The notes below the pieces were generated by a model that was not told the origin of the DNA, did no database searches, and worked only from the letters and a program-made list of their open reading frames with translations. From positions 372,001-436,000 of the forward strand of contig JWIT01000003.1 of NCBI GenBank assembly GCA_000949895.1: 64,000 nucleotides of DNA, read 5' to 3'. The position numbers and the translations under genes are program-made. Source of the stretch: Agrobacterium arsenijevicii. GTDB lineage: Bacteria > Pseudomonadota > Alphaproteobacteria > Rhizobiales > Rhizobiaceae. Of this stretch, positions 1 through 64,000 are shown in pieces (position 1 is the first letter of the stretch; every line of letters starts with the position of its first letter).

Positions 1-144
1 GCGAAATTCACCGCCACTGTCGTCAGCTTCGACAATCAGTCGATCGAGCAGGATCTGGCTTATGGCGTTGCGGAGCGCGTGATCCGCGAGTTCAGGCTCA
101 ACCGACCCGGCCCGACGACGCTTGCGACGGCACTGTTTCCGTGA
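1..144 (+). CDS. C-terminal fragment of an unidentified protein
   Basis: The reading frame is open from the first base of the window and stops at a TGA ending at 144, so only the last 47 residues are visible. The tail is hydrophilic, with an acidic helix-like stretch (DLAYGVAERVIREF) and a proline-rich end (LNRPGPTTLATALFP). I do not recognise the family from this tail. The gene is convergent with the TetR gene, only 24 bases away, with no obvious terminator hairpin between them. Confidence 0.5.
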   Translation, partial: AKFTATVVSFDNQSIEQDLAYGVAERVIREFRLNRPGPTTLATALFP

Positions 145-168
145 ACAGAGGCGGTCGCCATATGGCGT

Positions 169-762
169 TTAAACGGGTTTCATAAGCAGGCCGGTGGCCA
201 GGGATTGGAAGGCTTCGATAGCCTTCGGCAGCACCTTCTCCGGTTCGTCGCTGGCGGCGATCCAGAGCGCGGCATTGAGTGCCGCGCCGCTTAGAAGCCG
301 GGCCGCAGCTTCTGCGTCGACCGACTTGAGGACCTTTTGTTCGATGAGCTGCTGCACCGTTCGTTTGGTCGCCTGCAGACAGCTACTCTGGCTAGGCCAT
401 TGCGATGGATCACCCAACACCGCAGGCCCGTCGAGCAGAACGATGCGTTGCACTTCCGGATCAAGCGCCATCTCGATGTAGGCGGCACCCTCGGCCAGCA
501 AACCTTGCCAATTGTCCCCGGCCTGTGCCCCGATCTCCTGGGCGCGCGAAGCCATTTCAGAATCGATCTGATCGACCACCGCCGCCAAAAGCCCGCGTTT
601 ATCTCCGAAATTGTGATAAAGCGCCCCGCGCGTCAGGCCGACGTCGGCGGTCAACTCGTCCATTGATGCGGCGGAATATCCCTTTTCGGCGAAAATCTTT
701 CGTGCAGCCGCGATCAGCTTTACGCGATTTTCCTCCATCGTTTCGGCACGTCGTTTCGCCAT
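169..762 (-). CDS. TetR/AcrR family transcriptional regulator
   Basis: A 197-residue one-domain repressor of normal TetR length. The N-terminal helix-turn-helix lies at about residues 26-52, with the typical signature GLTRGALYHNFGDKRGLL. The ligand-binding C-terminal part is not diagnostic. The start was chosen at the ATG ending at 762, which follows GAGGGGA. A longer frame reaches 912, but its first 50 residues run through the operator region and do not look like protein. The gene is divergent from a RidA-family gene, and three ATAC...GTAT-type inverted repeats lie between them, so it probably represses itself and that gene. The ligand is unknown. Confidence 0.9.
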   Translation of the reverse strand: MAKRRAETMEENRVKLIAAARKIFAEKGYSAASMDELTADVGLTRGALYHNFGDKRGLLAAVVDQIDSEMASRAQEIGAQAGDNWQGLLAEGAAYIEMALDPEVQRIVLLDGPAVLGDPSQWPSQSSCLQATKRTVQQLIEQKVLKSVDAEAAARLLSGAALNAALWIAASDEPEKVLPKAIEAFQSLATGLLMKPV

Positions 763-779
763 CGTCCCCTCAACTTCAC

Positions 780-843
780 ATACGTTACGTATATGGTCTT
801 GACATACGGCGTGTATGCCACTTATTTCAAATACGTACCGTAT
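780..843. promoter_or_regulatory. Triple operator-like repeats and promoter between TetR and RidA genes
   Basis: Three near-palindromes of one type lie here: ATACGTTACGTAT at 780-792, CATACGGCGTGTATG at 803-817 and ATACGTACCGTAT at 831-843. The middle copy overlaps a good -35 box (TTGACA, 799-804) with TTATTT 17 bases later (822-827), reading towards the RidA gene. Binding by the adjacent TetR protein would occlude this promoter. That the repeats are its operators is inferred from position and symmetry. Confidence 0.6.
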
Positions 844-930
844 ATCAAATAAGGCGGCATGTGAAGCTCTCGAAGTGTCACGCACTCGGCCCTTTGGATG
901 CCATTTCACCACGAAGAAGAGAGATCAAAA

Positions 931-1320
931 ATGACGAAGCGCGAAGCAATCTTTCCCGCAAACAGACACGCTCTTTACGAGGAGCACGGCTATTCGGCCG
1001 CCATTCGATCCGGTGACCTTCTGTTTGTTTCCGGGCAGGTCGGCAGCCGTTCCGATGGAACGCCTGAGCCTGATTTTGAGCGTCAGGTGCAATTGGCTTT
1101 CGAAAATCTCAAAGCGACGCTCGCGGCGGCGGGCTGCACATTTGACGATATCGTCGATGTCACGACCTTCCATACGGACCCAGAGAACCAGTTCGGAACC
1201 ATCATAGCCGTCAAGCAACAGATTTTCAGCACGCGGCCTTACCCAAACTGGACCGCAATCGGTGTGAACTGGCTCGCTGGCTTCGATTTCGAGATCAAGG
1301 TCATCGCCCGCATCCCGTAA
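931..1320 (+). CDS. RidA/YjgF/UK114 family protein
   Basis: This 129-residue protein has the length and pattern of the RidA superfamily: a GDLLFVSGQVG strand near the N-terminus, the DIVDVTTFHTD segment, and a C-terminal strand ending in KVIARIP. Family members form trimers and hydrolyse reactive enamine/imine intermediates or act on related substrates. The exact subfamily is unclear. The ATG at 931 was chosen because it follows a purine-rich GAAGAAGAGAG stretch; an in-frame upstream ATG at 898 has no ribosome site. Control by the divergent TetR regulator is likely. Confidence 0.85.
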   Translation: MTKREAIFPANRHALYEEHGYSAAIRSGDLLFVSGQVGSRSDGTPEPDFERQVQLAFENLKATLAAAGCTFDDIVDVTTFHTDPENQFGTIIAVKQQIFSTRPYPNWTAIGVNWLAGFDFEIKVIARIP

Positions 1321-1338
1321 TGCGGGTCAGGCCTGAAA

Positions 1339-1372
1339 CGGCGGCGCCATAGGGCACCGCCGGTTTACTTCT
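1339..1372. terminator. Hairpin between convergent genes
   Basis: CGGCGGCGCC (1339-1348) pairs with GGCACCGCCG (1353-1362) around a 4-base loop with one mismatch, followed by the T-rich GTTTACTTCTT. It sits between the RidA gene and the convergent esterase gene and can serve both directions. Confidence 0.55.
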
Positions 1373-1378
1373 TCATCC

Positions 1379-2212
1379 TTATCCTAGCCGTTCCGCATGC
1401 CATTTCAGATGGTCATCCATGAAGCTGGAGATGAAATAGTAGGAGTGGTCGTAGCGATCGTGCATGCGCAGCTTCAAGCCGATATCGGTGCCTTTGATCG
1501 CTTCTTCGAACAGCCAGGGGCGCAGACCGTTTTCGAGGAAACTGTCGGCCGTGCCCTGATCGATCAAGAACTCGGGAAAACGCGCGCCGTCTTCGACCAG
1601 CGAGCAGGCGTCATATTGCCGCCATGCGGCCCGGTCCGTGCCAAGATATTTTTCCAGCGCCGGTTCGGACCAATCGGCGGAGGAGGGGGCGACGATCGGG
1701 GCGAAGGCGGAGCAGCTCTTGAAGCGGTCGGGGTTCTTCAAGGCGATCGTCATCGCACCATGGCCGCCCATCGAATGGCCGAAAATGCCCTGACGGCTCA
1801 TATCCGCACGGAAATGTTGGCCGATGAAAGCGGGCAGTTCTTCCGTTACGTAGCTGTACATCTGGTAGTGTTCCGACCACGGTTCCTGCGTGGCGTCCAG
1901 ATAAAAGCCGGCGCCCTTGCCCATCTGCCAGTTGGTCACTTCATCAGGCACATCGTTGCCGCGCGGGCTGGTATCCGGGCAGACGACGATCAATCCCAGT
2001 TCGGACGCCATGCGGCGATATTCGCCCTTTTCCATGACGTTTGCATGGGTGCAGGTGAGGCCGGAGAGATACCAGACAACCGGGCAAGGCTCGCGGATCG
2101 CCTTAGGCGGCACATAGACCGCAAAGGTCATTTCGCAGTTCAGGGTTTCGGATGGGTGCGAAAATACGCCCTGCATGCCGCCAAAGGCGGTATTCTGCGA
2201 AATGATATTCAT
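1379..2212 (-). CDS. fghA: S-formylglutathione hydrolase
   Basis: A 277-residue esterase-D-type alpha/beta hydrolase that releases formate and glutathione from S-formylglutathione, the last step of glutathione-dependent formaldehyde detoxification in the cytoplasm. The family signatures are strong: WYLSGLTCTHANVMEKG near residues 48-64, CPDTSPRG, and the nucleophile elbow GHSMGGHGA with Ser147. The catalytic Asp is probably in IDQGTADSFL and the His in the HDRYDHSYY segment. The ATG ending at 2212 is preceded by AAGGAA at a good distance; the TTG one codon upstream is less likely. No formaldehyde dehydrogenase gene lies beside it here. Confidence 0.93.
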   Translation of the reverse strand: MNIISQNTAFGGMQGVFSHPSETLNCEMTFAVYVPPKAIREPCPVVWYLSGLTCTHANVMEKGEYRRMASELGLIVVCPDTSPRGNDVPDEVTNWQMGKGAGFYLDATQEPWSEHYQMYSYVTEELPAFIGQHFRADMSRQGIFGHSMGGHGAMTIALKNPDRFKSCSAFAPIVAPSSADWSEPALEKYLGTDRAAWRQYDACSLVEDGARFPEFLIDQGTADSFLENGLRPWLFEEAIKGTDIGLKLRMHDRYDHSYYFISSFMDDHLKWHAERLG

Positions 2213-2242
2213 CAAGCCATTCCTTATGAAGAGTTTTTCGGT

Positions 2243-2902
2243 TCAGCCTGCAAGCGCGACCGCGGCGTTGACTGCCGCGGCCACCAGAACCGTGTTGAAG
2301 AAGAAGGAGACGATGGAGTGCAACAACGTGACCTTGCGCATTGGCGTCGTGGTCACCGCCACATCCGATGTCTGCGCCGTCATGCCGATCACTACCGCGA
2401 AATAGAGGAAGTCGTAACCGCACGGCTCTTTCGTCGCCGGAAAATCCATGCCGCCACGGTGCTGGCGCTTGCCATCAACGGTTTCGGGACGCCAGTAGAG
2501 ATGGGCGTAATGCAACGCGGTCATGGTGTGGATCGTCAACCACCCGAAGATCACGGAACCAAAGGCTAGAAGCAGCGTCCAGACCGTTTCGCCGCTATGG
2601 TTGAGCGCCTGGAACAGCGAAACGACGGCGACACCGACGGCAAGCAGCGTAATAGCGATGATGGCCATCGCGGGCAGGTCGTCACTGTCGGCATGTGCTT
2701 TCAGGTGCTGCGCCGTCAATTTCGGAAGCCGGAAGGCCACCAATGCCAGATAGGTCAGGAAAAACAGAACGGCGGTAATTTCGATCGCAAGCGATCGGGC
2801 GAATGCCAGCGCCAGACCCAGACCGAGAGCGCCGACAAGAAAAGCGACGACAAAAGGCTTATGGCGACGATAGACGTTGCTTTGCGGGTTGGCCGGGATC
2901 AT
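2243..2902 (-). CDS. DUF1345 family inner-membrane protein
   Basis: This 219-residue protein has several hydrophobic segments: about residues 18-52 (two helices), 77-100, 110-130 and 195-217. It carries the family segment TALHYAHLYW followed by a soluble loop and FLYFAVVIGMTAQTSDV. DUF1345 members are small integral membrane proteins of unknown function. The start at 2902 gives MIPANPQSNVYRRHKPF, the usual basic lead-in before the first helix; the frame upstream overlaps the YaiI-type gene and was not used. It follows that gene by 25 bases on the same strand, so the two may be cotranscribed. Confidence 0.85.
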   Translation of the reverse strand: MIPANPQSNVYRRHKPFVVAFLVGALGLGLALAFARSLAIEITAVLFFLTYLALVAFRLPKLTAQHLKAHADSDDLPAMAIIAITLLAVGVAVVSLFQALNHSGETVWTLLLAFGSVIFGWLTIHTMTALHYAHLYWRPETVDGKRQHRGGMDFPATKEPCGYDFLYFAVVIGMTAQTSDVAVTTTPMRKVTLLHSIVSFFFNTVLVAAAVNAAVALAG

Positions 2903-2927
2903 GGGCAGCGCCTTTCGGTTTGTGCCG

Positions 2928-3383
2928 TCATTTTTTGACACGGCGGCAGAAACGGTCAAGCGTCTCCAGAAAAGCGGAACGGTCGCGCGGCGAAAAAGCC
3001 GCATTATATCCCTTGCTTTCACCGGTTTCGCGCAAATGTGCACCAAGATCGCGCATCGCGGTCGCCATGCCGATGTTGGTCTGGTCAAAAACGCGGCCGG
3101 TCGGCCCCGTCACCAGCGCGCCTTTTGCCACACAGCGTCCGGCCAGCGGCACATCGGCGGTGATGACGATATCATTTTCGCCGGCGCGCTCGGCAATCCA
3201 GTCGTCAGCGGCATCGAAACCGGCCGAGACGATGACGTTTTTCACCATGGGATCGCGCGACGGGCGCAAACCGGAGTTGGCAACAAAGGTCACTTCCAGC
3301 CCATGCCGTTCCGCCACCTTGAGAACCTCTGGTTTCACGGGGCAGGCGTCGGCATCGACATAGATTTGCGGGTTCTGCGACAT
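2928..3383 (-). CDS. YaiI/YqxD family protein (DUF188, UPF0178)
   Basis: 151 residues, the usual family length. It begins with IYVDADACPVK, the acidic motif that defines this PIN-like family, and contains DDWIAERAGENDIVITADVPLA and the GTGRVFDxxNIG-like segment GPTGRVFDQTNIG. A nuclease-like fold is predicted for the family, but no activity is established. The start is the ATG ending at 3383. It is the first gene of a possible two-gene unit with the DUF1345 gene. Confidence 0.92.
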   Translation of the reverse strand: MSQNPQIYVDADACPVKPEVLKVAERHGLEVTFVANSGLRPSRDPMVKNVIVSAGFDAADDWIAERAGENDIVITADVPLAGRCVAKGALVTGPTGRVFDQTNIGMATAMRDLGAHLRETGESKGYNAAFSPRDRSAFLETLDRFCRRVKK

Positions 3384-3548
3384 GGGTACTCTTAGCGGAT
3401 AATTTCTGCCACGCTTTTAAGGGCAAAAGCCGCGATTACCAAGCCCGGCATCTGCGAATTATGGCGTGACGCCAGACAGGGAGCGCACTTGCGACCACTA
3501 TGCAACTCGGATATGTTCACTTTATGTTCCTAACATAAGAGATGTCCG

Positions 3549-4001
3549 ATGCTGGAAGAATTCATCGTGCAGGCCAAATCCGCCACCTATGTTGGTGGTG
3601 GCGACAAATCCGCGACGCCCACCCGCCTCGGGTCACACGACCTTGGTTATCAGAGTGGCGACTGGCATTATATCGACAGCTATTTCGGCGGAACCGACTT
3701 CATCGGCCAGGAGGTTGTCTGGCATCAGGGCATTCCCAAGTGGGCCATGAGCTATTACGGCCGCATCATCCGCCCCGAGGCAATTGACGGCACGGTGGCG
3801 GGCAGGGTGATCCAGCGTTCGCTCTCCACGCTTTACAGGCAAGGGCGGTTTCTCGGCGGCTTCACCCACCAGGTCGAAGACATGGTCTATGTCGATACCA
3901 ACGAGGGTGAATTCCGGTCTTTTACCGGCGTCGAGCGGATCTATCGTGACGGTATCGAGGCATATCGGCTCGACTATCACGGCGGCCTGATAAAGGCTTA
4001 G
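3549..4001 (+). CDS. DUF5680 domain protein
   Basis: A 150-residue soluble protein that I match to DUF5680 by its pattern: FIVQAKSATYVGGG, RLGSHDLGY, WHYIDSYFGGTDFIGQEVVW and the WAMSYYGRI core. In other bacteria this domain also occurs behind an XRE-type DNA-binding domain; here it stands alone. No catalytic residues are evident and the function is unknown. The ATG at 3549 has only a weak upstream TAAGAGA. The gene is monocistronic and ends at a strong intrinsic terminator. Confidence 0.8.
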   Translation: MLEEFIVQAKSATYVGGGDKSATPTRLGSHDLGYQSGDWHYIDSYFGGTDFIGQEVVWHQGIPKWAMSYYGRIIRPEAIDGTVAGRVIQRSLSTLYRQGRFLGGFTHQVEDMVYVDTNEGEFRSFTGVERIYRDGIEAYRLDYHGGLIKA

Positions 4002-4025
4002 TTGCTGTCGCCGGAAGGCCGGAAT

Positions 4026-4055
4026 GGGGACGATGATGCTTCATCGCCCCCTTTT
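4026..4055 (+). terminator. Rho-independent terminator
   Basis: GGGGACGATGA (4026-4036) pairs with TCATCGCCCCC (4041-4051) around a TGCT loop, with one A-C mismatch, followed directly by TTTT. It lies between the DUF5680 gene and the convergent peroxiredoxin gene. Confidence 0.85.
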
Positions 4056-4064
4056 CGTTTCAGA

Positions 4065-4721
4065 TCAACCGGGCTGCTTCGTCTTGCGCAGGTAAGGAAG
4101 AACCGTGTCATAGGAGCCGAAACGGGCAATGGCGTCCTCGTTCGAGACGGCCGCGGTGATGATGACATCCTCGCCCTGCTTCCAGTTGGCCGGCGTCGCC
4201 ACCTGATGTTTCGAGGTCAGCTGGATGGAATCGATCGCGCGAAGAATTTCGTCGAAATTGCGGCCGGTGGTCATCGGGTAGGTGAGGACCAACTTGATCT
4301 TCTTGTCGGGGCCGATGACAAAGACGGAACGCACGGTGGCGTTATCTGCCGGGGTGCGGCCTTCGGAACTGTCGCCAGCGCCCGCTGGCAACATGTCGTA
4401 GAGCTTCGCCACTTTCAGGTCCTTGTCACCGATCAGCGGGTAATCGACGTTAAAGCCGGTCGCGGTGCGGATGTCGTTTTTCCATTTTTCATGGCTTTCG
4501 ACCGGATCGACCGAAATGCCGATGATCTTGACGCCGCGTTTTTCGAATTCCGGCTGCAGGCCGCCCATCGCGCCGAGTTCCGTGGTGCAGACCGGCGTGA
4601 AATTTTTCGGGTGTGAAAACAGGACCGCCCAGCCGTCGCCGATCCAGTCATGGAAGCTCACCGGACCATGCGTGGTCTCGGCGGTGAAATCGGGTGCGAT
4701 GTCGTTGATACGCAGGCTCAT
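4065..4721 (-). CDS. 1-Cys peroxiredoxin (Prx6-type)
   Basis: A 218-residue thiol peroxidase that reduces H2O2 or organic hydroperoxides. The peroxidatic cysteine is Cys45 in the signature PKNFTPVCTTELG. No second cysteine is present, and the C-terminal arm carries VATPANWKQGEDVII, which is typical of Prx6/1-Cys enzymes. The start at 4721 (MSLRINDIAPDF) follows GGGAGA; the frame continues far upstream without protein-like sequence. The gene is monocistronic, and the neighbouring GST runs divergently. The reductant in this organism cannot be told from the sequence. Confidence 0.93.
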   Translation of the reverse strand: MSLRINDIAPDFTAETTHGPVSFHDWIGDGWAVLFSHPKNFTPVCTTELGAMGGLQPEFEKRGVKIIGISVDPVESHEKWKNDIRTATGFNVDYPLIGDKDLKVAKLYDMLPAGAGDSSEGRTPADNATVRSVFVIGPDKKIKLVLTYPMTTGRNFDEILRAIDSIQLTSKHQVATPANWKQGEDVIITAAVSNEDAIARFGSYDTVLPYLRKTKQPG

Positions 4722-4995
4722 CTGGTGGTTTCTCCCTAATGATTGAATTGAAATCCTGAAGGTTTTGATAATCCGGCGCAGAAGCTTAGAGTTTCTGCGT
4801 GAAATGGCCAGCCATTTCCCAACTGATATAGGTCGGTCAAACGACACGCCAATGACCTGCCATGGAAACGCGCGAGGATTGTTTTCGTTCGGGCAAGCGC
4901 CTATTCTGACACGGTGCCTTTTCCTGCCGGCGCAAAAAGCTGACGCTCGACCACATGAGCCAACAGTCTCCAAACAGATGCGATGGAGAACAGCA

Positions 4996-5646
4996 ATGAC
5001 GATCACCATTACCGCTTTTGAACGCTCGCCCGATGGCGGCAAGGGGCTGGCCCGTGACACGCGCGTCCGCTGGGCACTGGAGGAGGTGGGCCAGTCCTAT
5101 GACGTTCGTCTTCTTTCCTTCAAGGCGATGAAGGAGCCGGAGCATCTGGCACTTCAGCCGTTCGGGCAAATCCCGACCTACGAGGAGGATGATCTTGTCC
5201 TGTTCGAGTCCGGCGCAATCATTCTCCATATCGCGGAGCGCCATGCCGGCCTGTTGCCGCGGGATGCGAATGCACGGGCACGGGCAATAACATGGATGTT
5301 TGCTGCACTCAGTACGGTGGAACCGCCAATCGTCGACCGCTCGGTTGCACGGTTTCTGGAGGGTGACCGGAGTTGGTACGAGGAGCGCCTGACGATCGTC
5401 GATGAGCGTATCCGCACGCGGCTTGGCGAACTCTCCCGCTACCTGGGTGACGATGACTGGCTAGACGGCGCGTTCAGCGCCGGCGATCTCTTGATGATAT
5501 CCGTGCTGCAAAGGATAAAAAGCTCGGGCATCCTCGACGAATATCCGAACCTTTCAGCCTATGTGGCCCGCGGCGAAGCCCGTCCGGCCTATCAACGCGC
5601 CTTTGCCGACCAGCTGGCGGTTTTCAAGGCTGCCTCGACCGTCTGA
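4996..5646 (+). CDS. Glutathione S-transferase family protein
   Basis: This 216-residue protein has a thioredoxin-like N-terminal domain (about 1-80) with the cis-proline region PFGQIPTYEEDDLVLFESGAI, where Glu-Ser would contact the glutathione gamma-glutamyl group. A helical C-terminal domain follows, containing DWLDGAFSAGDLLMISVL. These are standard GST features; the electrophilic substrate is unknown. The start at 4996 (MTITITAFER) was chosen by family register, with GGAGAACAGCA upstream. It lies divergent from the peroxiredoxin gene with about 275 bases between. Confidence 0.88.
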   Translation: MTITITAFERSPDGGKGLARDTRVRWALEEVGQSYDVRLLSFKAMKEPEHLALQPFGQIPTYEEDDLVLFESGAIILHIAERHAGLLPRDANARARAITWMFAALSTVEPPIVDRSVARFLEGDRSWYEERLTIVDERIRTRLGELSRYLGDDDWLDGAFSAGDLLMISVLQRIKSSGILDEYPNLSAYVARGEARPAYQRAFADQLAVFKAASTV

Positions 5647-5656
5647 ACGTCGCTCT

Positions 5657-5690
5657 ATGGCGAGGGCCCGAACGTGCAGACCCTCGCCAT
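5657..5690. terminator. Hairpin between convergent genes
   Basis: ATGGCGAGGG (5657-5666) and CCCTCGCCAT (5681-5690) form a perfect 10-bp stem with a 14-base loop, followed by GTTTCT. It lies between the GST and DUF1062 genes and may serve both. Confidence 0.6.
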
Positions 5691-5694
5691 GTTT

Positions 5695-6345
5695 CTACGG
5701 AGAACTGCTCGCCATAAAAGGCTCCCACAGCCGCTCCCGATCAATCCCGGTGCAGAGATCGATAACGACCCGTGTGCCGTTTTTAACTCGCCGCCGCAAA
5801 ATGTCGGTACGGTCAGGATTTGCCCTGAGCGCACCGCCATCGTGAAGCGCCTGCAGCCGCGAGCGCGAAAGTCCCAGCTCTGACGCCAGCAGACGGTCAA
5901 GGCGGATGCTCGTCAGAAACGGCGCTGCCAGATCGATCTCCGCCCTTGTACAATCGAGCCTCGTCCAGTCGGGAGGTGCACCCATGATCGCTTTTTCGAT
6001 ATCGAACTCGGGAAACTCGTCGACGCGTTGCGATTTGCGCCTCAAAGCCTCGATATTGAATGTCTCCGCCCGTATCCATAACGGATCGTTGGATTGCAAC
6101 GCCTCAAGGACGGCAGGCGCTATATCGCGAACATTCTGTCGCTCGAAGATTGGCCGGTTCCAGGTCTTATCGCAGCTCAGGCATCGGTAGATAAGCCAGG
6201 CGTCGAGTTTGCGGCCATTGGCGTTGAGCCGGATTTTATCGCTGGATTGAAAAGCCCTCAAGCCACCGCAGCCGCTGCACGCTATCCATGGCTGGGGTGC
6301 CGTTCGGGGAATAATGGTCCATTGGACCCGAAGTGTGTCGCACAT
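5695..6345 (-). CDS. DUF1062 protein with zinc ribbon and S4-like domain
   Basis: A 216-residue protein starting MCDTLRVQWTIIPRTAPQPW, the register usual for DUF1062. Two CxxC pairs (Cys23/Cys26 in CSGCGG and Cys55/Cys58 in CLSCDK) suggest a structural zinc ribbon in the first 60 residues. The C-terminal third contains RLDRLLASELGLSRSRLQALHDGGAL and VKNGTRVVIDL, which reads like an S4 RNA-binding fold. An RNA-linked role is therefore inferred; no function is established. A further in-frame ATG ending at 6378 would add 11 residues. Confidence 0.82.
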   Translation of the reverse strand: MCDTLRVQWTIIPRTAPQPWIACSGCGGLRAFQSSDKIRLNANGRKLDAWLIYRCLSCDKTWNRPIFERQNVRDIAPAVLEALQSNDPLWIRAETFNIEALRRKSQRVDEFPEFDIEKAIMGAPPDWTRLDCTRAEIDLAAPFLTSIRLDRLLASELGLSRSRLQALHDGGALRANPDRTDILRRRVKNGTRVVIDLCTGIDRERLWEPFMASSSP

Positions 6346-6929
6346 ATCGTCTTGGTCTTCCGTTCGGAAGTCCACCAAGATGGTGCATGAGAAAACCCTT
6401 GCGGGACGGCGTGGCGATGTTGTGGGTGGCTGAAGAGCTTAAGGCAGCGGACTGCACAAGGCACATTTTAACAATGCCAGACCGGTCTCTTGCCACCACC
6501 CGATGAACATGATCATACGCCGACAGCATGTTGCTGTCCGGCAGTACGGGGTGAAACTGGATTGAGACCGGTATTTACTTAGGCAAAGTCTACCTCGATG
6601 CGCCAACGCTCTTCGACGTCGATGATAACAAATGATCCGCCCGAAATGGAGTCTCCTCCGTCTCTGGTAGCTGAAAACCGTTGCGCTGCGGTTTTTATGC
6701 AACTTCGGGTGATTGGCGCACTCTCCATCGCAAGGCGTATTCCGACCGATGTCTTCTTGATCGAAGTGGAAATCTGCGATATCAGTAAATATGAGGTACG
6801 TACCTCAAATTTCGAAAACTGCACAAATGCGGGTAAAACAGAATAACCGACAGGTGAGCAATATCCGGGCCGTTCCGTCCGGTGAAGTTGATGGGAAACA
6901 ACAGGATAACGTCAAAAAGGAGGGGTATA
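6346..6929. other. Intergenic region, no convincing gene
   Basis: About 580 bases separate the DUF1062 start from the PPOX gene. Short open frames exist on both strands (for example about 49-82 codons at 6579-6846), but none has a good ribosome site or recognisable protein. The one clear element is the perfect palindrome at 6792-6807. The space could once have held a regulator gene. Confidence 0.5.
6792..6807. promoter_or_regulatory. Perfect 16-bp palindrome upstream of the PPOX gene
   Basis: TGAGGTACGTACCTCA is a perfect inverted repeat 122 bases before the PPOX start. Its size and symmetry fit an operator for a TetR- or PadR-type repressor, but no such gene adjoins it. Confidence 0.45.
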
Positions 6930-7580
6930 ATGACGGCATTCGAACTCAATCCGGAATTCGCCATAACAGATGAGCAATCGCTTCGCGGGTTGTTCGAGGC
7001 GACCCATTCTCTGGCAATATTGAAGTGTCAGGATACCATTGGCGAGCATGCGCGGGAATTTATCAGGCGCTCACCGTTCCTGTGCATCGGAACGCAGAAT
7101 CTGCAGGGAAGCGCTGACGTCAGCCCCCGTGGCGACCCTGCGGGCTTCGTCAAGATCCTTGATGAGCGCACACTCGCAATACCGGATCGACCGGGCAATA
7201 ATCGTCTGGATACGTTGACCAATATCATCGCCAATCCAAGCGTCGGGCTGCTGTTCGTCATACCCGGATTTGACGACACGTTGCGTGTGAACGGGCAGGC
7301 GACACTGGCAACCGACCCGGAACTCCTGAAAAGTATGAGCATCAATGATCGTGCACCGAAACTCGCGATTGTCGTCCGGGTGAGCGAGGTTTTCATGCAT
7401 TGTGCCAAGGCGTTTCGACGGTCTCACTTGTGGAGTCCGGATCATTTTCAGGATCGCTCCGAGATGCCGTCGCTTATCAAGATCATTCTGGATGAAACGA
7501 CAGGCGCGCCCAGCAACAAGGATGAGATGCGGAAGATGGACGACGATCTGGAGAAAGACTATCAGAGGACGCTTTACTAG
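6930..7580 (+). CDS. Pyridoxamine 5'-phosphate oxidase-fold flavoprotein (MSMEG_1061-like)
   Basis: A 216-residue protein of the split-barrel FMN-binding class. Recognisable segments are FLCIGTQNLQGSADVSPRGDPAGFV, where the SPRGD loop is typical of this subgroup, then DRPGNNRLDTLTNIIANPSVGLLFVIPG and LRVNGQATL. It probably binds FMN or F420-like flavin and catalyses a redox reaction; the substrate is unknown. The ATG at 6930 follows the strong ribosome site AAAAGGAGGGG, which decides the start against an upstream ATG at 6882. Confidence 0.86.
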   Translation: MTAFELNPEFAITDEQSLRGLFEATHSLAILKCQDTIGEHAREFIRRSPFLCIGTQNLQGSADVSPRGDPAGFVKILDERTLAIPDRPGNNRLDTLTNIIANPSVGLLFVIPGFDDTLRVNGQATLATDPELLKSMSINDRAPKLAIVVRVSEVFMHCAKAFRRSHLWSPDHFQDRSEMPSLIKIILDETTGAPSNKDEMRKMDDDLEKDYQRTLY

Positions 7581-7678
7581 AGCGCATCCGGCTTAAACGG
7601 AGCGTTGCGCGCGCCCTGCATCTTCAATCAAAAACATCAATCGGAACAGGCGCTTAAGCGACCCGCAAATTCCCTCGT

Positions 7679-8323
7679 CTATTTTCGAGGGGAGGTTGCT
7701 TTGCGCCTGTTTTCCACGGCTGCCAGATGGGGAACCATACGCCGAAGCGTTGGGTCCCTGCGGATGAAATGGTGCCACAGCGCCGCGATCACGTGAAGCA
7801 GCACAATAACTGCTGCAAGATACGCCAGAGTAGCGTGAACATCAGTCCAGAAAGCCTCGGCTTGATCGGAAATCGTCATAGGCAGACCCGGCACGACGAT
7901 GAGATCAAAGACGTAACTGGGGATCTGTAAGGGAGAGGTTGATGCGACTGCCCAACCGGCGAGGGGAACGGCAAGGGTAAGGAACAGCAACGCAGCGTGC
8001 GCGGCCCGCGCGGCGAACCGGGAAACCAGACCTTCGCCATCAAGAGCCCGCGGTTTCCTGCTGAAAACCGACCAGATGACACGCGGCACGGCAAGCGCCA
8101 GCACCAGAAATCCTATCGACTTGTGATATTGAAAAAGGTCGAACTGAAGTACCGGATCGATATTGTCGCGGCTCATCATGTATCCCAGCGCAAGCTGCGC
8201 GAGGAAAAGCACCGCGATCGTCCAATGGAAAGCGATAGCCACCAGTCCAAAAGAGGCGGGCGTGTTGCACCACTTCCGTTCAACCGCCGGTGCACTATCG
8301 AAATGATCCTCAAGATGTTGCAT
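7679..8323 (-). CDS. Cytochrome b561 family protein
   Basis: 214 residues with four predicted transmembrane helices (about 25-48, 65-85, 105-125 and 160-185). Histidines sit in the right places for two b hemes: AFHWTIAV, QYHKSIGF, AAHAALLFL and LHVIAALWHH. Such proteins carry electrons within the inner membrane, for example to superoxide or from quinol. It is the last gene of the sigma-factor cluster, 3 bases after the anti-sigma gene. Association of cytochrome b561 with YceI and an ECF sigma factor is common in proteobacteria and suggests an oxidative-stress role. Confidence 0.88.
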   Translation of the reverse strand: MQHLEDHFDSAPAVERKWCNTPASFGLVAIAFHWTIAVLFLAQLALGYMMSRDNIDPVLQFDLFQYHKSIGFLVLALAVPRVIWSVFSRKPRALDGEGLVSRFAARAAHAALLFLTLAVPLAGWAVASTSPLQIPSYVFDLIVVPGLPMTISDQAEAFWTDVHATLAYLAAVIVLLHVIAALWHHFIRRDPTLRRMVPHLAAVENRRKATSPRK

Positions 8324-8326
8324 CGG

Positions 8327-9106
8327 TCAACTCAGCTGTTGATAGGTGTCTTTGGCAATGGCGTCCATGCGGTCGGACGGCAGGCTGCCGACCAGCGCGC
8401 AGCGGATCGTTTCATCGTCCCAGGACACGGTTTCAAGCGACCCGACACTGGAGCGCCGCATGGCGCTGTCGCTCGAGTCCGCCGCAGCCACGATGTAAAG
8501 CGTGACACGCTGCCCGCCTTTGTCTTCATACATAAGCTGGGCGGCCGCACCTTCGGAGCTGGGGAGCACCCGGCCGCCGACAAGGGAGAGGCCATGGCGG
8601 GTGAGGTCGGGGATGTTCAGTTTACGATCCAGCCGCTTCGACAGCCATTTCGGCAGGCTCGCAGCGTTCTCGGCATCGGCCCGGATTTCCACCGGATGCA
8701 GAACCTCGCTTGCAAACAACTTATGTGCCTGCGTCGCATCCGCCACGATGGAATGGGCAGGTTCGGCGACCTGAGACACAAGTCCGCGTCCGAACCAGCC
8801 GCCCGTCAGCCCGACCGCCAGCACAAGAACGGATGCCGCCGCCATGTTGCGCCAGTTGGCGCTCTCCGCGCGCAAGCGCCGCTCGATGCGGTAAACATCG
8901 AGGCGCTCGGGTAAAACACCGGTATCAAGAGGGCTATAGAGAGCCGTCAGTGTCGCATTCTGCTGCTGCCACATCTCCACCTTGCGTGCGTCGGCCGGAT
9001 TGGAGGCGAGGTGGGCGCGAACGGCATCGCGTCGCTGGTCTTCGAGCTGCCCGTCGACATAGGAGATCAGATCGGCTTCGGTTATCTGCGGCTCGCTGCC
9101 AGTCAT
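8327..9106 (-). CDS. Anti-sigma factor, membrane-anchored
   Basis: A 259-residue protein with a short cytoplasmic N-terminal domain (TEADLISYVDGQLEDQRR...), one transmembrane helix at about 86-106 (MAAASVLVLAVGLTGGWFG) and a periplasmic C-terminal domain. This is the layout of anti-sigma factors of the RskA/FecR-like kind. No HxxxCxxC zinc site is seen, so it is not a ZAS protein. Its start overlaps the sigma-factor stop by 4 bases (ATGA), implying translational coupling and equal production of the pair. Confidence 0.85.
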   Translation of the reverse strand: MTGSEPQITEADLISYVDGQLEDQRRDAVRAHLASNPADARKVEMWQQQNATLTALYSPLDTGVLPERLDVYRIERRLRAESANWRNMAAASVLVLAVGLTGGWFGRGLVSQVAEPAHSIVADATQAHKLFASEVLHPVEIRADAENAASLPKWLSKRLDRKLNIPDLTRHGLSLVGGRVLPSSEGAAAQLMYEDKGGQRVTLYIVAAADSSDSAMRRSSVGSLETVSWDDETIRCALVGSLPSDRMDAIAKDTYQQLS

Positions 9107-9609
9107 TTTATCACCTTGAGATTGGGCTGGTCTTCCTGGGTCATTCGGGCCAGGGCCGTTCGGGCTCGCCCCAGACGGGACATCAGAGTGCCCAACGGAA
9201 TTTCAAGAACATTTGCCGCTTCCGCATAACTCAGACCTTCGACGACGACGAGGAGCAGCGCCTCGCGGTGTTCGCCGGACAGTTTTTCGATGGCGCGGGC
9301 CATTTCGGCAAGCGCTACCCGACCCGTCTGCGCCGCCGGCACAAACAGCTGTTCCGCAACGTCGTCAATCGGGACTTGCGACGGCCGGCGATTGCGGCCG
9401 CGCAGATTGTTGCGGTAGACGTTGACCAGCACCCGGTACAACCAGGGGCGCAAAGGCCCCTGCGGTCGCCATAACGCCTTTTTACGGATAGCTCTTTCCA
9501 GACAGTCCTGGACGAGATCGTCAGCCGTGTCACGGTCGTGCGTCAGCGCATTCGCGTAGCGTCGAAGCGCTGGTATGCTACTTGTAATCTCGTCCAGAAA
9601 ATCCGGCAT
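9103..9609 (-). CDS. ECF-family RNA polymerase sigma factor
   Basis: A 168-residue sigma factor with only regions 2 and 4. Region 2 contains ALTHDRDTADDLVQDCLERAI (residues about 20-42) and the -10 recognition part LRPWLYRVLVNVYRN. Region 4 contains LSGEHREALLLVVVEGLSYAEAANVLEI followed by GTLMSRLGRAR. It directs RNA polymerase to stress genes when released by the coupled anti-sigma factor. Probable targets are its own cluster: two identical bipartite motifs precede the COG4315 and YceI genes. Confidence 0.93.
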   Translation of the reverse strand: MPDFLDEITSSIPALRRYANALTHDRDTADDLVQDCLERAIRKKALWRPQGPLRPWLYRVLVNVYRNNLRGRNRRPSQVPIDDVAEQLFVPAAQTGRVALAEMARAIEKLSGEHREALLLVVVEGLSYAEAANVLEIPLGTLMSRLGRARTALARMTQEDQPNLKVIK

Positions 9610-9614
9610 GGGTG

Positions 9615-10004
9615 CTATTCCTTGGCAACGTGCCAGACGCCGCCGACGCCTTCGCCAGTGACATCGCCTGCCTTCTTGTCCATCTGCCAGCGATACAGCG
9701 GCTTTCCGTCATGCGACCACTGCATCGTGCCATCCTTGCGGGCGATTGGTTTGTAGTCGCCATCCGCTTTGTCGGTTTTGGAGGCCGCGAGCGGCGGCCA
9801 TTTCTTCGCACAGGCATCATAGCAGGCCGAAGAGCCGGCGGCATCATTGTCGAATGTATAAAGGGTCATGCCTTTGGCGTCAGTCAGGATCGTGCCCTTG
9901 GCCGTTGCCTTTTCAACTACTGCGCCACCGGCGTAGGGTTCGGCAAGGGCGGCAGTGGAGGCGAGCGCCAGAGCGCCGGCCAGAACGAAATGATATGCAC
10001 GCAT
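9615..10004 (-). CDS. Secreted COG4315 protein with YxxD-type repeats
   Basis: 129 residues with a clear Sec signal peptide (MRAYHFVLAGALALASTAALA). The mature part has two copies of the COG4315 signature, GMTLYTFDNDAAGSSACYD and GKPLYRWQMDKKAGD, and the CAKKWPPL segment between them. These small periplasmic or lipoprotein-like proteins are of unknown function. This copy lacks a lipobox cysteine at the cleavage site. The start at 10004 places the signal peptide correctly. It lies 5 bases upstream of the sigma gene and probably heads that operon. Confidence 0.85.
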   Translation of the reverse strand: MRAYHFVLAGALALASTAALAEPYAGGAVVEKATAKGTILTDAKGMTLYTFDNDAAGSSACYDACAKKWPPLAASKTDKADGDYKPIARKDGTMQWSHDGKPLYRWQMDKKAGDVTGEGVGGVWHVAKE

Positions 10005-10056
10005 GGGGATAGTCCTTTGAGAGGTAACGGACCGGACAACATGTCCGATATTAGAC

Positions 10057-10084
10057 AGAACACCGGCCAGCGGCACTTAATCCC
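10057..10084 (-). promoter_or_regulatory. Predicted ECF sigma promoter for the COG4315-sigma operon
   Basis: On the minus strand the sequence reads GGGATTAA, 12 bases, then GGTGTTCT, about 53 bases before the COG4315 start. The same two octamers with the same spacing precede the YceI gene (10723-10750). Their identity and placement before the two structural genes suggest autoregulation by the neighbouring ECF factor. Confidence 0.6.
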
Positions 10085-10117
10085 GCCCTTACGGATTTTT
10101 TTGACGTTCCTTCGTTT

Positions 10118-10684
10118 TTATCTGACGCCCTTCAAATCGATGTCGAACGCGACCGTATTCGAATAGAGCGGCACACCGACACCCATGCCATAGGGCATGC
10201 GGGGCACATTGCCGGTAACATGGAAGGTGACAGATCCCTTTTGCTGGTCAACGAATGTCGCGTGAAAGGTTTCGGGTCTGGAGACGCCTCTGGCTGTCAG
10301 GATGCCTTCGACCACCGCGCTGCGCGGTCCGTCCTGGGTAACGCGGTTGGAGCGAAACACGATTTGCGGATAGGTAGCAATATTAAAAACCGCACTGGAT
10401 CGCAGGAAATTTTCCACCCGTTCCTGCCCCGTCTTGACGCTGGAAGGGTTCAATTTGATTTCCACGAAGGACTTGGATGGCTGGTCCGGATCGATGTCGA
10501 AGCGGCCGGATATATCGGGGATTGTGCCCTTGATCCCCGGACCGGCAACCTGGTCAATCGAAAACGCGATGTGAGAGGCGGGGTCGATACGGTAACGTCC
10601 GGCTGCGGACGAGAACGGGCTGGCAGATACCGGCGTGCAAGCCAATGTCACAAGCAAGAGGGTAAGGGAATAGGGGTATTTCAC
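10118..10684 (-). CDS. YceI family periplasmic protein
   Basis: A 188-residue lipocalin-like protein with a signal peptide (about residues 1-21, MKYPYSLTLLLVTLACTPVSA). The family pattern is YRIDPASHIAFSIDQV, GRFDIDPDQPSKSFVEIKLNPSSVKTG and DFRS-like strands ending in FDIDLKGVR. YceI proteins bind long isoprenoid lipids and are linked to stress. Translation starts at GTG (10684), preceded by AAGGAG at 8 bases. It is transcribed on its own or as the first gene ahead of the COG4315-sigma operon. Confidence 0.92.
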   Translation of the reverse strand: MKYPYSLTLLLVTLACTPVSASPFSSAAGRYRIDPASHIAFSIDQVAGPGIKGTIPDISGRFDIDPDQPSKSFVEIKLNPSSVKTGQERVENFLRSSAVFNIATYPQIVFRSNRVTQDGPRSAVVEGILTARGVSRPETFHATFVDQQKGSVTFHVTGNVPRMPYGMGVGVPLYSNTVAFDIDLKGVR

Positions 10685-10722
10685 GGCGCAGGCTCCTTTG
10701 TGAATACGTCGTCGTACTCAGG

Positions 10723-10750
10723 AGAACACCTCGGGAAACTATTTAATCCC
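10723..10750 (-). promoter_or_regulatory. Predicted ECF sigma promoter for yceI
   Basis: GGGATTAA-N12-GGTGTTCT on the minus strand, about 38 bases before the YceI start. It is identical in both boxes and spacing to the motif at 10057-10084. Confidence 0.6.
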
Positions 10751-10850
10751 ACGCGAGTTGCGGCAGATCATCAAAATCCCTGCCGCCTGATCGAATTTGA
10801 TGACCGCATTTGCCGCCGCCAGCCAGCGCGTGGGCCTTTCGACCTCATGC

Positions 10851-10889
10851 AAAAAGAAAAGCCGCCGATGATGCCTGTATCACCGGCGG
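10851..10889 (-). terminator. Rho-independent terminator of the MFS gene
   Basis: Read on the minus strand, an 11-bp stem with one mismatch (10862-10872 with 10879-10889, 6-base loop) is followed by TTTTCTTTTT. It lies 15 bases after the MFS stop codon. Confidence 0.8.
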
Positions 10890-10903
10890 GGTTGTCGGAA
10901 TGA

Positions 10904-12301
10904 TTACGGAGACAGTTCCTCGAGAGCTTTGCCTCTGGTCTCAACCGCGAACAGTGCCGTGATGATGGCGCCGACAACGAGGATGGCCGCGAAAATCACG
11001 AAGACATACTGGATGCCCATCGAAGCCATGGTGAAACCAACGACGATCGGGCCAGCCGAGGAGCCGAGGCGTAACCATGCGCTGCCCGTTCCCGTTCCGA
11101 GTGCCCGCAGGCGGGTCGGATAGATTTCCGCCGAGTAGAGATAGAGCGAGAAGGTCACCGTCTGGACGATTGCATAGGCAAGACCGCCAAGCACCAGAAC
11201 CTGCTCGGCCGAGGTGGCTCCGAGCCATGCCAGAACCAACAGAGGGATCGGCGCCAGAAGCAGGGCGCCCATGTACCAGCGCTTCCGCCCGACCTTGTCG
11301 ATAAGCAGCGCGCAGATGATAGCGGCAACCACGCCTCCGACCGAGGTCAGGAAACCGTAGAAAATGCTGGTCTGGAGCGGCAGATTGAAAACCTGACGAT
11401 AAAGGGTCGGCAGCCAGGTGATCGTGCCGTTGGCAACCGTATAGGCGGTAAACCACATGGCCCAGATCGAAAGCGTGCGCTTCAGGTAGATGCCCTGGAA
11501 CAGTTCCTTCCAATCAGATTGCCGTTTTACGGTCGAGGCAATGATCTTCGGCTCAGGCAATTCCTTGCCGGCGGCCAGAGCGCTTGCTTCCATCTTGGCA
11601 ACGATCGCATCCGCTTCCGCATAACGACCATTGGCGGCAAGCCAGCGTGGGGATTCCTTCAGGAACCAGCGCAGCGGGATCATCAGGATTGCCGGAACGA
11701 GGCCAACGATGAACATCGCCTTCCAGCCATATACCGGCACCAGGAAGTATCCGATCAGGCCTGCTCCGACGAGGCCGAGAAGGAACATAACCTCATAAAG
11801 CAGGAAGAAACGGCCGCGCCCCTTCGAGCCGATGAGCTCGTTGATATAGGCGCTGGCGACCGGCACTTCGCCACCCGTTCCGATGCCCTGCACGAAACGG
11901 AATGCCATCATCATGCCGGCACCCGCGGCAAAGAGGCAGGCGACATCCATGCTGACGAACAGAAGGATGGTGAACAGCAGGACCTTCAGACGTCCGATCT
12001 TTTCGGCGAGCCATCCGAACAGGATCGCACCGACCAGCTGACCGAGATAACCCATGGAGAGGATCATCCCGGTCTGCGAAGGTGTCAGGTTCCATTCCTT
12101 GACGAGAACGGGCATGGCGTAGGCGATGGCGATCACGGTGTAACCGTCGAAGAAGGTCGCTGCACCGACGATATTGCGGGCCCAGAAGACCTCGCGTGTA
12201 ATGGGAAGGCGCTCCAGACGGGCGCTGATATCGGCTTGAGGATCGGCAACGCGCGCCGTCTCAGCCTGCATGGGCTGCATGATGTTCAATATTTCCTCCA
12301 T
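10904..12301 (-). CDS. MFS transporter, sugar/organic-acid type
   Basis: A 465-residue, 12-helix major facilitator of the sugar-porter/aromatic-acid-symporter group. It shows the loop 2-3 motif GWLAEKIGRLK, RFVQGIGTGGEVPVASAYI in helix 4 and the duplicated loop 8-9 motif DKVGRKRW. It probably imports a sugar acid or similar anion by proton symport across the inner membrane. It lies downstream of the DapA-family gene and the LacI gene, which points to the same substrate. A second start at 12280 (MQPMQ) follows GGAGGA at a longish 13 bases and is equally possible. Confidence 0.87.
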   Translation of the reverse strand: MEEILNIMQPMQAETARVADPQADISARLERLPITREVFWARNIVGAATFFDGYTVIAIAYAMPVLVKEWNLTPSQTGMILSMGYLGQLVGAILFGWLAEKIGRLKVLLFTILLFVSMDVACLFAAGAGMMMAFRFVQGIGTGGEVPVASAYINELIGSKGRGRFFLLYEVMFLLGLVGAGLIGYFLVPVYGWKAMFIVGLVPAILMIPLRWFLKESPRWLAANGRYAEADAIVAKMEASALAAGKELPEPKIIASTVKRQSDWKELFQGIYLKRTLSIWAMWFTAYTVANGTITWLPTLYRQVFNLPLQTSIFYGFLTSVGGVVAAIICALLIDKVGRKRWYMGALLLAPIPLLVLAWLGATSAEQVLVLGGLAYAIVQTVTFSLYLYSAEIYPTRLRALGTGTGSAWLRLGSSAGPIVVGFTMASMGIQYVFVIFAAILVVGAIITALFAVETRGKALEELSP

Positions 12302-12501
12302 CCGTCGCTGGCGCGTTACTCTCTCCCGGCCAGGGACGTCCTCTGCTCGTGTTTATTAGTGTGTTTCAGGGCTTCCCGTCAGCGCAATGTTCTATTTGTC
12401 GGTGAATGGAGCAAAAGGGAGCGTGTGTTGGCGCCGAAGACTGATCCGACTATCAAGCCGCAATACAGTGGCATCTGCTTCCCATGGTCTCCTCCCATCG
12501 G

Positions 12502-12534
12502 AAAATCGCCCCCGCGCTGAACGACACGGGGGCG
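12502..12534 (-). terminator. Terminator after the DapA-family gene
   Basis: On the minus strand CGCCCCCG (12527-12534) pairs with CGGGGGCG (12507-12514), followed by ATTTTCC. It lies 10 bases past the stop codon of the dehydratase gene and before the MFS gene, so the MFS gene may have its own promoter or depend on read-through. Confidence 0.65.
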
Positions 12535-12543
12535 ACACCTGTC

Positions 12544-13494
12544 TTATTCGGCAGCGATGAGCTGCTGATCGACGCGACCGATACCGGCTGCGTCGAAGGC
12601 CGCGAAGATTTCCTTTTCGGCCTTTTCACCGAGGTTCTTCAACGGCTCACGGATCGTGGCATGGTCGAGAATACCGCGGTGGACGAGACCGAGCTTGAGC
12701 GCGACGGTGCCTTCCATGTGCGAACCGCGATGATAAACGGCGCGGGTGACCGGTAGGAGCTGCTCGAAGATCTTCCGGGCTTCGGGGTAGTTCTGCGCCT
12801 TGCCGGCTTCGATGAGATCCACCAGAAGTTCCGGTGCGATATTGCCGTAACCGACGAGCAGGCCGTCGACGTCGAACATTGTCGGCAGCAGCCATTCGTC
12901 GTGGCAGGAGAGGACCTGCAGCTTCGGATTGGCCTTCTTCAGTTCGGGAATTTCAACGTACCAGCGCTTCATGTTGCGCACGCCGTTCTTGGTGGCGACC
13001 ACGCCATCCTGCGTAGCGATTTCGAGCTGGGTGTCGAGATCGTAGCTGGCTTTCGTCACATCCGGATATTGGAACAGGATTTCCTGCAGGCCGGATTCTT
13101 CCCAGATCGCCTTGTAACGGCTCTGCGGCGCGCCTTTCTGATAACCGAAGCGCAACCAGCCGTGGTTCGGATAGACGAGAGCACCGGTCGCACCGGCAGC
13201 CTTGCACTTCTTGGCTTCTGCTGCTGCGACCTTAGTTCCTTCACCGGTAATCCCGGCAATGATCGGGATTTCGCCGTTCACGGCTTCAACATAGGTATGG
13301 ATGAGAGCAAGCCGCTCTTCTTCCGTCAGGAAGGTTCCTTCGCCGGCATGGCCGAGAATGACAAGGCTTTTCACCCCTTTGATGGACACCAGCCATTTGG
13401 CGAGGCGGGCATTGGCCTTGTGATCGACATTGCCGTCGCGATCGAAAACGGTGACGGGGGCGGGACTCAGGCCGCGAAGGTCCATGGTGGTCAT
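12544..13494 (-). CDS. DapA/NanA-superfamily sugar-acid dehydratase or aldolase
   Basis: A 316-residue class I (Schiff base) (beta/alpha)8 enzyme. Visible motifs are SLVILGHAGEGTFLTEEER (the GxxGE carboxylate site), ILFQYPDV with the active-site tyrosine, and VVATKNGVRNMK with the probable Schiff-base lysine. Members include 5-dehydro-4-deoxyglucarate dehydratase and related keto-acid aldolases. The neighbouring MFS transporter and LacI regulator point to sugar-acid catabolism, but the substrate is not fixed by sequence. The start at 13494 (MTTMDLRGL) follows an ideal AGGAGGAG; an upstream in-frame start at 13530 is not needed. Confidence 0.82.
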   Translation of the reverse strand: MTTMDLRGLSPAPVTVFDRDGNVDHKANARLAKWLVSIKGVKSLVILGHAGEGTFLTEEERLALIHTYVEAVNGEIPIIAGITGEGTKVAAAEAKKCKAAGATGALVYPNHGWLRFGYQKGAPQSRYKAIWEESGLQEILFQYPDVTKASYDLDTQLEIATQDGVVATKNGVRNMKRWYVEIPELKKANPKLQVLSCHDEWLLPTMFDVDGLLVGYGNIAPELLVDLIEAGKAQNYPEARKIFEQLLPVTRAVYHRGSHMEGTVALKLGLVHRGILDHATIREPLKNLGEKAEKEIFAAFDAAGIGRVDQQLIAAE

Positions 13495-13538
13495 AATTTC
13501 TCCTCCTAAGATTTCGCCAATCACATTCAACCGGCGAA

Positions 13539-13562
13539 GGGAACGATATCGGGAACGTTCCC
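13539..13562. promoter_or_regulatory. LacI-type operator between divergent genes
   Basis: GGGAACGTTCCC (13551-13562) is a perfect 12-bp palindrome with a central CG, as in LacI/GalR operators. A further half-site GGGAACG starts at 13539. It lies 45 bases before the dehydratase start and 77 before the LacI gene, so one bound repressor could control both. Confidence 0.6.
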
Positions 13563-13638
13563 AATATTGATTTGATCGCTTCGGCTGTCAAGTGATAGAA
13601 CGGAAAAAACAGGATGCGGGCCGGTGAGGGGCGATTCG

Positions 13639-14664
13639 ATGAAAAGTGACAAACCCGATGTGATCTCGCCGTCGCGCGTTACGATCCTTGATGTGGCAAG
13701 AGTTGCCGGTGTGTCGAAATCCAGCGTTTCCCGCTTTCTGGATGAGCGTATGCCGAAGTCGGATAGCGAAACCGCGCGCCGGGTGCGCCAGGTGGCCGCC
13801 GAACTGGGCTATGTGCGGGACGTCTCGGCCTCATCCCTGCGGCGGGGCAAGACCGGCATGGTCGGTGTTATCGTCCCGCGTCTGACGGATACCGTCATGG
13901 CCATGCTCTATGAGGCGTTGGCGCATGCGGCCGCACGGGCAGGTCTCTTTACGATCGTTGCAACGACGGATGATGAGCCGGGAGCGGATCTTCGGGCTGC
14001 CGAGGCACTTCTGCGTCGCGGTGTCGACGGATTGATCCTGTCCACCGCGCGAGATGGCGACACGATCACCGACGAACTCGTCGATCGCGGCGTTCCCTTC
14101 GTTCTCGCCTTGCGTACCGACGGCAAGTGTCGCTCTTCCATCGGAGACGACCATCTCGGCGGTTACCTCGCGACGCGGCACCTGATCGATCTCGGGCATA
14201 AACGCATAGGACTGATCGCCGGCCCGTCCTTTGCCTCAAGTGCGAGAGGACGCGTTGAGGGTTACCACAAAGCGATGTCGGAAGCCGGGATAGATGTACA
14301 ACCGCAATGGATCAGGGAATCGACCTTCGGCATCGAATCCGGCGGTGAAGCCGCGCAAAGCCTGATGGCCCTTGCAGATCGGCCGACCGCGATCTTTGCG
14401 GTCAATGATAACACGGCCATCGGCGCCTTGTCCGCGCTGACACGGCTGGGACTGTCCGTTCCCGGTGATGTCTCGCTGGTCGGTTACAACGATATCCCGA
14501 TCGTAAGCCACCTGCCGACGCCGCTGACATCGGTAAAGGTGCCGTTCGAGCAGATCGCCACCGCGGCTTTCGAACTGCTTTCCGCAGAAAAAGTCACCGC
14601 ACGCGACCGCATCCGCATAGCAACGCCGACACTCATCCCGCGACGGTCAACAGCGGCTGTTTAA
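13639..14664 (+). CDS. LacI family transcriptional regulator
   Basis: A 341-residue repressor with the N-terminal LacI helix-turn-helix (VTILDVARVAGVSKSSVSRFLDE, residues about 14-36) and a periplasmic-binding-protein-like effector domain. That domain includes DGLILSTARDGD, RHLIDLGHKRIGLIAGP and PTAIFAVNDNTAIGAL. The ATG at 13639 follows GAGGGGCG; a GTG at 13624 would add five residues. It is divergent from the dehydratase/MFS genes and probably senses a sugar acid or its dehydration product. Confidence 0.92.
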   Translation: MKSDKPDVISPSRVTILDVARVAGVSKSSVSRFLDERMPKSDSETARRVRQVAAELGYVRDVSASSLRRGKTGMVGVIVPRLTDTVMAMLYEALAHAAARAGLFTIVATTDDEPGADLRAAEALLRRGVDGLILSTARDGDTITDELVDRGVPFVLALRTDGKCRSSIGDDHLGGYLATRHLIDLGHKRIGLIAGPSFASSARGRVEGYHKAMSEAGIDVQPQWIRESTFGIESGGEAAQSLMALADRPTAIFAVNDNTAIGALSALTRLGLSVPGDVSLVGYNDIPIVSHLPTPLTSVKVPFEQIATAAFELLSAEKVTARDRIRIATPTLIPRRSTAAV

Positions 14665-14760
14665 GCGGGGCAGGGATCTGTCTTCGGAGATACGGGTTCC
14701 GCTCGCTATTCTATCGACGTCTCGACTGCCGGGCGGAATCCATAAACGATGTAATGCGCC

Positions 14761-15591
14761 TTAGTACGCCGTCTGTCGTACGTTCCTGATTGTCGCCGCA
14801 ATGGCCAGATCGCGCTGCTCGTCCTCACCATCACCGTTCCAGGCCGCCGAAAGGCAACCGTAAGCGAACGCCTGATCAAGCAGGCGACGCGGATCGACAT
14901 CCAGACTGCGAGAGAAGGCATCCGTCATCTTCACGATGCGTTGGGGGTCGAGACAAAGATCGTCCCTGTCAGCCGGATCATAGAACATGTTGACGGCGCC
15001 AAAGCCGACTTCACCAACGAGACCGACAGGATCGATCACCAGCCAGCCACGATCGGAGAGCATGATGTTCTCGTGATGCAGATCACCATGCAATCCACCC
15101 AGCCGGGTGGCGGTGCTCAGCAATTGATCGGCAAGAATGGCGGCCTCGACATAGTCGGTTTTGAGGCCTGCATTCTGGTCTTCACGCGCGCGTTCAAACA
15201 ACGCCTCGAAGCGGTCCCGAATTGGGAGGAGGGCGGAGGGCAGGGGTTCATTCGATGCGGAATACAGTTCAGCCACGAGTTCCGTGGCAATCGCGGTCGC
15301 CGCATCGTCACCCTGCTCGGCAACGACGTGGGAGAGCATGCGATCTCCCGCATATTCGAGCAGCAGCATGTTGTCCTCACGGCCGAGCAGCCGCACGGCG
15401 CCTCTGCCATTGCGCCACGTCAGATAGTCGGCGCCACGCAACTCGTCAGCAATATCTTCTATGGGTTTCAATGCCTTGACGATTGCCGTGGAACCATCCG
15501 GCATCTGAACTTTCCAGATGCGGCTTGAAAAGGTGTCCGCAATCAGAAGCGGTTGGGAAACATTCCAATCAGCGGGGAAATCAGGCGGCAT
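14761..15591 (-). CDS. Aminoglycoside 6-phosphotransferase / hydroxyurea-resistance kinase family
   Basis: A 276-residue kinase-fold protein of the APH(6)/Hur family. It has the catalytic loop LGGLHGDLHHENIML with the Asp-His-Asn pattern, followed by WLVIDPVGLVGEVGFGA with the metal-binding Asp. The N-terminal lobe contains SSRIWKVQM and TAIVKALKP with the ATP-contact lysine. Relatives phosphorylate streptomycin, but many chromosomal homologues have other or unknown substrates, so resistance is only a possibility. It starts at the ATG ending at 15591 and stands alone. Confidence 0.85.
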   Translation of the reverse strand: MPPDFPADWNVSQPLLIADTFSSRIWKVQMPDGSTAIVKALKPIEDIADELRGADYLTWRNGRGAVRLLGREDNMLLLEYAGDRMLSHVVAEQGDDAATAIATELVAELYSASNEPLPSALLPIRDRFEALFERAREDQNAGLKTDYVEAAILADQLLSTATRLGGLHGDLHHENIMLSDRGWLVIDPVGLVGEVGFGAVNMFYDPADRDDLCLDPQRIVKMTDAFSRSLDVDPRRLLDQAFAYGCLSAAWNGDGEDEQRDLAIAATIRNVRQTAY

Positions 15592-15775
15592 TCACATCGG
15601 CTCCAAGTCAAAGGGTCCAGTCGCAGGTCGACGGCGACACGATTACGATCTGGTGGTGATCCAGAATAGGGGAAATAATGCCTGGAGACTGTTTCCGCTA
15701 TGGTTGTCCGATCAAAAAACTGCCATTTTTACGGATGACCAGTGCTCGTCATTCAATGAATGATTGAGGGTGTCC

Positions 15776-16726
15776 GTGACGAAATCCATTGGTTTGCTTG
15801 CAGGATTCGCGCTGCTTACGTTTTGCAACGGGGCGTCCGCCGCAGAGAATTTCCTCTACACCAGCTCCGGCGAGCTTGATGCCAACCAACGGGTTCTTGA
15901 GCGCGAAGACATCGGTGGTGTGCAAATCGTCTACAACTGGCGGAAGCTTGAACCGGAAAAAGGCAAATATGATTTCTCCGCCATCGAGAAAGACCTCGCC
16001 GTCACCGATCGCCTGAAGAAGAATCTATTCATTCAGGTGCAGGACCGTTTCTTCGAGGCGACGGCCAGAAATGTGCCTGACTATCTTCTGACGGACCCCG
16101 TATATGGCGGCGGGCTGGCGCCGCAATTCGACAATCCCGGCGAAAACAAGCCTGTCGGAGACGGGTGGGTTGCCGTGCAGTGGAACCCCGCAATACGCGA
16201 TCGTTTCCAGAACCTATTGGCTGCACTGGCAGAAACCTTCGACGGCCGTGTCTATGGTGTCAATCTGCCCGAAACCTCGATTGATCTGGCAACCAACAAC
16301 CCGCCAGCCGGCTTTTCATGCGACGCCTATTTCCATGCCGAGATGGAAAACCTTGCTTTCGCTCGACAGGCATTCTCCAAATCGAAAGTCGTGCAATACG
16401 TCAATTTCTGGCCCTGCGAATGGGATAACGACCATAAATATATGAGCCGGCTGTTTGACTATGCCGCCCGGAACAAAGTCGGCCTCGGCGGACCCGACAT
16501 CGTTCCGGGGCGCAAGGCGCAGATGAAGAACTCCTATCCATTCTTCAATCAATACAAAGGGAAACTCGACTTTGTTGGCATGGCGGTTCAAGAGCCAACC
16601 CTGACCTACAAAAACCCCAGAACGGGCAAGCCCTTCACCAAAGATGAGTTCCAGACATTCGCGGAAGACTTTCTTGGCGCCGATGTCATTTTCTGGAGCA
16701 GCGCTTCGCCATGGCTTAAAAAGTGA
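15776..16726 (+). CDS. Secreted protein with glycoside-hydrolase-like TIM-barrel features
   Basis: This 316-residue protein has a signal peptide (MTKSIGLLAGFALLTFCNGASA) cut before AENFLY. The mature part has the rhythm of a GH-A clan barrel: GVQIVYNWRKLEPEKGKYDFSAI (as in GH5/GH42-type entries), a strand ending YGVNLPETSIDLA that could carry an acid/base glutamate, and VGMAVQEPTL near the end as a possible nucleophile strand. I could not name a family. The GTG start at 15776 follows GAGGG at 5 bases; TTG at 15764 and GTG at 15770 are in frame but would add residues before the signal peptide. Confidence 0.72.
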   Translation: MTKSIGLLAGFALLTFCNGASAAENFLYTSSGELDANQRVLEREDIGGVQIVYNWRKLEPEKGKYDFSAIEKDLAVTDRLKKNLFIQVQDRFFEATARNVPDYLLTDPVYGGGLAPQFDNPGENKPVGDGWVAVQWNPAIRDRFQNLLAALAETFDGRVYGVNLPETSIDLATNNPPAGFSCDAYFHAEMENLAFARQAFSKSKVVQYVNFWPCEWDNDHKYMSRLFDYAARNKVGLGGPDIVPGRKAQMKNSYPFFNQYKGKLDFVGMAVQEPTLTYKNPRTGKPFTKDEFQTFAEDFLGADVIFWSSASPWLKK

Positions 16727-16811
16727 GGCTCAATGGCTAGGGCACCGCAGAATCTTCATGAACGGCGAGGGGCCGTGTCATGTCTTTCAAGGGCATAGAT
16801 CCTCGGTCGTG

Positions 16812-17288
16812 CTATCTCAGCCTGCAGATCATGTCCCAGCGATCAAGGCCCGGAGCGTATGCATCCGGCGTGACCTTGGTCGAAGTGAAGCCGAGTTTTT
16901 CGTAAAACCCTCTCGTGTGCTGACTGGTGTTCAGCGTAATGGTCTCGATTTCGGGAATGCCTCTTGCCTGATTGAGCCGGACTTCTGCGAGTGATCGACC
17001 AAGACCCTTGCCGTGGTAGTCGGCCGCAATCATTCCCCATGAGAAAAATGCCGTCTTTTTCTCCGCCATCACCTGCAGCCCTCCGCAGCCGACTATGGCA
17101 TCGCGATCCTGCAGGACGAGATAGAAATGCTCCAGGACAGGAGATGCAAGAAACTCAGCATATTGCGATCGCTCATCAACGGCGAAAAAATGAGGGACAT
17201 TGGAGTCGAACACAGCCAAACAGGCCGGCCCGTCTTTGATGGCATAAGGTCGAGATGTAATCGATAACACCGAGATAGCCCAAGTCAT
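16812..17288 (-). CDS. GNAT family N-acetyltransferase
   Basis: 158 residues with the acetyl-CoA loop GKGLGRSLAEVRLNQA (motif A), the preceding strand AFFSWGMIAADYHG and the C-terminal ITLNTSQHTRGFYEKLGF (motif B). These are the GNAT hallmarks. The acceptor substrate is unknown. The ATG ending at 17288 was preferred over one 11 codons upstream, because the conserved fold begins at ISVLSITSRPYAI. It is convergent with the secreted TIM-barrel-like gene. Confidence 0.86.
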   Translation of the reverse strand: MTWAISVLSITSRPYAIKDGPACLAVFDSNVPHFFAVDERSQYAEFLASPVLEHFYLVLQDRDAIVGCGGLQVMAEKKTAFFSWGMIAADYHGKGLGRSLAEVRLNQARGIPEIETITLNTSQHTRGFYEKLGFTSTKVTPDAYAPGLDRWDMICRLR

Positions 17289-17650
17289 GTGTTGTTGAAT
17301 CGTCGACCACGACATGATCATAAGCCGTGGGGAGAAGTCCAGTCACACACCGGTCAACCGGCTCTCCGGTTGCATGGGAAGGGAGGGGATAGCAGCCACC
17401 CTAACAACCGTGGAGAGCGGGACGCCTCATCATTCGAGATCGCAATCACCGGCATCTAGCTCCTAACCTATAAGCGATGGCGGCTTTGCGCCAACGCCGG
17501 ACATTGCGGCCGGCGCAAAACTCCCTATTCTGCAATATCGCAAAAGTCCGGAAAACAGTTCGCACTTTAATTCGGAATTTCGCGACTGACCAATGGCCAG
17601 ACTAGGTACACCAAGCGGCAGCCCATTAGGTGCCATACCGGAGATAAAGC
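17289..17650. other. Intergenic region with a GC-rich hairpin
   Basis: No gene is seen here. TTTGCGCC (about 17495) and GGCGCAAA (about 17513) can pair as the arms of a hairpin, with CGCCGG/CCGGCG as an alternative inner pairing. It may be a regulatory or terminator structure ahead of the VOC gene. The rest carries no recognisable signal. Confidence 0.35.
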
Positions 17651-18025
17651 ATGTTCACCCACGTCATGATCGGGAGCAACGACTTGGAGCGGGCCAGAGC
17701 CTTCTACGACGCCACGTTCGCTGCGCTGGGAGGCAAACCGGGCGAGATGGATGCAAGGGGCAGGCTGATCTATGCCCACGAGGGCGGTCGGCTGATGATC
17801 ACCAAACCGATCGACGGCAAGCCGGCGACGGCAGCTAACGGTGGGACTATCGGTATTGCCGCCGCAAGCCAAGACCGTGTTCTCGCTTGGCATGAGGCCG
17901 GTACAAAGCATGGTGGCACGGCGATCGAGAGTCCACCCGCAGAGCGTCCAAACGGGTCTTTCGTCGCCTATCTTCGCGATCCGGACGGAAATAAGCTCAC
18001 CGCCCGGTCTCAGCCGACGAAGTGA
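17651..18025 (+). CDS. VOC (glyoxalase/bleomycin-resistance/dioxygenase) family protein
   Basis: 124 residues with a single pair of VOC modules: MFTHVMIGSNDLERARAFYDATFAALG at the N-terminus and SFVAYLRDPDGNKLTARSQ at the C-terminus. Probable metal ligands are the first-strand His and a C-terminal residue, but the usual terminal Glu is not obvious. No substrate can be named. It stands alone, convergent with the COG4705 gene. Confidence 0.85.
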   Translation: MFTHVMIGSNDLERARAFYDATFAALGGKPGEMDARGRLIYAHEGGRLMITKPIDGKPATAANGGTIGIAAASQDRVLAWHEAGTKHGGTAIESPPAERPNGSFVAYLRDPDGNKLTARSQPTK

Positions 18026-18159
18026 GATCGGCGTCAGCGGCACATAGTGGACAGCGTGGTCGATGCTAAGAGGCGAGTTAGGCGTGCCGTTCGGCCGACT
18101 TCTCTCATGGCTGTCGCGAGTGCGTTCTGTATCGGCGATAATGAAACACCGGGGGGGCT

Positions 18160-18999
18160 TTAGAGTTCTTCTTCGACAACAGTAAACCTCTCGCCTCGGC
18201 TGGCCTTTGCCAATTTGCCATCCTCGTCGATTTCAGCCAGTTCCTCGCCTTCGTGTCGCACACTCATGAAGGCGACGATCGCGACGATCGCTGCGAGAAA
18301 GATCGCACTCGTTATGATCGTGCCGAGGCCGAGGCCGCCATATTGCGCAGGTTGAGACATCAGGTCACCAAACGATGCACCCAGTGGTCTGGTCAGAATG
18401 TAAACGAGCCAGAAGCCGAGTATAGGATCGAGGCCAAGAAAGAAGTAGCCGAGGCTGAGCGAGATAATGACCATGCCGAACAGGACGCCGGCCGCCAGAT
18501 AGCCCAACGCGAATTTTTCTGCGACCAGATCGCCGGCTGCCGTGCCGAGCGCGAAGGTGAACAGAATGGCGAGCCAATAGAAGGCCTCGCGCCGCCCGGT
18601 GAATATGGAGTGGATCGAAAGCGTCCGCTCCGTTTGGGACCACAGGAGGAAAGTCAGCGCCAACGCGATCGAGAAAGCAATCGTGGTATCCAGCAGCGGC
18701 ACATGGAAGTTGTCGACCAGATTGTCGGTAATTAACGTGCCAACGATACTGATCAGTACCACGGAAAGCCAGTAAGAGGCGGGAACATATTTCTTCTGCG
18801 CAAATTGCCAGATCAATGCGGCAACCAGAACGGCGGACATGATCAGCGATGTCGCCGTCAGGCCCAGGCCCATTTGCACATTGAGATAATCGGCAGCCGT
18901 TTCACCCATGGTGACGGCCATCAGTTTGATGAGCCAGAAATCGGTCGTGACGCTGGGAACGCGATTGTAAACAGCAGCTTTGGTGGTCGGTGCAGACAT
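18160..18999 (-). CDS. COG4705 multi-pass membrane protein
   Basis: A 279-residue membrane protein with about eight hydrophobic helices arranged as repeated units, each near an acidic residue: FWLIKLMAVTMGETAADYL, GTLITDNLVDN, ALGTAAGDLVAEKF and ILTRPLGASFGDLMSQP. This repeat pattern is typical of COG4705, a family without known function. The start at 18999 (MSAPTTKAAV) follows AAGGA. It is upstream of the small secreted gene on the same strand, and family members are often seen near two-component genes, as here. Confidence 0.83.
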   Translation of the reverse strand: MSAPTTKAAVYNRVPSVTTDFWLIKLMAVTMGETAADYLNVQMGLGLTATSLIMSAVLVAALIWQFAQKKYVPASYWLSVVLISIVGTLITDNLVDNFHVPLLDTTIAFSIALALTFLLWSQTERTLSIHSIFTGRREAFYWLAILFTFALGTAAGDLVAEKFALGYLAAGVLFGMVIISLSLGYFFLGLDPILGFWLVYILTRPLGASFGDLMSQPAQYGGLGLGTIITSAIFLAAIVAIVAFMSVRHEGEELAEIDEDGKLAKASRGERFTVVEEEL

Positions 19000-19073
19000 G
19001 GCGAGTATCCTTGCATGGGCGTCGAAAGTCTCGGAGGGCAGTTCGGGCGAGGGTGACACTGTTCGCCGCCCGC

Positions 19074-19463
19074 CTATTGAGCAGGCTGAGCCGGATTGCC
19101 GAGAACCGTCATAAGAGCGGCTAGCGCTTTGCTGACTTTGTCAGCCGATGGAGAGGATTGACGCAGCGCTTTCAGCGCGGTGTCGGAGGCAGCGTCAATA
19201 TTGCTCCAGTCGTGCTGGTTCAGTGGCCGGATTGCGGTCTCGGCCTGGTCCCATGCCGTTTCATAGTCGGTGATGCGCTTTGCGGCGCCGGCAAGGTCAC
19301 CCTTGGACGCGAGGGTCTGGACATCGGCTATGATTGTCCTGAACGATGACAGATCGCCGAGGCCAACCGTTTCGGCCGGTGCGGTACTGGTGTAAAGTTC
19401 AAAACTCGTGAATGCCGCCACAGGAGCGGCAATGAGCGCGATGGCAAGCAGAATCTGTCTCAT
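19074..19463 (-). CDS. Small secreted protein of unknown function
   Basis: 129 residues with a signal peptide (MRQILLAIALIAAPVAAF). The mature part is helical, with ADVQTLASKGDLAGAAKRITDYETAWDQAE and a C-terminal helix rich in Ala and Ser. No known catalytic motif is present. Similar proteins occur next to COG4705 and histidine kinase genes, so a periplasmic accessory role in that system is possible. It ends 74 bases before the COG4705 start on the same strand, so the two are probably cotranscribed. Confidence 0.7.
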   Translation of the reverse strand: MRQILLAIALIAAPVAAFTSFELYTSTAPAETVGLGDLSSFRTIIADVQTLASKGDLAGAAKRITDYETAWDQAETAIRPLNQHDWSNIDAASDTALKALRQSSPSADKVSKALAALMTVLGNPAQPAQ

Positions 19464-19995
19464 CAGCGGATTTCCCTGGAATTCTGGCGAGACGAGGAAG
19501 GCATCACTTCCACTCGCCGGTTGTATGGCACGCCTGCGGTAGCGCGATACGCTCGCTGCTTTGCCAGTGGCGTACGGCTGGCCTGCTTTGACTACACGGG
19601 TTCAATTAGCTGAGAATTAGAGCGGACGTTGGCGTGGCGCCGCGCGTCAGCCGGCTGCAAATTCCGCGTGAATGCGGCGGCCAGTAATGGTACCGGCCGC
19701 CGCCTTTTTCATTTCTGCGGGACCAGATGGGAGACAATCGCCTTGCCACCCTTTTCCGCGTAGGCCAGATGGACCTTCTCGCCGACACGCAGTCGGGTGC
19801 GGCAGGTGACATCAGGCACAGCACGGCCAATGCGGCACATATGCGATAGCGGGCGGTCATGAGCAACGCTCCTCTGCGAACTCGAGAAAGCCATGTGACG
19901 CCAGCAGAATTAGGAGGGTCTTAGGTGATCAGGCTTATTGCGGTCGGGCTGCACCAAAATCTGTGCAGCCGCGCGCGTTTAGGTTATTCTGAAAC
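19464..19995. other. Intergenic region holding only a broken small gene
   Basis: This 530-base stretch separates the small secreted gene (minus) and the response regulator gene (plus). Apart from the suspected frameshifted gene at 19709-19860 I see no coding sequence. The promoter of the two-component operon should lie in 19890-19990. Confidence 0.45.
19709..19860 (-). pseudogene. Possible frameshifted small secreted protein
   Basis: An ATG ending at 19860 opens a convincing signal peptide (MTARYRICAALAVLCLMSPAA), but its frame then runs into low-quality sequence. In another frame, starting at the same place, CRTRLRVGEKVHLAYAEKGG continues as a normal beta-rich C-terminus ending HLVPQK at 19709. 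Together they look like one short exported protein joined by a frameshift, perhaps with an internal loss. A sequencing error is also possible. Function unknown. Confidence 0.35.
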
Positions 19996-20652
19996 ATGCG
20001 TATTCTTGTAATCGAAGATGATGTCATGCTCGGTCGAGCCCTCGTGCAAGCCCTCGATGATGCCGGCATGTCGGCGGACTGGGTGCGAGACGGACAACTC
20101 GGGGATGAGGCCGTTGCCGTTGGCGGCCATGGTCTTGTGTTGCTCGACCTCGGCTTGCCCGGCCGGTCGGGCCTGGAGATTTTGCGCTCGTTGCGGACGG
20201 CCGGTGACAAGAGGCCGATCCTGGTGATTACCGCTCGTGACGAACTCGATGATCGGGTCGAGGGGCTTGACCTTGGGGCCGACGACTACCTTGTGAAGCC
20301 GTTCGAGGTCAAAGAACTACTCGCACGCATGCGAGCGGTGTTGCGCCGAAATGGCGGCCAGGCGGTTTCTATCCTTTACACCAGCGAGATCGAACTCGAT
20401 CTATCCAGCCATGAGGTAAAATATCGTGGGTGCGGCGAAGTGCTGCCAGCGCGCGAATTTGCACTGCTTCAGGCATTGCTGGAGCGTCCAGGAACCATTC
20501 TGTCCCGCGCACAGCTTGAGGAAAAGCTCTATGGCTGGGGCGAGGAGGTGGAGAGCAACGCCATCGACGTGCTTATCCATTATGTAAGACGCAAGTTCGA
20601 CAAGGATATCATACGCAATGTCCGAGGGGCCGGCTGGATGGTTCCCAAGTGA
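19996..20652 (+). CDS. OmpR/PhoB-family response regulator
   Basis: A 218-residue regulator with an N-terminal receiver domain: acidic pocket EDD at residues 7-9, phospho-acceptor Asp near 51 in LVLLDLGLPGRSG, Thr in ITARD, and Lys in LVKPFE. The C-terminal winged helix contains LPAREFALLQALLERPGTILSR and NAIDVLIHYVRRKF with GAGWMVPK. It resembles the QseB/PmrA/TctD branch. It is translationally coupled to the downstream kinase through a 4-base GTGA overlap. Confidence 0.95.
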   Translation: MRILVIEDDVMLGRALVQALDDAGMSADWVRDGQLGDEAVAVGGHGLVLLDLGLPGRSGLEILRSLRTAGDKRPILVITARDELDDRVEGLDLGADDYLVKPFEVKELLARMRAVLRRNGGQAVSILYTSEIELDLSSHEVKYRGCGEVLPAREFALLQALLERPGTILSRAQLEEKLYGWGEEVESNAIDVLIHYVRRKFDKDIIRNVRGAGWMVPK

Positions 20653-21992
20653 TAAACACCATATCGATCCGACGCACAGCTTTCTTATGGCTCGCGGGCT
20701 TGATGGCGATCATCGGTGTCTGCGCGGCGACTACATCATACCTCCTCGTTCAGAACGAAGCATCCGACTTCCTCGATAATCAACTGCGGCAGATCGCACT
20801 CTATGTCGGAGATGCGCGTTTATCGCCAGCAACAGGCCCGGATAGCGTTGCGCTGCACGATCCCGAGGACGACTTCGTCATCCAGGTCTGGGATGCTGCC
20901 GGCAAGCCCTCGCGACTATCGCATCCTGCCGTTGATATTCCCCGGCAACAGGCGACCGGGTTTGCCGATATTTCGACCGGCAGCGACAATTGGCGCGTCT
21001 ACACGCTGGCCGCGCCGGATCGAACGGTTCAGGTTTCCCAGGATACAAGCGTTCGGCAGGAGCTGGCGACCAATGCAGCGCTTCAGGCGGCGCTTCCGAT
21101 CGCGGTTCTGATTCCATTGTCACTGCTGACACTGAGCTGGATCATCGACCGGATCATGGCGCGGCTCAATCGCCTGGCCGTCGCGGTCGCCTCCCGAGAC
21201 ACGACGGTGGACAGCCCTGTTCCGACCGACGACGTGCCCGCTGAAGTCATCCCCTTTGTCAGCTCGATCAATCTGTTGCTCGCCCGGCTCCGCGCATTGC
21301 TGGAGAGACAGCGGCGGTTCATCTCGGATGCGGCCCATGAATTGCGCACGCCGCTCTCGGCGCTGCAAATTCAAATCGACAACCTTCGGCATGACGACCG
21401 GGACGGCCGATTTTCACAGCGTTTGACGGAGCTCGAAGCAGGAATCGGGAGGGCCACCAGCCTGGTGAGCAAGCTCTTGCGCCTCGCGCGCTACGACGCC
21501 CACGAGACCGCACCTGCGCCGCAGCCGATCGATCTCGTCCAGCTTGCGCTGAATACAGTCGCACGCTTGACCCCGCTTGCCGGGAGCCGGTCGATCGACC
21601 TCGGCATTACCCGCCAGGATCCGGCCGTCACGATCGGCGCGCTCGCCGATTTCGAGATCATTCTTGAAAATCTCGTCGAGAACGCAGTGCGCTATACTCC
21701 GCCAGGCGGAACCGTCGATGTCGCGGTGGAAGTTGCCGGGCAGGAGGCACGAATTGAGGTTCGCGACACCGGCCCCGGCATCGCGCAAGAAGAGATGCCC
21801 CGCGTCTTCGAGCGGTTCTTCCGCGCAAGACCCCAGGATAGTGAGGGAAGCGGCCTGGGGTTGGCGATTGCGAAGGCGGCGGCCGAAAGACAAGGAGCGC
21901 GGCTAAAACTTGCCATGCGCAGGGACGGGGCAGGCCTCGTAGCATGCCTCATTGTACAAATGACCGTTGGAACAGCTGTCAAATCTGATTAA
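20649..21992 (+). CDS. Two-component sensor histidine kinase
   Basis: 447 residues. Two membrane helices (about 10-30 and 140-160) flank a periplasmic sensor of roughly 110 residues, followed by a HAMP-like linker. The H-box is FISDAAHELRTPLSALQIQ, and the ATP-binding domain has N-box ENLVENAVRYTPPGG, G1 VRDTGPGI and G2 GSGLGLAIAKA. It has the QseC/TctE-type arrangement. The GTG start overlaps the regulator stop. The signal is unknown; divergent COG4705 and secreted-protein genes may be part of the same response. Confidence 0.94.
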   Translation: MINTISIRRTAFLWLAGLMAIIGVCAATTSYLLVQNEASDFLDNQLRQIALYVGDARLSPATGPDSVALHDPEDDFVIQVWDAAGKPSRLSHPAVDIPRQQATGFADISTGSDNWRVYTLAAPDRTVQVSQDTSVRQELATNAALQAALPIAVLIPLSLLTLSWIIDRIMARLNRLAVAVASRDTTVDSPVPTDDVPAEVIPFVSSINLLLARLRALLERQRRFISDAAHELRTPLSALQIQIDNLRHDDRDGRFSQRLTELEAGIGRATSLVSKLLRLARYDAHETAPAPQPIDLVQLALNTVARLTPLAGSRSIDLGITRQDPAVTIGALADFEIILENLVENAVRYTPPGGTVDVAVEVAGQEARIEVRDTGPGIAQEEMPRVFERFFRARPQDSEGSGLGLAIAKAAAERQGARLKLAMRRDGAGLVACLIVQMTVGTAVKSD

Positions 21993-22372
21993 AGACGCAA
22001 CGTCTCTGGCCCGATAGAAATGCGACACTCGCTCATCGGATCGGCCCTGACAGAACCGGATTGCCCGTTTGCAAGGGGAGGGCGGATGACAGAATCCCTC
22101 CTTCGGCTTAAGCTTCCTCAGTCATCTGTCTGCATATCCCAGTTAACACTTCATTCAGTGGTTTTGTGAAATCTAAAATACGCAGGTTCCAAAGTTTCAT
22201 CGGCGGGGCTGGTAGAACAAGTGGATCCAACGCGCCCTGCCTTATGGCGGCCCAGAACGGATATCCGCTTGTCGCTCTATGAGGAGGGGCACAGCTACCC
22301 GCGATGTTCCATTGTATGTTTCGCTGGCTTCCTGCGCGGACAGCTGGAGGAGCGCTTGCCCTGAGGCTATTC
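21993..22372. other. Intergenic region, nothing recognised
   Basis: About 380 bases between the kinase stop and the chemoreceptor start. I see no gene and no strong inverted repeat. It presumably holds the chemoreceptor promoter. Confidence 0.4.
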
Positions 22373-24316
22373 ATGTCTTTCCTGAAGAATACCAAAATCA
22401 AAACCAAGGTCGTATTTGTCATATCACTGATGAGTTTGATGTCCCTTTCCGGGATCAGCTACGTCAGCTTGCAGTATAAAAATACCGATAATGTTTACAG
22501 CGACTTCATCGCCAATGAGGCGCTTGCTGCGGTGCTGAACGCCCGGACCAGCGGAAATCTCAATGCACTCGGCATGCAGATGCTTCGCGCCAGCCTCAAT
22601 GAACCGACGAGCAGCGATTTCGAGGCCGCCGTCAAAACCTTCAAGGCCGACCGGAAGCAACTCGAAGAACGGCAAAATAAAATCATGGAGCTGGTTCCGG
22701 CCCGGACGGATGCCGCTCGCGATATCCTCAAGGGCGTGGCCGAGGTCGAGGACATCGGCAATCAGGTCATTTCTCTCATGCAGGCGGGAAAAAGCGCCGA
22801 AGCACAGCAGATGGCGCTTAACGTCCTTCGGAAAATAACCGAAGTCTCCCCGAAAATCAGTGCGGGCAACGAGCAGCTCATCCAGGTCATGAATGACGGA
22901 AGAGAGCGCCTAACGGCCAGCACCAACACGACAATCTGGACGGCTCTGGTCAGCATAGCATTTGTTTCTCTGGCATTGATCGCACTCGGCCTGTTTATCT
23001 CCTCCCGTGGCATCACGACCCCGATTGCGCGGCTTCGCGAGCGTATGGGATCGCTGGCGGCCGGTGATACGGCCAGCGAAATCGCCGGAATGGATCGCAG
23101 AGATGAGGTTGGCCAGATGGCAGCTGCGGTTCAGGCATTTCGCGAGAGCGCAATTGAGCGCCTCCGGCTTGAGAATGAAACGCAGGCCAATCGGTCAACT
23201 TCGGAGAAGGACCGGATCGAGCGCGAGAAACAGAAGGCGAAGGAAGCTGCCGACGTGCAATTCGCCGTCGACAACCTTGCCGCGGCCCTTTCGAAGATCG
23301 CTCAGGGTGACGTTACATACCGGATCGTTCAACCGTTCGTATCCAGCCTTGACGGCATTCGCGGCGACTTCAACAGGGCTGCGGAACAGCTGCAATCGAC
23401 CCTGAACCAGGTGGCGCAGAACGCGCGCGGCATCGACTCCGGCGCCAACGAAATCAGGGCTGCGGCAGACGATCTGGCGAGACGCACGGAGCAGCAGGCG
23501 GCAGGCGTTGAAGAGACTGCGGCAGCGCTGGAAGAAATCACCACGACGGTGAAAGATTCCACGAAACGGGCGCAGGAAGCGGGTCATCTCGTTGGCCGTG
23601 CAAAAGTTGGCGCGGAAAAGTCCGGAGAAGTGGTGCAGAAGGCTGTCGCCGCGATGGAGCAGATCGCGACATCCGCCAATGAGATCTCCAACATTATCGG
23701 CGTGATCGACGAGATCGCCTTCCAGACCAACCTCCTGGCATTGAATGCCGGCGTGGAAGCTGCCCGTGCCGGTGAAGCGGGCAAGGGCTTTGCCGTTGTC
23801 GCTCAAGAGGTTCGCGAACTGGCGCAACGTTCCGCCGGCGCCGCCAAGGAGATCAAGAACCTGATCACGACATCGAACGGTCAGGTTCAGCAGGGCGTGC
23901 AGCTGGTTGGCGAAACCGGCAGGGCGCTGGAGCTGATCGTCACGGAAGTGCAGGAAATCAACCGGCACGTCGCGGCGATCGCGGAATCGGCGCAGGAACA
24001 ATCCTCCGGTCTTCAGCAGATCAATACCGCTGTGAACCAGATGGATCAGGACACGCAGAAAAACGCCGCCATGGTGGAGGAAAGCACGGCCGCGAGCCAC
24101 GGGCTGGCCCGCGAGGCGTCTTCGCTCAACCGGCTTCTCGCCCAGTTCAAACTGTCGGAAGGCGGTTATAGCGTCGCCTCCGCGTCGGTTCGTACGGCAT
24201 CTCCCGCCGACAGGCCTGCAGTTTCTCCCGCTCGTGCCCTCGGTGGAAAGATCAAGGCCGCGTTCTCGGGCAATGCTGCACTGAATACCTCCCCGGACAA
24301 TTGGGAAGAGTTTTGA
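22373..24316 (+). CDS. Methyl-accepting chemotaxis protein
   Basis: A 647-residue receptor. TM1 lies at about 13-33 and TM2 at about 187-210, bounding a periplasmic four-helix-bundle-like sensor. HAMP follows (PIARLRERMGSLAAGDTASEI), then a long coiled-coil with the signalling hairpin tip EIAFQTNLLALNAGVEAARAGE. The protein ends in NWEEF, a pentapeptide of the type that binds the CheR methyltransferase. The start at 22373 (MSFLKNTKIKTK) places a basic lead before TM1; the longer frame from 22304 has no support. Ligand unknown. Confidence 0.95.
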   Translation: MSFLKNTKIKTKVVFVISLMSLMSLSGISYVSLQYKNTDNVYSDFIANEALAAVLNARTSGNLNALGMQMLRASLNEPTSSDFEAAVKTFKADRKQLEERQNKIMELVPARTDAARDILKGVAEVEDIGNQVISLMQAGKSAEAQQMALNVLRKITEVSPKISAGNEQLIQVMNDGRERLTASTNTTIWTALVSIAFVSLALIALGLFISSRGITTPIARLRERMGSLAAGDTASEIAGMDRRDEVGQMAAAVQAFRESAIERLRLENETQANRSTSEKDRIEREKQKAKEAADVQFAVDNLAAALSKIAQGDVTYRIVQPFVSSLDGIRGDFNRAAEQLQSTLNQVAQNARGIDSGANEIRAAADDLARRTEQQAAGVEETAAALEEITTTVKDSTKRAQEAGHLVGRAKVGAEKSGEVVQKAVAAMEQIATSANEISNIIGVIDEIAFQTNLLALNAGVEAARAGEAGKGFAVVAQEVRELAQRSAGAAKEIKNLITTSNGQVQQGVQLVGETGRALELIVTEVQEINRHVAAIAESAQEQSSGLQQINTAVNQMDQDTQKNAAMVEESTAASHGLAREASSLNRLLAQFKLSEGGYSVASASVRTASPADRPAVSPARALGGKIKAAFSGNAALNTSPDNWEEF

Positions 24317-24723
24317 TAATCGCGGATCTTTCACGTCTGATGTCGAGTGCGGGACTGAAAGCATTGTTGTAAACGCTTGTACCGGCAATTGGACGCTGAT
24401 TGCCGGTACTTGCTGATGGGCGATGTACGAACGCATTTATTGCGGAGGACCTCAAGTTCGCTTCGCTTTCGGCATGGCGGCAGCCTGATCACGGCTGGTC
24501 TGCACCTAGTGTGGCATAGAGGTGGCAGGAGGGTTCATAATCTCTGATGTACAGCGTTTGCAATCCAGCCTGTGGCGTTAGGTATCGGATATCTGCACGG
24601 TAACGTGCTCATGGCAACACTTCGACGCTGAGGTCTGATCTTTGTTGGGATTTTGCGACAACAGGCCGCGAGCGATGACAGATAGCATGTGAAGATAAAA
24701 TCTACGCCTGGAATGGAGTGCAG
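24317..24723. other. Intergenic region with a terminator-like hairpin
   Basis: This is 407 bases between the chemoreceptor and the AraC gene. It holds the perfect hairpin at 24379-24409; otherwise no gene or clear signal was found. Confidence 0.4.
24379..24409 (+). terminator. Perfect hairpin after the chemoreceptor gene
   Basis: GTACCGGCAAT (24379-24389) and ATTGCCGGTAC (24399-24409) form an 11-bp perfect stem with a 9-base loop, 62 bases after the stop codon. The following TTGCTG is only weakly T-rich, so termination is likely but not certain. Confidence 0.5.
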
Positions 24724-25545
24724 ATGGAACATCAAAGCAATAGCAGCAGACAGGCAATTTCCACTGTTCCGGACGTTTCGATCCTCCCTATCACGCAAGC
24801 GACGGCGGCAACCTTCACCGATCTTTTTATCGGTCTTACATTTCTGTGCTTCATCCGCTCGGGCACGAAGAGAGTGATCTGTCCTGTTCAGGGTGAATTG
24901 ATCGCCGGTGAGGGGGATCTATTGATTTTTCCTTCCGGTTCGATGGTCACGCTGGAAAATCGCCCCTTACCGAATGCCGATTACCGGGCGGATGGCGTGT
25001 ATTTCGCAGATGACATGGTCGATGCGGTTTTCGCGCATCTGCCACGGTACAACACTTTACCGGGTATACAATTGCTGCGGGCGGCGTCTCATGGACCGTC
25101 TGAAATTCTCGATCTTATCAGGGAAACTCTCGATAGGGACGACCTGCCGCCGCCGATTAGACGACACCGGCTGCTGGAGCCGTTGATCTGGTTGCAACAC
25201 AACGGTGTTCAACTGCCGATCCGACAGGAAAACCAGCCATGGAGCAAATTGCGCAGCCTGATCGAAACCGATGTCAGCAAGCCATGGCGCATCGCGGAGG
25301 TCGCCCGACATTTCGCGATGAGCGAAGCGACCTTTCGGCGGCAGCTTGTCAAATCTGGCCTTGGCTTTGCACAGATCCTGCTGAACACGCGCCTTGAAAA
25401 GGGGTTGGCCCTGTTGCAGACGACACAGACACCCATTTCGCAGGTTGCGTTGGAATGCGGTTTCAAAACGCCCTCTCACTTTTCCGATGCCTTTCGTAAA
25501 AGGTTCGGAATTAAGCCTAAATTGATCAGGTCAGCGGAGAATTGA
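24724..25545 (+). CDS. AraC family transcriptional regulator
   Basis: 273 residues. The C-terminal 100 residues form the double helix-turn-helix of AraC proteins: RIAEVARHFAMSEATFRRQL and the second motif ISQVALECGFKTPSHFSDAF followed by RKRFG. The N-terminal part resembles a cupin-like sensor (GELIAGEGDLLIFPSGSM). The ATG at 24724 follows GGAG; a GTG two codons upstream is possible. It lies 99 bases upstream of the PEBP gene and may regulate it. Confidence 0.9.
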   Translation: MEHQSNSSRQAISTVPDVSILPITQATAATFTDLFIGLTFLCFIRSGTKRVICPVQGELIAGEGDLLIFPSGSMVTLENRPLPNADYRADGVYFADDMVDAVFAHLPRYNTLPGIQLLRAASHGPSEILDLIRETLDRDDLPPPIRRHRLLEPLIWLQHNGVQLPIRQENQPWSKLRSLIETDVSKPWRIAEVARHFAMSEATFRRQLVKSGLGFAQILLNTRLEKGLALLQTTQTPISQVALECGFKTPSHFSDAFRKRFGIKPKLIRSAEN

Positions 25546-25644
25546 CCGTTTTTCGATAGTATTTGAGCGACAGCTGGAAGCGGTTCTTCGAACGGAGGGC
25601 TATTCCGTCGAGCATGATCAATCGTCCAGAAAGGGTACTCAATC

Positions 25645-26193
25645 ATGCTGAAGACTGCATCTATTTCCGGTTTCCTGCTTGCCGTTGCCATGACAACAAC
25701 GGCAAGCGCGCAGGATTTCAGATTATCCAGCAGTTCGATCGCGGAAGGTGCGCAACTCTCCACGGCCTTCGTTTTTACCGGGTTTGGTTGCAATGGCGGC
25801 AATCAATCTCCGCAATTGTCCTGGTCTGGCGCACCGGAGAGTACGAAAAGTTTTGCAGTTACCGCTTATGACCCGGACGCGCCGACTGGTTCTGGATGGT
25901 GGCATTGGAACGTCGTCAATATACCGTCCTCGGTGACATCTCTGGACCTTAACGCAAGCGGCAGCCGGACAATGCCGAAGGGATCCGTCGAAATTGCCAA
26001 TGACTATGGATCGGTCGGGTTCGGTGGCGCATGCCCGCCTCCGGGTGAGGTTCACCGCTATGTGTTCACCGTGCATGCTCTGGCGACGGAGCGTCTGGAG
26101 TTGCCTGAAAACCCGAGCAATGCGCTGGCCGGATTTATGATCGGCGCGAACACGATCGGAAGCGCCCGCATTACGGCAGTCTATAACAGATAA
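25645..26193 (+). CDS. YbhB/YbcL (PEBP) family exported protein
   Basis: A 182-residue phosphatidylethanolamine-binding-protein-fold protein with a signal peptide (MLKTASISGFLLAVAMTTTASA). Family signatures are CNGGNQSPQLSWSGAP, VTAYDPDAPTGSGWWHWNVVNIP and the GGACPPPGEVHRYVFTVHAL ligand-pocket segment. The periplasmic role of bacterial PEBP proteins is not established. The gene follows the AraC regulator and ends at a bidirectional hairpin. Confidence 0.93.
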   Translation: MLKTASISGFLLAVAMTTTASAQDFRLSSSSIAEGAQLSTAFVFTGFGCNGGNQSPQLSWSGAPESTKSFAVTAYDPDAPTGSGWWHWNVVNIPSSVTSLDLNASGSRTMPKGSVEIANDYGSVGFGGACPPPGEVHRYVFTVHALATERLELPENPSNALAGFMIGANTIGSARITAVYNR

Positions 26194-26207
26194 TAAGCGC
26201 GCCCGAA

Positions 26208-26231
26208 GGCAGGCGGCCATATGCCGCCTGC
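26208..26231. terminator. Bidirectional terminator hairpin
   Basis: GGCAGGCGGC (26208-26217) pairs with GCCGCCTGC (26223-26231) across a 5-base loop, between the PEBP gene and the convergent enolase-superfamily gene. No long T tract follows. Confidence 0.55.
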
Positions 26232-26250
26232 GCCATTCCCCGCGTCATCA

Positions 26251-27390
26251 TCACGGATAAGCCGTCGCACCGTCCGGCTTACGAGTAATCTTTCGCTCCC
26301 AATGAATATAGTCTTCATTCTGCAGCGCTTTTTCGTCGATCTCCAGACCCCAACCCGGTCGGTCGGGACGAAGCTCCATATGGCCGTCAACGGGCATATA
26401 TGGATCGGCGGCCCATGGCGCGTGGGCATGTGGCTTGAACTCCAGCAGCTTGAAGTTCGGCTGTGCGGCGCAGAAGTGAATATTGACCGCGGTTGCGAGT
26501 GGGCCCATGGGGTTGTGCGGCGCGATGGTGACGTAGTGCGCTTCCGCGATTGCTGCGATCCGTCGCATTTCGGTGATGCCGCCCACGACGCAAATGTCGG
26601 GCTGGATGATGTCAGCGCCGCGCGCAGACAGCAGGGAGAGGAATTCGAAGCGGTTATACAGCGATTCACCCGTTGCCAAAGGCACGTTGACCTTCGCCTT
26701 CAGCTCCGTCCAGGCGGGAATATGTTCGGGCCGGATCGGCTCTTCGTAAAATAGCGGATCGTAGGGCGCGATGGCTGCCGCAAGCTGGACCGCCTGATAG
26801 GGTTCGAAGATTTTGGCATGCGCATCGAAGGCGAATTCGAAATGGGACGGGGTCAATTCGCGGATCCTGCCGAACCAGTCGCCTGTTTCCTTGACAAGTT
26901 CGCCCCAGCGTCCGGCATGAAGGTCGCGCCGGTAAGGGCTCAGCTTGAATGCCGTATAGCCATAGGTTTCATTGAGCTCGAGTGTCTGGTCCCGTGCCGC
27001 TTCCGGATCGGGTGCGGTATAGACACCGCAATAGACCTTTACCCGGTCGCGTACATTTCCGCCAAGCAGCATGTAGACCGGAAGGCCGGCCGCCTTGCCG
27101 GCGATATCCCATAACGCATGGTCGATTGACGAAATCGCGGCAAGGCCGAGTGCGCCAGGCGGGAAGCGGCATTGCTGGTTAAGCTTGAGGATAAGGAATT
27201 CAACCCGACGCGGATCTTCTCCCTCGATTTGGTGAAAGAGATACTCGAAAAGTGGCGGCAAGGCCCAGTCCGGGCCGTGATTGTAACATTCACCCCAGCC
27301 TGAAATGCCTTCGCTTGTCTCTATTTTCAGAAGCAGGCGCGGCCGGTCGTCCACGCGCTGCATGTATGTCTTGAAACCTGTAATATGCAT
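26251..27390 (-). CDS. Enolase-superfamily sugar-acid dehydratase (galactonate-dehydratase-like)
   Basis: A 379-residue mandelate racemase/muconate lactonizing enzyme family member. The barrel carries metal ligands in FAFDAHAKI (Asp), LFYEEPI (Glu) and ATGESLYNR (Glu). The His two residues after the first ligand and the His in IAPHNPMGP match the acid/base pair of the galactonate dehydratase subgroup, rather than a KxK racemase. It would dehydrate an aldonic or aldaric acid to a 2-keto-3-deoxy acid. It lies 12 bases after the DapA-family gene, which can split such a product, and divergent from an ABC importer. The exact sugar acid is unknown. Confidence 0.85.
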   Translation of the reverse strand: MHITGFKTYMQRVDDRPRLLLKIETSEGISGWGECYNHGPDWALPPLFEYLFHQIEGEDPRRVEFLILKLNQQCRFPPGALGLAAISSIDHALWDIAGKAAGLPVYMLLGGNVRDRVKVYCGVYTAPDPEAARDQTLELNETYGYTAFKLSPYRRDLHAGRWGELVKETGDWFGRIRELTPSHFEFAFDAHAKIFEPYQAVQLAAAIAPYDPLFYEEPIRPEHIPAWTELKAKVNVPLATGESLYNRFEFLSLLSARGADIIQPDICVVGGITEMRRIAAIAEAHYVTIAPHNPMGPLATAVNIHFCAAQPNFKLLEFKPHAHAPWAADPYMPVDGHMELRPDRPGWGLEIDEKALQNEDYIHWERKITRKPDGATAYP

Positions 27391-27402
27391 GAATGTTGGT
27401 CC

Positions 27403-28338
27403 TCAGGCCGCGCGGCTTTTTGCCGAGACATTGTCGACGATCGCCCGCAATTCAGCGTGCTCCGCTTCGGTAAGACGTTCGACGCCGGGAATGCGCACCG
27501 GGCCGACATCTGTTCCAAGCATGCCGAGCGCTTCCTTGACGACGGTGACATTGGCGCCGTTGTGATATTTCGTGCGAAGCACCTCGAAGCCGGCGATGTC
27601 GTCGATGAGGGCGCGTGCCGCTGCAAAATCGCCTTTTTCCAGCGACTGGTGGATCGCATGGGAAAATTCCGGGAAGACGTTCACGAGACCCGAGGTGAAG
27701 CCGCGCGCACCCAGAGCGTAGAAGGCGGGTGCCCATCCTTCTGCCAGACCGCAGACCCAGATCGCCGGTGCGTCCTTGGTCGTGCGGATCACCTCGGCAA
27801 GAAGCATCAGATTGCCCGAAGCAAATTTGATGCCGGCAATGTTCGGATGCAGCGCAAGTTTGCGAAAATCAGCCACAGAAAAATTATCGCTGCGGACATA
27901 GGCGATGACGGGAACCGTCGAGGCTTCCGCCAATTCGAGAAAATATTTCGCCTGAAAGCTCGGGCCTGCAAAGGGATCCATAGGGTGATGCCCCATAATG
28001 GCGTCCGCGCCTTCGGAAATGGCGTCGCGGGCCAGCGCCTTCGCCTCGGTCAGCGAACGGCCGACGGCAGCGCTAACGAGGGACCTTCCGTCGGCAGCCC
28101 TGATGGTTGCGGCATGAACTGAACGCACCTCTTCCATGGTGAGGGTGAAAAACTCACCGGTATTGCCGGCGGCCATCAGGTTGTGAACGCGGGCATCAGC
28201 AAGACGCGATATCAAAGCCGAAAGCTTGGCCGTGTCGATGCTGCCATCCGTTTTATAAGGTGTTACGGGTACGCCTGATATTCCGGTCAGGGCCGTGCGG
28301 ATTTTTTCCATTGCCTCGGTCACGTCAAATGTCCTCAT
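27403..28338 (-). CDS. DapA-family aldolase/dehydratase
   Basis: 311 residues of the N-acetylneuraminate lyase superfamily. It has MAAGNTGEFFTLT (carboxylate-binding loop), TVPVIAYVRSDNFS with an active-site Tyr, and IAGIKFASGNLML with the Schiff-base Lys. With the enolase-superfamily gene downstream it probably acts on a 2-keto-3-deoxy sugar acid. The start at 28338 (MRTFDVTEAMEKI) overlaps the end of the GntR gene by 14 bases, so translation is likely coupled. The longer frame upstream is only the GntR gene read in another frame. Confidence 0.87.
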   Translation of the reverse strand: MRTFDVTEAMEKIRTALTGISGVPVTPYKTDGSIDTAKLSALISRLADARVHNLMAAGNTGEFFTLTMEEVRSVHAATIRAADGRSLVSAAVGRSLTEAKALARDAISEGADAIMGHHPMDPFAGPSFQAKYFLELAEASTVPVIAYVRSDNFSVADFRKLALHPNIAGIKFASGNLMLLAEVIRTTKDAPAIWVCGLAEGWAPAFYALGARGFTSGLVNVFPEFSHAIHQSLEKGDFAAARALIDDIAGFEVLRTKYHNGANVTVVKEALGMLGTDVGPVRIPGVERLTEAEHAELRAIVDNVSAKSRAA

Positions 28339-29035
28339 TTTTCTTGAATACGATGTCGAGATAGGTGTCGCCGGAACGCACGACGTGATCGCGCATAACC
28401 CGCTCGGCCTGGTCGCTGTCGTTTGAGATAATTGCCGCAGCAATCGCGGCATGTTCGGCCAGCGCCTTGCCGCGCTCGAGCGGATCCGAGTGGATGATGC
28501 GGCGGATACTGGCGTCATAAAACTGCTGGCGCTCGATCATGCGTGAGAGATACTGGCACCGCGAGGCGATATGGATCTGTTCGTGGAAGGTCTCGTTCAG
28601 CGTAATCAGATCGTCGGCAATGCCGTCTTCCGTTGCCTTGTTCATCTGCGCAACAATTTCCTCAAGCCTCCCTGCCTCGTCCCTGCCGATGCGCTTGGCC
28701 GCAAGATGGGCAATCATCGATTCCAGTGCTGCGCGCGCAAGGATCATCTCTTCGGCCCAACCGGCGTTGAAACGGATAAGCACGCCGCGACGCGGAAGGG
28801 TTTCCACCAACCCTTCGGTCTCCAGCTGACGCAATGCTTCCTTGATTGGGGTGGTGCTCACGCCAAGCTGCTCGGCGAGCTGACGTTCGTTGACCCGCTC
28901 ATCGGGCGCAAAACGTCCCGAAAGGATCGCCGTCCTCAGCGACTTGTGCACGTGGTCGCGCAATGTTGTCAGAAACCGCGGGTCGATTTTTTCGATACGG
29001 TCCGCACCAATCTCTGTCGATGCCTCTTTTTGCAT
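28325..29035 (-). CDS. GntR family regulator, FadR subfamily
   Basis: 236 residues. The winged helix contains FAPDERVNERQLAEQLGVS followed by TTPIKEALRQLETEGLV, and the all-helical FCD effector domain has FHEQIHIASRCQYL with metal-binding histidines. It is the first gene of the operon with the DapA-like aldolase and the dehydratase and probably represses it and the divergent importer, using the inverted repeat at 29077-29092. The ATG ending at 29035 was preferred to a TTG at 29062. Confidence 0.9.
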   Translation of the reverse strand: MQKEASTEIGADRIEKIDPRFLTTLRDHVHKSLRTAILSGRFAPDERVNERQLAEQLGVSTTPIKEALRQLETEGLVETLPRRGVLIRFNAGWAEEMILARAALESMIAHLAAKRIGRDEAGRLEEIVAQMNKATEDGIADDLITLNETFHEQIHIASRCQYLSRMIERQQFYDASIRRIIHSDPLERGKALAEHAAIAAAIISNDSDQAERVMRDHVVRSGDTYLDIVFKKNEDI

Positions 29036-29076
29036 GCGCCGAAATTCCCCCGTTGACGACAAAACTGTTTTGTGAG

Positions 29077-29092
29077 ATCTGGTATATCAGAT
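29077..29092. promoter_or_regulatory. FadR-type operator between the GntR gene and the importer
   Basis: ATCTGGTATATCAGAT is a near-perfect 16-bp inverted repeat (one mismatched base pair) with the central TGGTATA...CA look of FadR-subfamily operators. It lies in the divergent promoter region of 29036-29159. Binding by the adjacent GntR protein is inferred. Confidence 0.6.
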
Positions 29093-29159
29093 TTCAGATC
29101 GATGTCGATATGAAAATTGCACACTGAACGACGTTCGGTGTGTCTCGGGGAGGAGAAAC

Positions 29160-30761
29160 ATGACTATGAAGAAACGTAGTTTCCTGATCGCTTCGGCCAT
29201 GGTGGCATCCACTTTTCTGATGCCCGCTGGCGCGTATGCCGCAACGCCGGAAGACCAGCTTGTCATCGCGACGAATATGTCATCGATGCGTGGCCTTGAT
29301 CCCAACGAGATCAACCAGCTGGAATCGGCTGAGGTTGTTGCAAATCTCTATGAGCGGCTGATCGTTCTTTCCGCCGAAGACATCACCAGGCCGCAGCCCG
29401 GCATTGCTGAAAGCTGGACGGTGTCGGATGACGGCAAGAGATTCACCTTCAAGGTCCGTTCCGGGGTAAAGTTTCACTCCGGCAATCCGTTGACGGCAAA
29501 GGATGTCGAGTGGTCGCTGCGCCGGCTGGTCAAACTCGGCCTCGCGCCTTCCGTCGATCTTCGTCAATGGGGCCTGACGGACAAGAATGTCGATGAGTTG
29601 GTCAAGGCGACGGACGATAAGACTGTTGTGCTGCAGACGCCGCAGGTATGGAACCCCAATCTCATCCTGTTTTCGCTTGCGAGCTTCTCGACCTCTATTC
29701 TCGACAGCAAGCTTCTCATTGGAAACGAGAAGAACGGCGACTTGGGCAGGGAATTTCTGCAGACGAATGATGCCGGCTCCGGCCCCTATTCGCTGAGAAC
29801 CTGGCGCGTCAATGATCTGCTGATTTCCGATGCCTTTAAGGATTACTGGCAGGGCGCCCCGAAAATGCGCCGCGTGGTCCTGCGCCACATGCCTGAATCG
29901 TCCGGCCAGCGGCTCCAGCTCGAGGCTGGTGACGTCGATGTCGCGACACGCCTTTCGTCAACGGACCTTGCTGCGATCGAGGCGGGCGGCAAGGCCGACG
30001 TACAGAAGACGCCGGGCTTTGGTTTTTATTATCTCGCCCTCAATCAGAAGGACGAGATACTGTCCAATCCAAAGGTCCGCGAGGCGTTCCGGTATCTGAT
30101 CGATTACGATGGCCTCGCCAATACCGTCATGAAATATTACGGTATCAAGCAGCAGACAATCATCCCGGGCGGTCTGCCGGGCGCAAGCAGCGAAAATCCC
30201 TATAAGCTCGATATCGACAAGGCAAAGCAGCTGCTTACCGAGGCGGGTTATCCGAACGGTTTTTCCAAGGTCTATTTTGCAACGCCAGTTACACCTGAAT
30301 ATGAGGTGGCCCAGTCGTTGCAGGCCAATGCGGCCAAGGCCGGCATCAAGCTCGACCTGCAGGGCGGCGACCATATCGGCAAGTTCCGCAACCGAGAATT
30401 CGAGATATTTTCGGCGCGCACCGGTGAACGTTTGCCTGATCCGCATGCCGTGCTCGCATCCTACGCTACCAATCCGAACAATGCCGATGACGCCAAGCTT
30501 TCGGGTCTGATGGCCTGGCGCACTGCCTGGGATGTCCCGGAGGACATTCAGAAAATGGTGACGGCTGCCGCCCATGAGACCGACCAGCAAAAGCGCACCG
30601 ATCTCTATGCCAGGATCAACAAGGCCTATCTTGCGGCGTCGCCTGCGCTCATCACCTCGTTCCAGCGCACGGATGCGAAGGCCGTGCGCAAGGAGGTCAA
30701 AGGCTATGTCGGCCATTCGACCTGGCTGACCCGCTGGGACACTGTCTCGAAGGACAAATAA
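29160..30761 (+). CDS. ABC transporter substrate-binding protein, oligopeptide (SBP family 5) type
   Basis: 533 residues with a Sec signal peptide (about 1-27, ending AGAYA). The family 5 pattern includes PGIAESWTVSDDGKRFTF, GVKFHSGNPLTAKDVEWSLRR and GSGPYSLRTW. It captures a ligand in the periplasm for the two permeases downstream. Although the family is named for peptides, the divergent sugar-acid enzymes suggest a sugar-acid-containing ligand. The ATG at 29160 follows GGGAGGAG. Confidence 0.93.
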   Translation: MTMKKRSFLIASAMVASTFLMPAGAYAATPEDQLVIATNMSSMRGLDPNEINQLESAEVVANLYERLIVLSAEDITRPQPGIAESWTVSDDGKRFTFKVRSGVKFHSGNPLTAKDVEWSLRRLVKLGLAPSVDLRQWGLTDKNVDELVKATDDKTVVLQTPQVWNPNLILFSLASFSTSILDSKLLIGNEKNGDLGREFLQTNDAGSGPYSLRTWRVNDLLISDAFKDYWQGAPKMRRVVLRHMPESSGQRLQLEAGDVDVATRLSSTDLAAIEAGGKADVQKTPGFGFYYLALNQKDEILSNPKVREAFRYLIDYDGLANTVMKYYGIKQQTIIPGGLPGASSENPYKLDIDKAKQLLTEAGYPNGFSKVYFATPVTPEYEVAQSLQANAAKAGIKLDLQGGDHIGKFRNREFEIFSARTGERLPDPHAVLASYATNPNNADDAKLSGLMAWRTAWDVPEDIQKMVTAAAHETDQQKRTDLYARINKAYLAASPALITSFQRTDAKAVRKEVKGYVGHSTWLTRWDTVSKDK

Positions 30762-30784
30762 GCGTTCCGTTCAAGGAGAATGAT

Positions 30785-31846
30785 GTGAGCATCTCACAAA
30801 TATCCGCAGGCGCTCCGGCGAGCGCCGTGGTAGCGCTTGGCGCGCTGCGCAAGGTGGCGGCATCTTTTGCCGTCATTCTGACCACGTTGCTCGGCCTGCT
30901 CGTCATCACTTTCGTTGTTGGGAGAATGGTGCCCGCCGATCCGGTCATTGCCGTGATCGGCGATCAGGCCGACCACGAGACCTATGAACGCGTTTATAAG
31001 GAGATGGGGCTCGATCAGCCGCTTTACGTGCAGTTCGCGACCTATCTCGGCAACGTGGCGCATCTCGATTTCGGCCAGTCGCATGTCACCAAAAATCCGG
31101 TCGCCCGCGATCTTGCTCGCGTTTTTCCCGCAACGCTTGAACTTGCCACGCTGGCAACGATCATCGGCGCCGGTCTCGGCATCCCGCTCGGCATTGTCTC
31201 CGCCGTGCGAAAAGGTACGTGGGTGGACAATGTCGCGCGTATCGTCGGTCTTTTAGGCTATTCGACGCCGATCTTTTGGCTAGGAACCATCGTCATTCTC
31301 GTCTTTTATGCCAAGTTCGGGCTTATTCCCGGCAGTGGCCGCCTCGATGTCTACAATGAGGGGCTGGTCGAGGGGCCGACAAACTCTATTCTCGTCGACG
31401 CCGCGCTTGCAGGCGAATGGGAGGTCTTGCGGGATGCTCTGCGCCATATCGCAGCGCCGGCGCTTATCCTCGGTTATGCCGCCATGGCCTATCTTAGCCG
31501 CATGAGCCGGAGCTTCATGCTGGAGCAGCTGCGTCAGGAATATGTGTTGACCGCCAAGGCGAAAGGGCTTGGCCAACGCGCGATCGTCTGGCGGCATGCT
31601 TTCCGCAATATTCGCGTGCAGCTTCTCACCATCGTCGCGCTTGCCTATTGCGGGCTGCTGGATGGAACGGTGCTGATCGAAACGGTCTTCGCCTGGCCGG
31701 GGCTCGGGCAATATCTCACCTCGGCCTTGTTCTTTGCGGATATGAACGCCGTGCTCGGCAGCGTGCTGCTGATCGGCATCATCTCCATTGCCATCAATCT
31801 TCTGTCGGACCTGACCTATCGGTTCCTCGATCCGCGTACCCGGTGA
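30785..31846 (+). CDS. ABC transporter permease (DppB type)
   Basis: A 353-residue inner-membrane permease with about six helices. The extracytoplasmic DppB-type region is PADPVIAVIGDQADHETYERVYKEMGLDQPLY, split here between two loops, and the cytoplasmic EAA loop is AKAKGLGQRAIVWRHAFRN. It forms the channel with the DppC-type partner. It starts at GTG, preceded by AAGGAG at 6 bases, 23 bases after the binding protein gene. Confidence 0.94.
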   Translation: MSISQISAGAPASAVVALGALRKVAASFAVILTTLLGLLVITFVVGRMVPADPVIAVIGDQADHETYERVYKEMGLDQPLYVQFATYLGNVAHLDFGQSHVTKNPVARDLARVFPATLELATLATIIGAGLGIPLGIVSAVRKGTWVDNVARIVGLLGYSTPIFWLGTIVILVFYAKFGLIPGSGRLDVYNEGLVEGPTNSILVDAALAGEWEVLRDALRHIAAPALILGYAAMAYLSRMSRSFMLEQLRQEYVLTAKAKGLGQRAIVWRHAFRNIRVQLLTIVALAYCGLLDGTVLIETVFAWPGLGQYLTSALFFADMNAVLGSVLLIGIISIAINLLSDLTYRFLDPRTR

Positions 31847-31850
31847 CATC

Positions 31851-32762
31851 ATGGCGACACGTTATTTCAACGACCTGCACAATTGGCTGATCAACGAGGA
31901 ATTCTCCTCGATGCGCCAGGCGCGGCTTCACAAAGCCTATGTCCTGTGGCTGAACCTGATTGCCAATCCACTTGCTTTTGCCGGTTTTCTGGTGGTGCTG
32001 GCACTGGTTCTGCTGGCGACCTTCGCGCCGCTGATCGCCAGTCACGATCCGATCCTTCAGGATCTGACGATGACGCTGAAGCCTCCCTCCGCCGATCACT
32101 GGTTCGGGACGGACGAATTCGGCCGCGACGTTTATTCGCGGCTCGTCTACGGTGCCCGCACGACACTCTATATCAGTATTCTGGTGACCGTCATCGTCGC
32201 GCCGATCGGCTTCGCCGTTGGTGCGACGGCCGGCTATCTCGGCGGATGGGTCGATGTGGTCCTGATGCGCATTACCGATATCTTCCTGTCCTTTCCGAGC
32301 CTGGTTCTGGCGCTCGCCTTCTCGGCGGCACTCGGTCCCGGCATTGAAAACGCGGTCATCGCCATCGCCCTGACGGTCTGGCCGCCGATTGCGCGTCTGG
32401 CGCGTGCCGAAACCCTGACGTTCCGCTCGGCCGATTTCGTTGTGGCGGCGCAGTTGCAGGGGGCGGGCATGGGCCGCATTCTCTTTCGCCACATCGTGCC
32501 GCTTTGCGCGCCCTCGATTGTAATCCGCCTTACGCTCAATATGTCGAGCGTCATCTTGACGGCTGCGGGACTGGGCTTCCTTGGACTTGGCGCACAGCCG
32601 CCGATGCCGGAATGGGGTGCCATGGCGGCCTCCGGGCGCCAATATCTCCTCGATGCCTGGTGGCTGACAACGGTTCCCGGCCTCGCCATTCTTCTGGTCA
32701 GTCTCGCCTTCAATCTGCTTGGCGATGGACTGCGCGACATCATGGATCCTCGCAATGCCTGA
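31851..32762 (+). CDS. ABC transporter permease (DppC type)
   Basis: 303 residues with the N-terminal helix and LMRITDIFLSFPSLVLALAF that mark the DppC family. The GTDEFGRDVYSRLVYGARTTL segment and the EAA-like loop QLQGAGMGRILFRHIVP are present. It pairs with the preceding permease, 4 bases upstream, and its last 8 bases overlap the next gene. Confidence 0.94.
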   Translation: MATRYFNDLHNWLINEEFSSMRQARLHKAYVLWLNLIANPLAFAGFLVVLALVLLATFAPLIASHDPILQDLTMTLKPPSADHWFGTDEFGRDVYSRLVYGARTTLYISILVTVIVAPIGFAVGATAGYLGGWVDVVLMRITDIFLSFPSLVLALAFSAALGPGIENAVIAIALTVWPPIARLARAETLTFRSADFVVAAQLQGAGMGRILFRHIVPLCAPSIVIRLTLNMSSVILTAAGLGFLGLGAQPPMPEWGAMAASGRQYLLDAWWLTTVPGLAILLVSLAFNLLGDGLRDIMDPRNA

Positions 32763-33603
32763 ACAGCTAAAACCGATCCTCTCGGTCAAGAACATGTCGG
32801 TGCAGTTTCCGACGCTCTCCGGCGTGGTCAATGCGGTTAAAGACGTTTCACTCGAGGTCGGCCGGGAAAAGGTCGGTATCATCGGCGAATCCGGCTCCGG
32901 CAAGAGTACGACGGGGAGGGCGATCATGCGCCTGCAGCCGGCGACTGCCCGTGTGGTGGCCGACGAGATGCGTTTTGAGGATGTCGATCTTCTCAGCGCC
33001 AGCGAGGCCGACATGCGCGCCATCCGTGGAAGCCGGATTTCGATGATCCTTCAGGATCCGAAATATTCGCTCAATCCCGTCATGACGGTGGGTGAACAAA
33101 TCGCCGAAACCGTCATCCTGCATGAACGGCTTGGCAAAAAGGCGGCGCGCGAGCGCACGATCGCCATGCTAGAACGTGTCAACATCCGCGATCCGCAACG
33201 CGTTTTCGATCTCTATCCGCATGAAGTCTCGGGTGGCATGGGACAGCGCATCATGATCTCGATGATGCTGATTTCCTCGCCGTCCCTGATCATTGCCGAC
33301 GAACCCACGTCAGCGCTTGATGTAACGGTGCGCCAGCAGGTCCTATCCATTCTCGACGACCTGATCAGCGAGCGTAATATCGGGCTGATCTTCATCTCGC
33401 ACGATCTCAACCTGGTGAAAAGTTTCTGTGACCGCGTCGTCATCATGTATGCGGGCCGTATCGTGGAAACATTGCAAGCCTCAAGGCTCGACGAGGCAAC
33501 CCATCCCTATACCCGGGGATTGCTCAATGCCCTGCCGAGCCTCGATCATCCGAGGGAGCGGCTGGAGGTTCTCAAACGCGAGGCAAGCTGGGGGGAGGCG
33601 TAA
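32755..33603 (+). CDS. ABC transporter ATP-binding protein (DppD type)
   Basis: A 282-residue ATPase. Walker A is GESGSGKST, the signature is VSGGMGQRIMI and Walker B is SLIIADEPTSALD, followed by the His switch FISHDLNLV. The C-terminal extension with PYTRGLLNALPSL is typical of the oligopeptide branch. It starts at an ATG overlapping the permease stop by 8 bases, so it is translationally coupled. Confidence 0.94.
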   Translation: MPEQLKPILSVKNMSVQFPTLSGVVNAVKDVSLEVGREKVGIIGESGSGKSTTGRAIMRLQPATARVVADEMRFEDVDLLSASEADMRAIRGSRISMILQDPKYSLNPVMTVGEQIAETVILHERLGKKAARERTIAMLERVNIRDPQRVFDLYPHEVSGGMGQRIMISMMLISSPSLIIADEPTSALDVTVRQQVLSILDDLISERNIGLIFISHDLNLVKSFCDRVVIMYAGRIVETLQASRLDEATHPYTRGLLNALPSLDHPRERLEVLKREASWGEA

Positions 33604-33604
33604 A

Positions 33605-34378
33605 ATGTCCATCATATCGGTCAATGATCTTGCTGTGTCCTTCGGTAGCGGGCGCGATTTCAGGCAAGTGGTGAAGAGCGTTTCCTTCGATGTAGAGCAG
33701 GGTGAAACCTTCGGTCTCGTCGGTGAAAGCGGTTGTGGTAAATCGACGGTTCTTGGCGCTCTCGCCGGCCGCATCAAGAACTGGACGGGTTCGGTCTCCA
33801 TCGATGGAGAGATAATCGGCCCGACGCGGTCACGTTCGCAGCTCGCCCGACAGCAGATGGTGTTTCAGGATCCTTTCGGATCATTGCATCCACGCCATAC
33901 GATCGGTCGCACGCTGCTTGAACCGCTCGAAATCCATGGCCTAGACAACCGGCAGGAGAGGGTGGAGCAGGTTCTGCGCGATGTCGGGCTTCCAACCGTC
34001 TTCCGGCATCGTTTCCCCCATCAGCTTTCGGGCGGTCAGCGCCAGCGTGTTGCCATCGCACGCGCGCTCATCCTCAAACCGCGCATCCTCTTGCTCGATG
34101 AGCCTACCTCCGCGCTGGATGTTTCCATTCAGGCCGAAATCCTCAATCTCCTCAAGGATCTTCGGGAGAGGGAGAAGCTGACTTATATCCTCGTTAGCCA
34201 CGATATGGCGGTCGTCGCCCACTTGTGCAATCGCGTTGCGGTCATGCAGGACGGTACGTTTGTCGAAGTGGCGTCTCGCGAGCAACTGCTGACCGGAAAT
34301 GTCCGGCATTCCTACACGAGCACGTTGCTGGACGGCAGCAGGGGATATGTTCCTTCGCGCAACAGATTGGCATCGTAA
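33605..34378 (+). CDS. ABC transporter ATP-binding protein (DppF type)
   Basis: 257 residues. Walker A is GESGCGKST, the signature LSGGQRQRVAIARALI, Walker B ILLLDEPTSALD and the switch LVSHDMAVV. It is the second ATPase of the importer and the last gene of the 29160-34378 operon, beginning 1 base after its partner. A short inverted repeat (TTGGCC/GGCCAA, 34394-34411) lies just beyond the stop, before the convergent aminotransferase gene. Confidence 0.94.
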   Translation: MSIISVNDLAVSFGSGRDFRQVVKSVSFDVEQGETFGLVGESGCGKSTVLGALAGRIKNWTGSVSIDGEIIGPTRSRSQLARQQMVFQDPFGSLHPRHTIGRTLLEPLEIHGLDNRQERVEQVLRDVGLPTVFRHRFPHQLSGGQRQRVAIARALILKPRILLLDEPTSALDVSIQAEILNLLKDLREREKLTYILVSHDMAVVAHLCNRVAVMQDGTFVEVASREQLLTGNVRHSYTSTLLDGSRGYVPSRNRLAS

Positions 34379-34415
34379 GCTGCGCTAAATGCGTTGGCCA
34401 GTACAGGCCAAGCGA

Positions 34416-35591
34416 TCAGTATGAACGTGAATTGCGGCTTTCGACGGCGCTGGAAACGAGGGCATGCTGCATGCGATCCAGTCCTTCGACCAGAAGACGA
34501 CGGGGGCAACCGAAGTTGAGACGTATATATTGCCCGTATGCTTCTCCGAATTCCGACCCGGCGCTGAAGCCAACCTTTCCGTGTTCGAGGAAAAAGGCTT
34601 GCGGGTCGGGTTTCAGGTCGAGAGCGGTGCAATCCAGCCAGGCGAGAAAAGTCGCTTCCGGTTTGATCATCCTGATGCCGGGGAAACGGTTGGCAATTTC
34701 AGCCGAAAGAAAATCGCGATTGGCTTCGATATAGGCCAGCATCTCTTTTTGCCATTTTCCGGCTCGGGAAAATGCCGCAAGCGTGGCTTCAAGTCCCAAT
34801 ATGTTGACGCTGTCCACCATACCGAGCCTTGAGGCGGCGAATTTTTCGCGGATGGTCCTGTTGGCGATGATGGCGAATGCGGTTTTGAGGCCGGCGATGT
34901 TGTAGCTCTTGCTTGCTGCCATCAGTGTGATCGTTCGATCGGAGGCATCGGCTGACATCGTTGCGATCGGCACGTGGCGAAGGCCGTCAAAAAGAAGATC
35001 GCAGTGAATCTCGTCGGAGATAATCAGCGTATCGTGCTTGCGGCAGAGTTCCGCCATTGCCCGCAGTTCATCGTGGGTGAAGACTTTGCCGGTGGGATTT
35101 TGCGGATTGCAGAGAAGGAAGGCTTTCGATCTGGCAAGTTCCGTCTCGAAAGCGTCAATGTCCATCGCCCAACCCTCATGAGTTGGGGTCAAGGGTGCCT
35201 CGCGGTGTACGAGGTTCCAGTGCCCCGCGGCATTGAGGATGGGCCGGTAAACCGGTGTCTGGACCAGAAGGCCGTCGCCTTGCCGCAACATCGCCTTCAG
35301 GGCCATGTTGAAGCCCGGCTCTACGCCTGGCAGGAAAACGATATGCTCGGGCGACACCGCCCAACCATATTTCGCCTGCATGTCGGCGACGATCCGGTCA
35401 CGCAACTCATCCCTGGCAACGCCGTAGCCGAGTAACGGGTGGTCCAGCCGCTCGCGTATGGCGTCGATGATTTCGGGCGCGGCCGGAAAATCCATGTCGG
35501 CAACCCACATCGGCAGGACGTCGGCGGGATATTTGCTCCATTTCGAACTGCCGGTGCCGCGACGATCGTATACAGCATCGAAATTGGTCAT
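34416..35591 (-). CDS. PLP-dependent C-S lyase, MalY/PatB type
   Basis: A 391-residue fold-type I aminotransferase-like enzyme. The MalY/PatB hallmarks are WVADMDFPAAPEIIDAI, LGYGV and the PLP lysine in AASKSYNIAGLKTAF, with NPQNPTGKVF and IISDEIHCDLLF for cofactor binding. Members cleave cystathionine or S-alkyl-cysteines to pyruvate, ammonia and a thiol. The start at 35591 (MTNFDAV) was taken from family register. It is downstream of the racemase-amidohydrolase-DapA genes on the same strand, after a 139-base gap. In the context of two rhodaneses it may release sulfur from an imported compound. Confidence 0.9.
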   Translation of the reverse strand: MTNFDAVYDRRGTGSSKWSKYPADVLPMWVADMDFPAAPEIIDAIRERLDHPLLGYGVARDELRDRIVADMQAKYGWAVSPEHIVFLPGVEPGFNMALKAMLRQGDGLLVQTPVYRPILNAAGHWNLVHREAPLTPTHEGWAMDIDAFETELARSKAFLLCNPQNPTGKVFTHDELRAMAELCRKHDTLIISDEIHCDLLFDGLRHVPIATMSADASDRTITLMAASKSYNIAGLKTAFAIIANRTIREKFAASRLGMVDSVNILGLEATLAAFSRAGKWQKEMLAYIEANRDFLSAEIANRFPGIRMIKPEATFLAWLDCTALDLKPDPQAFFLEHGKVGFSAGSEFGEAYGQYIRLNFGCPRRLLVEGLDRMQHALVSSAVESRNSRSY

Positions 35592-35739
35592 TTCCCTCAA
35601 ATTCCTCTGATTATTCCGCGAGCGATGCGGATCGAAGATCCGGTTACGTAGCGTGCCCTGCTGCTGGTCAGAAATACGGTGACGAGATCGCAGCTTGTGC
35701 CCGAAACGAGGGCTTTCTTGCCGGAAATCGGCAAAGCCG

Positions 35740-36666
35740 TCAGTTCAATAGCTCCAGTTTGCGTGCCTGACGCTCGATCAGCTTCTCGACTTCTTTCACG
35801 GCAAGTGCGCCCAGCGCCGCACCCGGACGGCGTTGGGCGGCGCTGGCAATGGCGCCCCGTTTTGCCAGAATGTATTTTCTCACGGCCAGTCCCAGACCGG
35901 GTTGCTGTTCGTAACGCATCAATGGCAGGTAGGCATCGAACAGATCCTGCGCGGCTTCGTATTTGCCCTCATTGCTGAGGTGGACCACATCGACCATCAT
36001 TTCCGGATAGGCGAAACCGGTCATGGCGCCGTCGGCGCCGCGCTGCATTTCTTCGGTCAGGAAAACGCCGGCATTACCGCACAGGATCGAGGTGCGACGA
36101 CGACCCCTGGCTTCCGCCTCACGCAGATCGGTGATCTTCTGCAGGCCCGGCCAATCCTCGTGCTTGAGCATGACGATGCTGGGATGGGCTTCGAAGATGG
36201 TGCCCAGCGTTTTCGAAGTGATCTGAACGCCGGTCGAGAGCGGGAAATCCTGCAGCACGACGGGCACGTCCGTTCCGATCGTCTCGACCACATTGCGGTA
36301 ATAGGAGGTGATCTGTTCGTCGGTGCGCAGCGAGGACGGCGGCGCGACCATGACCCCGGCGGCACCCATATCCATCACTGCCTTGGTCAATTCTCCAATG
36401 GCGGCGAGACCGGGCGCCGAGACGCCGACCACCACGGGTTTGCTCGGCGAGCGTTTCAGCGTCAGCCTCGTGACTTCGATCGATTCCGCCTGGGTGAGCT
36501 TCGGTGCTTCCCCCATCATGCCGAGGATCGTCAACCCGTCGGCGCCCTTTTTATAATAGAAGTCGACCATGCGGTCGATGCTGGCGCTGTCGAGCGAACC
36601 GTCTTCGGTAAACGGGGTGCAGGCGATGACAAAGACGCCTTTTGTGCTGGAATTGATCAGGGTCAT
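35740..36666 (-). CDS. DapA-family enzyme, divergent active site
   Basis: 308 residues of the dihydrodipicolinate synthase superfamily with TILGMMGEAPKLTQ (GxxGE loop) and SIVMLKHEDWPGLQ carrying the probable Schiff-base Lys. The usual YNxP tyrosine segment reads VVLQDFPLSTG, so the catalytic tyrosine position appears to be Gln. This argues for a lyase or hydrolase other than DapA. It lies 9 bases after the amidohydrolase gene in the same operon. The substrate is unknown. Confidence 0.82.
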   Translation of the reverse strand: MTLINSSTKGVFVIACTPFTEDGSLDSASIDRMVDFYYKKGADGLTILGMMGEAPKLTQAESIEVTRLTLKRSPSKPVVVGVSAPGLAAIGELTKAVMDMGAAGVMVAPPSSLRTDEQITSYYRNVVETIGTDVPVVLQDFPLSTGVQITSKTLGTIFEAHPSIVMLKHEDWPGLQKITDLREAEARGRRRTSILCGNAGVFLTEEMQRGADGAMTGFAYPEMMVDVVHLSNEGKYEAAQDLFDAYLPLMRYEQQPGLGLAVRKYILAKRGAIASAAQRRPGAALGALAVKEVEKLIERQARKLELLN

Positions 36667-36675
36667 GCGATGTTC

Positions 36676-38040
36676 CTATTCGAACCAGTGGAATTGACCG
36701 CGGCGGACATAATCTCCCGAGCCGGGCTCATTGACGATCTCACGACCGTTCCACGCAAGTCTGCCGCCCAGATAGGTACGGGCAACGGTGACGGTAAATT
36801 CGCGACCGTCAAAGGGGCTCCAGTTCAGTTCATCATGGGCCTTGGACGAATCCCAGATCTGACGCTCGTGTGAAAGAATGGCGAGATCAGCATCGGCCCC
36901 GATCCGGAGGGCACCTTTTTCCGGCCAGAGACCGAAGAACTTCGCCGGGCGTTCGCATAATTGCTCCACGGTGATGGCGGCGGCATCGAGGCCCCGGCCG
37001 GCAGCAGCCGTATAAAATGCCGGCAGAAGTGTTTCGAGACCGGGCACGCCAGCGCCCGCATCGAAGATCGACGGCGTGAACTTGTTGTCGATCGGCCAGC
37101 TGGAATGGTCGGAGCTGACGAAGGCGACCCTGCCGGCCTCGATTTCCTCCCAAAGCGCATCGATCTGGCCGGGGCGGATCGGCGGGTTCACCTTCATTTT
37201 CGCACCGAGTTCTGCACCGTCCCGGTCGGGATCGAACCACAGATAGTGCACGCAAAGTTCACCCGTCGCACGGAAGCCGTCGGCCAGATAATTGTCGACC
37301 AACTGGAAACCGCGAGCCGTGGTCAGATGCACAATATGCGCGTGGGCGCCGGCGGCGGCTCCGAGTTCGAGGAATTGCGCCGTTGCGGCAAGTTCCGCAG
37401 CCGGCGGCCGGCTTTCGGAATGGGCGGCGATACCGTCACGGCCCGCGGCTTTGGCGGCGGCAATATAGGCACGGACGATTTCCTGATCTTCGTTGTGGAC
37501 GCCGAGCGGGATTGTTGTTTCCGCCAGTGCGTTGAATGTGGCGAGTATCTGTTCTGATGCTATGCGGGGAAACCGGGTCGGGCTGCTTTCGAACGTGGAG
37601 ATCTTGAACGCCACGACGCCGTTTTCGATCAGCGGTTCGATATCGGCGGTGGACTGGCCGGGCATGATCGTGCCGTAAAGCGCAACATTGGTGTGGGCAT
37701 GTTCGCGAATTGCCGCGACCTTGTCTTCAAGGCGGGCAACGGTGTTGAGCGGGGCCGGATTGTCATAGGGCATGTCCACGATGGTGGTGACACCCCCGGC
37801 AATGGCCGAACGGGTCGTTGACCTTATGCCGGGCAGGCCGCCATAACTCGTTGCGTGGGTCTGACCGTCGATGACGCCGGGGATGACGAGGTCGCTGCCC
37901 GCATCGAAGCTTTCCGCCGCCTCCGGCGCAATACCTGTTCCAATTGAGACGATCTTTCCGCCTTCAATGCCCAGCCAGGCGTTTTGCAGAGGGCCTTCCG
38001 GCAATATAAGCGTGCCGCGCACTGTCAGGTCTAGTGTCAT
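36676..38040 (-). CDS. Hydantoinase/dihydroorotase-like cyclic amidohydrolase
   Basis: 454 residues of the amidohydrolase superfamily, closest in look to allantoinase, dihydropyrimidinase and hydantoinase. The carboxylated lysine is in VVAFKISTFE, and other metal or substrate ligands sit in PLGVHNEDQE, HAHIVHLTTA and FVSSDHSSW. The first metal motif, normally DxHxH, reads VIDGQTHATS: the first His is replaced by Gln. That may change metal content or substrate. It overlaps the racemase gene by 4 bases. Ring opening of a hydantoin-like or related cyclic amide is the best guess. Confidence 0.82.
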   Translation of the reverse strand: MTLDLTVRGTLILPEGPLQNAWLGIEGGKIVSIGTGIAPEAAESFDAGSDLVIPGVIDGQTHATSYGGLPGIRSTTRSAIAGGVTTIVDMPYDNPAPLNTVARLEDKVAAIREHAHTNVALYGTIMPGQSTADIEPLIENGVVAFKISTFESSPTRFPRIASEQILATFNALAETTIPLGVHNEDQEIVRAYIAAAKAAGRDGIAAHSESRPPAAELAATAQFLELGAAAGAHAHIVHLTTARGFQLVDNYLADGFRATGELCVHYLWFDPDRDGAELGAKMKVNPPIRPGQIDALWEEIEAGRVAFVSSDHSSWPIDNKFTPSIFDAGAGVPGLETLLPAFYTAAAGRGLDAAAITVEQLCERPAKFFGLWPEKGALRIGADADLAILSHERQIWDSSKAHDELNWSPFDGREFTVTVARTYLGGRLAWNGREIVNEPGSGDYVRRGQFHWFE

Positions 38041-38699
38041 CTGGCGGTTTTCCTATATCCCAGATCCAGGGTGGTGCAGGCCAGCGCTACGCCGGCCTGT
38101 ACGGGGTCGATTACGGGTATGCCGAGACTGTCCTGGAGTGCCTCACGATAGGAACCAAGCCCCGCGCAGCCGAGGATCAGGACATCCGCACCGTCTTCGT
38201 CGCGAAGCTTCCGGCCGGTGCGGGACACGACGTCCACGACGTCGCTCGCCATCAGTTCCACGACCGTCTTGTCTATGGAGCGGTCACCGGCCAGACGGCG
38301 ATCGAGTTCGAGGACTTTGAGATACCGCAGGTGCCTGTCGATCGAGGATTGCCCAAGCGAGATGATGCCGAAGCAGCTGCCAAGGCCGAGTGCCGTCAGA
38401 TAGGCGGATTCGGCAATGCCGAAGACGGGGCTTGCGGTGCGCCTGCGGACTTCGGCGATGCCCGGATCGGAGAAACAGGCCAGAACGAATGCATCCGCAG
38501 ATGAGGCCGTAACGGCCTCGATGATGTTGGGTATGACGGCTGCGACATGCTCATCCGTCTCTATGCCGGGGGGCGATTTCGAAAGCTCCGTGCATTCGAT
38601 CGTGTGGCGCGTTGCGGCGCGTACCGAACCGAGGCATGCTTCCATCGATTTCGTGACGGAGACGGAACTGTTGGGATTGATGACGAGAACCTTGGTCAA
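38037..38699 (-). CDS. Asp/Glu/hydantoin racemase family protein
   Basis: A 220-residue cofactor-independent racemase with the two-cysteine site: VLACFSDPG in the first half and LILGCAGLGSY in the second. The N-terminus VLVINPNSSVSVTKSM is typical of the hydantoin racemase branch. It would interconvert enantiomers of the compound then opened by the downstream amidohydrolase. It appears to start with TTG (38699), with a weak ribosome site. It is the first gene of the minus-strand operon that runs to the MalY-type lyase, with the operator at 38748-38765 upstream. Confidence 0.87.
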   Translation of the reverse strand: MTKVLVINPNSSVSVTKSMEACLGSVRAATRHTIECTELSKSPPGIETDEHVAAVIPNIIEAVTASSADAFVLACFSDPGIAEVRRRTASPVFGIAESAYLTALGLGSCFGIISLGQSSIDRHLRYLKVLELDRRLAGDRSIDKTVVELMASDVVDVVSRTGRKLRDEDGADVLILGCAGLGSYREALQDSLGIPVIDPVQAGVALACTTLDLGYRKTAR

Positions 38700-38747
38700 A
38701 AACGCACCCGTGAAATTGTACGCGCAGGGACGTGTTGCGCGAATTAG

Positions 38748-38765
38748 ATATATTACGTAATATAT
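38748..38765. promoter_or_regulatory. Operator A of the proposed GntR regulon
   Basis: ATATATTACGTAATATAT is a perfect 18-bp palindrome between the racemase gene (minus) and the GntR gene (plus). Related sites lie at 41470-41487 and 42574-42591. All three fit the consensus ATATAyTACGTArTATAT and lie in promoter positions. Confidence 0.65.
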
Positions 38766-38897
38766 TACGAGCCCGCTGGTGTCAAAGTCTGTTTGCTGCG
38801 ATTGGCGGGATCAAATTCCATGATAGAAGTCGAAATCTTCTCCTTCGTGTGACGGGGAAGATCCACGGGCAGGGGGACGGAGACGGATTTGGACAGA

Positions 38898-39590
38898 ATG
38901 GAAAAACTGGCGGTCTTGCCGGAGAAACGTGGAAAATCGCTGACGGAGCAGGCCTATGCGATATTGCGCGAACGTGTGATAGTGGGTGAGCTTGCGCCGG
39001 GCGTGGATGTCTCCGAACCCGAACTGGCCGAGCAGTTGCAGATGAGCAAGACGCCGGTGCGCGAAGCGCTGGCACGGCTGTGCGTCGAGGGGCTGATGGA
39101 AGCCTTTCCCCGCCGGGGCTATCGTGTGACCCCGGTTACGCTGAAGGACATGAATGATCTTTTTGCCATTCGCGGGGCGCTTGAAGGAACTGCGGCGGCG
39201 CTGGCTGCGCAAAACTTGACGGAGACGGAACTGGAAACGCTCGATGGGCTGGCTGACACCACCTATATCGTCGGCGAAAATGTCAGCACGAAAACCTTCG
39301 TTGCCTCGAACGAAAGGTTCCACTCGGCGATCGCAAGCGGTTCGGGCAATCCGCGCCTGCATTCGCTGGTCATGACCCATCTGGAAGAATGTGCGCGGCT
39401 TTTCTACATGGGAACGCGCGTTCGCGACATCAATCCGGAAACGACCAACGATCATCACCGCATCGTTGCATTTCTTCGCCAGCGCGACAGCGAGAAGGCG
39501 CGGCTTGCGATGATCGAGCACAACGAAAATACCCGCAAGGGATTGCTGGCCGCCATGGTCGCCAATCCGCAGTCGGGCATCTCGCTGTAA
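38898..39590 (+). CDS. GntR family regulator with FCD domain
   Basis: 230 residues. The winged-helix part has LAPGVDVSEPELAEQLQMSK followed by TPVREALARLCVEGL; the FCD effector domain has FHSAIASGSGNPRL and DHHRIVAFLRQRD with metal-type histidines. It is divergent from the racemase operon, and the perfect palindrome lies 133 bases before it. I propose that it controls the surrounding sulfur/nitrogen cluster. The ATG at 38898 was chosen; a TTG three codons upstream with GGAG spacing is an alternative. Confidence 0.92.
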   Translation: MEKLAVLPEKRGKSLTEQAYAILRERVIVGELAPGVDVSEPELAEQLQMSKTPVREALARLCVEGLMEAFPRRGYRVTPVTLKDMNDLFAIRGALEGTAAALAAQNLTETELETLDGLADTTYIVGENVSTKTFVASNERFHSAIASGSGNPRLHSLVMTHLEECARLFYMGTRVRDINPETTNDHHRIVAFLRQRDSEKARLAMIEHNENTRKGLLAAMVANPQSGISL

Positions 39591-39610
39591 CGGGCAGTGT
39601 CTCCGCTTCG

Positions 39611-41407
39611 TCAGTCGGTCTCCTTGAGCAGATGTCCCGGCGCGTATTCGCGGTAGACGGCCTTTGGCGGGATGTAGTCCGCAGGCCTGACGGCGCTGCC
39701 GATCTCCATACCCGCACGCGCCTTGCGCAGATGCCGCCGGGCGGGATCGGCGATTGGCACGGCATCCAGAAGGCGTCGGGTATAGGGGTGCTGCGGATCG
39801 CCGAAAATCTGCGCGCGCGATCCGATTTCGACGATCTCTCCCAGATACATCACCGCAACCCGGTGGCTGACGCGTTCCACCACCGCCATGTCGTGGCTGA
39901 TGAAGAGATAGGCGATTTTCAGGCGCTCCTGAAGCTCCAGCATCAGGTTGACGACCTGCGCTTTGATCGACACGTCGAGGGCGGAAACTGCCTCGTCGGC
40001 GACGATGAGCCCCGGGTTCAGCGTCAGGGCGCGGGCGATGCTGATGCGCTGGCGCTGGCCGCCGGAAAATTCGTGTGGGAACCGGCGTGCCATATCGGCT
40101 GTCAGCCCGACATTTTCCAGAAGCTCCACCGCTTTCGCTCTGGCGTCGTTCCCACTGGCCAGCCCATGCGCGATCATCGGTTCGGCGATCGCATCACCAA
40201 CGCGCATGCGCGGATTGAGGCTGGAGAATGGATCCTGGAAGATCATCTGCATTCGCTGCCGCTGCCGGGTGAGATCGGCAGTCGACAGGTTGCGGATATC
40301 CTGCCCGTTGACGCGGATCGTTCCACTGACCGGTTCGACCAGCCGCAGGATCGAGCGGCCGGTGGTGGATTTGCCGCAACCGGACTCGCCGACGAGCGAG
40401 AGCGTTTCGCCTTTATTAAGATGGAACGAAACATCCTCCACGGCATGCACCCGGGCGCTGACGCGGCCGAATATGCCGCTCCTGATGTCGAAGCGCGTCA
40501 CAATGTTCTTCACCTCCAGCACTGGCGTCTGAAGAGCCGGCTGGACCTGCCGTTCCGCAAGGGCGACACCGGTTTCGACATCAACGAGCGGAAAAGTGGC
40601 GGGATTTTCCCGGCCGGCCATCGAGCCCAGTTTTGGAACGGCGGAGAGCAGCGCGCGGGTATAATCGCTGCCCGGCCGAGCGAAAATTTCCTCCGTTGCG
40701 GCCGTCTCCAGCGCGCGCGAGCGGAACATCACGACGGTTCTGTCGGCAATTTCGGCGACCACGCCCATATCATGGGTGATGAAGAGAACACCCATCTTCT
40801 CCTCGTCCTGCAGGCTTTTGATAAGCTCAAGGATTTCCGCCTGAACGGTGACGTCCAGGGCGGTCGTGGGCTCATCGGCAATCAAGAGGGTCGGGCGGCA
40901 GGACAATGCCATGGCGATCATCACGCGCTGCAGCGTGCCGCCGGAAAGCTGATGGGGATATTCATCGAAACGTTTGGCGGCGGACGGTATGCGGACGCGT
41001 TCGAAAAGGCGGATGGTTTCCGCACGCGCCTCTGCGGCGGTGACCGGGCGATGGCGGCGAATGGCTTCGGCGATCTGTCGCCCGACGCTCAGGACAGGAT
41101 TGAGAGACGTCATCGGCTCCTGAAAGATCATGGCGATGCGGTTGCCGCGAATGTCCTGCATCTCGCGTTCCGGAAGGTCCAACAAATCGCGACCTTCCAG
41201 TTCGATGCGGCCACTGACGCGGGATGTCCTTTCAGGCAGAAGCCGCATGATCGACATGGCGGTAACGCTTTTGCCCGAACCGGATTCTCCGACGATGGCA
41301 ACGGTTTCCCCGGCGTTCACCGTAAGGCTCACATTGTTGACGACAGGCTCCCACGCGCCCTTCCGCCAGAAGGATGCGGTGAGGTTTTGCACGGAAAGAA
41401 CGGTCAA
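39611..41407 (-). CDS. Fused two-domain ABC transporter ATP-binding protein (GsiA type)
   Basis: 598 residues holding two complete ATPases of the oligopeptide branch in one chain. Domain 1 has [24 protein letters not shown] and [12 protein letters not shown]; domain 2 (from about 315) has [24 protein letters not shown] and [12 protein letters not shown]. In the second Walker B the usual Pro after Glu is Ala. It starts with TTG (41407) behind AGGAG at 9 bases. The matching binding protein and permeases are at 42671-46187 on the opposite strand. Confidence 0.93.
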
Positions 41408-41469
41408 TCGGATGGCTCCTGCAGGTCTGGCAAAAGAAAAATGGTACCCTCATAACGACGGTATTTGTA

Positions 41470-41487
41470 AGATACTACGTAAGATAT
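41470..41487. promoter_or_regulatory. Operator B of the proposed GntR regulon
   Basis: AGATACTACGTAAGATAT, centred on ACGT, has half-sites AGATACTAC and (reversed) ATATCTTAC. It lies between the ABC ATPase gene (minus) and the rhodanese gene (plus) and matches the consensus of sites A and C. Confidence 0.55.
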
Positions 41488-41532
41488 TTCAGCTTGCCAA
41501 GGATGTTCCAATCAACGAGGATGATTTCAAAG

Positions 41533-42420
41533 ATGGCAAAATTACCGGGAGATCAATGTCCTATGGGTGACGACATTCGCAAAGCCGTTCTTCTCACGCC
41601 GTTCGAATTGAGCGAGATGTTGAAGTCCGGCGCGGATGTGACGGTGTTGGCGGTCCATTCGATCAACCCCTATACCGGCCAACCCTCCTTCATGGGCCGG
41701 CGTATTGAGGGTGCAGTCGATACCGAAGCCTATAGCGACTTCCAGTCGCCGCCGTCCTTTGAAGGCGGGCAGCGCCCGCTTCCCGACATAGAGACGCTTC
41801 AGGAAAAGGCTCGTCGCTGGGGATTGCGCCCGCAAGCCACGATCGTTGTTTATGACGGCGACCGAAGCATGACGGCGGCGCGTGCCTGGTGGGTGCTGAA
41901 ATGGGCGGGCCTGAAAGATGTGCGTGTTCTGGATGGAGGTTTTCCCGCCTGGGTATCCGCCGGGCTGCCGACAACCGAGGCGGTCGTCGTGCCTCAGCCG
42001 GGCACGATTGAATTTTCGCCCGGCCATATGCCCGAATTCGGCGCGGATGATGCCTTGCTGCTTGCTGAGGATGGTGTGTTGCTGGATGCGCGCATCCGGC
42101 CGAATTATATCGGCGGCCCTGTTGCCGAGGGTCAGCCGGTGCGCGGCCATATTCCGCATGCCGTCAGTGCGCCGGCGCCGGACAATGTCACGGATTACGG
42201 CAATTTCACCGATAGCGCGACTTTGAGGGAGATGTATCGGGCGCTCGGTGTGGACGGCACCCGCAAGGTCGGGGTCTATTGCGGTGCAGGCATGTCTGCG
42301 GCGCACACGGTTCTCGCGCTCGCCGCCATCGGAGTATCTGCCGCCATGTATCCCGGATCGTGGTCGGCGTGGATATCGGATCCCTCGAGGCCGGTCGTCA
42401 CGGGGGCGGATCCGGCTTGA
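41533..42420 (+). CDS. Tandem-rhodanese sulfurtransferase (SseA/TST type)
   Basis: 295 residues with two rhodanese domains. The N-terminal one has VVYDGDRSMTAARAWWVLKW, where Asp replaces the active cysteine. The C-terminal one has the catalytic loop YCGAGMSAAHT with a Cys, and ends with MYPGSWSAW. Such enzymes move sulfane sulfur from thiosulfate or 3-mercaptopyruvate to an acceptor. The CGAGMSA loop differs from the CRxGxR/T of typical thiosulfate enzymes. The start at 41533 is uncertain; 41563 (MGDDIRKA) is also possible. It follows operator B. Confidence 0.87.
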   Translation: MAKLPGDQCPMGDDIRKAVLLTPFELSEMLKSGADVTVLAVHSINPYTGQPSFMGRRIEGAVDTEAYSDFQSPPSFEGGQRPLPDIETLQEKARRWGLRPQATIVVYDGDRSMTAARAWWVLKWAGLKDVRVLDGGFPAWVSAGLPTTEAVVVPQPGTIEFSPGHMPEFGADDALLLAEDGVLLDARIRPNYIGGPVAEGQPVRGHIPHAVSAPAPDNVTDYGNFTDSATLREMYRALGVDGTRKVGVYCGAGMSAAHTVLALAAIGVSAAMYPGSWSAWISDPSRPVVTGADPA

Positions 42421-42670
42421 CGGTGTGATGCTAAATAGCCGGGCTTTCTTGGGGCAATATTTTCCCGCCTGGGCAAATGGTAGGCAAGATTTGCTTATTT
42501 GGCACAAAAAATATGCGTAAATACTCTTTGTCCAAATTCTCGCCACTCAGCTTTACAGCCAATGCTCTCACTGGTATATTTCGTAGTATATCAGATGAGG
42601 GCGGCATTGCCGCGAGCGCGGAAAATTCGGGTGCTTCAAAAGAAGCCGGCGGTCAGGGAAGGGTGGTAAT
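42421..42670. other. AT-rich promoter region of the importer operon
   Basis: 250 bases, richer in A+T than the surroundings, between the rhodanese and the binding protein genes. It contains operator C at 42574-42591. A short open frame of about 65 codons here has no supporting features. Confidence 0.5.
42574..42591 (+). promoter_or_regulatory. Operator C of the proposed GntR regulon
   Basis: GTATATTTCGTAGTATAT has half-sites GTATATTTC and (reversed) ATATACTAC. It is flanked by CTG and CAG, which extend the symmetry. It lies 80 bases before the binding protein gene. Confidence 0.55.
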
Positions 42671-44233
42671 ATGAATATCTGGAAGGGTTTTGCAGCGGCT
42701 ATGGTCGCGGTGCCGATCGTTGCGGCTGGTCCTCTTGCCCATGCGCAGGATCAGTCGAAAACGCTGGTTGTCGCGGTTCCTTCCGATCCGGTTGGCCTCG
42801 AACCCGGCGGCAACAAGGCGGAGCCGGTCGGCAGCGAAATCATCCTCAACGTGTTCGATACGCTCGTCGCGTGGACGGCGCCGGATTTCAAACAGATCGA
42901 AGGCCGGCTGGCCACGAGCTGGACGATCTCCGCCGATGGCAAGGAGTTTGACCTCAAGCTGCGTGAAGGCGTTAAATTCCAGGACGGCACGCCGTTCAAC
43001 GCGGCTGCAGTCAAGTTTTCGCTGGAGCGCACCAAGACTGCCAACCCCTATGTCAAGGCCACCTTCGATCTGATCAAGGACATTACGGTTGTGTCTCCGA
43101 CAGAGGTGAAGATCACCCTTTCGGCGGCATATCCCGCCTTCCTTTCCATTCTCGCGCAGCCGCAATCGGCCATCGTCAGTCCAACAGCCGTTGCGAAGCT
43201 GGGCGACAAGTTCGCGACCAGCCCGGTTGGAACCGGTCCTTTCATCTTCAAGGGCGCGCAGGCCGATACCAATGTGGTGCTGGAGGCCAATCCGGACTAT
43301 TTCCGCGGTGCGCCGAAGCTTTCGAAGATCATCTACCGCGTCATTCCCGATGCCTCCACCCGCCGCCTCGAGCTTGAAAGCGGCGGTGTCGATGTCGTCC
43401 AGCAGCAGGGCCAGCTTTCGGCTATCGCCGCAGAAGACATCGCGGCGCTGAAGACCAACAAGGATGTGAAGATTCTCGAGACCTCGAGCCAGATCATCCG
43501 CCAGCTGGAGTTCAACAACAGCAAGACGGACGGCCCCTTCGCCGATGTTCGTGTTCGCCAGGCCATCACGCACGCCATCGATTACGACGGGCTGCTGCAG
43601 GGGGTCTTCGGCGGTACGGCCGAGCGTGTCTACGGCCCGCTGACCAGCAACAGCTGGGCGTTCAATCCGAAGATGAAGGAGCTTGCTCCCAAATACGATC
43701 CGGAGCTTGCCAAGAAGCTGCTGACGGAGGCGAAGGTCGATCCGTCCAGCCTAGATCTGAAGCTTTACAGCTTCCAGGGTCCTCTGTGGGGTGCCGTCGC
43801 CACCTTCGTTCAGGCAAACCTTGCCGATATCGGCGTCAACGCCACCATCCAGCAGACGGAATTTCCGGCGCTGCGTGCATTGCAGACCTCCGGCCAGTTC
43901 GACGTGGCGCTGGACGGCCGCCAGCCTTGGTACAACGACCCGGATGCCCATATCACCATCGGTTACCTCTCCTCGCTTGCCAACACCGCCATGACCTTCC
44001 GCATGCCGCAGGACAAGGCGCTGGACGATCTCATCCTCAAGGCGCAGCAGACCTCCGACGCGGAATCCCGCAAGCAGCTATATTTCCAGGTGCAGGAAAA
44101 GATTGCCGAAAAAGTGCCCGGCGCTTACCTCTTCAGCCCGAAGCTCATCGTCTTCCTGCGGTCGAATGTCGAAGGCCTCGTGGTCAACAGCGCGCCGCCG
44201 CTCAATGAATATTGGTCCGTCTACAAGAAGTGA
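42671..44233 (+). CDS. ABC transporter substrate-binding protein (SBP family 5)
   Basis: 520 residues with a signal peptide ending near AHAQDQ (MNIWKGFAAAMVAVPIVAAG start). It has the family 5 pattern LATSWTISADGKEFDLKL, GVKFQDGTPFNAAAVKFSLER and GTGPFIFKGA. It is the periplasmic receptor for the permeases at 44334-46187, with the fused ATPase at 39611-41407. It starts at the ATG at 42671 with AGGGAAGGG upstream. A hairpin behind it probably lowers transcription of the permeases relative to the receptor. Confidence 0.93.
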   Translation: MNIWKGFAAAMVAVPIVAAGPLAHAQDQSKTLVVAVPSDPVGLEPGGNKAEPVGSEIILNVFDTLVAWTAPDFKQIEGRLATSWTISADGKEFDLKLREGVKFQDGTPFNAAAVKFSLERTKTANPYVKATFDLIKDITVVSPTEVKITLSAAYPAFLSILAQPQSAIVSPTAVAKLGDKFATSPVGTGPFIFKGAQADTNVVLEANPDYFRGAPKLSKIIYRVIPDASTRRLELESGGVDVVQQQGQLSAIAAEDIAALKTNKDVKILETSSQIIRQLEFNNSKTDGPFADVRVRQAITHAIDYDGLLQGVFGGTAERVYGPLTSNSWAFNPKMKELAPKYDPELAKKLLTEAKVDPSSLDLKLYSFQGPLWGAVATFVQANLADIGVNATIQQTEFPALRALQTSGQFDVALDGRQPWYNDPDAHITIGYLSSLANTAMTFRMPQDKALDDLILKAQQTSDAESRKQLYFQVQEKIAEKVPGAYLFSPKLIVFLRSNVEGLVVNSAPPLNEYWSVYKK

Positions 44234-44255
44234 CGGTCTTCTTATAAAATCGAGG

Positions 44256-44284
44256 CGGGCTGCCATTTAAGGCTGCCCGTTTCC
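44256..44284 (+). terminator. Attenuating hairpin between receptor and permease genes
   Basis: CGGGCTGCC (44256-44264) pairs with GGCTGCCCG (44271-44279), one T-T mismatch and a 6-base loop, followed by TTTCC. In this position it probably acts as a partial terminator, giving more binding protein than permease. Confidence 0.5.
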
Positions 44285-44333
44285 GTATTTGTTCGCCTCG
44301 GCGGCGGACGATCTGGCAAACGAGTTGGAGAGC

Positions 44334-45344
44334 ATGGCGAGTTTCATCATACGCCGGCTGATCGCGCTGATACCGGTCCTCTGCATCGTGCTGGTGATCG
44401 TATTTTCGCTGGTCAGGCTGATCCCGGGCGATCCGGCCGTGACGCTTCTCGGCCCGGGGGCGACGCAGGAGCAGATCAATGCGCTGCGCACCCAGCTCGA
44501 TCTCGACCAGCCGATGGTCCTGCAATTCGTAAATTACGTTCTGGGCCTGTTTCACGGAGATATGGGCTTTTCCCTGAAATCCGGGGAGCCCGTCGCCCGC
44601 GAAATCCTCAGCCGCCTTCCGGCCACGATCGAGCTTTCGGTGCTCGCCACTATCGTCGCGATTGTCTTCGGCATTCCGATCGGCGTGCTTTCCGCCGTGC
44701 GGCCCAACTCGATCTTCGATCACGTTACCCGCATCGTCTCGTTGGTAGGTGTATCTATGCCGGCTTTCCTGCTGGCGCTCATCCTGCAATTGATCTTCGC
44801 GACCTATCTCGGCTGGTTGCCGGTTTCGGGCAGGATGAGTTCATTCGTAACGGCCGAGACCGTGACCGGTTTCGCCGTGCTTGACGGCATCATAACCGGC
44901 AATCCGGCTGCCGCCTGGAGCGCCGTTCAGCATCTCATTTTACCGACTGCGGTGCTGGCTGCCTTTCTCGCGGCGACGCTTGGCCGTTTCGTGCGCAACA
45001 CCATGCTTGATGTGATGGGGGAAGACTTCATCCGCACGGCAAGGGCCAAGGGGCTTCGCCGCGCCGATGTCGTGCTCAATCACGGCCTGCGCAACTCGCT
45101 GTTGCCGGCGATCACGGTCATCGGCCTGAAGTTCGCCGAAATGCTCGGTGGCGCAATTCTGACCGAAACGATCTTCGCCTGGCCGGGTGTCGGCCGTTAC
45201 ATGTTCGAGGCCATCAAAAACCGCGACTATCCGGTCATTCAGGGAACAACGCTTGTCTTCGCGCTGCTTTTCGTTCTGACCTCGATCGTGGTGGATTTGC
45301 TATATGGCGTTCTCGACCCGCGCGTCCGCAAGAAAATGAAGTGA
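44334..45344 (+). CDS. ABC transporter permease (DppB type)
   Basis: 336 residues, about six helices. It begins MASFIIRRLIALIPVLCIV, the classic DppB start, and has LIPGDPAVTLLGPGATQEQI, GDMGFSLKSGEPV and the EAA loop ARAKGLRRADVVLNHGLRN. The start at 44334 has GGAG directly upstream; a longer frame from 44289 is not protein-like. Its partner follows after 3 bases. Confidence 0.94.
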   Translation: MASFIIRRLIALIPVLCIVLVIVFSLVRLIPGDPAVTLLGPGATQEQINALRTQLDLDQPMVLQFVNYVLGLFHGDMGFSLKSGEPVAREILSRLPATIELSVLATIVAIVFGIPIGVLSAVRPNSIFDHVTRIVSLVGVSMPAFLLALILQLIFATYLGWLPVSGRMSSFVTAETVTGFAVLDGIITGNPAAAWSAVQHLILPTAVLAAFLAATLGRFVRNTMLDVMGEDFIRTARAKGLRRADVVLNHGLRNSLLPAITVIGLKFAEMLGGAILTETIFAWPGVGRYMFEAIKNRDYPVIQGTTLVFALLFVLTSIVVDLLYGVLDPRVRKKMK

Positions 45345-45347
45345 CCC

Positions 45348-46187
45348 ATGCGTGAACTCCTTGTCTTTCTGCGACGCAACACGCTGGCCGTTGTCGGCCT
45401 TGCCATCCTTGCCGCGCTGGTCGCCATCATCACCCTCGGCCCCGTGTTTTCGCCCTACACACCGACCAAGCTCGACATTCTGCACAAGCTGGAGGGGCCA
45501 AGCTTCACGCATTGGCTCGGCACGGATGCCTTCGGCCGCGACGTGCTGACCCGCATCATGTACGGCGGCCGCGCGACACTGACGATCGGTGTCGGTGTGG
45601 TGGCCATCGCCTTCGTCATTGGCGTGTTTTTCGGAATGCTGGCGGGTTTTACCGGCGGCTGGCTCGATAGCGTCATCATGCGCATCGTCGATGCGATCCT
45701 CGCGTTCCCGGCGCTGGTGCTGGCGATTGCGCTTGCCGCCGCTTTCGGCCCAAGCCTGCAGAACGCCATGCTGGCCGTTGCGATTACGCTTGCGCCACAA
45801 TTTGCGCGAGTGGCGCGCAGCCAGGCCCTGACCATATCCGTCAAGCCCTATGTCGAGGCTGCGATTTCCCTTGGGTTGCCTACCCACCGTATTCTGCTGC
45901 GCTATATCTTCGTCAACGGGCTTGGGCCGCTCCTCGTCCAGTCGACGCTGGCGCTCGGCAGTGCCATTCTCCAGACTGCGAGTCTGGGCTTTCTGGGGCT
46001 GGGCGCGCAGCCGCCGCTTGCGGAATGGGGGGCGGATGTCTCGGCCAATCTCCAATATGTCCGCAGTTCGGCGTGGGTTGCCCTTGCGCCCGGCATGGCG
46101 ATCCTGCTGGCCGTGCTTTCTTTCAACCTGATCGGCGACAGCCTGGCGGATTGGCTCAATCCACGTCGCCGCAGCGAACTCGAGTGA
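45348..46187 (+). CDS. ABC transporter permease (DppC type)
   Basis: 279 residues with the DppC features WLGTDAFGRDVLTRIMYGGR, IMRIVDAILAFPALVLAIA and the EAA-type loop SLGLPTHRILLRYIFVNG. It ends 8 bases before the next gene, a second binding protein homologue. Confidence 0.94.
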   Translation: MRELLVFLRRNTLAVVGLAILAALVAIITLGPVFSPYTPTKLDILHKLEGPSFTHWLGTDAFGRDVLTRIMYGGRATLTIGVGVVAIAFVIGVFFGMLAGFTGGWLDSVIMRIVDAILAFPALVLAIALAAAFGPSLQNAMLAVAITLAPQFARVARSQALTISVKPYVEAAISLGLPTHRILLRYIFVNGLGPLLVQSTLALGSAILQTASLGFLGLGAQPPLAEWGADVSANLQYVRSSAWVALAPGMAILLAVLSFNLIGDSLADWLNPRRRSELE

Positions 46188-46195
46188 GGCCATCC

Positions 46196-47581
46196 GTGAA
46201 GACACTCGCCATCAGCCTCGAAAAAGTGGATTTCCTGCCGCCGACGCGGGTGACCGATGACACCAGCGTCCTGACATTGAAAAACCTCGTTTTTGAACCG
46301 CTGCTCAAATGGGCAGATGGTTTCGTTCATCCGGCCCTCTTCGACGGCTGGACCCACTCGCCAGATGGTCGTGAATGGCGTTTCACCATCCGCAAGGGCG
46401 CGGTCTTCCATGATGGCAAGCCGTGCGTTGCGGACGACGTCCTCGCCTTCATCGACGGAATTCTTGAGGCGGTGGATACCTTCGGCATGAAATGGTCCTA
46501 TGCGCGTTACCTGAAGGATGCGCGGATCACGGCCGAAGCAAACGATGTCGTGCGTGTCGAAAACCCTGAGCCGATTGCCGATATTCTCGACATCTTCTCC
46601 GAATTTTATCTCTGCCGTTTCGATACCGCAGGGCGTCCCATCCTCGGCACGGGCCGATACCGGGTCATGGAATTCGAGCCGTTGAAACGCGCCGTGCTGG
46701 AACGGGTGAAGGACGAGCCCAGTCCCCTTATTATCACCGTGCTGGCGGAGAAAAGTGCCGATCTTCGCTACGACCAGTTGAAGGGTGGCCTCGTCGATGC
46801 CGCCCTTAATCTGGAGCGGGTGGACGGACGCCTTGCCTTTGACGACCCCTTCCAGTGGGGCAAGGCGGTGAATACTTTGTCCGTCATGTATTATCTGAAT
46901 TGCAATGAGGGGATTTTCCGCTCGGCCAAGGCGCGCCTCGCCGTCAACCATGCGGTGGATACGGCGGCCATGGCGCAACAGATATTTCATGGTCTGGCCG
47001 TGCCGTCCTCGTCCATTGTCAGCCCTTTCCACCTGGGCATGGCCAAAGCGGATTTAACGCCGATCGCCTACGATCCCGAAAAGGCGAAACGCCTGCTTGA
47101 TGGGGTCGAAACGGGTGGACGGATCAGGTTGCGCACGCCGACTTACATGCCCGAGCGCGCGCCGGAAATGAGCCGCTTTGTGGCGGAAGCGCTGGAGGCT
47201 GTGGGCCTTGCGGTCGACATCGAAACGGAGCCGGACAGGCCGGAATATGCCCGCCAGATCGGCCGCAAGGACATGGGCGACATGGCGATTTTCGATTCAT
47301 CGCCACATAGCACCTATCGCATCCTGAATGACAAGATTTCCAGCGAAACCAAAGCCGTCTGGTGGCAGGGCTATGACGACGCCGAGACGGAAGCGTTGAT
47401 CAAGACGGCAAATCGCGCCGTGGGCGACGCCGAACGGGAAGCGGCCTATGCGCGCTGCCTGATACGGCTTCACGAAGCTCCGCCCTGGCTATATCTCGTG
47501 CACCCAGTCGATGTATTTGCGGCGCGCAAGGGTATCGGCGGACTTTCGATCGATCACAAGGGCACACTCAACATCCGCTGA
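46196..47581 (+). CDS. SBP family 5 protein lacking a signal peptide
   Basis: 461 residues with the oligopeptide-binding pattern (FDGWTHSPDGREWRFTI, GAVFHDGKPCVADDVLAFIDG, GTGRYRVMEF). It begins directly at the first strand, MKTLAISLEKVDFLPPTRV, with no hydrophobic leader. Upstream sequence in frame is the preceding permease gene, so a missed leader is unlikely. Unless exported by another route it should be cytoplasmic, and might sense or bind the imported ligand inside the cell. It starts with GTG at 46196, 8 bases after the permease, with a weak ribosome site (GAGTGAGG). Confidence 0.85.
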   Translation: MKTLAISLEKVDFLPPTRVTDDTSVLTLKNLVFEPLLKWADGFVHPALFDGWTHSPDGREWRFTIRKGAVFHDGKPCVADDVLAFIDGILEAVDTFGMKWSYARYLKDARITAEANDVVRVENPEPIADILDIFSEFYLCRFDTAGRPILGTGRYRVMEFEPLKRAVLERVKDEPSPLIITVLAEKSADLRYDQLKGGLVDAALNLERVDGRLAFDDPFQWGKAVNTLSVMYYLNCNEGIFRSAKARLAVNHAVDTAAMAQQIFHGLAVPSSSIVSPFHLGMAKADLTPIAYDPEKAKRLLDGVETGGRIRLRTPTYMPERAPEMSRFVAEALEAVGLAVDIETEPDRPEYARQIGRKDMGDMAIFDSSPHSTYRILNDKISSETKAVWWQGYDDAETEALIKTANRAVGDAEREAAYARCLIRLHEAPPWLYLVHPVDVFAARKGIGGLSIDHKGTLNIR

Positions 47582-47596
47582 GCCGAGGACAGGACA

Positions 47597-47977
47597 ATGG
47601 AAAAAGATTACTCGATCACCTTCTTTTATTACGACGACATACATGCGGTTGTGCCTTTTTATGAAAACGTGCTCGGTCTGGAACTGGTGCTGGATCAGGG
47701 CCTCGCCCGTATCTATCGCATCGCCGGCAAGTGCTATTTCGGCATCGTCGATGGCAATCGCGGTCATCTGAAACATCAGGAAAAAAGCGCCGTGCTTTTG
47801 ACCATCGTGGCGCAAGATGTGGAAGGCTGGCACAAACGCATGCAGGATGCCGGGGTAAAGGGTCTTTCCGGGCTGCTGCGCGGGACCTATTGCGAGCACT
47901 TCTTTTTCGAGGATCCAGCCGGTTACGCGGTCGAGATCCAACGTTTCCACAATCCGGATATAGCGAAGCTGTTTTGA
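47597..47977 (+). CDS. VOC family protein
   Basis: 126 residues with paired beta-alpha-beta-beta-beta modules: ITFFYYDDIHAVVPFYENVLGLELVLDQG at the start and FFFEDPAGYAVEIQRFHNP at the end. That end carries a C-terminal Glu in the usual metal-ligand place, and an EHFFF-type strand. A lyase, isomerase or ligand-binding role is possible; the substrate is unknown. Its stop shares one base with the start of the next gene (TGATG), showing tight coupling with the NACHT/SUMF1 gene. Confidence 0.85.
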   Translation: MEKDYSITFFYYDDIHAVVPFYENVLGLELVLDQGLARIYRIAGKCYFGIVDGNRGHLKHQEKSAVLLTIVAQDVEGWHKRMQDAGVKGLSGLLRGTYCEHFFFEDPAGYAVEIQRFHNPDIAKLF

Positions 47978-50052
47978 TGACGAGCAAAGATCACACAGCA
48001 CTGGCGGCATTGCGCGATCGGCTTCTATCCATGGCGCGAGAATTCGGGCGGACGGCGCTTTTTGCGTTGCCGGATGGCTCGGCCGTGAATTTGGAAACCG
48101 GTTATATTCCGCTGCTCGTCAATTTCAGCTTCGAGGATAAGGCCGCGAAGGGCTTGCGCAAGCTTAAGGATCAGAACGCACCGGAACCGCCGGTCTATTT
48201 TTCGGCGCTGGAAATGGTGCGGGACAATGCCGCACTGCTGCTGGCCGGTGAAACAGGCAGCGGCAAAACGAGTTTTGCCAAACATCTGGCGCTGCGGCTC
48301 GCCGAGGGCGGTCCGGCCGCAGCAGCCTTGCCGCGAAACGATCTCGGCGCTATGCATGAGGAACGCTTCGGGCTTGCAAACATCCTGCCGCTTTATGTTC
48401 CCGTAACCGCTGGCAAAACCTTCGCTGAATTACTGGACGCGGCCTGCCCGGCTGCGGATGCCTTTTTGTCCGACAAGGCATATGCGGATTCCGAAACCTC
48501 CTGTCTGCTCATTCTGGATGGCATCGAAGCGGCGGGTGCCGATGGTCCCGCGCTCATAGATCATGCGCTGGCCTTTCAGGCGCGCCATTCCCGTATCCGC
48601 CTGCTTGCGCTCGGCGAGATTTCCGTCGTCAAGGGCTGGGCGCTGCCATCCGCCATTGCGCAATATGATCTTCTGCCACTGCTCAGGGTCCAGCGCCGCG
48701 ATGCGGCCCGACGGCTGGCCGGGCTTGATCTGGACGCCACGGGTATCGCCCTAGGTGATGCGGCTGCGAACCCCGCCCAATTCGCGCTTGCAATAAGCGC
48801 GGGCAATGCTGGCGATGTTGCAGAGGCCATCGTGGATGCATGGCTTGGCCGGATTGCAGGCGACAAGCAGACCGGCAATTTCTTGTGCGGGCTGGCTTTC
48901 GATGCGCTTGCCGGAACGCTCGACGATCCTTCAGTGCTGCCGGTCATGCGTGTGCGCCAGTTGCTGGCGGCCCGGCATCTGGCTTCCCGGCCGGTTGAGG
49001 AGGCCGTCAAGCCGTTTCGTGAACAACCCGCGATCTGGACACCCGTGCTGAAGAGCCTTGCTGCGCGGTTTTCCCGGCCGGAGAATATCCATGCTCTCGC
49101 GGAGGCGCTCGTTTCCGGTGAAGGGGTGGAGGTGTTGCGAGGAGCGCTTCTCGCAGCCGATTTCGTTGCCGAACCCGGCGGGTTGCGCGAAAATGTTGCG
49201 AGCCACCTTCTGGAGATTGTACATGAAGGCGCTCTTTCCGCGCGGGAGCGGGAAAAGGCGGGTCGCAAGCTTTCCATCTGGGGCGATCCACGTAATCTGG
49301 AAGCTCTGGCAACCGTGCCGGGTGGCATATTCACCTTTGGCTCGCATGCTCATCCCAATTCAACACCGCCGCATCAACTAGCGGTGAGCGATTTCCGGAT
49401 AGGGCTTTATCCCGTGACGAATGCCGCCTATGGAGTCTTTATCAGGGAGACGGGGCGGCTCTGGCGTAGTCCCGACGGATTTGCCGAAGACAGGCGTAAT
49501 GCGCCCGCGACCGATCTGACCTGGCACGATGCGCGCGCTTATTGCGGTTGGCTGACCCTGCGCTGGCGGGATGAGGGAGCCATCGGAACTGACGAGATCA
49601 TCCGTCTTCCGACGGAGCCGGAATGGGAACGTGCGGCGCGCGGCGATCAGCCGGATGCTGGCGGCGACAGGATTGTCTATCCCTGGGGCAGCGTCTGGCA
49701 GGATGATGCCGCCAATTCGGAGGAGGCGGGGTTCAACAACACTTGCGCTGTCGGTCTTTTCCCGAAAGGCCGTTCTATTTACGGCTGTTACGATATGGCA
49801 GGTCAGGTCTGGGAATGGTGCACGACGCTTTGGGGCGAGGACATGGCAACGCCCAGCTTCAAGTACCCCTATCGCCACGATGGCCGGGAAGTCCCGGAAG
49901 CCAGCCCTTCCATTCGTCGCGTGCTGCGGGGAGGTTGCTTTTCAAGTGGCTTGCAAAAAGCCTGCTGTACATATCGGGGTAGCCTTGAGCCTGACGGCTT
50001 CTGGCGGGGCAACGGCTTCCGCATCGTCGTTTCACAGGTACGGGGCCAATAG
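47977..50052 (+). CDS. NACHT-like NTPase fused to a SUMF1 (FGE-sulfatase) domain
   Basis: A 691-residue two-part protein. The N-terminal part has Walker A GETGSGKTS (91-99), a strand PLYVPV (138-143) and Walker B LLILDG (177-182), in the NACHT/STAND manner, followed by a helical region to about 435. The C-terminal part (about 445-688) is a SUMF1/EgtB/PvdO-type domain: VPGGIFTFGS, IGLYPVTNAAYGVFI, RLPTEPEWERAARG, YDMAGQVWEWC, RVLRGGCFSS and GNGFRIV. The two spaced cysteines of copper-dependent formylglycine-generating enzyme are not in register: Ser657 stands where the first is expected, with Cys654, Cys663 and Cys664 nearby. Sulfatase activation is therefore doubtful. It is the last gene of the importer operon. 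Function unknown. Confidence 0.85.
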   Translation: MTSKDHTALAALRDRLLSMAREFGRTALFALPDGSAVNLETGYIPLLVNFSFEDKAAKGLRKLKDQNAPEPPVYFSALEMVRDNAALLLAGETGSGKTSFAKHLALRLAEGGPAAAALPRNDLGAMHEERFGLANILPLYVPVTAGKTFAELLDAACPAADAFLSDKAYADSETSCLLILDGIEAAGADGPALIDHALAFQARHSRIRLLALGEISVVKGWALPSAIAQYDLLPLLRVQRRDAARRLAGLDLDATGIALGDAAANPAQFALAISAGNAGDVAEAIVDAWLGRIAGDKQTGNFLCGLAFDALAGTLDDPSVLPVMRVRQLLAARHLASRPVEEAVKPFREQPAIWTPVLKSLAARFSRPENIHALAEALVSGEGVEVLRGALLAADFVAEPGGLRENVASHLLEIVHEGALSAREREKAGRKLSIWGDPRNLEALATVPGGIFTFGSHAHPNSTPPHQLAVSDFRIGLYPVTNAAYGVFIRETGRLWRSPDGFAEDRRNAPATDLTWHDARAYCGWLTLRWRDEGAIGTDEIIRLPTEPEWERAARGDQPDAGGDRIVYPWGSVWQDDAANSEEAGFNNTCAVGLFPKGRSIYGCYDMAGQVWEWCTTLWGEDMATPSFKYPYRHDGREVPEASPSIRRVLRGGCFSSGLQKACCTYRGSLEPDGFWRGNGFRIVVSQVRGQ

Positions 50053-50599
50053 TCTTATGTATGGCACGAAGGCACTTTCGCGAGCGATCCTGCTGTAGGA
50101 GCTTCATGAAGGGCGGCGAAAAAGTGCCTGGACCCCATAACGGGCCTCGACCCGCTGTTGCGGAATGTCAGGGCTGATGATCGGGTTGGATCGGGTCATC
50201 GTGTGAAACTCCCTAACGTTGGGAGTGGAGGGGAGGGACCAGTGACGCGGACCGGAAAGGCCGTCAAAGGCGTATCATTTGATATGCTTCGCCAGCCCAC
50301 CTGCCGAGCAATCTCCTACTCTTTCGCCATCGTTCAATGAAACAACATTTCCGGCTGGGTTCTGAAAGGAATGATCCTGAGATTTTCTTTCATCACGTTA
50401 TGGGCCGGAGATGCGCAACGAAGATTGAGGACGAATATATAATTCAGCACAATTTTTGGTGCCTCGCCGCATACGTAGCGAAATAAAATTCCGCAAGAAA
50501 TGTTTTCTTTGATGGTCGAGAAGAATTTTCTTCTTAGGGACATTCCGTTTTGCCCCGATGCTTTCGCTATCGAAACGACGCTTCTGAACGGGGATTTTC
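50053..50599. other. Intergenic region, no convincing gene
   Basis: About 550 bases before the orphan binding protein gene. It contains a small inverted repeat (ACTCCC 50208-50213 with GGGAGT 50221-50226) and an AT-rich part from 50400 to 50560 that may hold the promoter. A 60-codon frame at 50158-50340 has no supporting features. Confidence 0.45.
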
Positions 50600-52207
50600 A
50601 TGACGATAGGACGCCGCCAGTTCAATAAAATGCTTCTTCTGGCAACCGCGGGAACAGCCCTGCCGGGTTCGGTGTTTGCTGCAAACACCAACACAGTCCG
50701 GCCCGTATCCGGGGGTACGCTCAAGCTGCTCTATCGTGTAGATCCCGGCAACGCTCTTTTCGCCATCAATACATCATCGGGTACCGGACAGGCGATCGGC
50801 CCGAAGATCGTGGAAGGTCTTCTGACATTCGATTTCGACCTAAATCCACAGCCCCTGCTGGCGACGGAATGGTCCGTTTCGGACGACCATCTGCGCTATA
50901 CGTTCAAACTCCGCCCGAACGTGAAGTGGCATGACGGTGAAGATTTTACATCGAAAGACGTCGCCTTTTCGATCCTCCGGCTGAAGGAAGCCCATCCACG
51001 CGGCCGCATCACCTACCAGAACGTCAAGGAGGTGAAAACACCGGATCCGTTGACCGCCATCGTCGTTCTGTCCAAACCGGCACCGTTTCTGATCGCCGCG
51101 CAATCGAGTTCGGAATCTCCGATCGTGCCGAAGCATATTTTTGAAAAGCTGAAGCCCGCCGATGGCCAGACACTGCAAACCGCAATTGGCACAGGCCCCT
51201 TTAAGTTGACGGAATGGACGCCGGGCAGCCACCTGATCTTCGAACGAAACCCCAACTATTGGGACGCGGGCAAACCCTATCTTGATCGCATCATTCTTCG
51301 CATCATCACCGACCCGGCTGCGCGGGCGGTGGCGCTGGAGACGGGCGAAGTCGATATCGGCGACAATCCGGTTCCGTTGGCGGATCTCGAACGCTTGAAG
51401 CAGAACCCCGATCTCGTCGTGGATACGAAAACCTATGCTTATGCGGGTCCGCAGCAACAGTTGTTCTTCAACTACGATAACGAGATATTCCGCAAGAAAG
51501 ATGTGCGCCTGGCGATTGCAAAGGCGATCAATATCGATGAAATCGTTAATGTGGCGCTCTTCGGTTATGCGCAGATCTCACCGAGCCCCGTAAGCACCGC
51601 CCTGCCGAATTGGTATGACGCTTCGGTCAAGGCGCACGCCTATGACCCGAAAGAAGCGGAAAAATTACTTGATGCCGCCGGGTATCCCCGCAAGAGCGAT
51701 GGCAAACGTTTTGCAGCACGGTTGACCTACAATTCATATCTGACGCCCGGCTATGCGGATGTCCTCCGCGGCCAGCTTGAAAAGATCGGTATTGCCGTCG
51801 AAATCCGCAAATACGACCTTCCGACCTATCTCAAGACTGTTTACACGGACCGCGCCTTTGATCTGGTCGTGGAATCCCTTTCCAACACATTCGATCCGTC
51901 GCTTGGCATTCAGCGGGCTTATTGGAGCAAGAATTTCAAGATCGGCCTACCCTTTTCCAATGCCGCCAACTACGCCAATCCAGAGGCGGATGCGCTGCTT
52001 GAGGCGGCCTCCATTGAGCCCGATCCGAAAAAGCGCTGGGTGTCCTGGAGCAGGTTTCAGCATCTCATCCATGACGAGGTCGCCTCCGTCGATCTTGTCG
52101 CGGCGGGAAGCCAGATCGTGGCGCGCAAGCGGGTTAAGAACTACGTCACCGGCGCGCAGGGTCTCAACTGGAGTTTCGGCGATCTGTGGCTCGACCCGAC
52201 CGCTTGA
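50600..52207 (+). CDS. Tat-exported ABC substrate-binding protein (SBP family 5), orphan
   Basis: 535 residues. The N-terminus MTIGRRQFNKMLLLATAGTA followed by LPGSVFA is a twin-arginine signal (RRxFxK), so it is exported folded. The mature part has the family 5 pattern LATEWSVSDDHLRYTFKL, NVKWHDGEDFTSKDVAFSILRL and GTGPFKLTEW. No permease or ATPase gene follows; a triple rhodanese comes next, 40 bases on. It may feed the permeases at 44334-46187. It starts at 50600 behind AACGGGGA. Confidence 0.92.
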   Translation: MTIGRRQFNKMLLLATAGTALPGSVFAANTNTVRPVSGGTLKLLYRVDPGNALFAINTSSGTGQAIGPKIVEGLLTFDFDLNPQPLLATEWSVSDDHLRYTFKLRPNVKWHDGEDFTSKDVAFSILRLKEAHPRGRITYQNVKEVKTPDPLTAIVVLSKPAPFLIAAQSSSESPIVPKHIFEKLKPADGQTLQTAIGTGPFKLTEWTPGSHLIFERNPNYWDAGKPYLDRIILRIITDPAARAVALETGEVDIGDNPVPLADLERLKQNPDLVVDTKTYAYAGPQQQLFFNYDNEIFRKKDVRLAIAKAINIDEIVNVALFGYAQISPSPVSTALPNWYDASVKAHAYDPKEAEKLLDAAGYPRKSDGKRFAARLTYNSYLTPGYADVLRGQLEKIGIAVEIRKYDLPTYLKTVYTDRAFDLVVESLSNTFDPSLGIQRAYWSKNFKIGLPFSNAANYANPEADALLEAASIEPDPKKRWVSWSRFQHLIHDEVASVDLVAAGSQIVARKRVKNYVTGAQGLNWSFGDLWLDPTA

Positions 52208-52247
52208 AATTCGACGTGAAAATCCAAAATTGTCAGGAGGATACGGA

Positions 52248-53339
52248 ATGTCCGCACAGTCCATAACCAAAGATCGTCTCATCGAATGGCTGGCAGACAG
52301 CAGGGAACTTGCCGTTCTCGACATTCGCCCCGCCGAAGAGGTGGGATATGCTTCGCCGCTGTTTGCGACCAATCTGCCGGCTGACAGGCTGGATGTGGAA
52401 ATTGATTGCTTCATTCCGCGCCCCGTGGTGCGCACCGTTCTGGTGGATGATGGGAAAGGTGGCGCGGAGCAGGCGGTGGAACGTCTTGCCGCCAAAGGCT
52501 GGAGCGATATCCATTTTCTGCGTGGTGGCATTCCGGCCTGGATAGAAGGCGGTATCGACCGCTTGCCGACATTCGATATTCCCGGCGTTCCTTTCGTTCA
52601 GAAGGTGCGGGGGGAAAAGAACACGCCCGTGGTTTTTGCCCGCGAGCTGAAAGCATGGCAGGAAGCCGGTGAGGATGTTGTCGTCATCGACACCCGCACA
52701 TTGCCCGAATATGAAAAGGCCCACGTTCCCGGCGCCATCGGCGTGCCGGGCGCAGAACTTCTGCTGCGTTTTTCCGATCTTGTGCCCTCGCCAAAGACAA
52801 GGGTCGTCGTATCCTGCGCGGGGCTTCCGCGTGCCATTCTCGGTGCGCAGACATTGATCGATGCCGGCGTCGACAACGATGTCAGCTACCTGCACGATGG
52901 TACGCGCGGCTGGACGGATGACGGGTTTGAACTGGAAACAGGGCTTTCGCAAACATATCCGCTTGTCAGCGTTAATGCGAAAGACGTTGTAAAGACGCAT
53001 CTCGAAGCATTCTCCAAGCACGATGACCTGCTTTTCATCGACCGTCCGACGACCGAGAAATGGCTGAAGGACACGGCACGAACGACCTATTTCCTTGACG
53101 TCAGAACACCCGAAGAGTTCGCGGCCTCCCATCTGCAAGGTTCGATCTCGTCGGAAGGCGGGCAGCTTCTTGGTGTCGCCTATCGCACCATTGCCGTGCG
53201 CGGCGCACGCGTCATTCTCGTGGATGACCTCTTGGGCGCCCGCGCCAGGGTGGTGGCCCATTGGCTGAAACGCCGGGGCTTTGAAATCGCGCTTCATCTG
53301 CACGACTTCGAACAGGGTGCCGAAGCTGCCGCCGCATAG
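52248..53339 (+). CDS. Triple-rhodanese-domain protein
   Basis: 363 residues with three rhodanese-like units. Unit 1 (about 8-110) ends in HFLRGGIPAWIEGG and has no active cysteine. Unit 2 (about 120-235) has VVVIDTRTLPEYEKAHVPGA and the loop VVSCAGLPRAILGA, with the only cysteine in active-site position. Unit 3 (about 245-355) has YFLDVRTPEEFAASHLQGS and VILVDDLLGARAR with Asp instead of Cys. It probably transfers sulfane sulfur. The ATG at 52248 follows CAGGAGG at 8 bases, which rules out the long upstream frame inside the binding protein gene. Confidence 0.9.
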   Translation: MSAQSITKDRLIEWLADSRELAVLDIRPAEEVGYASPLFATNLPADRLDVEIDCFIPRPVVRTVLVDDGKGGAEQAVERLAAKGWSDIHFLRGGIPAWIEGGIDRLPTFDIPGVPFVQKVRGEKNTPVVFARELKAWQEAGEDVVVIDTRTLPEYEKAHVPGAIGVPGAELLLRFSDLVPSPKTRVVVSCAGLPRAILGAQTLIDAGVDNDVSYLHDGTRGWTDDGFELETGLSQTYPLVSVNAKDVVKTHLEAFSKHDDLLFIDRPTTEKWLKDTARTTYFLDVRTPEEFAASHLQGSISSEGGQLLGVAYRTIAVRGARVILVDDLLGARARVVAHWLKRRGFEIALHLHDFEQGAEAAAA

Positions 53340-53384
53340 CCCAGCCTGATATTCGCCAAACTGCTACACAGACAGGAATTTGTA

Positions 53385-54638
53385 ATGACCGATGCCAGCC
53401 AAGCCTGGGGTTCTGCGCCCAGCAAGCGTTTTGACACGATTGCCGAGACGTTTAGGGGGCTTTTTTCCGAAATTGGCAAAGACGCCATACGATACGATCT
53501 GGATCGCGAGCTTCGTTTTGATGACTATGAAGCTTTGAAAAAGGCTGGTTTTTCCAGGCTGCGCCTGCCGGAAAAATTTGGCGGCCTGGGTCTGACGCTT
53601 CCGGAGCTTTTTGGCCTGATCATCGAGCTGGCGGAAGCGGATCCCAACCTCACCAATGCTTACCGCAGCCACCTGGGGTTCACGGAGGATTTGCTCAATG
53701 CGACACCCTCCGCATGGCGGGATGGGTGGCTGGAGCGGATCGGACATGGCGAAACGATCGGCAGCGGCTTTTCGGAACTCGGAGATGCCCGGCTCGGAAC
53801 ATATTCCACCCAGCTCACCCGGGATGGTAGCGGTTGGCGGCTGAACGGTGAGAAATATTACACGACTGGCTCGCTCTACGCCGACTGGATTACGCTCGGG
53901 GCCGTGGATGGCGATGGCGTACCGGTTGGCGCGCTTGTGCCCACCAAGGCGAAGGGAGTTGAGATTCTCAACGACTGGGATGGTTTTGGACAGGCGCTGA
54001 CGGCCAGCGGCACGGCGCGTTTCACCGACGTGGCGATTTCCGAAGAGCTCATCAAGCCCAGCGCACTTCGTTTCAGCTATTCAGGCGGTTTCTTTCAACT
54101 CGTCCATCTGGCTTCACTCGCCGGTATCGGCCGCGCAGCCGCCGCCGATATTGCCCGCCATGTGTCGGAACGCAAACGGGTCTATCAGCGTAGCAACGCC
54201 TCGCGTTTTGCCGAAGACCCGCAAGTGCTTCAGGTGGTGGGACGGGTGAGGGGCGCGGCCTACAGCGCCGGCGTCATCGTGTTAAAAGCGGCAGAAGCTT
54301 TACAAGCGGCCTATGACGCCAATCTATCCGGAGATGAAGAGCGCATTGCTCTGGCAAACCGAAACGCAGACCTTGAAATTAGCCAATCGGTCACGGTCGT
54401 CAGCAACCTTATCCTCGATGCATCCACAGCCCTCTTCGATGCGCTTGGCGCTTCCGCGGCAAAACGCAGCAACGGTCTGGACCGCCACTGGCGAAACGCC
54501 CGCACCATAACCTCGCACAATCCCCGCATCTACCACGACCGCATTGTGGGAGATTTCGCCGTTAACGGCACCTCACCGGCTCCGCACGGAGGTGTTGGCA
54601 TAGCGCCGCGAACTGAGAGCGAAAAAACAGACGCATGA
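53385..54638 (+). CDS. Acyl-CoA-dehydrogenase-fold flavin monooxygenase (DszC/SfnB-like)
   Basis: 417 residues with the acyl-CoA dehydrogenase fold: RLRLPEKFGGLGLTLPELFG, the FMN/FAD-facing GSGFSELGDARLG segment and WRLNGEKYYTTGSLYADWI. The C-terminal HWRNARTITSHNPRIYHDRI is the pattern of the DszC/SfnB monooxygenase branch rather than of true dehydrogenases. Those enzymes oxygenate sulfur compounds using reduced flavin. No flavin reductase gene is next to it. It follows the triple rhodanese by 45 bases, supporting a desulfurization role. Confidence 0.86.
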   Translation: MTDASQAWGSAPSKRFDTIAETFRGLFSEIGKDAIRYDLDRELRFDDYEALKKAGFSRLRLPEKFGGLGLTLPELFGLIIELAEADPNLTNAYRSHLGFTEDLLNATPSAWRDGWLERIGHGETIGSGFSELGDARLGTYSTQLTRDGSGWRLNGEKYYTTGSLYADWITLGAVDGDGVPVGALVPTKAKGVEILNDWDGFGQALTASGTARFTDVAISEELIKPSALRFSYSGGFFQLVHLASLAGIGRAAAADIARHVSERKRVYQRSNASRFAEDPQVLQVVGRVRGAAYSAGVIVLKAAEALQAAYDANLSGDEERIALANRNADLEISQSVTVVSNLILDASTALFDALGASAAKRSNGLDRHWRNARTITSHNPRIYHDRIVGDFAVNGTSPAPHGGVGIAPRTESEKTDA

Positions 54639-54731
54639 GCAGGATGAAGCAATGGCGGGACTCGATCAGGCCCGGCCATGGTTCAGATAGATATTCGGAC
54701 GTGGCTCTCTCTTTCAAGCCTTCCATGCTCT

Positions 54732-54844
54732 CCCAACGACGCCAATCCGCAGGTGCATTTCGAGACGACCGGTCCGGAAAAATATGGCGGGATACCGAAG
54801 GGGACGTAGACATCCTTGTCGGCACGGTGGGTACGGGCGGCACG
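54732..54844 (+). pseudogene. Cysteine synthase (CysK-like) fragment with a frameshift
   Basis: Two adjoining frames give NPQVHFETTGPE (to 54779) and, after two extra bases, IWRDTEGDVDILVGTVGTGG (from 54782). Joined, this is the well-known central segment of O-acetylserine sulfhydrylase, including the GTGGT phosphate-binding loop. Sequence on both sides is unrelated, so only about 38 residues survive. It is a decayed relic. A 123-codon open frame (54635-55006) spans it but is not a real gene in my view. Loss of a cysteine synthase here fits a sulfur-assimilation origin for the cluster. Confidence 0.7.
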
Positions 54845-55002
54845 GTACCCTTGCTCTATCGTCGGCACCGAAACGCGCTTGTCGCGATCAATGGTGGTCT
54901 GGTCTATAACGGCTATCTCGATGTCGCCCGCCGCTTCTTTCTGAAGCCCCACGACGATCCGCCTCATCCCCGCCATCTCGAGCCGCCAGCCGATGCCGCG
55001 AC

Positions 55003-56049
55003 TTAAGCGTTTTTTTGCTCCGAGGGCAGAAGATCAGCGTGATGGGCACGAGCGACATCAGGGTGCGAGCGTAAACGGCTCTTCAGGTGGTTCTGGCCTA
55101 CTTCCCGGAAGATCGGGTTCAGCGGATCAACCGTGATACCGCGCTCCGAACGTTTCAGCTCATCCGGCAACTGGATGACCGGGATGGTGGCGTCATAGCG
55201 CGAGCCAAGGAAGAAGGCGACGGAGAAACGCTCCACGCCCGCAGGTGGCGCCACGACGTCATGCACGTCGGCCCGCACGAAGCCGTTGGTGGCGAGTTCC
55301 AGCAATTCACCGGTATTGATGATAAAGGTGCCGGGCACCGGCGGCGCCTCGATCCACTCGCCCGTTTCGGCTTGCACCCGTAGCCCCGGCGTCGTGTCCT
55401 GAAGAAGCACAGTGACGAAGCCGCCGTCCTTGTGCGCGCCAACACCCTGATCGGTTTCAGCGATATCTCGGCCCGGATAACGGATGATTTTCAGAAGCTG
55501 CGTCGGCTGCGGCTCGTAAATCTCGGCAAAGACATTTTCCCGCTGGCCGAGAGCCTCGGCAATCGCCTTCAGGAGATCAATGCCGATCCGCGTCACCTCC
55601 GCCTGATATTGCAGCAGCAGAGGTTTGAGTTCCGGCAAGGCTTCCGGCCATTGGTTGGGTCCGAACAGCCGCTTCCACGGCGGGGAGTCGGGACCGATTT
55701 TCACCGGTTCGCCTTCGGTATTGATATCGAGCTGTTCGCGCCAGTCGCGCTCACCGCGTGTGTGTTCCTGCCCGGCCCGGTTATAGCCACGGAAATGCGG
55801 TGATTTCACCATCTCGATCTTGAGCTTTTCCTCGAGCGGCAAGGCAAAAAAACGTTTCGAGGTTGATACAACGTCTTCAAGCAGCCGTGGATCGACACCA
55901 TGGCCAATGAGATAGAAGAAACCATGGTCATGCAGGACGCCGCGAAGGTCGCTGACAAAGGCAGCACGCTCCTCCGGCGAATGGAAACGGGAAAAGTCGA
56001 GAGTGGGCAGCGAAGTCGTATTTCCGAGGGGCGCAGTGTGTAATGTCAT
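55003..56049 (-). CDS. 2-oxoglutarate/Fe(II)-dependent oxygenase, isopenicillin-N-synthase-like
   Basis: A 348-residue double-stranded beta-helix enzyme. The N-terminal region has GFFYLIGHGVD, and iron ligands are His and Asp in GAHKDGGFVTVLLQD and His in RADVHDVVAP. The 2-oxoglutarate-binding Arg and Ser are in VERFSVAFFLG. It probably hydroxylates or oxidatively cleaves a small molecule such as an organosulfur or amino-acid compound. It is downstream of the 62-residue protein gene on the same strand, 82 bases away, and convergent with the monooxygenase. Confidence 0.9.
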   Translation of the reverse strand: MTLHTAPLGNTTSLPTLDFSRFHSPEERAAFVSDLRGVLHDHGFFYLIGHGVDPRLLEDVVSTSKRFFALPLEEKLKIEMVKSPHFRGYNRAGQEHTRGERDWREQLDINTEGEPVKIGPDSPPWKRLFGPNQWPEALPELKPLLLQYQAEVTRIGIDLLKAIAEALGQRENVFAEIYEPQPTQLLKIIRYPGRDIAETDQGVGAHKDGGFVTVLLQDTTPGLRVQAETGEWIEAPPVPGTFIINTGELLELATNGFVRADVHDVVAPPAGVERFSVAFFLGSRYDATIPVIQLPDELKRSERGITVDPLNPIFREVGQNHLKSRLRSHPDVARAHHADLLPSEQKNA

Positions 56050-56131
56050 GTCCTGTTTCCGGGTATTTTGAGTTTGCTCGTTTGGCCGGCACGCGGCGCT
56101 TACAATGGCCCCATCTGTTTCTTCGGCTCGT

Positions 56132-56320
56132 TCAGGCGGCCAGCGCCTGTCCTCCGCTCAGATGATCCCGGATCGCCGACGTCAGCTCCGTCACGCTGGA
56201 AAAATGCCGGTTATCCAGATCGATGACGTGGAATTTGACAGCGATAAACCGCAGCTTGTCGTCGTTCGGAACGGCGATGCCGACAGGCAGTCCCTGATAT
56301 TCGATCGTTTGTCTTTGCAT
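56132..56320 (-). CDS. Small conserved-looking protein (62 aa)
   Basis: The protein starts MQRQTIEYQGLPVGIAVPND and ends LTSAIRDHLSGGQALAA; it has a compact beta-beta-beta-helix look (LRFIAVKFHVIDLDNRHF). I recall similar short proteins in proteobacteria but know no function. The ATG ending at 56320 follows GGAGAAGCGAA. A longer frame up to 56470 is unlikely to be translated because its extra part is low-quality sequence. It precedes the oxygenase gene and probably shares its transcript. Confidence 0.65.
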   Translation of the reverse strand: MQRQTIEYQGLPVGIAVPNDDKLRFIAVKFHVIDLDNRHFSSVTELTSAIRDHLSGGQALAA

Positions 56321-56639
56321 TTCGCTTCTCCGTATGGTCAGGTTTTCTCGGTTGGCTGGCGGCCCGTCTTTCGACAGGGCCCGCATTCGTGGCGGAGAAA
56401 AGCGACAACACGATCCGGAGTTGTGGATACGATTTGATGTCGATGCAGACGAAATGGATGCAAAGGCCATATCCGAAATCCCTTAGCGTGATAATTTTCT
56501 ACAAAAAATATATACAAACATGACGCGAAAAACCACCGGATTTGACAGAGATATGGAAGAAAAATCTATACTTCTCCAAAATCAGGAGCATACGTAGGCA
56601 ACTATCTCAATAATTCCCATTATGGGGATTATCGTTCCT
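56321..56639. other. Promoter-containing intergenic region
   Basis: About 320 bases between the amino acid permease stop and the small protein start. The part from 56490 to 56600 is AT-rich (ATAATTTTCTACAAAAAATA and similar) and likely holds the promoter of the minus-strand small protein/oxygenase unit. No gene is seen. Confidence 0.4.
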
Positions 56640-57713
56640 TCAAGCCGGGTTCTTTCGCAGGAGGCGCTCCAGCCACAGGCTATACCGGGACGCGCCAAAG
56701 CAGATGGCGAAGTAAACGAGAGCCACAAGCAGATAGGCTTCGTTGTAAAATCCAAGCCAACCCGGATCGGTCGCCGCAGCGCGGGCGGCGTTAAGCAGGT
56801 CGAAGACGCCGATCACGGCGAGCAGGGACGTGGCCAGCAAAAATCCGATCGCCAGATTGACCATGCCGGGAATGACGATCCGCAATGCCTGGGGCAAGAC
56901 GACGAGATGCATGGTTCGCCAGTAACCGATCCCCAGCGCGGTCGCCGCCTCCTGTTGGCCGGATAGTATCGCCTGCAGGCCGGCACGCACGACTTCCGCA
57001 ACATAGGCGGCCCAGAATAGAGTGATCATGATCATCGCCCGGATCATCTTGTCGAACTGCGCATCCGGCAGCGCCATCGGCAGGATCAGCATGGCGACAT
57101 AAAGGATCGCGACCATGGGCGTGCCGCGCATTACCTCAATGTAGACGATGGAAAGGGTGCGCAGCCCTCCAAGTCTGGAGCGGCGGGCGAGCGCCAAAAG
57201 GATTGCGAGCGGCGTCGCAGCCGCAAAGCAGATGGCCCAGACGAAAAGTGTCACCGGCAAGCCGCCCCATTGGTTGGACGGAACAGGTGGGCTACCAAAA
57301 CCGCCTGTCAGCAACATCCAGCAAACCAGAGCAGCAACCGGCCAGACCAGCAGCAACTCCTTGCGCCAAAAACGCGGGAGCGCGCTTGTGACGAGCAGGG
57401 CCGCAAGAATGAGGATGACGAGGGCCGGGCGCCATTGGAGTTCCGGCGGGTAGAAGGCAAACAGGATGAAGCGCAGCTTGGCGGTTATGAAAGCCCAACA
57501 GGCGCCATCACGCATTGCGCAATCCGCTGATGTTCCACTCCATGTCGCGTCAAGCAGAGCCCACCGGGCAAGAGGTGGCAGAAGCCATGCCAATGCTGCC
57601 AGCGTCAGAAGTGTAACGATAGTGTTGGGAAGCGTGCCAAGGAGGCCAATTCGCAACTTGGTGAGTGGTGCCTGAACCGGCTGTCGGGAGATGTTTCCGG
57701 CGGGCTTGGTCAT
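56640..57713 (-). CDS. Amino acid ABC transporter permease (AapM/HisM-type)
   Basis: 357 residues. It has a long N-terminal membrane part and the PAAT-family EAA region ALGIGYWRTMHLVVLPQALRIVIPGMVNL, preceded by RGTPMVAILYVAM and VAEVVRAGLQAILSGQQEAA. The size and large loop after helix 1 fit the AapM/BztC type. It overlaps the AapQ-like gene by 4 bases (ATGA). The cognate ATPase gene is not found downstream. Confidence 0.93.
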   Translation of the reverse strand: MTKPAGNISRQPVQAPLTKLRIGLLGTLPNTIVTLLTLAALAWLLPPLARWALLDATWSGTSADCAMRDGACWAFITAKLRFILFAFYPPELQWRPALVILILAALLVTSALPRFWRKELLLVWPVAALVCWMLLTGGFGSPPVPSNQWGGLPVTLFVWAICFAAATPLAILLALARRSRLGGLRTLSIVYIEVMRGTPMVAILYVAMLILPMALPDAQFDKMIRAMIMITLFWAAYVAEVVRAGLQAILSGQQEAATALGIGYWRTMHLVVLPQALRIVIPGMVNLAIGFLLATSLLAVIGVFDLLNAARAAATDPGWLGFYNEAYLLVALVYFAICFGASRYSLWLERLLRKNPA

Positions 57714-58894
57714 CGTGTCGTTCCCTTCAGCGCAACCCGCCTGTTGTATTGATTCATGAGCGCGGAAACGATCAGGTTGATACTGAGATAGGTGCCGATA
57801 AGGATCATGAGCGCTTCCAGCGACTGGCCGGTTGTATTGGCGGTGGTGTTGACGATGCTAACGAGGTCCGGGTAACCGATCGCGACCGCGAGACTGGAAT
57901 CCTTGGTCAGGTCGAGATAGCTCGATGTGGTGAGCGGTGTGATGACGCGCAGCGCTTGCGGAAGCACGATCAGCCGCATGATCTGTCCATTGTGCAGACC
58001 AAGCGCGCGGGCGGCCTCCCACTGGCCGCGATTGACCGACTGGATGCCAGCCCGGACGATCTCTGCGATTGCTGCGGAAAATTTGACGATCAGACCCGTC
58101 AGCAGCGCTGCAAATTCCGGGGTTAGATTATATCCGCCTCGAATGTTGAAACCGGCCAGCGCGGGCGTTTCAAGCGTGAGGTTCGCGCCTAGCGCGTGGA
58201 AAATGGCGAGGGTCGCAGCGAGAATGGCGACTATGCCGATGGCCATTGTGCGAACATTCAACCTTTTCAAACACGACAATGCGAAGAGCAGAAGGCCGAT
58301 GGCAATGACAAGGATGGCCAGAACGACCGGTCCGGCGAGCGGGAGACCCTCCATAGAGACCGTTGGCACATAGACGCCGCGACTGGTCAGGTAGATCGAT
58401 CCGAGCAATGCGCTCGCCTGGCGCGGCGCCGGAAACGCCTTGGCGAGCGAAATCCAGAAGAACAGTTGCAGCAGGAACGGCGTATTGCGGATCAACTCCA
58501 CATACCATCGCACGAGGGAGGCGAGGAGCAGGTTTCCGGACAGGCCTGCAACGCCGAGGATCACACCGAGAATGGTCGCGAATATGCAGCCGAACAGCGC
58601 CACTTTCAGCGTGTTGAGCAGGCCAGCGAGCATGGCGCGAAGGTAGGGATCGCCGGCGGCGAAAGCGATCGGACTTTCGCCGATTTCGAAGTTCGCCGAA
58701 CGCCAGAGGAAATCAAAGCCGGGTGAAACGCCGATGCGTGTCATCGTCGTCGTCACGTTAATCCCGAGATAGACGAGCAATGCGACGAACGATGCGATGA
58801 TTGCCAATTGAGCGATGGGGCGATGACCCCACCACATGAGGAGCCGACGATAAATGCCGGGCCTTCGAGGGCCCGGCGCTACAATTATGGACAT
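57710..58894 (-). CDS. Amino acid ABC transporter permease (AapQ/HisQ-type)
   Basis: 394 residues, the usual AapQ size. It starts with a basic lead and the first helix AIIASFVALLVYLGINV, and has the family segments RWYVELIRNTPFLLQLFFW, IVRAGIQSVNRGQWEAARAL and the EAA loop GLHNGQIMRLIVLPQALRV. It forms a heterodimer with the following permease. It lies 21 bases downstream of the binding protein gene. Confidence 0.93.
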   Translation of the reverse strand: MSIIVAPGPRRPGIYRRLLMWWGHRPIAQLAIIASFVALLVYLGINVTTTMTRIGVSPGFDFLWRSANFEIGESPIAFAAGDPYLRAMLAGLLNTLKVALFGCIFATILGVILGVAGLSGNLLLASLVRWYVELIRNTPFLLQLFFWISLAKAFPAPRQASALLGSIYLTSRGVYVPTVSMEGLPLAGPVVLAILVIAIGLLLFALSCLKRLNVRTMAIGIVAILAATLAIFHALGANLTLETPALAGFNIRGGYNLTPEFAALLTGLIVKFSAAIAEIVRAGIQSVNRGQWEAARALGLHNGQIMRLIVLPQALRVITPLTTSSYLDLTKDSSLAVAIGYPDLVSIVNTTANTTGQSLEALMILIGTYLSINLIVSALMNQYNRRVALKGTTR

Positions 58895-58915
58895 CTGTGA
58901 AGGCTCTCGGCCGTC

Positions 58916-59947
58916 TCAGCGGAAGGGTGGTGAATAGAGCAGGCCGCCATCCGTCCACAGACGGTTGTAGCCGCGATCCCAGCCGAGCGGCTTCAGATGT
59001 CGGTCGAAGATTTCACCATAGTTGCCGACTGTCTTGATGATGTTGTAGGCCCATTTTGGATCAAGGCCGATCGCCTCTGCAAGCGAAGGATCGACACCGA
59101 GGAAGCGCTGGATCGCCGGGTCCGGAGACTTCAGAAACTCATCGACATTCTTCGAGGTAATGCCCCATTCTTCAGCCTGGATGGTGGCGTTGACGGTCCA
59201 GTTCACGATTTCGAACCAGCGGTCGTCACCGCCAGCAATGGCGGGTGCCAGTGGCTCTTTCGACAGCCGCTCGGGCAGGACGACATAGTCGTCGGGTTTC
59301 TTCAACTGGGTGCGCTTGCCGACCAGATCGGACGAATCCTGCGTGATGGCGTCGACGCGGCCGGACTCCAGCGCTGCGATAAACTGTCCGGTGTCCTCGA
59401 TCGTCACCGGAGTGAACTTCTTGCCGGTCTTGCGGAAGAAGTCGGCGACGTTGAGTTCGCCGGTCGTGCCGCTCTGAGCGCCGATGGTGGCGCCATCGAG
59501 ATCGGCGGCCTTGGTGACGCCGAGGTCTTTACGAACCAGAATGCCCTGGCCGTCATAGAAAATCGTTGGACCGAAGTGGAAGCCCAGTTTGAAGGCACGG
59601 GTAACGGTGACCGTGACGCCGGAAAGCAGGATATCGAATTCGCCGCTCTGCAGCGCAGGCAAACGCTGCTGGGGGGAGGAGTTGGTGAATTCAACCTTGT
59701 CCGGATTGCCGAAGACGGCGATGGACAGCGCGCGGCCATAATCGATGAAGAAACCTTGCCAGCGGCCATTGCTGTCCGGTGAAAAGAAGCCCGGCGTGGT
59801 GCCAACACCGACCTTGATCGTGCCGCGCTGATTGATCTTGTCGAGTGTCGGACCGGCATGAGCGGTCCCGGACAATGCTGCACTCGCAAGCAGTGCAGCA
59901 GCAATGGCCGACTTGATGAAGCCGCCGATAAATCCCTGAGATGACAT
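58916..59947 (-). CDS. Amino acid ABC transporter substrate-binding protein (AapJ-like)
   Basis: 343 residues with a signal peptide ending SGTAHAG. It is an SBP family 3 protein: IKVGVGTTPGFFSPDSNGRWQGFFIDYGRAL, VEFTNSSPQQRLPALQSGEFDILLSG and GATIGAQSGTTGELN. It delivers an amino acid or related compound to the AapQM-like permeases. It heads a three-gene operon. Closeness to the organosulfur genes suggests a sulfur amino acid or derivative, but this is inference only. Confidence 0.93.
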   Translation of the reverse strand: MSSQGFIGGFIKSAIAAALLASAALSGTAHAGPTLDKINQRGTIKVGVGTTPGFFSPDSNGRWQGFFIDYGRALSIAVFGNPDKVEFTNSSPQQRLPALQSGEFDILLSGVTVTVTRAFKLGFHFGPTIFYDGQGILVRKDLGVTKAADLDGATIGAQSGTTGELNVADFFRKTGKKFTPVTIEDTGQFIAALESGRVDAITQDSSDLVGKRTQLKKPDDYVVLPERLSKEPLAPAIAGGDDRWFEIVNWTVNATIQAEEWGITSKNVDEFLKSPDPAIQRFLGVDPSLAEAIGLDPKWAYNIIKTVGNYGEIFDRHLKPLGWDRGYNRLWTDGGLLYSPPFR

Positions 59948-60280
59948 TTAAAAATGCTCCTGATGATGATCAGGTTCACCGCCCGCCGATTGATCCCCCG
60001 GTGGGCCGAAACCTGATATAATAGTAATTTTATGGATTTTATAAACGAGGGATCGATTGCCCAGATTCCGGGCATTTGGAAAAGGCAATTGCTTATTTTT
60101 CGGATTGTCAGCACGGAGTTACTCCGAGGCGCGCTCAATGGAGGCAAGGAGCGTCCAGCTCGAACCGGAACGGCAGCGACGCATTGGCGGTTTCGGTATC
60201 CGCAGTCGGATTGACCGAGGCATCGTCTCGTTTGATGTTGGCGAAAGGCTCCGCCCGACGCCGTCAAGGTGATTGAAAGC
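59948..60280. other. Promoter-containing intergenic region
   Basis: About 330 bases between the LacI gene stop and the amino acid importer. It includes an AT-rich stretch (about 60010-60050) and TATAAT on the plus strand at 60017-60022 without a clear -35 partner. I see no gene. The importer promoter on the minus strand must lie here. Confidence 0.4.
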
Positions 60281-61324
60281 TCACGCTGGCTTCTGTGGTG
60301 TCTCTGCGCAGGATTGCCGCAGGATCACTTCTGTCGGCACGATGATCGAGCGCGCATCCTCGCCAATTTTTCCATCGATACGGTGCAGTAGCAAATCGAC
60401 CGATTGTTGTCCGAGAGCGGTCAAATCCCACCGGATTGTCGTAATCGGCGGCTCATGGGATTGCGCCACTTCGGTGTCACCAAAGCTGACGACCGATATA
60501 TCTTTCGGGATGCTCAGGCCGCGGGAACGGATGGCGCGCAATGCGCCGGAAAGTGCCTGACTACCGGGCGTCATGATGGCGGTCGGCGGCTCCGGGCTCA
60601 TGAGGAGGGCAAGGGTTGCGGCGTAAGCTTCCGTGCTTGTGCGACACTCCGGACGAATGAGGCAGCCTGAAAAATCCAGCCCGGCTTCACTATAGGCCTG
60701 CTGCATGCCGGCAACCCGCTCAAGCCCCGGGCGCAGGTAACCCGCAGCGGTGAGCACACCGATACGACGATGCCCGAGACTGATAAGATAACGTGCGGCG
60801 GCATGCGTGCCACCGCGATGATCCACCGTGACGTTATCGATTTCTGCTGGCGCCTGACGATCCAGAATAACGACCGGCGCATCCAGAGCCTCAAGCGATT
60901 GGGCGAGATCGGGGTGGGTTTCTTCGCCAAAACAGATCACCGCACCATCGATGCGTTTTTCACGCAGCAGTGAAAGCAGCTCCTGCTCCCGTCGCGGATC
61001 TTCGCGGGTGCTGGCCATCAGCAGCGTATAACCGGCCTGTGCCAGCCTGGCTTCGGCGCCAGCCACCACATGCACGTAGAGGAGATTGACAAAATCGCCC
61101 ACAAAGAAACCGATCAGCCGGGTCGCTTCGAGTGATTTTGTCGGCGTACGCCCGTGGGGCTGGTAATCAAGCTCTTTCACCGAGGCGAGGACACGCTTGC
61201 GCAGGGCATCGCTCACTCTGGCGCTACCGGCAACCACACGGGAAACGGTGCCAATGGAAACATTGGCATGTTTCGCCACGTCCTGAATTGTTGCCCGCTC
61301 CGGTCTGCCTGTCGTATCGTTCAT
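60281..61324 (-). CDS. LacI family transcriptional regulator
   Basis: 347 residues. The helix-turn-helix is ATIQDVAKHANVSIGTVSRVV (about 11-31, final SRVVAG), then the hinge and the sugar-binding domain with RYLISLGHRRIGVLTAAGYL, PTAIMTPGSQALSGAL and ISVVSFGDTEVAQ. It probably regulates the serine hydrolase gene upstream and the divergent sugar-acid genes. The start at 61324 (MNDTTGRPERA) follows TTGGAAAGG. Confidence 0.92.
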   Translation of the reverse strand: MNDTTGRPERATIQDVAKHANVSIGTVSRVVAGSARVSDALRKRVLASVKELDYQPHGRTPTKSLEATRLIGFFVGDFVNLLYVHVVAGAEARLAQAGYTLLMASTREDPRREQELLSLLREKRIDGAVICFGEETHPDLAQSLEALDAPVVILDRQAPAEIDNVTVDHRGGTHAAARYLISLGHRRIGVLTAAGYLRPGLERVAGMQQAYSEAGLDFSGCLIRPECRTSTEAYAATLALLMSPEPPTAIMTPGSQALSGALRAIRSRGLSIPKDISVVSFGDTEVAQSHEPPITTIRWDLTALGQQSVDLLLHRIDGKIGEDARSIIVPTEVILRQSCAETPQKPA

Positions 61325-61378
61325 GCGCGCCTTTCCAAGGGGTCGGTCAAACCTGTACACCCGGTTCCCGGATGAAAA

Positions 61379-62494
61379 TCAACCATCTTCCAGCGCGCTG
61401 GAGATACGCGCGAGAATATCGTCGCGCTGCGCGACATCGTACCAGCGCAGAACCACGACCAGATCCTTTGCCGAATCCGCGACCACGAGATTGGATATTC
61501 CCGAGCCCCATATCGCATCTGGTGAAAGACCGGGAATAGTACCACCCGCATTGGTCCACCACATCAAGCCGAATGAGGGGTTGAGCAACGTGGGCACCGC
61601 GACCTGCTGAAACCATGCCTGCGGTAGAATGGTTTTGCCATTCCAGTCACCCTTGCGGGCATGAAGCAGCGCCAGACGGGCGAGATCGAAGGCGGATATG
61701 ATCAGTCCTCCGCCCCAGTGGCCGCCGCCCGCGACAACAGCGACCGTCTTTCCATCAATCTCGATGCTGGATGTGTCATATCCATGCCAGCGCCAATCGC
61801 TGGATGCGCCTATCGGATCCATTATTTCCCGACGAAAGACGTCTTCGAGATTTTCACGGAAAAGCAATGTCAGTGCGAAGGCCAGAACATTGACCCTGAC
61901 GTCATTGAACTCCCAGTAGCCACCCGGCTCGAATGTCGGTCTCGGTGTTCCCTTCTTCGGGGCATCGGCGCGCTTGGGCACAGCGCGGTTCCAGTCAATG
62001 CTATCCGGGATACCCCAAAGCCTGCCGCGCCACTCGCTGGTCATGGTCAGAAGATGGCGCCACGTTACCGTGCCGTTCGGTGCTTCGGAAAAAGCTACGG
62101 TATCGACCGATGCTGCGACTGTATCGTCAAGTGATCCGATCAGGCCGCGAGACAGCGCCAGTCCGGTCAAAGTCGATAATGCACCCTTGGTCACACTGAA
62201 GGCCGTATCGGCGCGGTCCGGAGTTCCCCAATATGCGGCGATCTCGCCGCAGTGCAGGACAAGGCCTGTCGCCGGTCCACGCGGTGGCAAAGGTCCGGCC
62301 AAGCGGCCATGTTCGCCTTCCTCATATTCGATGAGGTTTTCGTCTAGCTTGAAGGATGCAATGTCCACCGGCAGATGCGTTTCCCATCCAGTCACGACAT
62401 CAACGACTGGCCGAAGTCGGGGATCGGCAACGAATATTTCATTAGCCGGCGAATCGCCCTCCGAAGATTGCTGCAGAATGGTGGTGTCGGACAT
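61379..62494 (-). CDS. Class C beta-lactamase-fold serine hydrolase
   Basis: 371 residues, no signal peptide. The nucleophile motif SVTK (Ser100, Lys103) and the YxN-type segment YWEFNDVRVNVLAF mark the beta-lactamase/esterase family (COG1680). A glycine-rich GGGHWGGGL replaces the usual third-motif KTG/HxG. Lack of a leader suggests a cytoplasmic esterase, lactonase or peptidase rather than a resistance enzyme. The start at 62494 (MSDTTI) follows GGGAGA at 7 bases. It lies 54 bases upstream of the LacI gene on the same strand. Confidence 0.85.
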   Translation of the reverse strand: MSDTTILQQSSEGDSPANEIFVADPRLRPVVDVVTGWETHLPVDIASFKLDENLIEYEEGEHGRLAGPLPPRGPATGLVLHCGEIAAYWGTPDRADTAFSVTKGALSTLTGLALSRGLIGSLDDTVAASVDTVAFSEAPNGTVTWRHLLTMTSEWRGRLWGIPDSIDWNRAVPKRADAPKKGTPRPTFEPGGYWEFNDVRVNVLAFALTLLFRENLEDVFRREIMDPIGASSDWRWHGYDTSSIEIDGKTVAVVAGGGHWGGGLIISAFDLARLALLHARKGDWNGKTILPQAWFQQVAVPTLLNPSFGLMWWTNAGGTIPGLSPDAIWGSGISNLVVADSAKDLVVVLRWYDVAQRDDILARISSALEDG

Positions 62495-62696
62495 TGTTTG
62501 TCTCCCTGTGGGCTTGCCTCCATTTGACGCCATTCCCGCACGGCACTGAAGGTACGGATGACGCCGTATTTCGATCACCGGAAAAAAATTTCCCGAAATT
62601 TTCTGAAAAAATGGAACTTAATCTCTATAGAAATTGTCGAATTTTGTCATGCTTGAAAGGAGGAAAGATCTGTAATTCACAGCTAAGGACATCACA

Positions 62697-63509
62697 GTGA
62701 CGACAATCCTGATAACCGGGGCCAGCGGCGGCGTGGGCACACGCATGAGGCAATTGCTTCGCGGGCACTATGATCACATTCGGCTGACGGATATTCGGGA
62801 ACCCAATAATCTCCAGCCCAATGAAAGCTTTGTTGCCGCCGACATATCGAATTTCGAGCAGGTGTCCCGTGCTGTCGAAGGTGTAGATGGCATTGTCCAT
62901 TTCGGCGGTTTGCCGCTGGAATTTGCCTGGGATGATATGCTGCAGGCCAATATTGTCGGTACCTACAATATCCTTGAGGCCGCGCGCATTGCCGGTGTGA
63001 AGCGTTATGTTTTTGCTTCAAGCAATCAGGTCGTTGGTTTCTATCGCCGTGACCGGCGACTTGGTACAGACACCGTTCTGCGCCCAAGCAGCCGCTACGG
63101 GGTCACCAAGGCTTTCGGTGAATCGCTTGCAGCGCTTTATGCCGACAAGCACGGCATCCGGTCTCTGTGCATTCGCATCGGGCGGGTGTGGGACAAGCCT
63201 GAAGATGTGCGTCGCCTGTCGATCTGGATCGCACCGGAGGATCTGGCGCAACTGGTGCGCATCGGCCTCGACCATCCTGATCTTCACTATGATATTGTCT
63301 ATGGGGTCTCGGATAATGCCGCCAGCTGGTACGATAACCGTCGTGCAACGGAGCTTGGTTATCGGCCTGCATTCCGTGCGGAGGATTTCCGCGAAGATGC
63401 GATTGCAGCTGAGGCGCTGAAGACGCCGGATCCGGTTGCCGACCATTTCATGGGCGCAAAACTTGCCGCCATCGATTTCGACGGCGATCTTGAGCGGGCA
63501 GGGCGATGA
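62697..63509 (+). CDS. NAD-dependent sugar epimerase/uronate-dehydrogenase-like SDR
   Basis: A 270-residue extended short-chain dehydrogenase. It has the nucleotide loop TGASGGVGTRM at residues 7-17, the family strand IVHFGGLPLE, FASSNQVVGFY and the catalytic SRYGVTKAFGE (Tyr and Lys). The length and pattern resemble bacterial uronate dehydrogenase, which oxidizes uronates to aldarolactones. The substrate may differ. It starts with GTG at 62697, with AAGGA 8 bases upstream, and overlaps the next gene by 4 bases. Confidence 0.85.
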   Translation: MTTILITGASGGVGTRMRQLLRGHYDHIRLTDIREPNNLQPNESFVAADISNFEQVSRAVEGVDGIVHFGGLPLEFAWDDMLQANIVGTYNILEAARIAGVKRYVFASSNQVVGFYRRDRRLGTDTVLRPSSRYGVTKAFGESLAALYADKHGIRSLCIRIGRVWDKPEDVRRLSIWIAPEDLAQLVRIGLDHPDLHYDIVYGVSDNAASWYDNRRATELGYRPAFRAEDFREDAIAAEALKTPDPVADHFMGAKLAAIDFDGDLERAGR

Positions 63510-64000
63510 TTTCGGTATCGCACCTCACCGCACTCGATGCGTCCCCTGAAGATTTTATCCGTCATGCGGCCGATGCCGGTTTCGATGGCGTGGGATTACG
63601 GATCAATCCGCCAGCCCATACCCCTGACCAATGGCCAGTTGCGGGAGATATCAAGCGGGCAAAAGCGCTACGGCGCATTGCCGATGACCTCGGTATCGCG
63701 GTTCTGGAAGTAGAAACCTTCTCGATATGGCCCGATTTCGCGGCAGCAAAACTTTTGCCGGGGCTTGAGGCAGGAGCGGAACTTGGAGCGAGTTTTGTGC
63801 TGTCCGCCGGCATTGATGAGGATCAGGCTCGTCTTATCGAAAATTATGGTCAGCTATGCGATGCCGCCGCCGGGTTCGGCCTTACTGTTGGTCTGGAATT
63901 CATGCCGTTTCGGCCTATGGCGACGTTGGACCATACCTTGCGGACTATCGAGGCGGTCAATCGTCCGAACGCAAAGCTTCTGATCGATACGCTGCATCTC
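63506..64000 (+). CDS. Sugar phosphate isomerase/epimerase-like TIM-barrel protein (partial)
   Basis: 165 residues to the window edge, open at the 3' end. It reads as the xylose-isomerase-like/AP-endonuclease-2 family: MISVSHLTALDASPEDFIRHAADAGFDGVGLR, GLTVGLEFMPF with the metal-binding Glu, and LLIDTLHL with Asp and His at the barrel end. It probably isomerises or epimerises a keto sugar or sugar acid made by its partner. The ATG at 63506 overlaps the dehydrogenase stop (ATGA), so the two are coupled. Confidence 0.82.
   Translation, partial: MISVSHLTALDASPEDFIRHAADAGFDGVGLRINPPAHTPDQWPVAGDIKRAKALRRIADDLGIAVLEVETFSIWPDFAAAKLLPGLEAGAELGASFVLSAGIDEDQARLIENYGQLCDAAAGFGLTVGLEFMPFRPMATLDHTLRTIEAVNRPNAKLLIDTLHL

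Follow-up and report, generated by a model that had tools for sequence, protein, structure and literature searches.

A NACHT–SUMF1 fusion protein as a conserved member of a probable import-and-breakdown locus in Agrobacterium arsenijevicii

The window, a stretch of 64,000 nucleotides from Agrobacterium arsenijevicii, contains a forward-strand gene (47977..50052, here called NF) whose 691-residue product joins a NACHT-type P-loop NTPase to a SUMF1 domain, as judged from ORF translation, Pfam, fold matching and an alignment of homologues. NF is present as a single copy in its genome. It follows a gene for a VOC-family protein of 126 residues (47597..47977, forward strand; Pfam PF00903, E 1.5e-9), and the one-base coupling of the two genes proposed in the initial annotation is borne out by the stop codon of the first (TGA, 47975-47977) and the start codon of the second (ATG, 47977-47979). 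The overlap is four bases in 33 of 48 loci and one base in five of the 48. The fusion is real and lies far beyond chance, because 53 distinct full-length homologues align across the whole of it and key residues are kept in all 53. This set leaves out a remnant (L010), frame-broken genes (L032 and L065), genes with an internal stop (L038 and L063), genes at contig ends (L047, L050 and L062) and duplicates (L014, L015, L018 and L029). When 44 family members were scanned one by one with Pfam at E ≤ 1e-3, FGE-sulfatase was matched in all 44, nSTAND3 in 21 and NACHT in 18. A helical linker with GDPR at its end (residues 402-443, 49180..49305, forward strand as for all parts of NF) connects the two halves. 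In most family members no more than about 15-55 residues separate the start from a conserved EDK motif, and an N-terminal effector domain is therefore absent.

The predicted fold of residues 5-396 (47989..49164), with NBD, HD1, winged-helix and HD2-like parts, matches the NACHT modules of NLRC4, NOD2 and NLRP3 and identifies the N-terminal half of NF as a divergent NACHT-type P-loop NTPase. Pfam matches to this half are NACHT (E 1.7e-5, 25.2 bits against a cut-off of 26.7) and nSTAND3 (E 1.5e-5, 25.2 bits against 27.2), so that the first 430 residues do match P-loop NTPase profiles, at scores under the cut-offs. The translation confirms Walker A (GETGSGKTS, residues 91-99, 48247..48273) and Walker B (LLILDG, residues 177-182, 48505..48522), on which the initial annotation had based its NACHT/STAND-like ATPase. 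In NACHT/STAND proteins the aspartate of Walker B is followed by a small residue, with an acidic residue three positions on. In the 53 homologues D181 is invariant, residue 182 is G or A in 43 and residue 184 is E or D in all. The sensor-1 arginine of NACHT/STAND NTPases, not counted here as family-defining, is missing: position 214, matched to it by visual alignment, carries an acidic residue (E or D) in all 53 homologues, and for this reason the module is termed divergent. NF thus shares fold and Walker motifs with the NLR modules and differs from them in scoring below the Pfam cut-off, in its acidic sensor-1 position, in the absence of leucine-rich repeats and in its shortening in several lineages. 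The NACHT half is eroding. The Walker A lysine, K97, is K in 48 homologues, R in four and C in one, and the segments corresponding to residues 86-250 and 251-405 span 107-174 and 111-188 residues, respectively. G94, G96 and D181 are invariant even where the lysine is lost, and nucleotide may therefore still be bound. The N-terminal motif EDKAAKGLR (residues 53-61, 48133..48159) is also kept, with E53, D54, A57, L60 and R61 in 53 of 53 homologues and K58 and G59 in 52.

The SUMF1, or FGE-sulfatase, domain occupies residues 444-684 (49306..50028) and is complete, as had been claimed. Pfam PF03781 (E 3.8e-41) is covered nearly end to end, from position 5 to 254 of 255, which assigns the domain to the superfamily, and the structural model has a pLDDT of 94.8. 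The C-terminal loop of the domain (residues 646-684, 49912..50028; RGGCFSS..KA..xYRGSLEP...WRGNGFR) is frozen: C654 and K661 are found in 53 of 53 homologues and S657 in 52, and C654 occurs in none of the 24 non-cassette relatives that cover the position. Pairs of the 46 representatives less than 90% identical to one another share on average 67.6% identity in the SUMF1 domain and 84.1% in the loop, against 40.8% in NACHT residues 53-260 and 32.9% in residues 261-405. The SUMF1 domain is probably the working end of NF, because its conservation exceeds that of the NACHT half, its length is constant (235-241 residues in all 53 proteins) and an effector domain is absent.

Its fold and an NCBIfam EgtB match (E 3.4e-17) could be read as signs of a true formylglycine-generating enzyme or of an EgtB-type sulfoxide synthase, which is very improbable. 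Mutation of Cys336, Cys341, Ser333, His337 or Tyr340 alters FGE activity, according to the accessible part of PMC4505483. Human FGE Cys336 aligns to Ser657 of NF, Ser333 to Cys654, Tyr340 to Lys661 and His337 to the variable G658, while Cys341 aligns to Ala662 in the profile alignment or to Cys663 in a pairwise alignment with T. curvata FGE. The catalytic residues Cys336, Cys341 (by the profile alignment), Ser333 and Tyr340 are all replaced, and the loss of the copper-binding cysteine pair, noted in the initial annotation, is upheld. The EgtB match reaches 62.6 bits against a cut-off of 360. The sulfoxide synthases EgtB, SenA and OvoA carry their Fe site in an N-terminal DinB domain, and NF has no Pfam match to DinB at E ≤ 1. 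The idea of a nonheme-metal enzyme, put forward earlier, finds no support as such, given that a metal site cannot be named and the DinB match is absent. ToxD of Burkholderia glumae (7spq), whose match to NF extends over the linker as well, differs from it in being a crystallised chain of 316 residues without a NACHT half and in having a biosynthetic rather than an importer context.

NF ends an importer operon. Profile matches place upstream of it, on the forward strand, an SseA-type rhodanese, or sulfurtransferase, with a conserved YCGAGMSAA loop (41563..42420), a family-5 solute-binding protein with a signal-peptide-like N-terminus (SBP1, 42671..44233), DppB-type (44334..45344) and DppC-type (45348..46187) permeases, a second family-5 solute-binding protein without a signal peptide (SBP2, 46196..47581, start approximate) and the VOC protein; a GsiA-like double ABC ATPase is divergent, on the reverse strand (39611..41407). 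In 52 loci with sufficient sequence upstream, taken from the best 80 of 107 relatives (L011-L065 minus L047, L050 and L062, with L010 and the loci from genome searches excluded), SBP1, DppB, DppC and VOC are each present in 52, SBP2 and the ABC ATPase in 46 each and SseA in 45. All 52 have the fusion, and have it behind VOC, so that close relatives do share it. As these loci were picked by NF itself, their counts are silent on importers without NF, and it is presence surveys that address that side. In 199 sampled Rhizobiaceae genomes, NF, SBP2 and a close VOC (at least 74% identity) co-occur in the same four; among 61 relatives they co-occur in the same nine. A tenth relative (L107, G008) has a decayed copy, with the tail of VOC and NF residues 14-435 at 9605-8361 on the reverse strand, beside other genes and with the SUMF1 domain gone. 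A class-wide sample gave NF in one of 385 genomes and SBP2-like proteins in five, four of them at 31-36% identity, these counts being of low sensitivity because merely three to four candidates were scored per genome. Relatives of SBP2 that are likewise leaderless and 31-36% identical occur in other Alphaproteobacteria (L103-L106). NF appears to be a fixed, co-inherited member of an import-and-breakdown gene set, apparently for a sulfur compound. The six loci without SBP2 are also without SseA (L041, L049, L051 and L054, all four named Roseomonas or Falsiroseomonas, together with L057 and L064), and L033 too lacks SseA; the sulfur link is therefore not universal.

The cassette also bears on whether NF could be a non-catalytic scaffold or carrier, acting in the cytosol as part of a complex that includes VOC and SBP2, each of the three a ligand-binding fold, and passing the compound on to the hydantoinase. 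VOC adjoins NF in 52 of 52 loci and is translationally coupled to it in most, and SBP2, in the loci examined, is made without a signal peptide though its gene lies within an importer operon. Structural roles of SUMF1 domains are known from PorK/GldK. Such a role is nevertheless unlikely for NF, as a scaffold would require far less conservation of the loop residues and SBP2 is missing from six of the 52 NF-bearing loci. In VOC itself, about 46 of the 126 positions are at least 97% conserved over 52 sequences, and the usual metal-ligand histidines are presumably lacking.

The initial annotation, right about the end of the importer operon, overlooked a divergent catabolic half (34416-39590). On the reverse strand, this half encodes a PatB-family PLP C–S lyase (34416..35600; NCBIfam 411.8 bits against a cut-off of 340), a DHDPS-family lyase/aldolase (35740..36666; Pfam), a hydantoinase-type amidohydrolase (36676..38040) and an Asp/Glu/hydantoin racemase (38037..38699; Pfam PF01177, E 3.1e-50), and on the forward strand a GntR-family regulator (38889..39590; profile match). 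In seven extended loci the lyase/aldolase, hydantoinase and racemase are present in all seven, and PatB in all six that cover its position. The earlier account of the neighbourhood had thus missed the hydantoinase, the racemase, the C–S lyase, the sulfurtransferase, the binding protein that has no leader and the fusion-free sister locus described below. Among NCBIfam models the hydantoinase scores best with ErtD, from ergothioneine utilisation, but its 494.4 bits stay under the cut-off of 600, and the protein is therefore named ErtD-like, not ErtD. No other Ert model matched NF or the remaining eight of the nine cassette-side proteins scanned, and a role for NF or the cassette as ErtC or another ergothioneine step was rejected on this ground. 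In the literature on the locus and on ergothioneine catabolism no description of the NF locus was recognised, which is not proof of its absence from print. Searches of 28000-64000 with Rfam at the gathering score gave no RNA element, and promoter and terminator scans gave counts at or below the shuffled expectation. An ORF at 38814-39521 on the reverse strand was rejected as a gene, its conserved signal being antisense to the GntR gene and a Pfam match absent. The downstream genes (50600-54638) for a further binding protein (SBP3), a triple rhodanese and acyl-CoA-dehydrogenase-like proteins suggest further sulfur metabolism. They were rejected as members of the system since they do not accompany NF in the displayed loci, where rhodanese and dehydrogenase matches number zero and SBP3 has one weak match (L065, 28%). 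A second importer, with a family-5 binding protein and two permeases, lies upstream on the forward strand (29160-32762).

A distant VOC (37-42% identity) was found in six sampled Rhizobiaceae genomes without NF, and five of the loci were inspected. Four of them (L117, L118, L119 and L121) combine VOC with a solute-binding protein, DppB/C, a pair of ABC ATPases and an SBP2-like protein. Homologues of the hydantoinase and the racemase, 64-68% identical, accompany these in three of the four, and importer matches are absent from the fifth (L120). At the thresholds used, NF, SseA and PatB gave no match in any of the five (L117-L121). The type of locus in the window is thus set apart from its sister by the presence of NF, of the C–S lyase and of the sulfurtransferase. 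The sulfur reading rests chiefly on this comparison, which is small at four loci.

Phylogenetic analysis of 35 SUMF1 domains has united the 18 cassette sequences in a single clade (100/100) with a long stem (1.02), and the nearest outside sequences, of Chloroflexota (L066-L068), are weakly supported (85/52 and 83/76). The nearest non-cassette relatives scanned (L066-L070 and L072) have NACHT and SUMF1 matches, NACHT being under the cut-off in four of the six. Beside the NACHT–SUMF1 gene of L066, the start of the ORF at 7447-8952 looks nucleoside-phosphorylase-effector-like when read by eye. STAND–SUMF1 proteins are known from putative conflict systems, in the accessible text of PMC8195603, PMC7159879 and PMC10907252, and these systems were the sole related topic found in the literature on the fusion. 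Together this suggests that a defence-type STAND–SUMF1 protein was recruited into metabolism. As described in the accessible parts of PMC8195603 and PMC10907252, the conflict proteins and DGR targets likewise consist of a STAND/NACHT NTPase followed by a C-terminal SUMF1 (FGS) domain. NF differs from them, within the same limits of those sources, in its metabolic locus in place of effector or protease neighbours, in having no N-terminal effector and in a C-terminal loop that is frozen, not variable. That NF is still an anti-phage STAND protein, sitting in the operon by chance, is highly unlikely despite this kinship with NACHT–SUMF1 proteins: in each of the 52 loci its neighbours are the same metabolic genes, matches of its P-loop in PADLOC-DB 2.0.0 are weak (best 17.1 bits, residues 81-112), the loop that would do the sensing shows no diversification and is frozen, and a reverse transcriptase is absent from its contig. 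The possibility of a DGR variable protein was rejected, with a loop of such high identity and the one RVT_1 match of the genome on contig C52, NF being on C25.

The two proposals of the initial annotation, a ligand-gated regulator and an enzyme acting on the imported compound, both still lead, with conservation favouring the SUMF1 domain as the working end and an output domain absent. As a metabolite-gated switch, NF would sense the compound through SUMF1 and bind ATP and oligomerise through NACHT, and a partner would relay control to the importer, the enzymes or the GntR regulator. Such a switch would resemble MalT, minus its DNA-binding domain. The NACHT fold with both Walker motifs agrees with it, a frozen pocket suits one fixed ligand, and the invariant EDKAAKGLR could be the site of the partner. 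In known STAND–SUMF1 proteins the SUMF1/C-type-lectin domain is thought to be the sensor, as far as the accessible text of PMC10907252 goes. On the other side, NF has no output or effector domain and hardly space for one, the locus already encodes a GntR regulator, the Walker lysine is lost in five of 53 homologues, NACHT regions shrink, and the by-eye sensor-1 position is acidic throughout. A switch is a possible but rather doubtful explanation.

The explanation preferred here, tentatively and with somewhat less than even confidence, is that NF serves, as the dedicated final component, a locus for import and degradation, and that it combines a SUMF1-domain enzyme or substrate-binding protein with a NACHT scaffold. 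The fusion, the conservation of the cassette, the frozen pocket and the erosion of NACHT are observed and the folds are predicted; the class of substrate, the catalysis and any role of ATP are inferred. The substrate would be a small sulfur-containing molecule, with a hydantoin-like cyclic ureide and a cysteine-derived compound as the probable types, and would be taken up via SBP1, DppB, DppC and the ABC ATPase. In the cytosol it may be held or relayed by the leaderless SBP2 and VOC; the racemase and hydantoinase would open its ring, the PatB lyase would cut the C–S bond and the SseA-type sulfurtransferase would accept the sulfur. The SUMF1 pocket, rebuilt from that of FGE, would bind and most likely convert the imported compound or an intermediate, and the NACHT half, from a STAND–SUMF1 ancestor, would be a nucleotide-dependent scaffold or gate for it. 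Against this explanation, the frozen pocket fits a strict ligand sensor equally well, and G94, G96 and D181 stay invariant where the Walker lysine is lost, so that nucleotide binding may still matter. It also has against it that the hydantoinase misses the ErtD cut-off, that SseA is absent from some loci, and that the evidence on the divergent half comes from seven loci and that on the sister locus from four. A bolder version, quite unlikely as it stands, is that an NLR-type NACHT module, recruited from conflict proteins into primary metabolism, gates a SUMF1-fold enzyme whose new Cys/Lys active site releases or transfers sulfur from imported thio-heterocycles. If true, it would mean new chemistry for the SUMF1 fold and the first nucleotide-gated SUMF1 enzyme.

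NACHT modules have been studied as immune switches, and here one belongs to a catabolic locus. What NACHT does when it is not serving defence can thus be put to the test in a simple setting, where the ligand is likely to be a small molecule. A natural contrast that can help to identify the substrate is the sister locus, from which the fusion, the C–S lyase and the sulfurtransferase are all missing. The SUMF1 fold is large and poorly characterised, and a frozen SUMF1 pocket without the catalytic residues of FGE is a candidate for novel chemistry or ligand recognition.
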